DNA of 64,000 bases from Odontesthes bonariensis (Eukaryota; Chordata; Actinopteri; Atheriniformes; Atherinopsidae), in assembly GCF_027942865.1 (NCBI RefSeq), contig NC_134513.1:35953429-36017428 (forward strand). The letters run 5' to 3'. A program made the position numbers and the translations under genes. The notes below the pieces were generated by a model, which searched no databases, was not told the origin of the DNA, and saw only the letters and a program-made list of their open reading frames with translations. Below, one piece after another: positions 1-64,000 of the stretch (position 1 is the stretch's first letter; each line of letters begins with the position of its first letter).

Positions 1-3000
1 CACTTTGCTCCCAGTTCACTCTGCTCTCTGCTCCCAGTTCACTCTGCTCCCAGTTCACTTTGATCCCAGTTCACTCTGCTCTCCGCTCCCAGTTCACTCT
101 GCTCCCAGTGAGCTCTGCTCCCAGTTCACTCTGCTCTCTGTTCACTCTGCTCCCAGTTTACTCTGCTCCCAGTGAGCTCTGCTCCCAGTTCAATCTGCTC
201 CCAGTTCACTCTGCTCTCTGTTCACTTTGCTCCCAGTTCAATCTGCTCCCAGTTCACTCTGCTCTCTGTTCACTTTGCTCCCTGTTCAATCTGCTCCCAG
301 TTCGCTCAGCCCCCAGTTTGCTCTGCTCCCAGTTCAATCTGCTACCAGTTCACTCTGCAATCTGTTCACTCTTCTCCCAGTTCACTCTGCTCCCAGTTCA
401 CTCTGCTCCCAAAGAGCTCTGCTCCCAGTTCGCTCTGCTCCCAGTTCACTTTGCTCCCAGTGAGCTCTGCTCTCCGCTCCCAGTTCACTCTGCTCCCAGT
501 TCACTCTGCTCCCAGTTCACTCTGCTCTCTGTTCACTCTGCTCCCAGTTTACTCTGCTCCCAGTGAGCTCTGCTCCCAGTTCAATCTGCTCCCAGATCAC
601 TCTGCTCTCTGTTCACTTTGCTCCCAGTTCAATCTGCTCCCAGTTCACTCTGCTCTCTGTTCACTCTGCTCCCAGTTCACTCTGCTCCCAGTTCACTCTG
701 CTCCCAGTTCACTCTGCTCTCTGTTCACTCTGCTCCCAGTTCAATTTGTTCTCCGCTCCCAGTTCACTCTGCTCCCAGTTTGCTCAGCACCCAGTTCGCT
801 CTGCTCCCAGTTCACTCTGCTCGCTGTTCACTCTGCTCCCAGTTAACTCTGCTCTCTGCTCCCAGTTCACTCTGCTCCCAGTTCCACCTGCTCCCAGGTC
901 ACTTTGCTCCCAGTTCACTCTGCTCCCAGTTAGCGCTGCTCCCAGTTCACTCTGCTCCCAGTTCACTCTGATCCCATTTCGCTCTTCTCCCAGTGAGCTC
1001 TGTTTCCAATTCCACCTGCTCCCAGTTCACTCTGCTCCCAGTTCGCTCTGCTCCCAGTTCCACCTGCTCCCAGTTCCACCTGCTCCCAGTTCACTCTGCT
1101 CCCGGTTCACTCTGCTCTCTTCTCCCATTTCACTCTGCTCCCGGTTCACTCATCACGCAGTTCAATCTGCTCCCGGTTCACTCTGCTCCCGGTTCACTCT
1201 GCTCCCAGTTCCACCTGCTCCCAGTTCCACCTGCTCCCAGTTCGCTCTGCTCCCGGTTCACTCTGTTCCCAGTTCCACCTGCTCCCAGTTCACTCTGCTC
1301 CCAGTTCCACCTGCTCCCAGTTAACTCTGCTCTCAATTCGCTCTAATCCCAGTTTACCTGCTCCCAGTTCACTAGGCTCCCAGTTCGCTCTGCTCCCAGT
1401 TTTCTCTGCTCTCTGTTCACTCTACTCCCAGTTCACTTTGCTCCCAGTTCACTCTGCTCTCTGCTCCCAGTTCACTCTGCTCCCAGTTCACTTTGATCCC
1501 AGTTCACTCTGCTCTCTGCTCCCAGTTCACACTGCTCCCACTTCCACCTGCTCCCATTTCACTCTGGTCCCAGTTCACTCTGCTTCCGGTTCACTCTGCT
1601 CCCAGTTCCACCTGCTCCCAGTTCACTCTGCTCCCGGTTCACTCTGCTCTCTTCTCCCAGTTCACTCTGCTCCCGGTTCACTCTGCACCCCGTTCACTCT
1701 TATCCCGGTTTACTCTGCTCTCCGCTACCCAGTTCGCTCTGCTCCCGGTTCACATTGCTCTCAGCTACCTAGTTCGCTCTGCTCCCAGTTCACTCTGCTC
1801 TCCGCTCCCAGTTCACTCTGCTCCCGATTTGCTCTATTCTCTGTTCACTCTACTCCCAGTTTACTCTGCTCCTAGTTCACTTTGCTCGCAGTTCCACCTG
1901 CTCCCAGTTCGCTCTGCTCCCGGTTCACTCTGCTCCCAGTTCTACCTTCTCCCAGTTCACTAGGCTCCCAGTTCCACCTGCTCCCAGTTCACTCTGCTCC
2001 CGGTTCACTCTGCTCTCTTCTCCCAGTTCACTCTGCTCCCGGTTCACTCTACACCCAGTTCACTCTGATCCCAGTTTACTCTGCTCCCAGTGAGCTCTGC
2101 TCCCAGTTCAATCTGCTCCCAGTTCACTCTGCTCTCTGTTCACTTTGCTCCCTGTTCAATCTGCTCCCAGTTCACTCTGCTCTCTGTTCACTCTGCTCCC
2201 AGTTCACTCTGCTCCCAGTTCACTCTTCTCTCTGTTCACTCTGCTCCCAGTTCAATCTGTTCTCCGCTCCCAGTTCACACTGATCCCAGTTTGCTAAGCA
2301 CCCAGTTCGCTCTGCTCCCAGTTTTCTCTGCTCTCTGTTCACTCTACTCCCAGTTCACTTTGCTCCCAGTTCACTCTGCTCTCTGCTCCCAGTTCACTCT
2401 GCTCCCAGTTCACTTTGATCCCAGTTCACTCTGCTCTCTGCTCCCAGTTCACACTGCTCCCACTTCCACCTGCTCCCATTTCACTCTGGTCCCAGTTCAC
2501 TCTGCTTCCGGTTCACTCTGCTCCCAGTTCCACCTGCTCCCAGTTCACTCTGCTCCCGGTTCACTCTGCTCTCTTCTCCCAGTTCACTCTGCTCCCGGTT
2601 CACTCTGCACCCCGTTCACTCTTATCCCGGTTTACTCTGCTCTCCGCTACCCAGTTCGCTCTGCTCCCGGTTCACATTGCTCTCAGCTACCTAGTTCGCT
2701 CTGCTCCCAGTTCACTCTGCTCTCCGCTCCCAGTTCACTCTGCTCCCGATTTGCTCTATTCTCTGTTCACTCTACTCCCAGTTTACTCTGCTCCTAGTTC
2801 ACTTTGCTCGCAGTTCCACCTGCTCCCAGTTCGCTCTGCTCCCGGTTCACTCTGCTCCCAGTTCTACCTTCTCCCAGTTCACTAGGCTCCCAGTTCCACC
2901 TGCTCCCAGTTCACTCTGCTCCCGGTTCACTCTGCTCTCTTCTCCCAGTTCACTCTGCTCCCGGTTCACTCTACACCCAGTTCACTCTGATCCCAGTTTA

Positions 3001-6000
3001 CTCTGCTCCCAGTGAGCTCTGCTCCCAGTTCAATCTGCTCCCAGTTCACTCTGCTCTCTGTTCACTTTGCTCCCTGTTCAATCTGCTCCCAGTTCACTCT
3101 GCTCTCTGTTCACTCTGCTCCCAGTTCACTCTGCTCCCAGTTCACTCTTCTCTCTGTTCACTCTGCTCCCAGTTCACTCTGCTCTCCGCTCCCAGTTCAC
3201 TCTGCTCCCGATTTGCTCTATTCTCTGTTCACTCTACTCCCAGTTTACTCTGCTCCTAGTTCACTTTGCTCGCAGTTCCACCTGCTCCCAGTTCGCTCTG
3301 CTCCCGGTTCACTCTGCTCCCAGTTCTACCTTCTCCCAGTTCACTAGGCTCCCAGTTCCACCTGCTCCCAGTTCACTCTGCTCCCGGTTCACTCTGCTCT
3401 CTTCTCCCAGTTCACTCTGCTCCCGGTTCACTCTACACCCAGTTCACTCTGATCCCAGTTTACTCTGCTCCCAGTGAGCTCTGCTCCCAGTTCAATCTGC
3501 TCCCAGTTCACTCTGCTCTCTGTTCACTTTGCTCCCTGTTCAATCTGCTCCCAGTTCACTCTGCTCTCTGTTCACTCTGCTCCCAGTTCACTCTGCTCCC
3601 AGTTCACTCTTCTCTCTGTTCACTCTGCTCCCAGTTCAATCTGTTCTCCGCTCCCAGTTCACACTGATCCCAGTTTGCTAAGCACCCAGTTCGCTCTGCT
3701 CCCAGTTTTCTCTGCTCTCTGTTCACTCTACTCCCAGTTCACTTTGCTCCCAGTTCACTCTGCTCTCTGCTCCCAGTTCACTCTGCTCCCAGTTCACTTT
3801 GATCCCAGTTCACTCTGCTCTCTGCTCCCAGTTCACACTGCTCCCACTTCCACCTGCTCCCATTTCACTCTGGTCCCAGTTCACTCTGCTTCCGGTTCAC
3901 TCTGCTCCCAGTTCCACCTGCTCCCAGTTCACTCTGCTCCCGGTTCACTCTGCTCTCTTCTCCCAGTTCACTCTGCTCCCGGTTCACTCTGCACCCCGTT
4001 CACTCTTATCCCGGTTTACTCTGCTCTCCGCTACCCAGTTCGCTCTGCTCCCGGTTCACATTGCTCTCAGCTACCTAGTTCGCTCTGCTCCCAGTTCACT
4101 CTGCTCTCCGCTCCCAGTTCACTCTGCTCCCGATTTGCTCTATTCTCTGTTCACTCTACTCCCAGTTTACTCTGCTCCTAGTTCACTTTGCTCGCAGTTC
4201 CACCTGCTCCCAGTTCGCTCTGCTCCCGGTTCACTCTGCTCCCAGTTCTACCTTCTCCCAGTTCACTAGGCTCCCAGTTCCACCTGCTCCCAGTTCACTC
4301 TGCTCCCGGTTCACTCTGCTCTCTTCTCCCAGTTCACTCTGCTCCCGGTTCACTCTACACCCAGTTCACTCTGATCCCAGTTTACTCTGCTCCCAGTGAG
4401 CTCTGCTCCCAGTTCAATCTGCTCCCAGTTCACTCTGCTCTCTGTTCACTTTGCTCCCTGTTCAATCTGCTCCCAGTTCACTCTGCTCTCTGTTCACTCT
4501 GCTCCCAGTTCACTCTGCTCCCAGTTCACTCTTCTCTCTGTTCACTCTGCTCCCAGTTCAATCTGTTCTCCGCTCCCAGTTCACACTGATCCCAGTTTGC
4601 TAAGCACCCAGTTCGCTCTGCTCCCAGTTCACTCTGATCTCTGTTCACTCTGCTCCCAGTTAACTCTGCTCTCTGCTCCCAGTTCACTCTGCTCCCAGTT
4701 AGCGCTGCTCCCAGTTCACTCTGCTCCCAGTTCACTCTGCTCCCAGTTCGCTCTTCTCCCAGTGAGCTCTGTTTCCAATTCCACCTGCTCCCAGTTCAAT
4801 TTGCTCTCTGCTCCCAGTTCGCTCTGCTCCCAGTTCGCTCTGTTCCCAGTTCATTCTGCTCTAATTTCACTTTGCTCCCAGTTCCACCTGCCCTCTGCTC
4901 TCAGTTCACTCTGCTCCCAGTTTGCTCTGCTCCCAGTTCACTCTGCTCCCAGTTAGCTCTGCTCCCAGTTCACTTTGCTCCCAGTTCACTCTGCTCTCTG
5001 TTCACTCTGCTCCCAGTTCACTCTGCTCCCAGTTCGCTCTGCTCCCAGTTCGCTCTGTTCCCAGTTCACTCTGCTCCCAGTTCGCTCTGTTCCCAGTTCA
5101 CTCTGCTCCCAGTTCAATTTGCTCTCTGCTCCCAGTTCGCTCTGCTCCCAGTTCGCTCTGTTCCCAGTTCATTCTGCTCTAATTTCACTCTGCTCCCAGT
5201 TCCACCTGCCCTCTGCTCTCAGTTCACTCTGCTCCCAGTTTGCTCTGCTCCCAGTTCACTCTGCTCCCAGTTAGCTCTGCTCCCAGTTCACTTTGCTCCC
5301 AGTTCACTCTGCTCCCTGTTCGCTCTGCTCCCAGTTCGCTCTGCTCCCAGTTAAATCTGCTCCCAGTTCACTCTGCTCACAGTTCACTCTTCTCCCAGTT
5401 CAGTCTGCTCCCAGTTCCACCTGCTCCCAGTTCACTCTGCTCTCAGTTCGCTCTAATCCCAGTTCCACTTGCTCCAAGTTCACTAGGTTCCTAGTTCGCT
5501 CTGCTCCCAGTTCGCTCAGCTCCCAGTTCACTCTGCTCCCAGTTCACTTTGCTCCCAGTTCACTCTGCTCCCAGTTCACTTTGCTCCCAGTTCACTTTGC
5601 TCCCTGTTCACTCTGCTCTCCGCTCCCAGTTCACTCTGCTCCCAGTTCACTCTGCTCTCTGTTCACTCTGCTCCCAGTTCACTCTGCTCCCAGTTCACTC
5701 TGCTCCCAGTGAGCTCTGCTCCCAATTCGCTCAGCCCCCAGTTCGCTCTGCTCCCAGTTCACTCTGCTACCAGTTCACTCTGAAATCTGTTCACTCTGCT
5801 CCCAGTTCACTCTGCTCTCTGTTCACTCTGCTCCCAGTTTACTCTGCTCCCAGTTCAATCTGCTCCCAGTTCACTCTGCTCTCTGTTCACTCTGCTCCCA
5901 GTTCACTCTGCTCCCAGTTCACTCTACTCTCTGTTCACTCTGCTCCCAGTTCACTCTGCTCCCAGTTCGCTCAGCCCCCAGTTCGCTCTGCTCCCAGTTC

Positions 6001-7011
6001 GCTCTGCTACCAGTTCACTCTGCAATCTCTTCACTCTTCTCCCAGTTCACTCTGCTCCAAGTTCAATCTGCTCCCAAAAAGCTCTGCTCCCAGTTCGCTC
6101 TGCTCCCAGTTCACTTTGCTCCCAGTTCACTCTGCTCCCAGTTTACTCTTCTTCCAGTGAGCTCTGCTCCCAGTTCAATCTGCTCCCAGTTCACTCTGCT
6201 CTCTGTTCACTTTGCTCCCAGTTCAATCTTCTCCCAGTTCACTCTGCTCTCTGTTCACTCTGCTCCCAGTTCACTCTGCTCCCAGTTCACTCTGCTACCA
6301 GTTCACTCTGCTCTCTGTTCACTCTTCTCCCAGTTAACTCTGCTCCAAGTTCAATCTGCTCCCAAAGAGCTCTGCTCCAAGTTCGCTCTGCTCCCAGTTC
6401 ACTTTGCTCCCTGTTCACTCTGCTCCCAGTTCCACCTGCTCCCAGTTCACTAGGCTCCCAGTTCCACCTGCACCCAGTTTGCTCTATCCTCAGTTAACTC
6501 TACTCCCATCTCACTCTGCTCCCAGTTCACTTTGCTCCCAGTTCCATCTGCTCCCGGTTCACTCTGCTCCCGGTTCACTTTGCTCCCAGTTCCACCTGTT
6601 CCCAGTTCACTATGCTCCCGGTTGACTTTGCTCCCATTTCCACTTGCTCCCAGTTCAAACTGCTCCCAGTTCCACCTGCTCCCAGTTCACTCTGCTCTCA
6701 ATTTGCTCTAGTCCCAGTTCCACCTGCTCCCAGTTCACTCTGCTCCTGGTTCACTATGCTCTCTTCTCCCAGTTCAGTCTGCTCCCGATTCACTCTGCAC
6801 CAATATCACTCTGATCCCGGTTAACTCTGCTCTCCGCAACCCATTTCGCTCTGCTCCCAGTTCACTCTGCTCCCAGTTCAGTCTGTTCCCTGTTCACTCT
6901 GCTCCCAGTTAACTCTGCTTTCTGTTCCCAGTTCACTCTGCTCCCAGTTCCAGCTGCTCCCAGTTCACTTTGCTCCTAGTTCACTCTGCTCCAAGTTAGC
7001 GCTGCTCCCAG
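1..7011. repeat. 16-bp minisatellite array, left block
   Basis: The block is built from a 16-bp unit, consensus CTCTGCTCCCAGTTCA. Frequent variants are CGCTCTG, CACCTGC, CCCGG and a short CTCTCTGTT form. Sixteen is not a multiple of three, so a reading frame meets the unit in all three phases every 48 bp; because the unit has no stop in any frame, long 16-residue-periodic open frames appear on both strands. They lack any codon structure and I treat them as non-coding. The array continues on the other side of a solo LTR. It already occupies base 1, so its left end lies outside the window. Confidence 0.95.
1384..4630. repeat. Higher-order duplication inside the 16-bp array (~922-bp and ~462-bp blocks)
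   Basis: Long stretches recur at fixed offsets. Sequence at about 1384 returns at 2306 (+922), 3690 (+1384) and 4612 (+922). Half-blocks return at +462 (for example 3012 and 3474). Translations of the repeated stretches are identical, so copies are near-perfect. The order reads as two alternating half-blocks, with one half present an extra time, as expected from unequal crossing-over. A smaller 318-bp duplication follows (about 4800 and 5117). Confidence 0.85.
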
Positions 7012-7872
7012 TGTTGTGGAGAAATTAGAGTCGAATCCCGCGTTGGTCAGCCGTCCATTGGGGAGTTTATTGAACAAACCGTCACAGCAAATGTGCATAC
7101 AGAGTGTACAAAATGTCCACCGTCTTCATACTGTGAACCAACTTTATACTGGTTTAATCATAACATGCATGCGTCATCCGGACTCAATCTCTTCCTGCGA
7201 CGCCGAGCGTCTGCCCTAAATGTAAACAGCCCATACTACCTTTTACCCATATTCATATGAACCAGTCAACAAGGCCCAGGATGTAACTAGGCCAGAAGTC
7301 ATGAACATGTCATGACATCCTTCTCCCACACCAGTTCACTCTGTTCCCAGTTCGCTCTGCTCCCAGTTCGCTATGTTCCCGGTTCGCTCTGCTCCCGGTT
7401 CGCTCTGCTCCCAGTTCGCTCTGCTCCCGGTTCACTCTGCTGTCCACTACCCAGTTCACTCTGGTCCCAGTTCACTCTGCTATCCGCTCCCAGTTCACTC
7501 TGCTCCCAGTTCACTCTTCTCCCAGTTCACTTTTCTCCCAGTTCCACCTGCTCCCAGTTCACTCTGCTCCCAGTTCACTCTGCTCTCCGCTACCCAGTTC
7601 GCTCTGCTCTCAGTTCGCTCTGCTCCCGGTTCACTCTGCTGTCTACTACACAGTTCACTCTGCTCCCAGTTCACTCTGCTCTCCGCTCCCAGTTCAGTCT
7701 GCTCCCGGTTCCACCTGCTCCCGGTTCGCTCTGCTCCCGGTTCCACCTGCTCCCAGTTCACTCTGCTCTCGGTTCGCTCTGCTCCCAGTTAACTCTGCTC
7801 CCAGTTCACTCAGCTCTCCTCTACCCAGTTCGCTCTGCTCCCAGTTCGCTCTGCTCCCAGTTCGCTCTGCTC
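6633..7872. repeat. 1.24-kb duplicated segment, copy 1 (carries solo LTR)
   Basis: The sequence from about 6633 to 7872 recurs at about 9557-10796 (offset 2924) with hardly any difference; I saw one substitution, near 6698 versus 9622. It contains minisatellite on both sides and a complete solo LTR in the middle. The two copies diverge sharply after 7872 and 10796. Confidence 0.85.
7012..7330 (-). mobile_element. Solo LTR of an LTR retrotransposon, copy 1
   Basis: This is a 319-bp non-repetitive island within the 16-bp array. Read on the minus strand it starts TGTGGGAGAAGG and ends CTCCACAACA, the TG...CA ends of an LTR. It has a TATAAA box (complement of 7143-7148) followed by an AATAAA signal (complement of 7066-7071), in the right order for U3-R-U5. 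It is flanked by a 4-bp direct repeat CCAG at 7008-7011 and 7331-7334; removing the element and one CCAG restores the array consensus exactly. No internal region is present, so it is a solo LTR. The family (Ty3/gypsy or ERV-like) cannot be told from the LTR alone. Confidence 0.8.
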
Positions 7873-9935
7873 CCGGTTCGCTATGTTCCCGGTTCGCTCC
7901 GCTCCCGGTTCGCTCTGCTCCCAGTTCGCTCTGCTCTCCGCTCCCAGTTCACTCTGCTCCCAGTTCACTTTTCTCCCAGTTCCACCTGCTCCCAGTTCAC
8001 TCTGCTCCCAGTTCACTCTGCTCTCCGCTCCCAGTTCACTCTGCTCCCAGTTCACTTTTCTCCCAGTTCCACCTGCTCCCAGTTCACTCTGCTCCCGGTT
8101 CACTCTGCTCTCCGCTACCCAGTTTGCTCTGCTCTCAGTTCGCTCTTCTCCTAGTTCGCTCTGCTCCCAGTTCACTTTGCTGTCCACTACACAGTTCACT
8201 CTGCTCCTAGTTCACTCTGCTCTCCGCTCCCAGTTCCACCTGCTCCCAGTTCACTCTTCTCCCAGTTCACTCTGCTCTCTGCTACCCAGTTCACTCTGCT
8301 CACAGTTCGCTCTGCTCCCAGTTCACTCTACTCTCCGCTACCCAGTTCGCTCTGCTCCCACTTCGCTCTGCTCCCAGTTCACTCTACTCTCCGCTCCCAG
8401 TTCGCTCTGCTCCCAGTTCGCTCTGGTCACGGTTCACTCTGCTCCCAGTAAAATCTGCTCTCCGCTCCCAGTTCACTCTTCTCCCAGTTCGCTATGTTCC
8501 CGGTTCGCTCCGCTCTCGGTTCGCTCCGATCCCGGTTCGCTCTGCTCCAGGTTCGTTCTGCTCTCCGCTCCCAGTTCGCTCTGCTCCCGGTTCGGTCTGC
8601 TCCCGGTTCACTCTGCTCCCGGTTCCACCTGCTCCCGGTTCCACCTACTCCCGGTTCGCTCTGCTCTCCGCTACCCAGTTCGCTCTGCTCCCGGTTCCAC
8701 CTGCTCCCGGTTCGCTCTGCTCCCGGTTCCACCTGCTCCCAGTTTGCTCTGCTCTCGGTTCGCTCTGCTCCCGGTTCCACATGCTCCCGGTTCGCTCTGC
8801 TCTCCGCTACCCAGTTCGCTCTGCTCCCAGTTCACTCTGCTCCCAGTTCGCTCTGCTCCCAGTTCACTCTGCTCTCCGCTCCCAGTTCACTCTGCTCCCA
8901 GTTCCACCTGCTCCCAGTTCACTCTGCTCTCCGCTACCCAGTTCACTCTGCTCACAGTTCGCTCTGCTCCCAGTTCACTCTGCTCTCCGCTCCCGGTTCG
9001 CTCTGCTCTCAGTTCGCTCTGCTCTCAGTTCGCTCTGCTCCCAGTTCGCTCTGCTCCCTGTTCACTCTGCTGTCCACTACCCAGTTCACTCTGCTCCCAG
9101 TTCACTCTGCTCCCAGTTCACTCTGCTCCCAGTTCCACCTGCTTCCAGTTCATTCTGCTCCCAGTTCCACCTGCTCCCAGTTCACTCTTCTCCCAGTTCA
9201 CTCTGCTCTCCGCTACCCAGTTCACTCTGCTCCCAGTTCACTCTGCTCTCCGTTCCCAGTTCACTCTGCTCCCAGTTTCACCTGCTCCCAGTTCACTCTG
9301 CTCTCCGCTACCCAGTTCACTCTGCTCACAGTTCACTCTGCTCCCAGTTCACTCTGCTCTCCGCTCCCAGTTCGCTCTTCTCCCAGTTCGCTCTTCTCAC
9401 GGTTCACTCTGCTCCCAGTTCACTCTGCTCTCTGCTCCCGGTTCGCTCTGCTCTCAGTTTGCTCTGCTCTCAGTTCGCTCTGCTCCCAGTTCGCTCTGCT
9501 CCCTGTTCACTCTGCTGTCCACTACCCAGTTCACTCTGCTCCCAGTTCACTCTGCTCCCATTTCCACTTGCTCCCAGTTCAAACTGCTCCCAGTTCCACC
9601 TGCTCCCAGTTCACTCTGCTCTCAATTCGCTCTAGTCCCAGTTCCACCTGCTCCCAGTTCACTCTGCTCCTGGTTCACTATGCTCTCTTCTCCCAGTTCA
9701 GTCTGCTCCCGATTCACTCTGCACCAATATCACTCTGATCCCGGTTAACTCTGCTCTCCGCAACCCATTTCGCTCTGCTCCCAGTTCACTCTGCTCCCAG
9801 TTCAGTCTGTTCCCTGTTCACTCTGCTCCCAGTTAACTCTGCTTTCTGTTCCCAGTTCACTCTGCTCCCAGTTCCAGCTGCTCCCAGTTCACTTTGCTCC
9901 TAGTTCACTCTGCTCCAAGTTAGCGCTGCTCCCAG
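7331..9935. repeat. 16-bp minisatellite array, middle block
   Basis: Same 16-bp unit as the left block, but richer in the CCCGG and CGCTCTG variants and in a CTCCGCTACCCAGTT junction form. It lies between the two LTR copies. Confidence 0.93.
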
Positions 9936-10796
9936 TGTTGTGGAGAAATTAGAGTCGAATCCCGCGTTGGTCAGCCGTCCATTGGGGAGTTTATTGAACA
10001 AACCGTCACAGCAAATGTGCATACAGAGTGTACAAAATGTCCACCGTCTTCATACTGTGAACCAACTTTATACTGGTTTAATCATAACATGCATGCGTCA
10101 TCCGGACTCAATCTCTTCCTGCGACGCCGAGCGTCTGCCCTAAATGTAAACAGCCCATACTACCTTTTACCCATATTCATATGAACCAGTCAACAAGGCC
10201 CAGGATGTAACTAGGCCAGAAGTCATGAACATGTCATGACATCCTTCTCCCACACCAGTTCACTCTGTTCCCAGTTCGCTCTGCTCCCAGTTCGCTATGT
10301 TCCCGGTTCGCTCTGCTCCCGGTTCGCTCTGCTCCCAGTTCGCTCTGCTCCCGGTTCACTCTGCTGTCCACTACCCAGTTCACTCTGGTCCCAGTTCACT
10401 CTGCTATCCGCTCCCAGTTCACTCTGCTCCCAGTTCACTCTTCTCCCAGTTCACTTTTCTCCCAGTTCCACCTGCTCCCAGTTCACTCTGCTCCCAGTTC
10501 ACTCTGCTCTCCGCTACCCAGTTCGCTCTGCTCTCAGTTCGCTCTGCTCCCGGTTCACTCTGCTGTCTACTACACAGTTCACTCTGCTCCCAGTTCACTC
10601 TGCTCTCCGCTCCCAGTTCAGTCTGCTCCCGGTTCCACCTGCTCCCGGTTCGCTCTGCTCCCGGTTCCACCTGCTCCCAGTTCACTCTGCTCTCGGTTCG
10701 CTCTGCTCCCAGTTAACTCTGCTCCCAGTTCACTCAGCTCTCCTCTACCCAGTTCGCTCTGCTCCCAGTTCGCTCTGCTCCCAGTTCGCTCTGCTC
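9557..10796. repeat. 1.24-kb duplicated segment, copy 2 (carries solo LTR)
   Basis: Second copy of the segment at 6633-7872, offset 2924 bp, in the same orientation. It includes the LTR with both CCAG flanks and the neighbouring variant repeat units, so the LTR was copied with its surroundings and did not insert twice. Confidence 0.85.
9936..10254 (-). mobile_element. Solo LTR, copy 2 (copied by duplication)
   Basis: By eye identical to the LTR at 7012-7330 over 319 bp, with the same CCAG at 9932-9935 and 10255-10258 and the same variant units outside it. This marks it as a passenger of the local duplication. TATA and AATAAA signals are preserved on the minus strand. Confidence 0.8.
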
Positions 10797-11775
10797 CCAG
10801 TTCACTCTGCTCCCAGTTCACTTTTTTCCCAGTTCACTCTGCCCCCAGTTCACTCTGATCCCAGTTCACTCTGCTCTCAGTTCACTCTGCTTCCAGTTCC
10901 ACCTGCTTCCACTTCATTCTGCTCCCAGTTCCACCTGCTCCCAGTTCACTCTTCTCCCAGTTCACTCTGCTCTCCGCTACCCAGTTCACTCTGCTCCCAG
11001 TTCTCTCTGCTCCCAGTTCACTCTGCTCTCCGCTACCCAGTTCGCTCTGCTCCCAGTTCACTCTGCTCTCCGCTCCCAGTTCGCTCTTCTCCCAGTTCGC
11101 TCTTCTCACGGTTCACTCTGCTCCCAGTTCACTCTGCTCTCCGCTCCCGGTTCGCTCTGCTCTCAGTTCGCTCTGCTCCCAGTTCGCTCTGCTCCCAGTT
11201 CGCTCTGCTCCCTTTTCACTCTGCTGTCCACTACCCAGTTCACTCTGCTCCCAGTTCACTCTGCTCCCAGTTCCACCTGCTTCCAGTTCATTCTGCTCCC
11301 AGTTCACTCTTCTCCCAGTTCACTCTGCTCTCCGCTACCCAGTTCACTCTGCTCACAGTTCGCTCTGCTCCCAATTCACTCTGCTCCCAGTTCACTCTGC
11401 TCTCCGCTCCCAGTTCGCTCTGCTCCCTATTCGCTCTTCTCCCAGTTCGCTCTGCTCTCCGCTCCCAGTTCGCTCTGCTCCCAGTTCGCTCTGCTCCCGG
11501 TTCACTCTGCTCCCAGTTCACTCTGCTCTCTGTTCACTCTGTTCTCCGCTACCCAGTTCGCTCTGCTCCCAGTTCGCTCTGCTCCCAGTTCACTCTGCTC
11601 CCAGTTCACTCTGCTCCCAGTTCACTCTTCTCTCCGCTCCCAGTTCACTCTGCTCCTAGTTCACTTTGCTCCCAGTTCACTCTGCTCCCAGTTCACTTTT
11701 TTCCCAGTTCACTCTGCCCCCAGTTCACTCTGATCCCAGTTCACTCTGCTCCAGGTTCGCTCTGCTCTCCGTTCC
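10255..11775. repeat. 16-bp minisatellite array, right block
   Basis: Continuation of the 16-bp array, ending near 11775 where the unit breaks into AT-rich unique DNA (CTCCGTTCCATACTAAAATAC). Bases 11776-11978 are AT-rich and hold nothing I can identify. Confidence 0.92.
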
Positions 11776-11992
11776 ATACTAAAATACTAATTCATGGTTT
11801 CATAACAATTTCTATTTAAGAATGATAAACATTTAGTTATTTTTATGTATAATACATTTGTTTATTTATCTCTTTTCTTTTTTGTTTGAAATGTATGTTA
11901 TTATTAACATTTGTAATTGAAAATTATGATTTATTTCTTTCATCTGTACATCCAGCTGCATTAATTTTTTTATGTATCAGTTTTATTGATCT

Positions 11993-12709
11993 CAGATTTG
12001 GAGCTGCCATGGTCTTTGGCTTGGAAAAGGGTGGAATGCTCTCTCCGGGTCGGGAATGAGATCCTTCCCCAAGTGGAGGAGTTCAAGTATCTCGGGGTCT
12101 TGTTCACGAGTGAGGGACGAATGGAGCAGGAGATTGACAGACGGATCGGTGCGGCGTCTGCAGTGATGCGGGCTCTGCACCGGCCCGTCGTGGTGAAGAA
12201 GGAGCTGAGCCAGAAGGCCAAGCTCTCGATTTACCGGTCAGTCTATGTTCCTACCCTCACCTATGGTTACAAGCTGTGGGTAGTGACCGAAAGAACGAGA
12301 TCGCCAATACAAGCGGCCGAAATGAGTTTCCTCCGCAGGGTGTCTGGGCTCTCCCTTAGAGATAGGGTGAGAAGCTCGGTCATCCGGGAGGGGCTCGGAG
12401 TAGAACCGCTGCTCCTCCGCAGCCAGAGGAGTCAGATGAGGTGGCTCGGGCATCTGGTTAGGATGCCTCCAGGACGCCTCCCCGGTGAGGTGTTCCGGGC
12501 CCGTCCCACTGGGAGGAGGCCCCGGGGAAGACCCAGGACACGTTGGAGAGACTATGTCTCTCGGCTGGCCTGGGAACGCCTCGGGGTCCCCCCAGAAGAG
12601 CTGGAGGAAGTGGCCGGGGACAGGGACGTCTGGGTCTCTTTGCTCAAGCTGCTGCCCCCGCGACCCGATCCCCGGACCAGCGGAAGATGATGGATGGATG
12701 GATGGATGG
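11993..12709 (+). mobile_element. 5'-truncated non-LTR retrotransposon (Rex3/RTE-like) with 14-bp TSD
   Basis: The element keeps only the 3' end of a LINE. An open frame to the TGA at 12688-12690 reads as the distal part of a LINE reverse transcriptase polyprotein (fish-type motifs EEFKYLGVLFTSEGRMEQE, LSIYRSVYVPTLTYG, MRWLGHLVRMPPGRLPGE, GRRPRGRPRTRWRDY). It ends in a short (GATG)n tail at about 12686-12709, which I recall as typical of Rex3. A perfect 14-bp target duplication (AGTTTTATTGATCT) lies at 11979-11992 and 12710-12723. No reverse-transcriptase catalytic motif is present, so this copy is dead; the intact frame suggests a fairly young insertion. Rex1/CR1 is the alternative family. 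Confidence 0.85.
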
Positions 12710-12723
12710 AGTTTTATTGATCT

Positions 12724-13490
12724 AGTTATTGAATTAATTTATGTAGTTTTTCTTTTTTGAGTGTAATTAAATGTATTTATTTATTTTGGGCTACGCTGTG
12801 ACACTGAACAGGATCAAGGTGGTGTGGAGAATGAATGAGTGATGTCACGGTGAGCATTTTTAAATTGGGATTTATCATTAAAACTGGACCTGTGTGGGTT
12901 CTCGGGTCACTCTTACAGCAACGACCTGAAACCGTTTCATGGTTCTGTTCACGTCTCTGATCCTGAGTTTAAAGCTGCATTAGATCAAGAGTAACTAAAG
13001 AAAGACATGAGCATCCCTGTGTGTTCTGGACATCTTAATAGTTACAATATAGTCTATGATAAAACGATTTAAAGAAGTACAGCTGGTAGATTGGGCATTA
13101 TCTATATTAACTGTTTCCTCCCATACAGACTTCCAGTTAAAAAAACTGACATTTTAACACGGAAAAAAGAAGTCAACATCCCGGTTTTGGGTTTAAACTC
13201 AGATCATTTAAATATTTTTTCTTTTTTAATAGAGACACTATTTAAGGTCATTAAGAGACATCAGTTCTGCTTCATTTTAATTTGTCACTAATCGCTGTCC
13301 ACATGATCCGGTAATCAATTCAAGCCTATTACAGCTGCGTTTGAGCCTAATTGACATGCAGATCTGTGAGCTGAACAAACGATTAGAGGAGATGTATGAA
13401 ATGTTGCATTAAATAAAGTCAGAGTCAGATCTTAATGATTTAATCACATGTAATTAATCACAGGCGGCAATCTGAGGGCCCGTCTGCAGC
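12724..13490. other. Intergenic, AT-rich, nothing recognised
   Basis: No gene, splice-supported exon or complete transposon is visible here. Short open frames occur but have no recognisable content. Confidence 0.5.
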
Positions 13491-14646
13491 TACAGAACCT
13501 GTAGAAACAGAACCTGTCAGCACAGAACCTGTATACACAGAACCCGTCGGCACAGAACCCGTCTGCACAGAACCCGCAGACACAGAACCCGTCGGCACAG
13601 AACCCGTAGACACAGAACCCGTTGGCACAGAACCCGTAGACACAGAACCCGTAGACACAGAACCTGTATACACAGAACCCGTATACACAGAACCCGTCGG
13701 CAAAGAACCTGTAGACACAGAACCCGTCGGCACAGAACCCGTTGGCACAGAACCCGTCGACACAGAACCCGTTGGCACAGAACCCGTAGACACAGAACCT
13801 GTATACACAGAACCCGTCGGCAAAGAACCTGTAGACACAGAACCCGTAGACACAGAACCCGTAGACACAGAACCCGTCGGCACAGTACCCGTCGGCACAG
13901 AACCCGTCGGCACAGAACCCGTCGGCACAGAACCCGTCGGCACAGTACCCGTCTGCACAGAACCCGTTGGCACAGTACCCGTCTGCACAGAACCCGTCGG
14001 CACAGAACCCGTCGGCACAGAACCCGTTGGCACAGAACCCGTAGACACAGAACCCGTCGGCACAGAACCCGTTGGCACAGTACCCGTCTGCACAGAACCC
14101 GTCGGCACAGAACCCGTCGGCACAGAACCCGTTGGCACAGAACCCGTAGACACAGAATCCGTTGGCACAGAACCCGTAGACACAGAACCTGTATACACAG
14201 AATCCGTATACACAGAACCCGTCGGCAAAGAACCTGTAGACACAGAACCCGTCGGCACAGAACCCGTTGGCACAGAACCCGTCGACACAGAACCCGTTGG
14301 CACAGAACCCGTAGATACAGAACCTGTATACACAGAACCCGTATACACAGAACCCGTCGGCAAAGAACCTGTAGACACAGAACCCGTCGGCACAGAACCC
14401 GTTGGCACAGAACCTGTATACACAGAACCTGTATACACAGAACCCGTTGGCACAGAACCCGTCTGCACAGAACCCGTTGGCACAGAACCCGTCGGCACAG
14501 AACCTGTATACACAGAACCTGTATACACAGAACCCGTTGGCACAGAACCTGTATACACAGAACCTGTATACACAGAACCCGTTGGCACAGAACCCGTCTG
14601 CACAGAACCCGTTGGCACAGAACCCGTCGGCACAGAACCCGTCAGC
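13491..14646. repeat. 15-bp minisatellite array
   Basis: About 77 copies of a 15-bp unit, core CACAGAACCCGTCGG. The last three to four bases alternate among a few types (TCGG, TTGG, AGAC, ATAC, CTGC). Fifteen is a multiple of three, so frames stay open over the whole array: a FCADG/FCANG/FCVYG pentapeptide or a PTGSV pentapeptide on the minus strand, and TEPV-x on the plus strand. Diversity is limited to a handful of variant types in irregular order, as in minisatellites that evolve by unequal exchange. No splice or start context supports translation. Confidence 0.93.
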
Positions 14647-15608
14647 CATACCAGAATCCATAGAGAAAACACATGATTTTACAGTTCGGTCATTCTTCTC
14701 AATATGTGCACTAATGAGTGAAAGTGTAGTTATACGAGTGAACAAGTGAATGAATGATTGTTTGAATGAAAGAATGAATGAGTTAATGGATAAAAGAGAG
14801 AGTGAAGAAACAAATGAATTAACACACGATTGTATGATTGTAGTGAGTACACAAATGAATGTGTGAACCAATGAATGAACGACCAAAGATCCAAATGAAC
14901 ATATAGTTGATTAATACATATCTGGATATGAATGAATTAATGAAATGAATGAATTCACTCTGCCCACCCCCTGCTTACCCCCCACCAGCTGAGAGGGAGC
15001 CCATAGTGAGCTGAGGGGCCCTGAATCTTCATGAACACAGAGTGAATGACGCTCAGCAGGAAGGAGCTGCTGCTGCTTCTCAACCAGGTGAAGAGAAGCC
15101 AAACACACGTCACACACATCACACTCATTTCAGTCAAGAATATCAAAATATCTAACTTATTTTTAAATAAATCAGAGAGCACAGAAAAAAACAAGAGTTT
15201 CTCAGAACAGAAGACTTTATTCTGCTGTAAAACGGAGAATTTGTAAATTTTTTGGTAATTTTTCTGACATCTTGGCTTTAATTTGTGAAAAAAATTAACT
15301 CGACATTCTTTTTATATCTTTAAAACACATCTTTTTAAAGATTTTCTGAGAATCGTGGTGCTCAGATGTCAGTTGATAAAATTCTGGATTTGATAGAACT
15401 GAAGTGCTTTTTTAATGACTTATGAGATTTCCATCCATGTCGCAGTCACTGAAGAGGCCTCCTCCTGCTGCTGTGACTGACATGAGAGCAGCTGCTACCA
15501 ACACAAGCAGTAATGTGTGCATGTTATCGCTGTGGTGTCTTCACAATAATTACTGCAGCTGCTGTTCGTGGATTTTTGTGGAAATTAAAAAGTCGTGCAG
15601 AGATTTAA
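14647..15608. other. Intergenic, nothing recognised
   Basis: The stretch 14720-14880 is rich in irregular GAATGA/AATGAATG runs, a decayed simple repeat. The rest is unremarkable, with no supported exon. Confidence 0.4.
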
Positions 15609-16263
15609 AGGATAAGACCGGTTTTTTGACATTGGGCCCTTGATTTCACATTATAACATGATGTTCTACTCACCCCTGCTTGTTGTTTGTCATTTGGAGC
15701 TGTTCCAAAGATATTCGCGAGGCGTCTGGCTGCTCTCTTGAGATATTCGGCCATGAAACGGTTTCCTATGGGCAAGCTTATACAGGCACAAACTATGCAG
15801 TTTATAATGTATTAATTACTGTACACTAGCACTGATAACGTGGAGGTGCGTCGCTTACTTAAAAAAATCCGGGTTACTAATTTTGAATTTTAGCCGAATG
15901 AATAAATAGGCAGCAGGTCTGTGGGCTGTCTGTGGCAGTAGCACGACGATGACGTCAGTAACACCCACTTTACGACAAAAAAATCAAAATTACAATAACC
16001 CGGATTTTTTTAAGTAAGCGACGCACCTCCACGTTATCAGTGCTGGTGTAGAGTAATTAATACATTATAAACAGCATAGTTTGTGCCTGCATGAGCTTGC
16101 CCATAGGAAACCGTTTCATGGCCGAATATCTCAAGAGAGCAGCCAGACGCCTCGCGAATATCTTCGGAACAGCTCCAAATGACAAACAACAAGCAGGGGT
16201 GAGTAGAACATCATGCTATAATGTGAAATCAAGGGCCCAATGTCACAAAAACGGTCTTATCCT
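15609..16263. mobile_element. Long inverted-repeat (foldback) element with TTAA target site
   Basis: Two arms of about 280 bp (15609-15888 and about 15980-16263) are inverted copies of each other with a ~90-bp centre. The outer ends both read AGGATAAGACCG inward, and both are bordered by TTAA (15605-15608 and 16264-16267). It has no coding capacity. TTAA target duplication fits the piggyBac or Kolobok superfamilies; the AGG start favours Kolobok over piggyBac (CCC start), but that is inference. Confidence 0.8.
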
Positions 16264-16267
16264 TTAA

Positions 16268-17664
16268 AGGTGACATATTGTGTTAAACTCTTCTTCCTGT
16301 TCCTGGGAGCATATATCAGGGCGTCTGACGTCACCAGCAGGTGTAAAACTCCTTCTTCCTGTTCCGGGGAGCATATATCAGGGCGTCTGAAGTCACCAGC
16401 AGGTGTAAAACTCCTTCTTCCTGTTCCGGGGAGCATATATCAGGGCGTCTGAAGTCACCAGCAGGTGTAAAACTCCTTCTTCCTGTTCCTGGGAGCATAT
16501 ATCAGGGCGTCTGAGGTCACCAGCAGGTGTAAAACTCCTTCTTCCTGTTCCTGGGAGCATATATCAGGGCGTCTGAAGTCAGCAGCAGGTGTAAAACTCC
16601 TTCTTCCTGTTCCTAGGAGCATATATCAGGGCGTCTGAAGTCACCAGCAGGTGTAAAACTCTTTCTTCCTGTTCCTGAGAGCATATATCAGGGCGTCTGA
16701 AGTCAGCAGCAGGTGTAAAACTCTTTCTTCCTGTTCCTGGGAGCATATATCAGGGCGTCTGAGGTCACCAGCAGGTGTAAAACTCCTTCTTCCTGTTCCT
16801 GGGAGCATATATCAGGGCATCTGAAGTCAGCAGCAGGTGTAAAACTCCTTCTTCCTGTTCCTGGGAGCATATATCAGGGCGTCTGAAGTCACCAGCAGGT
16901 GTAAAACTCCTTCTTCCTGTTCCTGGGAGCATATATCAGGGCGTCTGAAGTCAGCAGCAGGTGTAAAACTCCCCATAAACACAATCCTGGTATTTATTTA
17001 GTTCCCCTTTTTTTGAAAGTTCCTCATTTAACTCCTTAAGTTGACCCCTCCTCCTCTGCTAAGCCCCACCCCCTCCCATCCCCCCTGCTGGACAGATGAA
17101 GCCAGCTCCGGGTGGAAATGTTCTGCTGTCAGCTGCACTGAGGAGCATGCATCTTCCATCCAGCAGCAGCCTCAGAGGATATCAGAGCCCAGTGGATGAA
17201 CTCTATCTGAGGCTAATGTTCCAGCAGAGTTAGCTACAGACTGTGGATGTGCAGCAGCCACTTTTCATCCCACTGTTTGAATAACTTGGTCCAGTTCAAC
17301 GCTGGACTGAAGAAGCTGAGCCACAGAGAGGGATCAGTTCCAGCTCTCAGAGCCTGAACTTCAGAGCAGGGAAATGGAAGCATCTGAGAAATAATTCCTC
17401 ATGGTTTATTTATTGATTTATTTTCTCCTTTAGCAGCAGCTAACGCTAACAGCTTAGCTAATGAAGGTGACGTACACCAGCTTATAAGGAGTTATTGCTG
17501 GTCCATTTCTGTTGATGAGAAAGCATTGTTTGCTAGCATCTGCTGCTAATTCACAGCTACACTGCTAAACTATTTCCCTCTGGGATCAATTGAGGAACTA
17601 TCTGTATCTCAATAAGATTTAGAAAATTGTGACAAATTCTTAAAAAGGGCAGAATATGTCACCT
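16268..17664. mobile_element. Non-autonomous TTAA element with AGGTGACATATT termini
   Basis: The left end reads AGGTGACATATT immediately after TTAA 16264-16267. The right end, AATATGTCACCT, stops at 17664 before TTAA 17665-17668. The 12-bp ends are perfect inverted repeats. Inside are a 62-bp tandem array and then ~690 bp of non-coding sequence. It shares its left TTAA with the right end of the neighbouring foldback element, so one of the two inserted into the target duplication of the other. Confidence 0.75.
16290..16972. repeat. 62-bp tandem repeat, 11 copies
   Basis: The landmark GCATATATCAGGGC recurs every 62 bp from 16309 to 16929, giving eleven units. Units differ by a few substitutions (GTCACCAGCAG versus GTCAGCAGCAG). 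The array lies wholly inside the TTAA element, next to its left end. Confidence 0.95.
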
Positions 17665-17668
17665 TTAA

Positions 17669-19145
17669 ACATTCTTCTCTGTTTGGTTGTTTAAATAAGA
17701 TGCGTCACAAGGTGCCACCAGGAGATCGAGCCGACAACATCATCAATTCAAGGCAAAAGGTCTCTTTAACGACTATTTTATTGTTGGTTTTACATCACAA
17801 TAACATCAGGGATTGAATTAAATTTAATTTAATTTACACACAAAAGTGTTTGACCACATTGAATTCAAAGACCTTTTCCAGCAGGTCACCTTATAATTAG
17901 ATTTGGATGCAGAGACCATCTTTGATTGATGATTCTAATTCAATGTGAGACATTTTCAACAAATATACAGTTCAACACATTGTCTTCTCATATGATCCCG
18001 GCCCACACTGGGCTCAGCCACATATCTACTAGAGAAGGTCCAAATCGAACGTTTTATTGGACCTTTGTCCTAACTCAGCTTATGATCATCTGGCCCACAC
18101 AACACTTGTGCTTGCCATACATGAACCATGAAGAGCAAAAGTAGCCCAGATCAGAAGTAAATATGTCAGCTCTGTGGATGCATACAGTATGGTTGATTGA
18201 TTCAGTATGGCAGCACGTGGGACAGCCACTCATTTCTAATTATTATGCAAATGTTTCCTGATGACGTCATTAAGTAAAGGAAGAAAACGCTGGACTAAAA
18301 CAGGTTAATTCAGGCAGTTGAGCAGCAGCAGTTCTCTTCTTTTGGAGACGCTGACCTTGTTTAACACACCGAAGGAAAAGGGAAAAACCCATCATATGAA
18401 CTCTGTTTAACTCTGTTTCTGATCATGTTTAATATGCACAGACATAAACTTCTGTTCTGATCCTAGAACTCGTGCTCTGTCAGTCAGGGTGATGTGTTCT
18501 CACAAAGGTCGCCTCCCTCCTCCCTCCACAGCCGGCTGAACCGTTCCTTATACATCATACATGTTTTTCTTTTTTCTGCTGCCAAGTGTTTCCATTTCTG
18601 CTCGCCAGCTGGTCTGGGGTCTCCTGCTGCCGCCAGGGCCCACAGCTCACTTCCTTCTCTCCGCAGCACCTGTTCCTATTTGGCAAAGCCGGGCGGCCTC
18701 CTGAAAGCTTGGAGACGAGCCATCTGCTGCCCAACTCTGCAGCATTTTACCCCCAATCCCTCATGTCTGCATGCATCCTGGTGACTCTTCTTTCTCTTTG
18801 AGACACACTTTGATACCGAGAGATGGAGGAAAAGCTGGAATGGATTGGCTGATAAATCCCACAATCTCTATTTAGCTGCAGGGGGAAGCTGTGAGTGTTC
18901 AGGTTAAATCAAAGCAGAGAGTGTTTACCTCATTCAGGTGGAGCAGCTATCAGTTTTCATCTCAAACGCTCAAAGTTATTTTATCTCTGCAGCCCATACT
19001 GGGCCCATTTCCAAAGGATTTTGCATCCTCTGACGACATCACAGAAGCTGGTTAATGACTTCAATTAAAGTTAAACAGAGTTTGGATGCCTGTCTTTGAA
19101 TATTTAAGTAGCATTTTGCTAATCTGCCCAAAGCACTACAGTGTA
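17669..19145. other. Intergenic, nothing recognised
   Basis: Unique-looking sequence between the TTAA element and the segmental duplication. Short open frames (for example around 18494-18784) show no recognisable domain or splice structure. Confidence 0.4.
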
Positions 19146-19672
19146 AAAGGTCAGCAGATCTCACAAAACTTCCACAGATTTCCCTTATCTGTAGCAGGAG
19201 CGGCTAATAACTGAGAGCTGCTGACATTCTCGTTGTTCTAAGCCAATATGCAAACGTGTGGAAAAGACACAGAGAACCAGAGTTCCAGTGATACTACTTA
19301 AATATCAACTTGAAGTGCTTATCCCGTACCCGTTGACTCCAACACTCCCCATCCAGACTCTCAGGGCTTGAGCTTCCTGAGGAGCTCTGGGGTAAGATCT
19401 GGAGCTTCCAGAGATTAGTGCCAGCTCCAAGGTTTGGAAGGAGCACGTTATTAGGTTCCTTTAACCTTTCTAACTGGTCCATGTTTCATTTCTGTGACTA
19501 AGCTGGGGCATAAACTGGATGTAATCTGTCCCGGCAGCCAGCAGGAAATCAGTTACCAGGAGGTGGTTGGAAATTTAGAAGCTGAAAAAACAATTACTCA
19601 TTAAGAACAAACTCGTGTTAATTTACCCGGGATGGTTGGGACCACTCCTTCTTTTATCCTGCATATTGATAG

Positions 19673-20076
19673 TGTAGTGGCTATTTCTTTGTCCTATTGA
19701 TAGCCACTGGTGGCCGAGCTGGAGAGGCTGACTCAAACATCCAAGTTGAAAATAATATCCAGAAGAAAAGGTTGTCTGAAAATATTGAGGGGTTTAATAA
19801 AAATAACATATTATACAAAACTTAGAAGATATATAATGTCCATATGAAGCAGGATCAATAAGATAAACTAAAGATTCATTTGCTTGGGTTTTGCTTGGTT
19901 GTTAGGTCAAAGACCATCACTTCCTGCTCCAGCCACGCCTTCTCAGGTAACATCACCTGTTGATATAGGAAAGGTGGATGGCCCCTTTGGCCACAAGAGG
20001 GAGACAGGAATGGGCTTGCACAACACAAAAAAGGGAGATGTAAGAAAAAACTCAAATGTGCATTTTGGCTCCTACA
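19673..20076 (-). repeat. 3' LTR of the BEL/Pao element (complete, 404 bp)
   Basis: On the minus strand it begins TGTAGGAGCCAAAATG just after a purine-rich tract (AGGGGCCGG at about 20081-20089) and ends AAATAGCCACTACA. A TATATAT run lies about 25-30 bp before the point where the partial 5' LTR begins, so it may set the transcript start. The terminal ~145 bp match 24737-24860, except for a ~24-bp insertion here. Confidence 0.75.
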
Positions 20077-20228
20077 ATTCCGGCCCCTAAATGTTTTAGG
20101 CTTAACATAAAACAATTATTAATTTTTTTTAATATATAAGGAGCCAATAAATAGAAATAATAAGGAAAGACATACATTACATTTTCTAATTTGGTCACTT
20201 GGTCCCATCTTCCAAAAGCAGGCACAAT

Positions 20229-22450
20229 TTAGTAATTGGCCTCTCTAGAACGCCAGTTTTCATCTTGAGCTTCACTAACCGGACCCTCTGAATCAGGCTT
20301 CGTCTCAAGGATTCTTGCAAGAGGCCATGAAGATCTTGGGGAGGTAGGGTCAACGATCATCACAACATCTCCTGTCTTGAGGTTCTCACTGACTTTGGAC
20401 CACTTTTGCCGTTCTTGCATCAGAGTCAAGTATTCATGCGTCCATCGTCTCCAAAACAAGTCCGCCAGATACTGCACTTGTTTCCACCGGCGCCTGGTGT
20501 ACAAGTCAGTGCTGGAGAACTCACCGGGAGGGAGCACGTGTTGCGTGTTGAGTAGGAGGATGTGATTTGGGGTAAGTGGCTCATTGACAGAATTCCTCTC
20601 CGTGTGTGTGGCTTCTTAGGGACTACAATGTTGAATCTGAAGTCATCACCTTCCACACTCCACTGTAGTCCAAGCGCCCGGTCCACTGGTAATTGGTCCG
20701 TGTCGAGATCTAAGGATCTGATGTCTTTTCCTCTTTCCTCTTCTTTTATGCTTGACAGCACAGCTCTGTTGTTGCTCACCCATTTTGTAAGCTGGAATCC
20801 ACCTTTACTGCATTGTTCAACCAGGTCTGTTGTTAACTGCACGGCATCCTGTACTGTGGGCAGAGAAGTCAAGCAGTCGTCAACATAAAAATTATGCAGT
20901 ATTATGTTTGTCACCTGTGGTCCAATGTGGAGATTCTCCTCTGCTGTTCTTCGCAGGGCAAAGCTGGCACAGCTTGGGGAGGACGTGGCTCCAAACAAGT
21001 GCACCAGCATGCGATGGTCTACTGGGTCTTTTTCAATGTTCCCATCTCTCCACCACAAGAACCGCAGAAAGTCTGTGTCTGACTTCGTTACCCTGACTTG
21101 GTGGAACATAGATTTAATGTCTGCCATTAGAGCAATGGGCTCTCGTCTGAATATGAGCAGAACACCAATTAATGAGTTGGTCAGATCAGGGCCTTGCAAA
21201 AGTTCCGAGTTCAGGGACCTACCCTGGTACGCCGCACCGCAGTCAAACACCACCCTGAGCGTGTTTTTCTTGGGGTGGTATACTCCATGATGCGGTATAT
21301 ACCAGGTTCGTCCTTCAGCTCCTGCCAGCTCTTTCTGTGGGACCACTTCAGCATATCCTTGAGCTATGACATCATTTAGGAAGGCGGAGTACTCATCATG
21401 GAACACCGGATTTCGACTCAGTTTCCTTTTCAGGTTGTGGAGGCGCTGTAGGGCAATGGGACGATTATTGGGCAACTTGACATTATCGTCCTTGAAGGGT
21501 AAGTCTAGTGTATAGTGGCCATCTATAACTGATACAGAGTTGTTTGCAATTTCAAGGAACTTTTTGTCCTCAATGGAGTGCTCACGCTTTTCGTCAGCAG
21601 TCTTTTCATTAAATTCATGGTTGTATTGACTGATCAACAACTTCTCCAGATTTGCAACAGAGATCCTGTTCACTGCTGCAGATTGACAGTCATTATCTAT
21701 GGCGGACTTGCCATGTCTTAAGGGCCCGTTGACAACCCATCCCACTAGGGTCTTTATGGCATAGGGTCCCTCACCCTGACTGTTTATTACTTCCCAGGGC
21801 TCTATGACCTTCGAAGCATTGGTTCCTATCAGCAGTTCAATGCTACTGTCGATCAATGGAATGTTGACCTTTTCCAGGTATGGCCATCTGGCGAGATCCT
21901 GCTTTGTGGGGATATGTTCAGAGGTTACAGGCATTTCTTTTTGCGTGAAAACATCAGGTAATGAAATGAAATTGTTTTCTGCAAGACCAGAAATTTCTAA
22001 GCCTGACACCACATAAGTTGGTACAGATGTCTCGTGACTCATTGTTTGTAGCAGTATGTTTGTTTTTCTTCCCTGAACGTTCAGCTGTGACATGAGCTGC
22101 TCAGTACAAAAGGTAGCTGAGCTACCTGGGTCAATGAATGCATATGCTGTTATGACCTTTTCTCCTCTGCCTGCTTTTACCTTTACAGGGAGCACTGAGA
22201 GCACGTTACCGGCCCCTGTACCGGCCCCAATGTGCCCACATTCTTTGGGCTGTGCATCGACAGTATGTACGTCTTCAGACGTGTAAGGCCTTTGTTGTTG
22301 CTGTGGCTTTTGTTTTGTGTCAATGTGCAGGACACTTGGGTGCTGTTTGAAGCACACAGTGCAGGTAAGTCTTTGTTTGCAGTGTTTGTTGAGGTGACCT
22401 TGATGTAGACAGCCGAAGCAGATCCCTTTTTCCTTTAAGAAATCTATCTT
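20229..22450 (-). pseudogene. BEL/Pao pol fragment: protease, reverse transcriptase, DUF5641-like tail
   Basis: The frame from about 22450 begins with a CCHC zinc knuckle (CFGCLHQGHLNKHC). It then shows a BEL-type aspartic protease (AFIDPGSSATF) and a Pao reverse transcriptase: MADIKSMFHQVRV (motif A), FGATSSPSCASFAL (motif B), and FYVDD (motif C, the catalytic YVDD). After VVPKKPHTRRGIL the frame jumps directly to the region that normally follows the integrase core, read in another frame down to 20229 (LADLFWRRWTHEYL, GDVVMIVD). RNase H and the integrase catalytic core, some 2 kb in relatives, are missing. The break lies near 20585-20590, at a CTGTCA (minus strand) that probably belonged to both deletion ends. 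The enzyme cannot support its own integration. Confidence 0.85.
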
Positions 22451-24422
22451 CTCTCTGTGTCTCTTTTATCAGTGCATCACAGCAGTCCAGTGTATGATTG
22501 GAGCTACACATAGGGCAAGTTGCTTGCATGACATTACCTTTGGGGTGTTGGCTGAGTTGGGGGGAAGAGGCAGAGACAGTAGTTGCACCACTGACGAAAG
22601 TGGCACCGGTGGACTTGGATGGCGGCCTAGATGTATTGGGTAGGTTTCCCGCAGCTCTTGTGGGCCTATCTTGAATGTCTCCATACACTGGATCAGTAAT
22701 CACTCTCAGTTGCCTTTCAAGAAATGTGACAAGATCAGAGAATTGTGGTCTGTTGTTCTGCTTCTCCTGAAATTCACACACATAAGAGCGCCAGCGCTCT
22801 CTGAATTTGTAGGGGAGCTTCATGATCAAGACCTTCAGGCTGGAGGACAAGTTAATTTCCTGTGAGTATCTCATTTCTTGCATTGCATTACAACAACTCC
22901 TCAAAAATAACACAAAGGCTTGTAGTGCCTTCGCATCCTCAGTTTTAATGACAGGCCATTCCAATGCTTTTTTCAAGTAGGCAGAGCAAATCTTGAATTC
23001 ATCTCCATAGTGTTCCTGAAGCAAAGCCTTTGCCTTTTCATAGCCTGTGTCTGAGCTCATGTGAAAACAACTCCTCACAAGGTCTCGAGGGTGCCCACTT
23101 GTGTATTGATCAAGAAAGTACAGCCTATCTGCACTATTGTCAGTTTTAAGCTCAATCATATGCTCAAAAGCTCTGATGAATGGCCTATACGACAAAACAT
23201 CTCCGCTGAAGACTGGGACTTCTCTTTGAGGGAGTTTTGACTGTTGTTGTTGCTTTACAAGAATGGATGTTATGTCATTTTGACGCTGTAGAATATTTGC
23301 AAGTCCATCATTAACATCATGCCTTGGAGGTGCTACGAGTTGGTTAGACATGCTTGTTGTGTTAGAGGGGTCGCTCTTTCTAAGTGAATCAAGAGGACTT
23401 GAGGTGGTCTTTTTAATGTTTAAACTCTCTCCCTCTCCTATCAAGACAGACTGAAAGTGAACGCCATCTTTTGGGCGAACACTTGGGGTTTGCATTATTG
23501 AGAGGGCTTGGGCAACTTTATCTAAAGAGAGAAACTCACTCTCTGATGTAGCACTTTTCATTGACATTTCAGCAAGGTAAGCATTCATTTGATCTTTACC
23601 TTCACTCTGCAGTGTTTCATCTGGTAGCTTCACTTGCATGCCTGGTGCTTGTGTGACAGAGGTTGGATCCCTTGGCATCTCCTCACTTGGTAGTTCCACT
23701 GTTGGACTGGACAGCAAGGCTCTTTGTTGTTGCTCAGCAGAATTAAGAACTGCAAGTTTGGATGATGGGGCAGCCAACTGCGTTTTCAGCTCAAGAGCCT
23801 CACGTTTCTGCTTTAATGCTCGCATCTCTTTCTGTAATGCACTCTCCAGTTCCTCCAATTCATGCATTTCCTTCAGTGCTGCAGCCTTGGCCTCGAGTCC
23901 AGCTCTTTCAGCCTCTGCAACTACTCTGGCTGATAATACTGAAGATGTCCTGGACCCACGTGACCTGTGAGAGACTTTAGAAATGCTGTCCTTTGCGGTC
24001 ACCTCCACTTCCTCCTCCTTCTCTTCTTCTGGTTTAGGATTAGTAGTCTTAGATGCACCAAAAAGCCACTCAGACACAAGAGAAAGAAAATGATCAATTT
24101 CAGCCATTTTGGGTTTAAACCATTCGCATTCATCTTTGTTCATTGCATCTTCACTCAGTTGCCCCTGGTACTCTCTATGTACAGACTTAAACTCTGCATG
24201 AAGTTGCATGTACTTTTGAAGATTTTCTTTTACTTCCTGTATGCCAGTCACATCTTCCATTAATTCAAGCATTATATTCTTGCTTTTAGTCAACTGACTA
24301 AGTTTTCCTTTTCTAACATTTTTCATTTTAGGTTCATGTTCACCATCTTCCATTTCCTTTCCTGAGTTTGAGGCACTATTAGCTACTCCCTCCATCACAT
24401 TTGTTTCCATTTGATCAGCCAT
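22445..24422 (-). pseudogene. BEL/Pao gag (DUF1759-like)
   Basis: The frame starts at ATG 24422 (MADQMETNVMEGVANS). It carries an acidic N-terminal region, a long coiled-coil-like stretch (about residues 165-250, rich in A/E/L/K) and a DUF1759-like capsid part (LPQREVPVFSGDVLSYRPF, then LYFLDQYTSGHPRDLVR). A first Cys cluster (CPMCSSNHTLDCC) follows. Just after it, near 22447, a one-base frame change separates it from the CCHC knuckle and pol; beyond that point the gag frame reads unrelated residues to its stop at 22320. BEL elements usually have a single gag-pol frame, so I read this as an inactivating indel and not programmed frameshifting, though the latter is not excluded. Confidence 0.8.
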
Positions 24423-24736
24423 GTTTGTTTCAGTCCTTATTTATCCAGTCATCCAAACAATATAGTAGTCCACTCCAATAGCAGAAAACTTTACAACTGG
24501 GCAAATTCCGCATAATCCACTCCAATAGTAGACTTCCTTAATTGAATCTTCAACTTCAACATCAAACACGTCGTCTTAAATGTACTAGAGGGAGTACATA
24601 CCATGCTCTCAAACAATCAGCTCCATGTGCTCCATAGCTTCCATCCATTTCTCCTTTTCCATCTTGAATCCACGGTTTGTTTTTTCAAGTTGGCTCACTG
24701 GATGGCATCCATCAGTTTGGTAGAGGTCTTTGACTT

Positions 24737-24860
24737 TGTAGTGGCTATTTCTTTGTCCTATTGATAGCCACTAGTGGCCGAGCTGGAGAGGCTGACTCAA
24801 ACATCCAAGTTGAAAATAATTAAAATATTGAGGGGTTTAATGAAAATAACAGATGATACA
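24737..24860 (-). repeat. Truncated 5' LTR of the BEL/Pao element (R-U5 part only)
   Basis: It matches the end of the 3' LTR from the putative transcript start to the terminal CCACTACA. The 280 bp corresponding to U3 are absent, and genomic flank (ATCATATTTAATGCC) follows at once. Confidence 0.75.
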
Positions 24861-26060
24861 AATCATATTTAATGCCAAACTCCACTTTCATGCTGATGAT
24901 ACGGTGACGTGTTGCTCTGCATCTCCTCCTAATCAGGCCGTCTGTCAGCTGCAGCGAGCGTTTAGCTCTAACTTTGCGTGATAAACTCATTAATCTTCCT
25001 TCATTTTGAGACTGATTCCGTGTTCCAATACAAAGACGTGTAAAGCTGGGTTTATTCAGGGCCAGAAAAAGACTTGCTGCTGCGGCTTTTCCCTCCCGTA
25101 GACTCAAACATGGGCGTATTCTGATCTGTAAAGCTATCGTAGGTCTGCTCCCAACTCATTTACCGACTTAAACTCTTGGTTCCTGTTGTCTGTGGCTAAG
25201 TTTGGAAAGAAAGCATCTCGGTGTGCTGCTCACTCTGCTGGGAATAAAGTGCAAACTCACCTGAATCTTAAGCAGCTGGTGTCACCAAAATAATTGAAAC
25301 TAATGTGAAACATATTAGCAGCAGAACGATATGTCCCCAAATCATCCAGGTCTATGATTCTGTTCTCCTGAGGTTGTCCTCCTGAGAATATGAATGTGAG
25401 ACCGTGCACATTTAATCTGAGCAGACACGCCTCAGGCGCCTGAACACTGAGCCTCTGCGGTAATGACCTGGAAACTCTGGGAGGTGACTCCACACCAGCC
25501 CACAGTCTGCTGAGATTACCATGAAAATGTGAAAGACTTGAGAAGCTTGGTGCCCGTCCAGTTAATTCTGCACAGCTGATAGATTCCTTCATTAAAAAAC
25601 TGGAAACCTGAGGAACTGTGCCGCTTCTCCAAATAAAGACAGATATTAAAAATGTTTCAAAAGCGAATTTGTTTAAGTAACCTGCAGGCTGTGAATGAGC
25701 CTTTACTTTTCCTACAGTCATTTACTGTTTAAGTGGAAACATCGATCACAAACACTTTTTAAACGTGGACAGTAAGATGAAAACAGTTTCTCTGTTTTTA
25801 CAGCCTCCATCACAGCTCAACGGGCAGAAGTTTCTGTCCTGATGGAGAGCAGATGAGAGCAGCGCTAGTCTGAGTTTCACCTCCAGGATGATGCTGCTGC
25901 TGATGATGAGGTTGGTTTCATGTTTGGAAGATCTTTATTTGCTGCTCAGAGATGTTTCTTTGTCTTTGTTCATGTGGTGGTTGTTTCAGAGTTCTCCAAC
26001 AAGTTAAAAATGGCACTTACACTCATCACATACACTTAGTTTTATTAAGCTTGAATGAAT

Positions 26061-26066
26061 TTTATT
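26061..26066 (-). terminator. Candidate poly(A) signal of the small secreted-peptide gene, copy 1
   Basis: AATAAA on the minus strand (TTTATT on plus), about 370 bp after the stop codon. A second one lies at 26041-26046. The copy 2 equivalent is near 30030-30035. Assignment to the gene is inferred from position only. Confidence 0.4.
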
Positions 26067-26223
26067 GCATACAAAAAGTTTTAAAGTTACAAATGATAGC
26101 AAAGTGAACTTGGATGACAGATTGTGGAAGTTTGTTGCAACCATTTCATTCTGTCCAAAGCACGCAAGTTAAAAAAGATGGCAGATAAGAAGCATTGAAC
26201 CGATTCCTCATCACGGAAACCAA

Positions 26224-26401
26224 CTCAGGGCGGTGTAAGCCAGAATGGAGCGAGGGGTGGAGCACTCAGGGCGGTGTAAGCCAGAATGGAGCGAGGGGTG
26301 GAGCACTCAGGGCGGTGTAAGCCAGAATGGAGCGAGGGGTGGAGCACTCAGGGCAGTGTAAGCCAGAATGGAGCGAGGGGTGGAGCACTCAGGGCGGTGT
26401 A
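26224..26401. repeat. 41-bp tandem repeat, about 4 copies (copy 1)
   Basis: Unit beginning ACTCAGGGCGGTGTAAGCC, period 41 bp, four full units plus a partial. It lies just past the stop codon of the minus-strand peptide gene, so it is probably in its 3' UTR. Confidence 0.92.
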
Positions 26402-26436
26402 GCACAGGCTGTGAGCACATGCTGATGGTCAGGAAA

Positions 26437-27276
26437 CTACTGATACTGGAGAAGAAACAGAGACAAAATGAATCAAAAATAAAATCTTTTTGGAATTCAG
26501 GTTCATTCTCAGAAATATTTTCTGTGATTTAAACGATATCCCGAAGCACTTACTGAATATTTTTCACCAATAAAAAGCCAATAAAAAGATAAATGCAGAA
26601 GCCAAACTGGCTTTCCACGTGCCGGGGGAAGGGAAAGGAAACATTTAGCTTTTATATCCTATGAAACGGTTCAATCAAACATTCACAACATAATCCAGAT
26701 CTTTTATTTTCAACGTGCTTCTTGTTATTGACACGATAGAATTAAGCAAGTTTACCGGGAAGCCGTATCGCCCTGGGAAGTAGGGTTTTCTCTTGATCTT
26801 TTTCTACAAAAAGCAATGAATGAATGAACTGTTAGAACGTTGTCCTCCATGCATGCTTTTCTGCTGCTGTTCTGCTCACTTTATGTCATGGTTTCAGCAC
26901 CAAATCTACTGCAACAGATGATCGATTTTAAAGCATCTTCAAACTGTGGAACACTACAGAGCTGACATCAGTGCTGCTCACAGGTAAGACAAGAGGAGAA
27001 CACCTTTAAACACATTTACCTGTGGCAGGACACCTGGATGGTGCACCAGACCTCTGAGTGCTCGCTTCTCTGCATCGACCTTCTGTAAAAGGAAAAAAAA
27101 ACGTGATCACGCCACAGGTATCAATGAATGAGTGAAGCTGTATAAAGCCAACAACCTCTGATGGATGTTTTTACCTGATCACCTGTGAAAAGAGGGGCTG
27201 CATCGGAGGGAGTGACGCCAGCGATGAGCAGGACAGCCTGCAGACTCAACAGGAGCAGCAGCACGGATGCCCTCAT
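26437..27276 (-). CDS. Small secreted peptide precursor, copy A (four exons, 73 aa)
   Basis: Unrecognised gene, assembled from splice signals. Minus-strand exons are 27276-27175 (34 codons), 27082-27020 (21), 26803-26756 (16) and 26445-26437 (TAT CAG stop). All introns (92, 216, 310 bp) are phase 0, with donors CAG|GTAAAA, CAG|GTAAAT, CCG|GTAAAC and acceptors CCTTTTACAG, TTTTTGTAG, TTCTTCTCCAG after pyrimidine tracts. Residues 1-26 look like a signal peptide (MRASVLLLLLSLQAV, then a likely cut after PSDA). The mature part starts APLFTGDQ, has a KR at 40-41 that could be a convertase site, a segment LVHHPGVLPQ, the basic run KKIKRK (56-61) and a tail PYFPGRYGFPYQ. No Cys. Phase-0 short exons and a Pro/Tyr/Gln tail recall SCPP-family secreted proteins (statherin-like); a peptide hormone or antimicrobial precursor is equally possible. 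The gene is duplicated intact. Confidence 0.6.
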
Positions 27277-27569
27277 GACTGAGGCGCACTGAACACAAAG
27301 CCCACATTTACACGCTCAATGGAACCCGTGTGACCAAAGGGGAAGCAAAAACAGGACGTCGGCTTCAGCTTCATTACCAGCAAGATGCAAGTCATGGACC
27401 GCAAGAAGCAATAACAATTGTGCAATTATGTTAGATAAAGTTGGACTGAGAGATCCCAAAACTTACAAAACCTTAACAAGTAAGATGCTTGCATCCCGAA
27501 GGCCTCAGAGTGCAGGACTAATGTTGTTTTAATGAGTTTCCAGCATCTTTCTGGAAGAGTGGGAGGTGG

Positions 27570-27705
27570 ATTAGGGCCGCAGCTGCAGGGATGTGTATGC
27601 AGCATCACTCTGTTGTGGTGTAGAGAGAGCTGAGCCCGTTGATCTATGTTTCAACCCTCAGCTATGCTCACAAGCTGTAGTGACTGAAAGAATGAGATCA
27701 CAAAT
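27570..27705 (+). mobile_element. LINE (Rex3/RTE-like) relic, copy 1
   Basis: The nucleotides align by eye with the 12 kb LINE fragment at about 12150-12300, including GAGCTGAGCC and the segment around CAACCCTCAGCTATG and GTGACTGAAAGAATGAGATC. It is heavily decayed, with indels and stops. The copy 2 equivalent is 31539-31674. Confidence 0.6.
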
Positions 27706-27782
27706 GATGGCTTTTGCTTGTGAGTTTGCTTGCTACTTCTGGCCAATACAACAGCAAAACCATGCTGACAAAGTTGGATCGC

Positions 27783-28133
27783 TCACAAGGTCCAATCATT
27801 TTGCTCCATTTCTTCCAACAAAGATCTGGAACACTGATGGCTCTGACCACAGCACACGTTTCCACCGTGTGACGCTCCATCCCAGACGCCTCCGAGCCCA
27901 GAGAAGTGGACGCCGCCTCTGGACCAGGCTAACATCAGGCTTCTTCTCTGCACAGTAAAGTCTGTGAATGGAACTCTGGATCGTAGTGCTGGACAAAGGT
28001 TTCCCACAGTAATCCCTTGTCCGTGTGCTTCTATCAGCTGCTGATGAATGAGGGTTCTTGATGCAGTGCCGTCTGAGGGGTCAGAGGTCACGGGGGTCCA
28101 GCTTAGGCAGCTACAGTCACCTGTTAACATCAC
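27783..28133 (-). pseudogene. Tc1/mariner transposase relic, copy 1
   Basis: In one minus-strand frame I read KPDVSLVQRRRPLLWARRRL then GWSVTRWKRVLWSEPSVF and QIFVGRNG, which fit the segment around the second catalytic Asp of fish Tc1 transposases (WARAHLGW..WKRVLWSDES.F). The expected DES is EPS, so the catalytic residue is gone. Flanking parts are scrambled, and no terminal inverted repeats were found. Confidence 0.65.
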
Positions 28134-30192
28134 CTGTTATCAATTAGTTTATTAATTCATTTCCTCATTTCTAGCGATAAATTATCCCATTCTTTTTTGG
28201 AAAATATTGCAGGTCTGAAACAGAAACAAAATATCTTGTGTTTCTGTGGACACTTCACACAACTAAATTACAAGAGGTTATGTAACTTGTAAAGATCAGC
28301 AGATCTCACAAAACTTCCACAGATTTCCCTTATCTGTAGCAGGAGCGGCTAATAACTGAGAGCTGCTGACATTCTCGTTGTTCTAAGCCAATATGCAAAC
28401 GTGTGGAAAAGACACAGAGAACCAGAGTTCCAGTGATACTACTTAAATATCAACTTGAAGTGCTTATCCCGTACCCGTTGACTCCAACACTCCCCATCCA
28501 GACTCTCAGGGCTTGAGCTTCCTGAGGAGCTCTGGGGTAAGATCTGGAGCTTCCAGAGATTAGTGCCAGCTCCAAGGTTTGGAAGGAACACGTTATTAGG
28601 TTCCTTTAACCTTTGAGACTCTCTAACTGGTCCATGTTTCATTTCTGTGACTAAGCTGGGGCATAAACTGGATGTAATCTGTCCCGGCAGCCAGCAGGAA
28701 ATCAGTTACCAGGAGGTGGTTGGAAATTTAGAAGCTGAAAAAACAATTACTCATTAAGAACAAACTCGTGTTAATTTACCCGGGTTGGTTGGGACCACTC
28801 CTTCTTTTATCCTGCATATTGATAGATTCGATCATATTTAATGCCAAACTCCACTTTCATGCTGACGATACGGTGACGTGTTGCTCTGCATCTCCTCCTA
28901 ATCAGGCCGTCTGTCAGCTGCAGCGAGCGTTTAGCTCTAACTTTGCGTGATAAACTCATTAATCTTCCTTCATTTTGAGACTGATTCCGTGTTCCAATAC
29001 AAAGACGTGTAAAGCTGGGTTTATTCAGGGCCAGAAAAAGACTTGCTGCTGCGGCTTTTCCCTCCCGTAGACTCAAACATGGGCGTATTCTGATCTGTAA
29101 AGCTATCGTAGGTCTGCTCCCAACTCATTTACAGACTTAAACTCTTGGTTCCTGTTGTCTGTGGCTAAGTTTGGAAAGAAAGCATCTCGGTGTGCTGCTC
29201 ACTCTGCTGGGAATAAAGTGCAAACTCACCTGAATCTTAAGCAGCTGGTGTCACCAAAATAATTGAAACTAATGTGAAACATATTAGCAGCAGAACGATA
29301 TGTCCCCAAATCATCCAGGTCTATGATTCTGTTCTCCTGAGGTTGTCCTCCTGAGAATATGAATGTGAGACCGTGCACATTTAATCTGAGCAGACACGCC
29401 TCAGGCGCCTGAACACTGAGCCTCTGCGGTAATGACCTGGAAACTCTGGGAGGTGACTCCACACCAGCCCACAGTCTGCTGAGATTACCATGAAAATGTG
29501 AAAGACTTGAGAAGCTTGGTGCCCGTCCAGTTAATTCTGCACAGCTGATAGATTCCTTCATTAAAAAACTGGAAACCTGAGGAACTGTGCCGCTTCTCCA
29601 AATAAAGACAGATATTAAAAATGTTTCAAAAGCGAATTTGTTTAATTAACCTGCAGGCTGTGAATGAGCCTTTACTTTTCCTACAGTCATTTACTGTTTA
29701 AGTGGAAACATCGATCACAAACACTTTTTAAACGTGGACAGTAAGATGAAAACAGTTTCTCTGTTTTTACAGCCTCCATCACAGCTCAACGGGCAGAAGT
29801 TTCTGTCCTGATGGAGAGCAGATGAGAGCAGCGCTAGTCTGAGTTTCACCTCCAGGATGATGCTGCTGCTGATGATGAGGTTGGTTTCATGTTTGGAAGA
29901 TCTTTATTTGCTGCTCAGAGATGTTTCTTTGTCTTTGTTCATGTGGTGGTTGTTTCAGAGTTCTCCAACAAGTTAAAAATGGCACTTACACTCATCACAT
30001 ACACTTAGTTTTATTAAGCTTGAATGAATTTTATTGCATACAAAAAGTTTTAAAGTTACAAATGATAGCAAAGTGAACTTGGATGACAGATTGTGGAAGT
30101 TTGTTGCAACCATTTCATTCTGTCCAAAGCACGCAAGTTAAAAAAGATGGCAGATAAGAAGCATTGAACCGATTCCTCATCACGGAAACCAA

Positions 30193-30370
30193 CTCAGGGC
30201 GGTGTAAGCCAGAATGGAGCGAGGGGTGGAGCACTCAGGGCGGTGTAAGCCAGAATGGAGCGAGGGGTGGAGCACTCAGGGCAGTGTAAGCCAGAATGGA
30301 GCGAGGGGTGGAGCACTCAGGGCGGTGTAAGCCAGAATGGAGCGAGGGGTGGAGCACTCAGGGCGGTGTA
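30193..30370. repeat. 41-bp tandem repeat, about 4 copies (copy 2)
   Basis: Same 41-bp array as in copy 1 with the same copy number. A GGGCAGTG variant sits in a different unit in the two copies (fourth in copy 1, third in copy 2), so the arrays have been re-shuffled since duplication. Confidence 0.9.
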
Positions 30371-30405
30371 GCACAGGCTGTGAGCACATGCTGATGGTCA
30401 GGAAA

Positions 30406-31245
30406 CTACTGATACTGGAGAAGAAACAGAGACAAAATGAATCAAAAATAAAATCTTTTTGGAATTCAGGTTCATTCTCAGAAATATTTTCTGTGATTTA
30501 AACGATATCCCGAAGCACTTACTGAATATTTTTCACCAATAAAAAGCCAATAAAAAGATAAATGCAGAAGCCAAACTGGCTTTCCACGTGCCGGGGGAAG
30601 GGAAAGGAAACATTTAGCTTTTATATCCTATGAAACGGTTCAATCAAACATTCACAACATAATCCAGATCTTTTATTTTCAACGTGCTTCTTGTTATTGA
30701 CACGATAGAATTAAGCAAGTTCACCGGGAAGCCGTATTGCCCTGGGAAGTAGGGTCTTCTCCTGATCTTTTTCTACAAAAAGCAATGAATGAATGAACTG
30801 TTAGAACGTTGTCCTCCATGCATGCTTTTCTGCTGCTGTTCTGCTCACTTTATGTCATGGTTTCAGCACCACATCTACTGCAACAGATGATCGATTTTAA
30901 AGCATCTTCAAACTGTGGAACACTACAGAGCTGACATCAGTGCTGCTCACAGGTAAGACAAGAGGAGAACACCTTTAAACACATTTACCTGTGGCAGGAC
31001 ACCTGGATGGTGCACCAGACCTCTGAGTGCTCGCTTCTCTGCATCGACCTTCTGTAAAAGGAAAAAAAAACGTGATCACGCCACAGGTATCAATGAATGA
31101 GTGAAGCTGTATAAAGCCAACAACCTCTGATGGATGTTTTTACCTGATCACCTGTGAAAAGAGGGGCTGCATCGGAGGGAGTGACGCCAGCGATGAGCAG
31201 GACAGCCTGCAGACTCAACAGGAGCAGCAGCACGGATGCCCTCAT
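30406..31245 (-). CDS. Small secreted peptide precursor, copy B (four exons, 73 aa)
   Basis: Paralogue of the gene at 26437-27276, offset 3969. Exons are 31245-31144, 31051-30989, 30772-30725 and 30414-30406, minus strand, all phase 0. Exons 1, 2 and 4 are identical to copy A by eye. Exon 3 reads KKIRRRPYFPGQYGFP instead of KKIKRKPYFPGRYGFP: two Lys-to-Arg and one Arg-to-Gln, with no silent change. The following donor is GTGAAC instead of GTAAAC. Reading frame, stop, signal peptide and all splice dinucleotides are intact, so both copies look functional. Same uncertainty about family as copy A. Confidence 0.6.
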
Positions 31246-31751
31246 GACTGAGGCGCACTGAACACAAAGCCCACATTTACACGCTCAATGGAACCCGTGT
31301 GACCAAAGGGGAAGCAAAATCAGGACGTCGACTTCAGCTTCATTACCAGCAAGATGCAAGTCATGGACCGCAAGAAGCAATAACAATTGTGCAATTATGT
31401 TAGATAAAGTTGGACTGAGAGATCCCAAAACTTACAAAACCTTAACAAGTAAGATGCTTGCATCCTGAAGGCCTCAGAGTGCAGGACTAATGTTGTTTTA
31501 ATGAGTTTCCAGCATCTTTCTGGAAGAGTGGGAGGTGGATTAGGGCCGCAGCTGCAGGGATGTGTATGCAGCATCACTCTGTTGTGGTGTAGAGAGAGCT
31601 GAGCCCGTTGATCTATGTTTCAACCCTCAGCTATGCTCACAAGCTGTAGTGACTGAAAGAATGAGATCACAAATGATGGCTTTTGCTTGTGAATTTGCTT
31701 GCTACTTCTGGCCAATACAACAGCAAAACCATGCTGACAAAGTTGGATCGC

Positions 31752-32254
31752 TCACAAGGTCCAATCATTTTGCTCCATTTCTTCCAACAAAGATCTGGAA
31801 CACTGATGGCTCTGACCACAGCACACGTTTCCACCGTGTGACGCTCCATCCCAGACGCCTCCGAGCCCAGAGAAGTGGACGCTCCATCCCAGACGCCTCC
31901 GAGCCCAGAGAAGTGGACGCTCCATCCCAGACGCCTCCGAGCCCAGAGAAGTGGACGCTCCATCCCAGACGCCTCCGAGCCCAGAGAAGTGGACGCTCCA
32001 TCCCAGACGCCTCCGAGCCCAGAGATGTGGACGCCGCCTCTGGACCAGGCTAACATCAGGCTTCTTCTCTGCACAGTAAAGTCTGTGAATGGAACTCTGG
32101 ATCGTAGTGCTGGACAAAGGTTTCCCACAGTAATCCCTCGTCCGTGTGCTTCTATCAGCTGCTGATGAATGAGGGTTCTTGATGCAGCGCCGTCTGAGGG
32201 GTCAGAGGTCACAGGGGTCCAGCTTAGGCAGCTACAGTCATCTGTTAACATCAC
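31752..32254 (-). pseudogene. Tc1/mariner transposase relic, copy 2
   Basis: Same relic as at 27783-28133, but enlarged by internal expansion of a 38-bp stretch encoding the WARRRLGWSV part, which is repeated in tandem. Non-functional. Confidence 0.6.
31840..32030. repeat. 38-bp tandem repeat, 5 copies (1 copy in the other duplicate)
   Basis: The unit starting GACGCTCCATCCCAGACGCC is present five times here and once at the equivalent place in copy 1 (about 27871-27908). The expansion therefore happened after the segmental duplication, or contracted in copy 1. Confidence 0.9.
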
Positions 32255-32549
32255 CTGTTATCAATTAGTTTATTAATTCATTTCCTCATTTCTAGCGATA
32301 AATTATCCCCTTCTTTTTTGGAAAATATCGCAGGTCTGAAACAGAAACAAAATATCTTGTGTTTCTGTGGACACTTCACACAACTAAATTACAAGAGGTT
32401 ATGTAACTTTCATTTAATGTAAGTGTGTTTCAAATATGTTCATTGTGGATTAAATCGTGTTTTTTTCTTTTAGTTTCTGTCAGTATAACGTTGTGAACCA
32501 CCTCGGTGTTTCAAACCGTGTTAAAGTTGGATGACGACATTAGTCATGG

Positions 32550-32640
32550 ACTACACATCCCAGAGGGGATCCTTCTGCGCATGATCGAGAGTATGCGGCG
32601 CGCGAACCCATGCGGATATACTGTTTCGTAAAATGGCGGC
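32550..32640 (+). promoter_or_regulatory. nup50: nup50 core promoter with ZNF143-, NRF1- and YY1-like sites
   Basis: ACTACACATCCCAGAGGGG (32550-32568) matches the ACTACA-n-TCCCAG motif bound by ZNF143/THAP11. TGCGCATG (32576-32583) is an NRF1 half-site. AAAATGGCGGC (32630-32640) is a strong YY1-type site in the transcript-start position used by housekeeping genes. No TATA box. The region is CpG-richer than its surroundings. Assignments are by motif only. Confidence 0.65.
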
Positions 32641-32777
32641 GTGAGGAGGCTCGTTCAAAAACACTGAGTAGTGGTCCTCTTGAAGGTGCTTGGTCAACAT
32701 TTCCGGCCGGTTTGCGTTACCTGAATCAGTCAGACAGTCATTGAGAGACAGACGTCGGAATTTATCTTCCAATAAAG
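32640..32777 (+). other. nup50: nup50 exon 1 (5' UTR), approximate start
   Basis: The stretch after the YY1-like site ends in AATAAAG|GTATGT, a strong splice donor at 32777/32778. It carries no ATG continuous with the coding exons, so it is a leader exon. The start is approximate. The following 2.6-kb intron (32778-35356) holds a hAT MITE and otherwise unremarkable AT-rich sequence. Confidence 0.55.
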
Positions 32778-34341
32778 GTATGTCATATTTCCTTTTTAAT
32801 GAAAATAGTGAAGGTACTGAGGAGCTAGCGGCGGTTGGCTTTAAACATGACGTTAGCTGCTAATGTGCGGCCCGGTTAGCTTTGTACTGACGGACCGGTC
32901 GTTTGCTCACCGGGTGTCTGCCCGGACACGGACGGTGGACACTTGAATGGGGTTTCAGTGCATGCACTGTTAAAGGTTTACCAGTTTAGCTGGCTAATTC
33001 GTAATCCATTAGAAGTATTTGTTGTAATATCTCCTATATTCAGTAATAATTGTTTTCATCTAGAGAGAATAGCTCAAAAGTTAAGCTAAGCTAGGCAAGT
33101 GCTAACTAAATGCTATCTAAATGCTAATTTACAGGGAAATGCAATTGAGGGCTATATCACTGCATTTTCTTCTGTACATCACACGGAACTAAGACCTGTA
33201 AAAGAACACAACAGTCATATCTGGACTGATTTATGCTATAAAGGACATCGATTCTTTAATGTACACTTTAATTGGTAAATCTTTATTCCATTTGTGAAAA
33301 TTTAAGGAAAATGTGCCATATTGGTTGTCTTCATATGAAAATTACCCTAGTTGAGGTCTTTAATGAAAACCACAATGATGAGACTGGTCAAATATAGACT
33401 GCAGAGGACACGCATGCATTAAAATTGTGATTTATTTGTGATTTGACGAACTTTTGGCATATTGACTTGGGTGATGAGGTTTCACAGATCAGATTTAGTT
33501 TAAAAAAATCATCTTTTTCTTTGTAAATAACTCGTTGCACATTTGACCGGTCTTACTATTGTAGTTTTCATACTGCATCTAGTTTAATATTTTCACACGC
33601 GGTAGCAGAATGACCATTTTCTACTCCACAAGGTTTCACCTTTCGCAAAGTGTTTTATAGCTCTTTATGCACATCTTTTAAACTCACTGATAAATAAAGG
33701 GCCTGTTACAATCTTCTGTCAGAAAGTAATCATTTATTTAAAAATACTAAACACAGAATTGTGCCATCAAATGTTTGATCAAACCGTTTTTTTTTTTAGT
33801 TAAATCATGTTTGATTTTATTCAGTCATTAAATAGCTGGAAATGGTAAGGAAACTTCAGCTCGATTGATTGTTTAATAAGGTTAGCTGTTTAACATTTGT
33901 GTGCCTTTAAAATGTCAGAAACATTAAGAATGTGATATTATGTCCCACAGTTCAACATGAAACCATGAGCACACACCTTTAAACCAAACTAACATGCTTA
34001 TTTTAGGCTTAAACAACCTTCTTTAGTCTCATTATATAACAGCAGTGTTCCTTTTTAACAAATGGACTGAGAGTGATGTGGTAATGTGAGACAGTCACCC
34101 ACTACCACAACACAATGGTAGTTTTAAACAGCTGGATGAATGTGACCAGCATTAAATGGCCTGTACCTCATTCATAATGTTATATCAGTTTATTATGTTT
34201 TTGACCTTATTTGTACCAGTTTCAGCTTAATTAATAAAGATATTATCGTTCCACTGTGTGTGTGACTTTAAAAAACATTTTGGGAAAACTTTAAAGAACA
34301 TAATTGATCCTGGTTGATTGAACATATGTGTTCATGATTAT

Positions 34342-34859
34342 TAGGGGTGGGTATTGGCAAAGAAGTCACGATTCGATTCGAATCACGATTCACATGCCAC
34401 GATGCGATTCTGTCACGATACTTGAATTATTGCGATGCATCGCGATATTTTCACTGAACATACTTAAAAAAAAAAAATACAGCCATTACCAGTGGCTGAC
34501 TGGCTGTGTATGGTCTGGATAGTGTCTTCAATTGATACATAACTCAAAGCAAATCAATTCATAACTGTATTTATTGAAACAACTTTTGGAGGTATTGCCA
34601 TTAAAACAAATATTACTGGACACAAATATTACTATTACTGGACACACTCATCACAAAAAGTGCATAGGATTTATAAAACTTAAAATAACAAAATAGGGAT
34701 GATCAGTACAGACAAAGTGCATAGGCTTTATACAACTATAAAAAATATATACATATATTGCAAACATCCCTTGCAGCGAAATGCATCAATTGCATGTGTC
34801 CTATCATTAAAGGCATAAAAATTTTTGCATCGTCATGACGATTATTTTGCACACCCCTA
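34342..34859. mobile_element. hAT-type MITE with perfect 8-bp TSD (nup50 intron 1)
   Basis: 518 bp. The ends read TAGGGGTGGGTATTGG and ...TTTTGCACACCCCTA. Flanking 8-bp direct repeats ATGATTAT lie at 34334-34341 and 34860-34867, diagnostic of hAT. No coding capacity. A related copy in inverse orientation is at 56776-57367. Confidence 0.9.
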
Positions 34860-35366
34860 ATGATTATATCGTTTTACTTTGTAAATTTGATCTGATTTGA
34901 TTTAAACACAAGTCTGAGCTGCAGCCGTCTCATTAACACAGAGAGACTCGCAGCCTGTGTTCATTTATCTCCTGATCAGCTGGAGGAATCCAGCAGAAAC
35001 TTTCCTCTTCCTTGGTTTCACCTGCGATAATCAGCTGCAGCACTGAGTCAGAGCTGTGGATTCTTCCCTTTATGTCCTGCCATGCAAATATTGTGCACAC
35101 TTACAGTGTGGTCCTGAAAAGTGAGGAACATTAATGTAAAGCTGAAAGACTGAATTCAAGCGGCTGCATATCTGGAAACAAAAGGAAGTGCATGTTTGAG
35201 ATTCCCCCGCAGATGTTTCCAGAACTGCCCTAAAGCTCGACCTGATGTTCTGGTTTTAGCACGGTATCCACATGTTGGCCAGGTGTGCGTAGGCTGGATC
35301 CAGCTGCTGCTCAGGAAGCGAACCGGCTGATTAACGGCAGTTTGTTTGGGTTGCAGAGCCGGTGGG

Positions 35367-38300
35367 ATGGCGAAGAGGATCGCTGATAAAGAGCTAACGG
35401 ACAGGAACTGGGATCAGGAGGAGGAGGGAGAAGAGGTGAGTCCCTGAGAGCGTCGCTCTGTAGATCCACTGATTGTGTGAGTGTCGCTGCTGATGTGCTG
35501 TTCTTCATCAGGCCGGGACGTTTTTACTTGCGAGTCGAGATGTTTTGAAGAGTCGAGCGATTAAGAAGGCCAAACGCAGGAATACCGGCGCCGACGTAAG
35601 AGCAGTCGATCTCCACAGACTTCTACACCAACCACATCAAAAATGTTCTGTTGACGGTTTTGTTTCTGCACATCCTCCTGCATTTCAGGGTGAGGTTGGA
35701 GGAGCTTTCAAAGGTTTTAAAGGGTTCGCTCTGACCGCGGCGGCCCCGCCTCCCGCCGCCTTCACTGGCTTTGGGGGCACTGGAGGCTTTAAAGGCTTCG
35801 GTGGCCTGACCAACGGGAACAGCAGCGCTCCAGCATTTGGGAGTTTCTCTTCTCCTGCAACGTCCACTGCTGCAGCTGGTAAGTTGGGAAAACTGTGCTT
35901 TACGTAATGTCAGCGAACACATCTTTGGTGCTGTTTACACATACCCGGGTGTTTTGATAAACGAAGACTTTTCCCTTCGTTTGTGCCTTTCGTTTATACA
36001 CAAACGGAGTTTTTTCCTCCGAAACGAGGCATAAAAAAACGTGGAGATTTTTTAAAAACTCTGTTTAGCGGTTGTGTATAAACTGGTTGAAAGAGACAAA
36101 AACGGAGTTTTGGGCAATATCCGCGGTAAAAGACCGACGTCCATTGTTTATCTGGCAAGCATGGAGGTACTAGCAGCATTTCTGTTTTTAAGAGCTACAC
36201 TCGCTTGTGTGCTTTTGTAAATTAAAGTCATACAGTGTATTGACCAACAAAGACGCATTGGGCTCAGAGGGCAGCAATTGCGGAGCTTCTTTTGACAGAC
36301 AGAGCCCGGCCATACCACCGCCAGCGACGGCGATTCTGGGTTAGACCCGGACGGACTGCGTATTTATGCTGATGTAGATGTGTTTTTTTTTTTTTTTAAA
36401 CGGGGCTGTGTGCACCTAGTTATTTTTGCAAACGAAGGTTAGAAAATATGCGTTTATCAAAATACCCGGGTATGTGTAAACAGCACCTTTGTTTGGATAT
36501 TTGTGTCCTGATATTTGAGCGATGATGCAGTGAACACTGCCGGTGTTTGTCAGGGTTGTTTTCAGCAAACACAGGACATAAATAACTCTCCTTAAAGACG
36601 GCAAAGAAAAAAAAAACGGGATGTTTGAAAAGTTGTCAGCGCCTCATTAATTCCTGTTGGGCTGGTCGGCTGCTTGTTTGCCCAAAGTCTCATTTTTGTG
36701 AGGTGGATTTCTACATGATTTGGGTTTTATTTAATTGATGCTGTCTGGCATGTTGATAAAAGTCAAGACTTTGTATAGGCTGCAGACTCTCAGTTATGTT
36801 CTGTCGCATCCAGACACCTGTTAGTTTCCAAACTTAGAGTTCCTACACTTGAACTTAAGGTTGTTATGACTGAAAAACAAACCGCTTGTGCAGCTTTTCT
36901 TATTAAGACATTGAATTGACTTCCATTCACTGTGGACAGTCTAACCCTGACTGGGGCCCCGGAACTGACCCGTGGTCTCATTAGGACCGGCCTCTGGTCC
37001 ATAAGGACAATTGGACCAAAAAGGTCTTTTTTTTTTTTTTTTACCAGAAAAGTTCTAATGAGGAAACAAGAACTGCACAAACACACACTCACAGGCGGTT
37101 AGGTGGAGAATCGGGCTTCATGGTCATAATGAGCACCAGCAGGCCTGTTAGAGCAGAAACCCCTCAGCTAACATGCTGTGACACCATCATCTACCTTTTA
37201 TTTCAAACACAAAGGTCCATAGAAACTAAATAAGAACAATTAAACACCGGGATGTCGTTAAAATGTTCCGGTGCATCCAGAAGGAAGATGAGATGCTTGT
37301 GTCACATGATCAGCGAGGGCCATCATAATTTCTTTATCAGAATGAGTCATTCGACCCACACATCTGTTCATATGGGTTCTCAGAGCAAACGTTGCTATTT
37401 CAACATCATCTGTTCATGTGTGAAATTTGTGCGACACTTGCAGAGACCGCCACATGAATCATTCCTCATTACATGAGCCACATTCTACCACATTGTCAGC
37501 TAAATAAAAGGAGGGACATTTTAGTTCCAGCAAACGTCACCGCTTCTGGTTTTGTTCTGCTCCCCCTGACATGACTGCAGCATGATAAGGGGAGCCTTCA
37601 GCGTACACCGGGGGATTAATGCCACAGTCTCCCATACATGCAGTCCCACGTTCATCTAGTTTCTTTGGAAGATCCTCCAGCTACAGTGAAAAGAAAAGGG
37701 GACAGTATTCCACTGTGATGAGCCCCGTTTGGAGCTTTGCTACAGCTGGTTTTAGCCTTCCACTCTGACTCCATGTTACGCAGCAGTCCCACCCAGCGAT
37801 GCGCTGCTGATGTGTGGGGGGTGAAACTCATTGGTTTCATGATTGGAGCGAACTCAGCGGGGTTCGTGTGTTTGTGGCTGGCTGCTCTTTGATTCCACAT
37901 GGTTGTGTCGCTCGCTGCAGATGGGGAGGGGCTCCTCCTCTCAGCTTCACCCTCTGTGTGCTGCCACACTCATCTCTGCCTTCATCCTCTCAGGTCTGAT
38001 GTTCAACGGACCCTCCTCCACAAAGCCCATCGCTGATGCCACAGCCAAGCAGACCAATGGCTCCGCCCCCAGCCTGAGTCAAGGCTCCAGCTCCGGCAGC
38101 AGCAGCGTCAGCAACAAGGAGTACAGCCGGCAACTCACAGCGCTCAACTGCTCGGTGCGGGACTGGATCACCAAGCACGTGAACGACAACCCTCTGTGCG
38201 ATCTCAACCCCATCTTCAAGGATTATGAGCGGCACCTGGCCAGCATCGAGCGGCAGTACGGAGCCGGCTTTGCCGACGGAGGCTCGGAGGAGAAGAAGCA

Positions 38301-41300
38301 GGGGGGGATGCTGCCGGCGTCAGCCACCCCTCCTCCTCCTGCCTCCTCTTCCTCCTCCAGCACCAGCTCTGCAGCTCCAGCAGCCACTTTGTTCTCCTTC
38401 AGCAAAAATCCCACACAAGATTCGGCTCAGCAAAGCTCCAGCGCCGCTCCCATCCCCGCCGGCATCACCTTCAACTTCGGCCAGAAGGTGGACAGCTCGG
38501 TCCTGAGCTCCTTAGGGTCCAAACCATCTGTCCCCAGCTTCTCCTCCTCCAGCAGCACCTCCCTGTTTGGCGCTTCAGAGCCCGCCGCTCCGCTCCCCTT
38601 CGGTGGGACGAAAACGGAGAACGCGCAGCCGGCAGGTGAGCGGTTTTTTCCATCCTCGACATGATGTGATCTCTGCATCGTGTTTGCTGCGTCCAGCTCC
38701 TCTGTCTTTCCAGACTTTAATCACTCAGCTGAGAATGTTGGAAAACTGTCGTGTCCAAACAGAAATTATTTAATTATTTATTAAAATAGCCGATTAACAA
38801 TCAATTAATAAAACTGCAGATGGTAAATTTCCTACATCTTTAACTCCATTTGGCCAAATTTGCATCAGGAACAAAGTGGATGTAGTTAAAGGATGTCACT
38901 GAGATAGTTTCCTGCCTCAGAAACTGTAAAACTAAATCTAATAAATGTATGATCAATTAAAACCAAACCACAGTGTCTTTGGTTGGACCTTTAACTGGAC
39001 AGTTTAGTGGTGAAGTGACATCATTTATCGATAGATCAGATTCATTTCTGTAATTTCTTCTTCTAAAACATGCTCGTCTTTATTAAACCTTTTCTTTGGT
39101 TTGATTTTCTCCTCCGATAACCGTTTGAACATCTTTTCTTTCTGCAGACGAGAACGGAGACGAGGAGTCGGAGGAGCCTCCCGCACCGGATGTGAAGGTG
39201 GTGAAGGAGGACGACGCTTTCTACTCTAAGAAGTACGTCTGCAAATCTGCCAGAATCTGTCAGAGTAATTCGATACGATCATGCAACAGAAACGAGGTGA
39301 TCAGTCACAGTTTCTTTCTTTAATGAGGGACCATCTGTGACTGACCTCCAGTGAAAGCATCCAGTGTACGGGTCATTTCTGAATCAAGTTTACTGTAATG
39401 TAGAGTTTTTGTAGATTTTCTATGAATGACTTTAGTACTTTCCTGTAGTTTTATGCTGTTTGTAACAGGAAGTCAGTCCGTCTTTCTGTTTGTTGGAGCA
39501 AATTCCTCAAAGAAATGATGACGCTCAGTCCAGCAGACTCTAAGGTCACCCACAGCCGGCTGATGTTTTCCTCTCTGCTGTCGTCAGGTGCAAAATGTTC
39601 TACATGAAGGACTCTGAGTTCAAAGAGAAAGGAGTGGGAACGCTGCACCTGAAAAACACCGCAGACGGAAAGACTCAGATGGTCATCCGGGCCGACACTA
39701 ATCTGGGTAAAACACACATGTTGAGGTTCACTTAGTATTCAGAGGAGGGTTCTTTACTGAAACATGTCCTTTAAAGCCGGGTCGGGGGTCCTGAACAGGA
39801 GAAACTTTCCATCTATGTGGTGGACATATAAATTAACATGTTCTCAGTCGGCCACCGGGTGGCGCTGCAGCACGCTGACGGAATATATGGCAGGCGGGCG
39901 TCCACCAAGAAAATACTGCGAGGCCGTCCTGAAGCCCAGTTTTATCAGAATATCTGAAAAGAAGAGATTTCAGTTCAGCTCCGTCATCCTGCTTCAGGCC
40001 CTCATTATCTGAGCCAACATGTTATTATTGTTGTTGTTGTTGCTGTTGTTGTTGGGACTATTCTACCCAATGAAAAACATGAGCAACAGAACAAAGAGTT
40101 GGAGGCAGCTGCAATCCAACAGCTCCACCTGCTGCTCAAACACAGGAACTGCAGCAACGGTTTTAAATGCAGAGGAAGCAGCAGGTTCATGATTCCGAGT
40201 CAGGGTGCCGAACAGATCAAAGCAAGTTTAATCAGGATGATAAGAACTGATGGTGGGGATACATCAGCTGGCCAGCAGGGCCATGGGGTGGAGAAGGAAG
40301 GGTGGATGTGGTGAAGAAAGGGTGGAGAATGGAGGGTGGGTGTGGTGGAGAAGGAAGGTGGAGAATGGAGGGTGGGTGTGGTGGAGAATGAAGGGGGGGT
40401 GTGGTGGAGACGGAAGGTGGAGAATGGAGGGTGGGTGTGGTGGAGAATGAAGGGTGGGTGTGGTGGAGACGGAAGGTGGAGAATGAAGGGTGGGTGTGGT
40501 GGAGACGGAAGGTGGAGAATGAAGGGTGGGTGTGGGGGAGACGGAAGGTGGAGAATGAAGGGAGGGTGAGGTGGAGAAGGAAGGTGTAGAATGAAGGGAG
40601 GGTGTGGTGGAGAAGGAAGGTGGAGAAGGAAGGGTGGGTGTGGTGAAGGAGGGGTGGATGTGGTGGAGACGGAAGGTGGAGAATGAAGGGTGGGTGTGAT
40701 GGAGAAGGAAGGGTGGGTGTGTTGGAGAAGCAAGGGTGGATGTGGTGGAAAATGAAGGGTTGATACGTAACGTCTGCACCACCTTCCGTTCAGCAGCATG
40801 AACACAAACTGACACAAAATGAATGTTCATGTTGCTTTTCTGTCTCAGACTTTTAGGCATCAAAGGCCTGGAATCTGGGCAGTGCATAAAAAGCCTGAGT
40901 GGTGGACATTGTTGCAGCTGTACTTAGCTGTAGCTTTAAGTTAGCTGTAACTTAGCTGTAGCTGTAACTTAGCTGTAGCTGTAACTTAGCTGTAGCTGTA
41001 ACTTAGCTGTAACTGTAACATAGCTGCAGCTGTAACTTAGCTGTAACTGTAACATAGCTGCAGCTGTAACTTAGCTGTAGCTGTAACTTAGCTGCAGCTG
41101 TAACTTAGCTGCAGCTGTAACTTAGCTGCAGCTGTAACTTAGCTGCAGCTGTGACTTAGCTGCAGCTGTGACTTAGCTGCAGCTGTAACTTAGCTGCAGC
41201 TGTAACTTAGCTGCAGCTGTAACTTAGCTGCAGCTGTAACTTAGCTGTAACTGTAACTTAGCTGCAGCTGTAACTTAGCTGCAGCTGTAACTTAGCTGTA

Positions 41301-44300
41301 ACTTGGCTGTAGCTGTACTTAGCTGTAACTTTAACTTAGCTGTAACTTAGCTGTAACTTTAAAGGCAGGGTAGGGGATCTTTTTCTGGAACATTTTTTTA
41401 CATATTGCTTGAAATACTCTTCACACCCCCATTGCAACCAATTAATTAAAAGTTTTGACACAAATATGAAAACTTTTAGTGGCCTCTAGAACGTACAATC
41501 TAGGAAAAACAGTATCCAATCATTGTGAACGGACCGTTCACAATGATTGGATTCTGATGCCGTCTATCAAACTGCAATCTGCTCCTCCTTCTCCCTGTGT
41601 GCGTACCCTGCTCCGTGAACGAAGCTTGGCAGGAAGCTAAACTAGAGCCAGCTTGGCTAGCACCTAGCATTATTAAACGTATAGTTAGCATAAACTAAAT
41701 ACTAAATACGGCAACGATCGATGCTTGCTGTCAGAACAGCGCTCGTGCACCTTCGTGCTCGTGCGCGTTCATGTACTCTAGAGGCGTGCCTTCGGGGGGA
41801 AAGTGAAGAAAAGGGTTGGGACTTTTTACCTGTGTATTTTCAAAATGCAGCTTCGCTGGACTCAAAATCCAGGATCTCCTACCCTACCTTTAACTTAGCT
41901 GCAGCTGTAACTTTAACTTAGCTGTAACTTAGCTGCAGCTGTAACTTTAACTTAGCTGTAACTTAGCTGCAGCTGGAACTTAGCTGTAACTTGGCTGCAG
42001 CTGGAACTTGGCTGCAGCTGGAACTTGGCTGCAGCTGGAACTTGGCTGCAGCTGGAACTTAGCTGCAGCTGTAACTTAGCTGCAGCTGTAACTTAGCTGT
42101 AGCTGTAACTTTAACTTGGCCGTAACTTAGCTGTATCTGTAACTTAGCTGTATCTGTAACTTAGCTGTAACTTAGCTGCAGCTGTAACTTTAACTTAGCT
42201 GTAGCTGTAACTTAGCTGCAACTTAGCTGTAGCTGTAACTTAGCTGTAGCTGTAACTTAGCTGTAGCTGTAACGTAGCTGTAGCTGTAACTTAGCTTCAG
42301 CTGTAACTTAGCTTCAGCTGTAACTTAGCTTCAGCTGTAACTTAGCTGCAGCTGTATCTGTAACTTAGCTGTATCTGTAACTTAGCTGTAACTTAGCTGT
42401 AGCTGTAACTTTAACTTAGCTGTAGCTGTAACTGTAACTTAGCTGCAGCTGTAACTTTAACTTAGCTGCAGCTGTAACTTAAATGTAACTTTAACTTAGC
42501 TGTAACTTAGCTGCAGCTGTAACTTTAACTTAGCTGTAGCTGTAACTTAGCTGCAACTTAGCTGTAGCTGTAACTTAGCTGTAGCTGTAACTTAGCTGTA
42601 GCTGTAACTTAGCTGCAGCTATAACTTTAACTTAGCTGTAACTTGGCTGAAGCTGTAACTTAGCTGCAGCTGTAACTTAGCTGCAGCTGTAACTTAGCTG
42701 CAGCTGTAACTTAGCTGCAGCTGTAACTTTGCTGCAGCTGTAACTTTGCTGCAGCTGTAACTTTGCTGTAGCTGTAACTTTGCTGTAGCTGTAACTTAGC
42801 TGCAGCTGTAACTTACTGCAGCTGTAACTTTAACTTAGCTGTAACTTAGCTGCAGCTGTAACTTTAACTTAGCTGTGACTTAGCTGTGACTTAGCTGTAG
42901 CTTAGCTGTAGCTGTGACTTAGCTGTAGCTGTGACTTAGCTGTAGCTGTGACTTAGCTTTAGCTGTAACTTTAACTTAGCTGTAGCTTAGCTGTAACTTT
43001 AACTTAGCTGTAGCTGTAACTTAGCTGTAGCTGTAACTTAGCTGCAGCTGTGACTTAGCTGTAGCCTGGACTTAGCTGCAGCTGTGACTTAGCTGTAGCT
43101 GTGACTTAGCTGTAACTGTGACTTAGCTGTAGCTGTGACTTAGCTGTAGCTGTGACTTAGCTGCAGCTGTAACTTAGCTGTAGCTGTGACTTAGCTGCAG
43201 CTGTGACTTAGCTGCAGCTGTGACTTAGCTGCAGCTGTGACTTAGCTGCAGCTGTGACTTAGCTGTAGCTGTAACTTAGCTGTAGCTGTGACTTAGCTGC
43301 AGCTGTGACTTAGCTGTAGCTGTGACTTAGCTGCAGCTGTAACTTAGCTGCAGCTGTAACTTAGCTGTAGCTGTGACTTAGCTGCAGCTGTGACTTAGCT
43401 GCAGCTGTGACTTAGCTGTAGCTGTGACTTAGCTGCAGCTGTGACTTAGCTGTAACTGTGACTTAGCTGCAGCTGTGACTTAGCTGCAGCTGTGACTTAG
43501 CTGCAGCTGTGACTTAGCTGTAGCTGTGACTTAGCTGTAGCTGTGACTTAGCTGCAGCTGTGACTTAGCTGCAGCTGTGACTTAGCTGTAGCTGTGACTT
43601 AGCTGTAGCTGTGACTTAGCTGCAGCTGTGACTTAGCTGCAGCTGTGACTTAGCTGCAGCTGTGACTTAGCTGCAGCTGTGACTTAGCTGCAACTGTGAC
43701 TTAGCTGCAGCTGTAACTTAGCTGCAGCTGTGACTTAGCTGTAGCTGTGGGCTTTGTTTGGGCTAAAACCAGCTGAACTGTGCACCTGACAGAAAGCTGA
43801 CAGCAGTAAGATCAGTGTCTCCTCGTCTTATCGTCGGCTGTTTCTCTTTGTCTCAATGATCTTTAGCTCAAACTAAAGGGGCCAGTAGTGAGCTGAAAGA
43901 TGGGGCACGGGGGGGTCTGAATGGAACCAGGGTGTCAGAAGAGATGAGGACTGGGTTTCTCTGAATCCTGATGGGGGATCAGACACTCTGATGAGCTGCT
44001 GTCCCTCTGAGAACAGATGAAACTCACAGATGTGACGTTTAAACACCTCAGAGGGTTAACTCTGACTTCTTTAATTAACGAGGACATTAACCTGAACGCA
44101 GGAAATAACGTCCTGTTGGTGTTTCTGCTCACTGACCGCTGACTGTCGTTCCATCAGGAAACATCCTGCTGAACATCATGGTGCCGCCGTCCATGCCGTG
44201 CTCGCGGGTCGGGAAGAACAACGTGATGGTCGTGTGCGTCCCCAATCCGCCCGTGGACGATAAGAACCCCAGCAGCCCCGTCTCCCTCCTGATCCGGGTC

Positions 44301-44357
44301 AAAGCCACCGAGGACGCCGACGAGCTGCACAAGATCCTGGGAGAGAAGAAAGGCTGA
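35367..44357 (+). CDS. nup50: Nucleoporin Nup50
   Basis: Coding exons: 35367-35435, 35512-35595, 35689-35878, 37994-38635, 39148-39232, 39588-39706, 44158-44357. The sum is 1389 nt = 462 codons plus stop, in frame throughout; the human protein is ~468 aa. Nup50 sits on the nuclear basket, binds importin-alpha and Ran-GTP, and helps disassemble import complexes. Seen: N-terminus MAKRIADKELTDRNWDQEE (importin-alpha binding); basic RAIKKAKRRN (about residues 38-47); FG motifs in exons 4 and 5 (FKGFKGF, FKGFGG, LFSFSK, FNFGQ, SLFGA); conserved LNCSVRDWITKHVNDNPLCDL-type segment in exon 5; and a C-terminal Ran-binding domain (about 335-462) with DAFYSKKCKMFYMKD, GTLHLKN, RADTNLGNILLN and ending DADELHKILGEKKG. 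All junctions are GT-AG. The start ATG is the first in exon 2 and matches orthologues. A Ser-rich run lies in exon 5. Confidence 0.96.
35927..36487. mobile_element. MITE with long terminal inverted repeats (nup50 intron)
   Basis: 561 bp in the intron after exon 4. It begins GGTGCTGTTTACACATACCC and ends with the inverted copy (GGGTATGTGTAAACAGCACC). Flanks could be a TTT duplication (35924-35926, 36488-36490), or CTTTG if the outermost G belongs to the flank. PIF/Harbinger-like by TSD length, but not certain. The rest of the intron (36490-37993) shows nothing else I recognise. Confidence 0.75.
40285..40760. repeat. GA-rich minisatellite (nup50 last intron)
   Basis: Irregular repeats of GTGGAGAATGAAGGGTGGGT and GGTGGAGACGGAAGGTGGAG modules, mixed in units of roughly 35-50 bp. 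Strongly purine-biased on the plus strand. Open frames in it are artefacts. Confidence 0.88.
40917..43750. repeat. 17-bp (11+6) minisatellite, ~2.3 kb plus inserted MITE (nup50 last intron)
   Basis: The main unit is ACTTAGCTGCAGCTGTA (17 bp), mixed with 11-bp TTAGCTGTAAC and 6-bp AGCTGT modules. Units before about 42860 mostly read GTAACTT; those after it mostly read GTGACTT, so the array has regional variants. Many units contain CAGCTG. It is interrupted by a TTAA-flanked MITE at 41363-41889. Confidence 0.95.
41363..41889. mobile_element. TTAA-flanked MITE, copy 1 (inside nup50 intronic array)
   Basis: 527 bp. The ends read AGGCAGGGTAGGGGATC and, on the other strand, AGGTAGGGTAGGAGATCC. TTAA lies at 41359-41362 and 41890-41893. 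An internal palindrome (CCAATCATTGTGAACGG and its complement, about 41517-41553) sits about 150 bp in. A homologous copy in inverse orientation lies at 50734-51261. No coding capacity. Kolobok- or piggyBac-type by target site. Confidence 0.85.
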
Positions 44358-44425
44358 GCCCCACCACCCCCACCTGAGCTTTTAGCAGATCCACCTGGTC
44401 ATCCTCAGACTCACCGGTTTTACCC

Positions 44426-44428
<3 letters not shown>

Positions 44429-44469
<41 letters not shown>
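44429..44469. repeat. (CA)n microsatellite in nup50 3' UTR
   Basis: About 20 CA units, 72 bp after the nup50 stop codon. Confidence 0.98.
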
Positions 44470-44471
<2 letters not shown>

Positions 44472-44921
44472 CTGTACGTACAGATAACTTGGTCGTCATG
44501 CTGTGAAATGTTTGCGTCTGAATGAGAAGCAGGTGGTTGTGCGCCTACATTCCCTCTCGTTCCACGCTGCTGTTCCACCACTCGAGCCGAACACAGAGCT
44601 GTTTTTGGGCAAAGCTCCAAACAAAAGGCCAGTCGATTTGGTTTTACAAATTAAAAACCTGCAGCAACACTTCTTTTCTTTTTTTTAATTGAGCGTCTGC
44701 GGAGTGATTGTTCAGGAAACTATTTATTGTGTCGGCAGGATTTTTTTGCTCTCACTGACTGGACCTGCAGGGAAATGTGGAGGCAGAGCGAGTCAGACCG
44801 GTTTTACTTCCTGTTGTCCTGTAAACACGAACTCTGTCGCTTTCCAAGTGTCCTTTGTTCGGCCTGCGGGATGAGGCATGCTGTCATCGTCTGACAACAT
44901 TTGTAAAGACATTTATTGGGG

Positions 44922-44927
44922 AATAAA
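44922..44927 (+). terminator. nup50: nup50 poly(A) signal
   Basis: AATAAA in GGGGAATAAAAGAAAAC, 565 bp after the stop codon; the first canonical signal downstream, followed by a TG/T-rich stretch (GTGTGGTTTTTGTTTCC). Confidence 0.65.
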
Positions 44928-44949
44928 AGAAAACAAGCAACCTCAGCCC

Positions 44950-46160
44950 ATGATTTGTGTGGTTTTTGTTTCCAGATGGAGAACGTTGGCGTCCTGATTC
45001 AGTCGCAGTGACTCGGCTCGCTGCTGATGGCGAGCCGATCGGTCACTTCAACCTTTGACATGTGATTTCCCCTGATGTGAACAAAAAGAGCGCTTTACTT
45101 TGCTGTTGGTGTAACTCCAGACCAACAGATCAGTGAAGTTTGAGTTGTGTTAAAAGGCCACTTCTCTGAGGAGCTGGAATCCGTCTGATTGACCGAACTG
45201 AGAGAGCTCTCTGACTGCTGTCCACTGCAGGGTTTCTCTTTTTGGTTGAAAGAAGCCTTGATGCACATGAAGGGGTAGAGTCACACCTGAACTTTGTTTC
45301 CTGTCGAGTAACTCGTATTACTCCCACCAACATGTTCACAGTTATTACTGTCACACAACATGCATACGCACATGCTGCCTTTTGTAGCAGTCTGATTTGA
45401 TGGAAGAAACTGGAGAAAACGAGGAGCAAAATCAGAGAAAATGTCTAAAGTTTGGGAGCATTTCAAAGAAAAGAGAAAATACTGAACAGTGTGTCCATTG
45501 CAAAAGCCAGTTAGCTTAGCACACCGTCAATGCTACAGCATCTCAGCAGAAAGCAGCCAGTTAGCCTAGCACGATAGCACAACGTCAATGCTACAGCATC
45601 TCAGCAGAATTTCAGGCTAGTTTGACTCTTTTCCATCAGCAGAACTCAAGTTAAAACGTTTTTATTGATGAGTTGAAGCAGCAGCAGGTGCAATGAGGAG
45701 CCATCAAAGACCAATCTTCATCACGTTTCATCTTTCATATTAAATGAGTTCTCCTAAAGTGACTCAAAGACCCTCAGTGGAGCTCATCTGAAGCCTCCGG
45801 GACCCCTGATAGGGACCAGCCATCTTGTTTTTGTCCCTTTATTTGGTTTCCTGTTCGTTTGTTCATTTCTGTTGAAATGTCAGCAGAACTCCCATCATAT
45901 TGTCCTCATGGAAACCCATCTGGTTGACGTTTGTTAAAGCTGGCTTCAGATCTGCATCCCTTCAGAATCTGTGGGCGGAGACTCACTGTGCGAAGCCAGG
46001 GAAGGATCATCGTTGCAGCTTTACCTGATTCAGCCTTTCGCTCCACCTTCACCTCATCATCCACAGTCTGTCTGACGGCCGTTAGCACGTCTGCCCAGCA
46101 GGCGGCGCTAGAGGACAGATGGTCAACCAGGAAACAGGCAGGAAGGGAGTTTTTCTGCTA
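44950..46160. other. Intergenic between convergent nup50 and kiaa0930; short direct repeat
   Basis: No gene seen. A ~50-bp duplicated stretch (about 45505-45550 and 45555-45608, GCCAGTTAGC... to TCTCAGCAGAA) is the only structure noted. Confidence 0.45.
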
Positions 46161-46163
46161 ATG

Positions 46164-46169
46164 TTTATT
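46164..46169 (-). terminator. kiaa0930: Candidate kiaa0930 poly(A) signal
   Basis: AATAAA on the minus strand, 1.7 kb past the kiaa0930 stop codon. This would give a long 3' UTR covering 46160-47880, in which I see no other gene. Position-based inference; other AATAAA-like sites exist in the AT-rich stretch near 47150. Confidence 0.35.
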
Positions 46170-47880
46170 TCAATAAATAAAGGAGGAAACTGTACAGGAG
46201 TTTGGGAAGTGAGCAACAGAAGGAGCGTCAACATGCACAGGAACCGTGTACAAAAGCTGTGATGTACGAACATCGAAAAGTGTTACAGTGCAAACTGGCG
46301 TCTCACCCAAACGGCTTTCATATTGATCAGCATGGATACATTCAGCTGGAGGATCTATCAACTACGTCATCAATAACACTGAGGAGGCGACTGGCTCGTC
46401 TGTTCCCGTTCACTGATCAGGCGTGATCAATAACAGCTGAGCGGTCAGTTTCTAATCAGCCTGAAAACAGCACACACCAGAGATGCTTTCCATTGATCAT
46501 CTTTAACTGATCACTTTATAAACTTATTTATTTTCATGTGGAAAGAACAAAGAAAAAGGAACTTTAACATCAAATTTTAGCACATTTTGTCTCCTGACGA
46601 CCTTCATCATTCTCAGTCTAAAAACTGCGACAAGAAACGGGAACAAAAGGAAATCAAAGTGTTGAATTCTTTGATTTGGTTGAACCGTTAAAAGAACTTT
46701 TATCCCAAAGCTAAAGAGTTTTCTGGTGTTTCTGTTTTCAGTCTGAACCTGGAAGCTTCAGCCGGTTGGTTTCTGTTTAAACACCAAGTGAAAAGAGAAG
46801 AAAGTTGCTCAGATTTAAGGCTTCAGGAGCACAAAGAGGGACAAAACACTCCGGTCGGCTGCTTCCTCTTCAGCAGCTTTGCAAAAACAGTTTGTAAAGT
46901 TTTTCAGGTGAGAAAAAGGTCCGAGTCGACTGCAGCGTTTCATCATGTTCAGGCCAAAGTCCTGAAGTCTGAACTGGTTTTATTTTGTACAAAAGTCCAC
47001 ATGATGTGAAACTGAAACATGAAACCGTTCAAATTTAACTAAAGATTCCACTTCTTTATTCGATTTTTACACCTTTAAATCTCCATTTTCACTATTTGGA
47101 CTTAAAAAAGTCAAGTTTTCATTATTTCTCCCTCATTCAGATACTTTATTATATATTAATAATGAATTAATAATAATTAATAATCTCCGATGGAAGTTTA
47201 TAAAAATGTAAAAGTTTTTCCAAATAAATTCTAATGAGACATTTTCTGACTGGTCAGTTTGAGATAATTCAGAATATTAAAGAATTATTTTTTAAAATTC
47301 ACGTGTAAAGACGGAAAAACCCAAACGTGAAACTTTAATCTAATGAACGTGTCGACCTTTCATCGACTGTCAGTCGTGACAAACGGTGAGTTTCCCTGGT
47401 GAGAGTGAGGTGGATCCGACCCGCCGCCGTCAGTTCTGCGGGATGAAACGGAAGCCACGCCCCTTCCATCCGACAGGAGAAGAAGCCCACAAACAGACGG
47501 TGGCCATTAAAAGCTCCACCTTCTGTCAAGGCGTCTCAGTGAGTAAAGCAGCAGGGTATTTACAGGAAAACACGCATTCTTCACTCCCCTCTCCTTCAGA
47601 GTTCAGCCAATGCCTTTTCACACTGAGGTCATGTGATCCTGACGCCACCGGCCCGTTCACACGGCCATGACCTCCAACACGGCAGGAAACTGGACAAGAG
47701 GAGGCACTTCTTGAATAGCTGGTTGGTCAGCGGAGCGTCTCGGGCGCCTGCCGAGCGACTCCGGGTGAAGCAGGTGTTTGGTTGCAGGTCTCCGTCCGGA
47801 CACCGGGGGGCGCCGCTGTTGTCTCAGTGGCCTGATGCAGGAGGCACTTGGAAGTGGTGCTCTGAGGGAATCCGGCGCCG

Positions 47881-56425
<8,545 letters not shown>

Positions 56426-56775
56426 TTATTATTTGATCCGTTTCTCCCTTTTAAGCACAAAATCTGTCAAAAAACACAACAACATCAAATTTACAATCAT
56501 GTGAATTTAAACGATAATCCTGATTTTCTGCATCTTTAATCAGTTACAAGCTTTGAACTGTGAGCATCAGTATGTGATGAAAACACACATTTAAAACATC
56601 GTTTTATTTATATTACTGAGCCCACGGTCCGAAGCCCCGCCCCCTAATTTGCGTAATTAAGCAGAAACGCATACACGACTGTTAAGCAGAGACTGGGAAA
56701 TGGAAATATATAGGTCATAATGCAAGGAGAAATGAGACTAAATACATCTATGAATAAAGAAATAAATGTGGTGAA

Positions 56776-57367
56776 TAGGGGTGTGCAAAATAATCGTCAT
56801 GACGATGCATCACGATTCTAATTTTCGCGATCTACTGCATCGATTCTGGACGCCAAGTATCAATTATTTATTAAAAAAAAATATTTTTTTTTTTTTTTTT
56901 TTTTAATGCCTTTAATGATAGTACACAAGCATTTCGCTGCAAGGGATGTTTGCAATATATGTATATATTTTTTATAGTTGTATAAAGCCTATGCACTTTG
57001 TCTGTACTGATCATCCCTATTTTGTTATTTTAAGTTTTATAAATCCTATGCACTTTTTGTGATGAGTGTGTCCAGTAATAGTAATATTTGTGTCCTGTAA
57101 TATTTGTTTTAATGGCAATACCTCCAAAAGTTGTTTCAATAAATACAGTTATGAATTGATTTGCTTTGAGTTATGTATCAATTGAAGACACTATCCAGAC
57201 CATACACAGTATGTCAGCCACTGGTAATGGCTGTATTTTTTTTAAGTATGTTCAGTGAAAATATCGCGATGCATCGCAATAATTCAAGTATCGTGATATA
57301 ATCGCATCGTGGCATGTGAATCGTGATTCAAATCGAATCGTGACTTCTTTGCCAATACCCACCCCTA
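56776..57367. mobile_element. hAT-type MITE with perfect 8-bp TSD
   Basis: 592 bp, inverse orientation relative to 34342-34859. Ends TAGGGGTGTGCAAAATAATC and ...CCAATACCCACCCCTA. Target duplication GTGGTGAA at 56768-56775 and 57368-57375. Non-coding. Confidence 0.9.
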
Positions 57368-57375
57368 GTGGTGAA

Positions 57376-58985
57376 ATCAGATTAAGATAAATAAATAATA
57401 AATAGATTAATATGTAAAGGAAAGTAAAGAAATGAATACTGAAATAAATAAAGACAGAAAATTAAAATAAATAAAATAAAAAATTTAGTGTCAAAGTAAA
57501 TAAATAGCAACAATAACACAAGCTGAAATGAATGGAATTTCAATTAAATGGATTATTTTTCATTATATATTCAATAACTTAGCAAAAATTAGTTTTAAAT
57601 TTAATTTTAGCAGAATTTATCATATAAACGTATTTATATATTTGTGTTTTCATCATTAATTATGGCAGCTTCAGTCCTCCCAAGAGATGAGTGGAGGTCG
57701 ACACGGCGTCCTGTTGGAGCCTCCACCTTCTCTCAGCCAACCTCAGACTCATTAAGACCATTTTGGATTTTATTTAAGTTTTTCTCACGTCATTATTAAA
57801 ACAAGTTATTAACATGTTTTTATGTGATGTTGTTAAAACTTAAAGATGGATAAGAACATACATCCTTAAAGGCTTCTTTCCTTCATTAAATTTGGGATTT
57901 TAGAGGTTTTAGAATGAACTTTTTGGTCCATTTGAAGGCTGAACTTTGAGAACTTGGTCAAAATGGTTTCCCCCAAAATCCCCCACAGGTGTTTCAGAAC
58001 CCCAAACAGCACTAAACGACTTTTCTAAAACACACGCAGAAGCACCAACAGAACCACCTGAAGGTTCTTTACAACCTCAGTGACCACAAAAATCTTTCAG
58101 AACCTTCTTAATTCTAAACTCAACTACTGGACCTCTACGGAGAAGTTGGACGTCTTTATACCTCACAGAACTACCAGAACGTCCTCTTTGAAAAAATCTA
58201 AAGGATTCCTCGATGCAACCTTTTCAAATAAACGGATCAACTTACCGGCATGTCACCAGGTTCTGCAGAAGTCTGTTCAGGATCCATTAATCCGAACCAG
58301 GAGTGTCGGATCATCCAAAACAGCCCCTCGTTCGTCCTATCCAAGGAAACTGAGGCAGCTAAACTGGGAGACCGCGCTCCGTTTGTCCCCTCTGGGCTAC
58401 TGTAGTAACACACAGGTTTCATCCCAACACAGCGTGCTGTGGTGAAGTGGTTCTGTGGCCTCGTTTCATTATCTGAACAGGGAGGACTAACCCGGTTAGC
58501 TTTGATCCGCTCACACTGCAATTCAGTTGTGGAAACACCCGAGTTAGCAGGCGAAGGTCACCGTGTTGAGATGGTGAATCCGCCAATAAAGACACTGTAC
58601 GGGTTTGATTTAACGGCTGATACAGGGGACAGCTGTTTTAATCCAATCTATTCATGGGTCACAGCAGAAATACTTATAACGGCTCTGGTCCTCAGAGAAA
58701 ACAACCAGATGGGATTTATTCATTTCCTCACACGTAAATGATGTCATATTTATTACTTTTCCATCTAAAACACAAACCAACAAAAAAAAGCCGCAAATAT
58801 ATTCTTCCTTATTGTGGGATTTCTTCTAATGAAACGTTTCACTGTTTTCTAACACGACCTTAAACAGGAAACAATCAGGCTGTTAAAAACTTCAGTTTCC
58901 ATCTCTGGAGCTACAGGAAAGTTCCTCTTTAACCATTTCTATGACTCATTCAGCTATTTTATTTCAGTCTCAGAAACTGGACGTC
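57376..58985. other. No gene recognised
   Basis: An AT-rich stretch (57400-57660) with AAATAAATAA-type runs, followed by sequence with short uninformative open frames. It probably belongs to the long first intron of kiaa0930, if that gene starts beyond the window. Confidence 0.4.
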
Positions 58986-58989
58986 ATCA

Positions 58990-59291
58990 CAGAATTTATC
59001 TTTCTTTCAGAGGAAATTTACACCCAACTTTATCCTTCTTTCAGAGGACATTCAAACCCAACTTTATCCTTCTTTCAGAGGAAATTCAAACCCAACTTTA
59101 TCCTTCTTTCAGAGGAAATTCAAACCCAACTTTATCCTTCTTTCAGAGGACATTCAAACCCAACTTTATCCTTCTTTCAGAGGAAATTTACACCCAACTT
59201 TATCCTTCTTTCAGAGGAAATTTACACCCAACTTTATCCTTCTTTCAGAGGAAATTTACACCCAACTTTATCCTTCTTTCAGAGGAAATTC
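58990..59291. repeat. 34-bp tandem repeat, ~9 copies
   Basis: Unit CTTTATCCTTCTTTCAGAGG plus AAATTTACACCCAA (34 bp), with GACATTCAAACC variants. Thirty-four is not a multiple of three, so a 102-bp frame cycle stays open; not a gene. Confidence 0.95.
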
Positions 59292-60590
59292 AAAGTGAAA
59301 CATTTAAAAAACAAAAAAACAATGATGATGTGAAGAAAAGTAAAATCCTCTCCATGATGGAAAGATCATTTTGGAGGAGAACCAGCTTCATATGGACTTT
59401 TAATTCTTCATTACTGATCATAATGGCGTCCTCGCGGTGTCACTTCTGTGTAATTACAGACAGTAAACACCAAAGCTGTGACCACGCCATCATCAGCGGC
59501 GCCGACAGCCTGAACTCAGCTAATAAAAGTCATAATTCAAACAGTTTGACCTGAAGCTGTTCACACTACACCAGTGTGTTCAGGCTGGCAGCCAACCAGA
59601 GCTGCTGCTTGCAGCGAGGAGACGACCTTTGGCCTTCGTCCAGTCGTATTTGGCACGAAGGATGTCTTCCTCACACAGAGGTGAGCCCATCAACACGAGC
59701 TGCTGGCAAACTGAGCAGCAGAAGCTTCCAGAAAGTAAGAAACAGCAGATCTGACCTGCAGCAGAAATCCCTCCATCAAGATTTAGTTTCTCAGCTCTGA
59801 TCCAAATCCACTGGATCCCAACAAGGCTTCACTGTCACTTCTAGAGCCTTCTATAAGAGACCCAGAACCACCGAGGGCACTGGTTCACAAACTTTTTTTG
59901 CTGGGCCCCCCTTTGGTACAGAAGAAAATGATAATAACAACCCGCCTTTCGGCTGCGGAGTCATCAAGCATAGTTGAAGCCATAGTTGAAGTCCACAGCT
60001 CAGCTTTCAAGTCTCAAGTAAGTAACAAAACAGAAATTACTTCATAAAATTATTTATTGATGGCTTTCAATCTAAACAGGGTCACTTCTGCCACTAGTTT
60101 AGTATTTTAGTTGCCTAACAAGAAAAAAGGCAAACATAAAAATCATCTGAAAGAAAAAACATACTACTGTATAGAGCATCAGAAACATCTGTATGTTTGA
60201 TCTGTATCATCTCGAGACACCAGAGCTCTAAACACACAACAAAAAACAGATTTTTAGCTTATTGTTCTTAGAAAAATGTCATTTCTGTGGGTTTTTGCCA
60301 TGTTTTTAGTTTCTGTTTAAGTTCTTAGTTTTACCATGTTTCAGTTTTTCATGTCTTAGTTTTGTTAAGTTTTAGCTTCAGGTCTTGTTTTTAGTTTCTT
60401 GTTTTTAGTAGTCTTTCTCCTGCCCTGCCATCAGCTTCACTTCCCTCACCTGTGTTTTCCCCATCAGCTGCGCTCAATCACCCTCCACAGTATTTAGTTC
60501 CCAGGTTTCCCCATGCACGGGGCCAGATCCTTGCACATTCACGCCACGTCTTCATGCCGAACCAAGCTGAGTGTTTTCATCTGACCAAAC

Positions 60591-60737
60591 ATGGACGCGG
60601 CGGACTTCAAGGCGTTCTGGGAGCTGGCCGGTAAACTCTGCAGCTGCTCGGCACGGGACAGCAGCTCTTGGGAAAAATTCAAGGTGTCTAATGAACTCCT
60701 GGATTTTTTTTTGAGAAAGCAGGTTCTCGAGACTTGA
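60591..60737 (+). pseudogene. Short 48-codon frame, possible retroelement gag start
   Basis: ATG GAC GCG GCG opens a 48-residue frame (MDAADFKAFWELAGKLCSC, then SARDSSSWEKFKVSNELLDF). It follows a stretch (about 60300-60590) that looks like the end of an LTR or leader of a fish LTR element. No family assigned. The composition is protein-like, but it ends at TGA after 48 codons and I find no continuation. Confidence 0.3.
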
Positions 60738-61089
60738 GCTGTGAACACATTACACATCTGGGATGAGGCGAGGCGTGTACAGCGTGCTGCGGTGCTGGAC
60801 ATTTTCGGCATGGAGCCGCATTGTACACTTCCGTCTTTTGCTGTCAATGTTGAAATAATGAAAGCTGAAGACGATGACTCTCGGCCCCCCTCCCGCTGAC
60901 ATGTTGATGCGTTTCTGATATGAGAGGGCGGGTCTCTCCAATAAACACATAAGGTACGAGAGGGCATGACTGATTGACAGGGTAGCGATCCAATCATGAC
61001 GCCATTCTCAGCCTGCGCTCCTACCGGGTAATCCATATTGTTTTTTAAATTAATTTATTAATTTTATATTCAAACTGAAAACATGAACT

Positions 61090-61270
61090 GAATAACACTC
61101 ATAATTCAAGTCATCTTGTCTCAAGTCAAGTCAAGTGCCGAGTCTTTAACTTCCAAGTCCGAGTCGAGTCTCAAGTCTTTCATTTTTTGTCAAGTCAAGT
61201 CACAAGTCATCAAAACAGAGACTCGAGTCGACTCGAGTCCAAGTCACAGTGACTCGAGTCCCCATCTCTG
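61090..61270. repeat. CAAGTC/GACTCGAGTC-rich repeat
   Basis: Dense irregular repeats of TCAAGTCAAGTC and GACTCGAGTC, including a local palindrome ACTCGAGTCGACTCGAGT near 61220-61237. Known in flavour from teleost DNA-transposon ends; the family is not identified. Confidence 0.6.
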
Positions 61271-61411
61271 CAGGGAAGTATGAATTCCTCCGCGCTGTGG
61301 GCAGCTTTTCACACTGCGTCACTCGGTGGGCAACTTCATACAAGGCGAGTTGAGCATCTGCCGGCACGGATGCAGCTTTAGTAAAAAATGACTGTCGAGC
61401 ACGACAGTTTA

Positions 61412-61531
61412 CGAAAACTCAATTGGCTCAACTTTGTGCTCTGGATGTTTCGTCTCAGAGTGGCGTCTTAGCTTGTTGGGCTTCAAGCTGTCACAAGCTA
61501 GCTCTTTAAGACGGACGACACACTGCGGTCT
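61412..61531 (-). pseudogene. hAT transposase BED zinc-finger remnant
   Basis: Reads RPQCVVRLKELACDSLKPNK then LRRHSETKHPEHKVEPIEF, which matches the BED-finger region of SCAND3/ZBED-type hAT transposases (CxxC...LRRHxETKHP). The second Cys of the CxxC pair is Arg here and the frame stops at 61409-61411, so it cannot fold as a zinc finger. No catalytic region remains. Confidence 0.7.
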
Positions 61532-61766
61532 CATTCCCCACCGCTGTGCAGGTGAAGCCAAAGGAAAGATGCGTGTCATCACACCTGCTTTTCTTTGCCA
61601 TGGAAGGAAACTGCTTTGGAAGCACATTTGTGCAACGCTTCATCCTCTGCTTTGCGTTTACGTGGTAGCCCCATCAAAAACGTGTTCATGTTATGCTGGC
61701 AGTGTCATTTATCGATTCATGCATTCCACCTGCGCGCCCCCCAGTTTGGGAACCACCAACCTAGAG

Positions 61767-62700
61767 TGACATGAATCGCCAACTAAAAGAGGTTAAACTT
61801 CCCCACACCCCACTCTGCACCTTTACACTGACCCCTCGGCCCACCTAAAGAATGAGTAGAAACACTCAAAGTCCTCCAGAAGAAAGGGGAAGGAACAGAA
61901 GACCCACCTAAAGGACCTGCACACCCAGAACTTCTACCTTCACATGTCACTGAACCTAAGAGAAGTCCACCTCAGACCTTGTGAAATCTAAAAAGGTTTT
62001 ATGTGTTGTGAGGTCGGTCGGGACGAGCCTGTCGGGGACGAGCAGGTCGGGGACGAGCCTGTCCTGGTCGGCCTCTGGACTGAGAAACCAGCCAGGTGTG
62101 TTGCTAAAAGTGTTTTCTTTGACTGCACGCCTGAGAGGAGATGTTCTTCCAGAGTGAAGCAGAGTGCAGCTCTGCAGCAACTCTGATGAAAGTCCTGCTC
62201 TATTTATAGCTGCAAGTCGGCTTTAAAAATACATCAACTGTGTATGAAGCCAAGCTCATCTGAGGAAAGTAAGCTGAACTGTGAGCACGCTCGGACATAT
62301 CACGGGCCACGTTGGTTCTGCTGACAGTTGTACGGCGCTCAGTGATGCGTTATCAACGCCCCACTGACCCGCATGACAGGATGAACGGGGGGGGGGGCCG
62401 GGCATCAGAAGGATGAACCGGCCAATAAAGATGCAAGACTGATTTAAACTCAGATTTTATGACCACTACAACTTAAGAACAATTAGCACCACATATATCC
62501 CCTCTAGAACCTCATTGATGTCCACAACAACCTCTTAAAGAACCACGAAATTCCCATAAAAGATCCCAAGATCTCATCCATGGTCACGAGCACAATGTAC
62601 AAGCAACCGAGAACCATCCCAGTGACAGTTAGAACCACCCAAACAGCCAAAGTGGAACCTCTAACAGGAACAGGACAACCTTATTCCCTACAAACCTTTG
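61767..62700. other. No gene recognised
   Basis: Contains a small GTCGGGACGAGC-type repeat (about 62014-62065) and a G10 run near 62387. Otherwise featureless. Confidence 0.4.
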
Positions 62701-62713
62701 TGAAACTCTAAAG

Positions 62714-62830
62714 CAGGGATGTCCAAAGTCGGTCCTCGAGGGCTGCTGTCCTGCAGGTTTTAGATGTTTCCCTGCTTAAACACACCTGATTCAGATCAAG
62801 ACATCATTAACAGGCTTGTGCAGAACTTAA
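62714..62830. repeat. Partial interspersed repeat, hAT-like end
   Basis: CAGGGATGTCCAAAGTCGGT followed by CCTCGAGGGC and GTCCTGCAGGTTTTAGATGT is a dispersed repeat I recognise from teleost genomes, usually with a CAGGGGTGTCCAAA-type hAT terminus. Only one end is seen. Confidence 0.45.
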
Positions 62831-63870
62831 AAATTTGTTGAAGAGATCCATTTCATCACATAGGACAAGGAAAATTAATCATTTAAATGCACATTTTTGT
62901 GTTTGCAGCATTGCTTAAAATGAAATAAAAATAGATGTTTTTTTCTTTTAAACTCGTACAACACATGTATTTCTACAACCATGTGACGTAGCCTCTCGTG
63001 CACAGTAGAGCCACTCAAAGCTTTGGTTACTGGATTCTTTCAACAATCAGAGTTGATAGTTTCTATCCAGCAAGTTTAATTAGACACCTGGATGTGAACG
63101 TGAACATTGTAGGTCTGTGGTGTCAAAGTTATTTCGAATAAAAAGTAAAGAATGTTTATTTGGAATCATTAAACGGTATAATCTGATCATGTGACCTGCT
63201 CCGTGTTACTTCTGTCATGTATTCAGGCTGAATGGATGAGGTCATGTGATGAGTCTGTGCTCTCAGTATGATCCTGATGACTGGATAAACAGATCTGAGT
63301 CTCTCTGCAGGACTTTTTCCTTTTATCGTCCCTCCAAACGACTTTTTGATCCAAGTCGATGTTTTTAACAGCCCAAAATGAACCTTTAGGTTTATTCTGT
63401 CCCAGTTAGTACTCTAAGAATACATCTTGAAAGAAGGACAGTTTAGGGCTGTTCTGCTCCATTAGTTTACAGCCAGGGAACATCCAGCAGCCCACCTCGG
63501 AGCCGTCTGACATCAGAAATAAGCACCTAACTTTTATCCAGGTCCAAATGTAGACAGTTTGGGGACGTCTTGCCTGGCAGCATGGCTGCAGTTACACACT
63601 ATGCTCCACATTTTTGTTTCTAACTTGCATAAAAAGCTTCGAATTCACAGAAATGAACTTCCATCAGCTGATCTGCTGGTGGTAAAATCTGCTCCATCCT
63701 GAAGATAGAAACCAGTTCCTTCACCTGGGGGGGTCCAGAACATGTGAACCCCACTATCGCTGGTCTAAATACACCAACATCGCTGCCAGAATCAACCACA
63801 AATATCCTAAAATAATTGTTTGTGGAGATCATCTGCTGCTCTTATTTCCTTCTCTGACCCAGAAAGCGAT
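62831..63870. other. No gene recognised
   Basis: No supported exon, array or element. If kiaa0930 continues upstream this is probably intron. Confidence 0.35.
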
Positions 63871-63879
63871 CCGTTTAAT

Positions 63880-64000
63880 CATCCTGGAGCAGGTCTCAGG
63901 AGCTGCATGCACCTGGAGCAGCAGGTCTCAGGAGCTGCATGCACCTGGAGCAGCAGGTCTCAGGAGCTCCATGCACCTGGAGCAGGTCTCAGGAGCTGCA
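63880..64000. repeat. 33-bp tandem repeat running off the window
   Basis: Unit TCTCAGGAGCTGCATGCACC plus TGGAGCAGCAGGT, 33 bp. Three and a half units are visible, the last shortened by loss of a few bases. The right end lies outside the window. Confidence 0.9.

Follow-up and report, generated by a model that had tools for sequence, protein, structure and literature searches.

A candidate small secreted-peptide gene in two near-identical tandem copies beside NUP50 in the pejerrey, Odontesthes bonariensis

Statherin, the histatins and FDCSP of mammals are short secreted proteins that are basic or rich in tyrosine and proline, and the piscidin-type antimicrobial peptides are fish-specific, cationic and made as precursors of about 70 residues with a signal peptide. 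Several hallmarks have been described for the genes of secretory calcium-binding phosphoproteins (SCPPs), whose products are P/Q-rich or acidic and are expressed in teeth, scales or bone. Their introns are given as virtually all phase 0 in one account (PMC6732285). Another assigns the signal peptide of SCPP/AMTN to a single early exon that codes for about two further, mature residues, and says that a Ser-x-Glu phosphorylation motif marks most SCPPs (PMC4373244). SCPP genes sit in clusters with sparcl1, spp1 or other SCPP genes, and teleost SCPP genes derive from four clusters with the exception of scpplpq20, which was not found in euteleosts (PMC13367325).

In this study, we analysed a 64,000-nucleotide stretch of DNA (the window) from the pejerrey, a silverside, in which a candidate small gene adjoins NUP50 in two near-identical tandem copies. 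The preliminary description had reported four minus-strand exons of 102, 63, 48 and 9 nt, and these are present in both copies with GT-AG boundaries throughout. All exon lengths are multiples of 3, and the reported phase-0 frame of 73 residues is uninterrupted in both copies and starts with a hydrophobic N-terminus in each; the coding exons of copy B lie at the copy A positions plus 3969. The features are as follows, in window positions.

19146..28288, duplication unit A, containing a BEL/Pao-like insert (about 19673-24861)
28291..32409, duplication unit B, 4.1 kb, lacking this insert
27175..27276, minus strand, copy A coding exon 1, 102 nt, ATG and hydrophobic signal-peptide-like stretch, residues 1-34
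27182..27183, minus strand, alternative first donor of copy A, CAG/GTGATC, 8 nt upstream of the donor first described; in copy B at 31151/31152
27020..27082, minus strand, copy A coding exon 2, 63 nt, residues 35-55, KR at 40-41
26756..26803, minus strand, copy A coding exon 3, 48 nt, KKIKRKPYFPGRYGFP
26437..26445, minus strand, copy A last coding stretch, 9 nt, Tyr-Gln-stop, opening a putative 3' UTR of ~400 nt
26223..26401, 41-bp minisatellite, 4.4 copies, within the putative 3' UTR of copy A
26041..26066, minus strand, copy A AATAAA pair, first bases 26066 and 26046, then a GT-rich stretch
31144..31245, minus strand, copy B coding exon 1
30989..31051, minus strand, copy B coding exon 2
30725..30772, minus strand, copy B coding exon 3, KKIRRRPYFPGQYGFP, donor GTGAAC and not GTAAAC
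30406..30414, minus strand, copy B last coding stretch, Tyr-Gln-stop
30192-30370, copy B counterpart of the 41-bp minisatellite
30010..30035, minus strand, copy B AATAAA pair, first bases 30035 and 30015

The copies lie head-to-tail in a ~4.1-kb tandem duplication, present as had been proposed but larger in extent than described (units 19146-28288 and 28291-32409), and differ at 24 of 3,997 aligned bases. As the duplication is recent, the copies are too young and similar to reveal conservation or constraint, and it adds almost no evidence for a gene. No third copy was found in the window, the two copies being the only tblastn matches below E=1 (next match E=1.2). The differences number 3 in 527 bases of the left flank, 14 in 3,052 of the centre and 7 in 418 of the right flank (Fisher p 0.009). 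The cluster in exon 3 is unusual but rests on few sites, with p 0.0013 for at least 3 of the 14 differences in exon 3, 0.014 for as many in any exon, 0.077 for three or more across the CDS and 0.008 for four or more within any 41 bp. Gene conversion was considered as the cause of this cluster and set aside, the left flank resembling the centre and the right flank being more diverged, with no clear pattern. All three exon-3 differences change residues in the phase-0 frame, two of the three being K to R with the basic residue kept; the KKIKRK and tail PYFPGRYGFPYQ first described hold only for copy A, and copy B has KKIRRR and PYFPGQYGFPYQ.

The splice signals, previously called strong, proved uneven. 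By a position weight matrix (PWM), acceptors 1 and 3 fall in the top 0.1% and 0.5% of 7,262 AGs, but acceptor 2 is weaker (3.6%) and the donors are moderate (copy A, top 2.8%, 1.0% and 5.5% of 6,098 GTs). G at +5 is absent from every candidate-gene donor, and their scores of 1.5-4.4 compare with 7.7, 7.7, 0.8 and -1.1 for NUP50 donors (n=4; exon ends approximate for the last two). Upstream of the two ATGs, over 1.1-1.2 kb, no match to a TATA or CCAAT motif was found.

A scan of 52.3 kb on both strands found 45 signal-peptide-like ATGs, five of them followed by an open four-exon chain; the two copies rank second and third (27.9 and 27.7), the first-ranked chain falling inside the large exon of NUP50, and the top-scoring chain of each copy uses the alternative first donor rather than the one first described. 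Simulation with a fourth-order Markov model (400 sequences of 43 kb) yielded chains scoring at least 27.2 in 3 of 400 at hydrophobicity of at least 2.0 and in 0 of 400 at 2.5 or above (candidate, 2.73). Signal-peptide-like ATGs were, however, sparser in the simulations (22.9 per 43 kb vs 45 per 52.3 kb in the window), and the thresholds of all null tests were chosen post hoc, after the candidate was known. Under a zebrafish codon table, 0.8% of open noncoding segments beat the codon score of exon 1, and for exons 2+3 the share of noncoding segments with a better score is 0.08% in copy A and 0.58% in copy B; NUP50 windows behave in the same way. A small NUP50-trained table scores exon 2 higher in the third frame (+2.6) than in the 73-residue phase-0 frame (-0.7), where copy B exon 3 reaches no more than +0.2. 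Since all three frames are open in exons 2 and 3, their openness weighs little; codon use supports the phase-0 frame as coding.

The locus might also be no protein gene at all, either because exon-like pieces came together by chance or because it makes a noncoding RNA, spliced and divergent from NUP50, whose open frame is accidental. The moderate donors, the missing upstream TATA and CCAAT, the openness of exons 2 and 3 in every frame, the lack of relatives in protein searches and copies too alike for constraint to show all suit such a reading; on the other hand, the rarity of the chain in simulations and the frame-specific codon use speak against it, and we regard it as possible, if on the unlikely side. 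As an observation on the whole locus, exon anatomy, open phase-0 frame, coding-like codons, rare chain and AATAAA pair are the features of a real gene, and moderate donors, no upstream TATA or CCAAT, no database entry and exon-3 differences that all change residues are those against one.

The alternative donor opens a second 73-residue frame over the same exons, and the gene could be real in another frame, with exon 1 shorter by 8 nt, phase 1 introns and two cysteines after the same putative signal peptide. This donor outscores the one first described (3.36 vs 2.82), the scan prefers its chain in both copies, and none of the three exon-3 differences changes a residue in its frame. However, codon use of this frame in exons 2+3 is noncoding-like, with 30% and 20% of noncoding segments scoring better, the NUP50-trained table scores it strongly negative in copy A (-10.8 and -6.9), and its protein search gave no relatives, so that we hold it improbable. 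That a young silverside-specific pair uses two donors 8 nt apart to make two 73-residue secreted peptides in overlapping frames is very improbable. Such a pair would have an origin possibly beside the divergent NUP50 promoter, and its copies would have begun to diverge in one frame alone, and there just in the exon of the basic tail, the other frame being unchanged.

No relative was found for the 73-residue protein of copy A at E<=1 among about 5.8 billion proteins (lengths about 40-127 aa; 2 candidates with common words), nor for a 117-residue composite of the alternative frame, the copy B phase-0 frame (exons 2-4) and the third frame among about 5.8 billion proteins (lengths about 64-204 aa; 3 word-sharing candidates). 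The database includes, under NCBI names, Nup50 of O. bonariensis, Leuresthes tenuis and Melanotaenia boesemani as a fish-positive control, and a NUP50 exon in the window matched O. bonariensis at 100%; the candidate peptide has no entry there, although O. bonariensis proteins are included. Pfam matched neither copy to any family at E<=10, and a literature search for five 8-10-residue strings of the peptide gave no papers. A PDB match to repeat protein E8 (E=0.014) was dismissed as chance, each of its four repeats being weak (i-Evalue 480 or worse).

We put at roughly 0.48 the probability that the locus is an unannotated gene pair translated, in the phase-0 frame, into a 73-residue predicted secreted precursor. 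The earlier interpretation of an unannotated, lineage-specific predicted secreted peptide fits the codon use and the lack of relatives at E<=1, but its link to SCPPs is not supported. The 12-residue hydrophobicity maximum (2.73) lies at the N-terminus, and the -3/-1 rule for signal-peptide cleavage sites points to an S-D-A site; cleavage after residue 20 or 26 is a rule-based estimate. The putative signal peptide of about 20-26 residues would route the precursor to secretion, and the predicted mature chain of 47-53 residues would be cysteine-free, contain Pro, Tyr and Phe, carry a net charge of +5 to +7 and combine a strongly basic stretch, KKIKRK or KKIRRR, with an aromatic-proline tail. For the 47-residue chain, P+Q amounts to 19.1% in copy A and 21.3% in copy B, and net charge to +7 and +6. 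Such a peptide would most likely bind anionic surfaces, be they microbial membranes, mucus or mineral, and a surface-binding or host-defence/mucosal role is suggested tentatively, as a rather doubtful assignment.

The KR at 40-41, noted before and indeed encoded by coding exon 2, could together with the KK/KRK cluster be cut in a peptide-hormone or neuropeptide precursor. The signal-peptide-like N-terminus and the dibasic pairs at 40, 56, 59 and 60 of the precursor agree with this proposal, but no amidation Gly precedes any dibasic pair or stands at the C-terminus, Pro immediately follows the KRK cluster, and the copy differences change the basic cluster. Peptide hormones are usually conserved, yet the protein searches gave no homolog, and a hormone precursor is accordingly improbable as well.

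If translated, the precursor would be a secreted peptide, in a species that is farmed, for which our searches turned up no relative; it would be an example of short-exon genes escaping annotation and, through its near-identical copies, a test case for the early divergence of a cationic peptide. If untranslated, it would be an instructive false positive of exon-by-eye reading.

A further reading, in line with the SCPP comparison of the preliminary description, is a translocated, derived P/Q-rich SCPP gene. The candidate is like one in its short phase-0 exons, predicted secretion, tandem duplication and Pro/Tyr/Gln-containing tail, and all three coding introns are phase 0 in the model first described, though not if the alternative donor is used. 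It differs from SCPPs in being strongly basic, in having no Ser-x-Glu in either copy's protein, and in an exon 1 of 34 residues, of which 14 or 8 would be mature after cleavage at 20 or 26, so that at least 8 mature residues share the signal-peptide exon. P+Q reaches 19-21%, the Pfam neighbours within the window are NUP50 and DUF2045, and Pfam found no SCPP-type family in the window parts scanned (all but the satellite stretches at 1-11.7, 13.45-14.8, 40.2-43.8 and 49.0-50.75 kb). Given also the known teleost origins in four clusters and the absence of scpplpq20 from euteleosts (PMC13367325), an SCPP gene is extremely improbable here.

The candidate also differs from piscidins, having no Pfam match (E<=10), no clear amphipathic helix block and a proline-rich tail. 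Its GR[FY]G-like stretch near the C-terminus, too short to test, resembles statherin, the histatins and FDCSP, with which the searches gave no homology. The candidate is like orphan or de novo secreted-peptide genes in being short, intron-containing, without homologs found and, as far as searched, lineage-restricted.

The preliminary description proposed a minus-strand gene of four short exons, encoding a putative secreted peptide, in each half of a segmental duplication. The four exons with their lengths (102, 63, 48 and 9 coding nt), phases, GT-AG borders and 73-residue reading are all borne out in copy A (27276-27175, 27082-27020, 26803-26756 and 26445-26437) and copy B (31245-31144, 31051-30989, 30772-30725 and 30414-30406), and the observation of this exon structure in both is real. 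Upstream of the ATG lies an in-frame stop, with G at -3; two AATAAA signals follow the stop codon by ~370-390 nt, succeeded by GT-rich sequence, and intron 3 contains one more AATAAA (26708). Three residues distinguish copy B from copy A (K59R, K61R and R66Q), and the third donors also differ at position +3. Four of the 14 copy differences in the central part of the duplication are packed into the 41 bp (26753-26793) that take in exon 3 with the donor after it (p 0.008 by simulation).

The duplicated units adjoin head to tail, and NUP50 and DUF2045 were placed further along the window:

19146-28288: unit A, broken at ~19673-24861 by a retrotransposon
~19673-24861: BEL/Pao-like retrotransposon, in unit A only, with short terminal repeats of ~150 bp
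28291-32409: unit B
From 35.37 kb (placed by Pfam), last exon ~44.2-44.4 kb, plus strand: NUP50
From 48.9 kb, reaching the 51.5-kb region and continuing past it, minus strand: DUF2045 (Pfam)

Pfam placed a BEL/Pao-like pol on the minus strand at 20.4-24.4 kb (DUF1759, aspartyl protease and weak RVT_1, with weak DUF5641 in the same stretch). The empty site is present in unit B, with an imperfect flank join, ~5 empty-site bases being missing beside the insert. By aligned piece, the units differ at 3 of 527, 14 of 3,052 and 7 of 418 bases; a single 8-bp indel also separates them. With divergence this small, both frames would be expected to be intact whether or not selection acted. A 38-bp minisatellite (31840-32034) has five copies in unit B and one in unit A, the expanded array lying ~0.6 kb ahead of the start codon of copy B. 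Other repeats include a large array of a ~16-23-bp repeat in the first 11.7 kb (26-11767; TRF: 16-bp unit, 712 copies, 72% matches), a large palindrome or inverted repeat of ~670 bp (15604-16268, 88% self-complementary), and an inverted dispersed repeat (34342-34821 and 56901-57367, 480 bp, 95% identical), probably a transposable element.

Both strands of 52.3 kb were scanned for three-intron chains that stay open from an ATG; 45 signal-like ATGs yielded five chains. The two copies took second and third place, and the top chain lay inside NUP50's large exon. An equal or better chain arose in 3 of 400 fourth-order Markov simulations under a looser hydrophobicity cut-off and in none of 400 under a tighter one. 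Because signal-like ATGs per kilobase were rarer in the simulated sequence than in the window, and the cut-offs were picked post hoc, we put the chance of such a chain in one window at some few percent at most.

The scan itself preferred another first donor, CAG|GTGATC, 8 nt upstream (score 3.36 vs 2.82 for CAG|GTAAAA of the phase-0 reading), which moves exons 2-4 into another open frame, also ending at residue 73. The three exon-3 copy differences that change residues in the phase-0 reading are silent there (CAA/CAG, AAA/AAG and GCG/GCA). Three sites are few, and by estimate chance alone would make all of them silent in roughly one of several tens of trials. With a zebrafish codon table, which also rewards amino-acid composition, the phase-0 score was surpassed by 0.8% of open noncoding segments for exon 1 and, for exons 2 and 3 together, by 0.08% in copy A and 0.58% in copy B, vs 30% or 20% for the alternative frame and 10% or 8% for the third. 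A second, small table, its training set mainly NUP50, likewise disfavours the alternative, and is lukewarm for the phase-0 reading in exon 2 (-0.7, where the third frame scores +2.6) and in exon 3 of copy B (+0.2). By the zebrafish table, codon use in the phase-0 reading is coding-like, which is evidence independent of the rarity of the chain, and it outweighs the silent exon-3 differences; we therefore keep this reading, at about six to one over the alternative frame.

Past the presumed signal peptide, the chain has 47 or 53 residues, is cysteine-free, carries a net charge of +5 to +7, and contains 19-21% P+Q and six Tyr/Phe. With this composition, and with a basic segment (KKIKRK in copy A, KKIRRR in copy B) ahead of a tail rich in aromatic residues and proline, the peptide may bind anionic surfaces. 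Hormone-type processing at the KR (residues 40-41) is possible, but an amidation signal is absent and Pro directly follows the KRK cluster. Any function assigned to the peptide is a guess.

Exon 37843-38664 matched Nup50 of Odontesthes bonariensis (100% identity, 98% of the 221-residue query); among the best 120 of 437 proteins, the next named fish was Leuresthes tenuis (87%). DUF2045 is the domain of KIAA0930, which neighbours NUP50 in human. Long tandem arrays precede the last NUP50 exon (41891-43748, 17-bp unit, 110 copies) and lie between DUF2045 exons (49095-50733, 33-bp unit, 50 copies). O. bonariensis, L. tenuis and M. boesemani are all represented in the protein database searched by entries under NCBI names, and the candidate was not found in it (lengths ~40-127 and ~64-204 aa, E<=1). 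A short frame lacking homology could receive a noncoding RNA label in annotation practice. The Nup50 clusters P0001 and P0003 have a single member sequence each, and no separate transcript-derived Nup50 of the two fish they represent was found within them, so that absence of the candidate from the database is not evidence against its expression. L. tenuis is described as annotated through the NCBI pipeline, which drew on aligned RNA-seq and protein data (PMC13326419). The candidate is probably a gene.

The preliminary description also likened the candidate to SCPP genes, a reading that is not supported. SCPPs are described as having a signal-peptide exon, in which AMTN keeps the first two mature residues, and most are characterised by SxE (PMC4373244); the teleost genes, scpplpq20 apart, go back to four clusters, and scpplpq20 was not found in euteleosts (PMC13367325). 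The candidate departs from the signal-peptide-exon and SxE rules and, no SCPP gene having been recognised in the parts of the window scanned with Pfam, from SCPP location as well; we leave it outside the SCPP family. What it does share with them is intron phase, which is 0 in virtually all SCPP introns according to PMC6732285.
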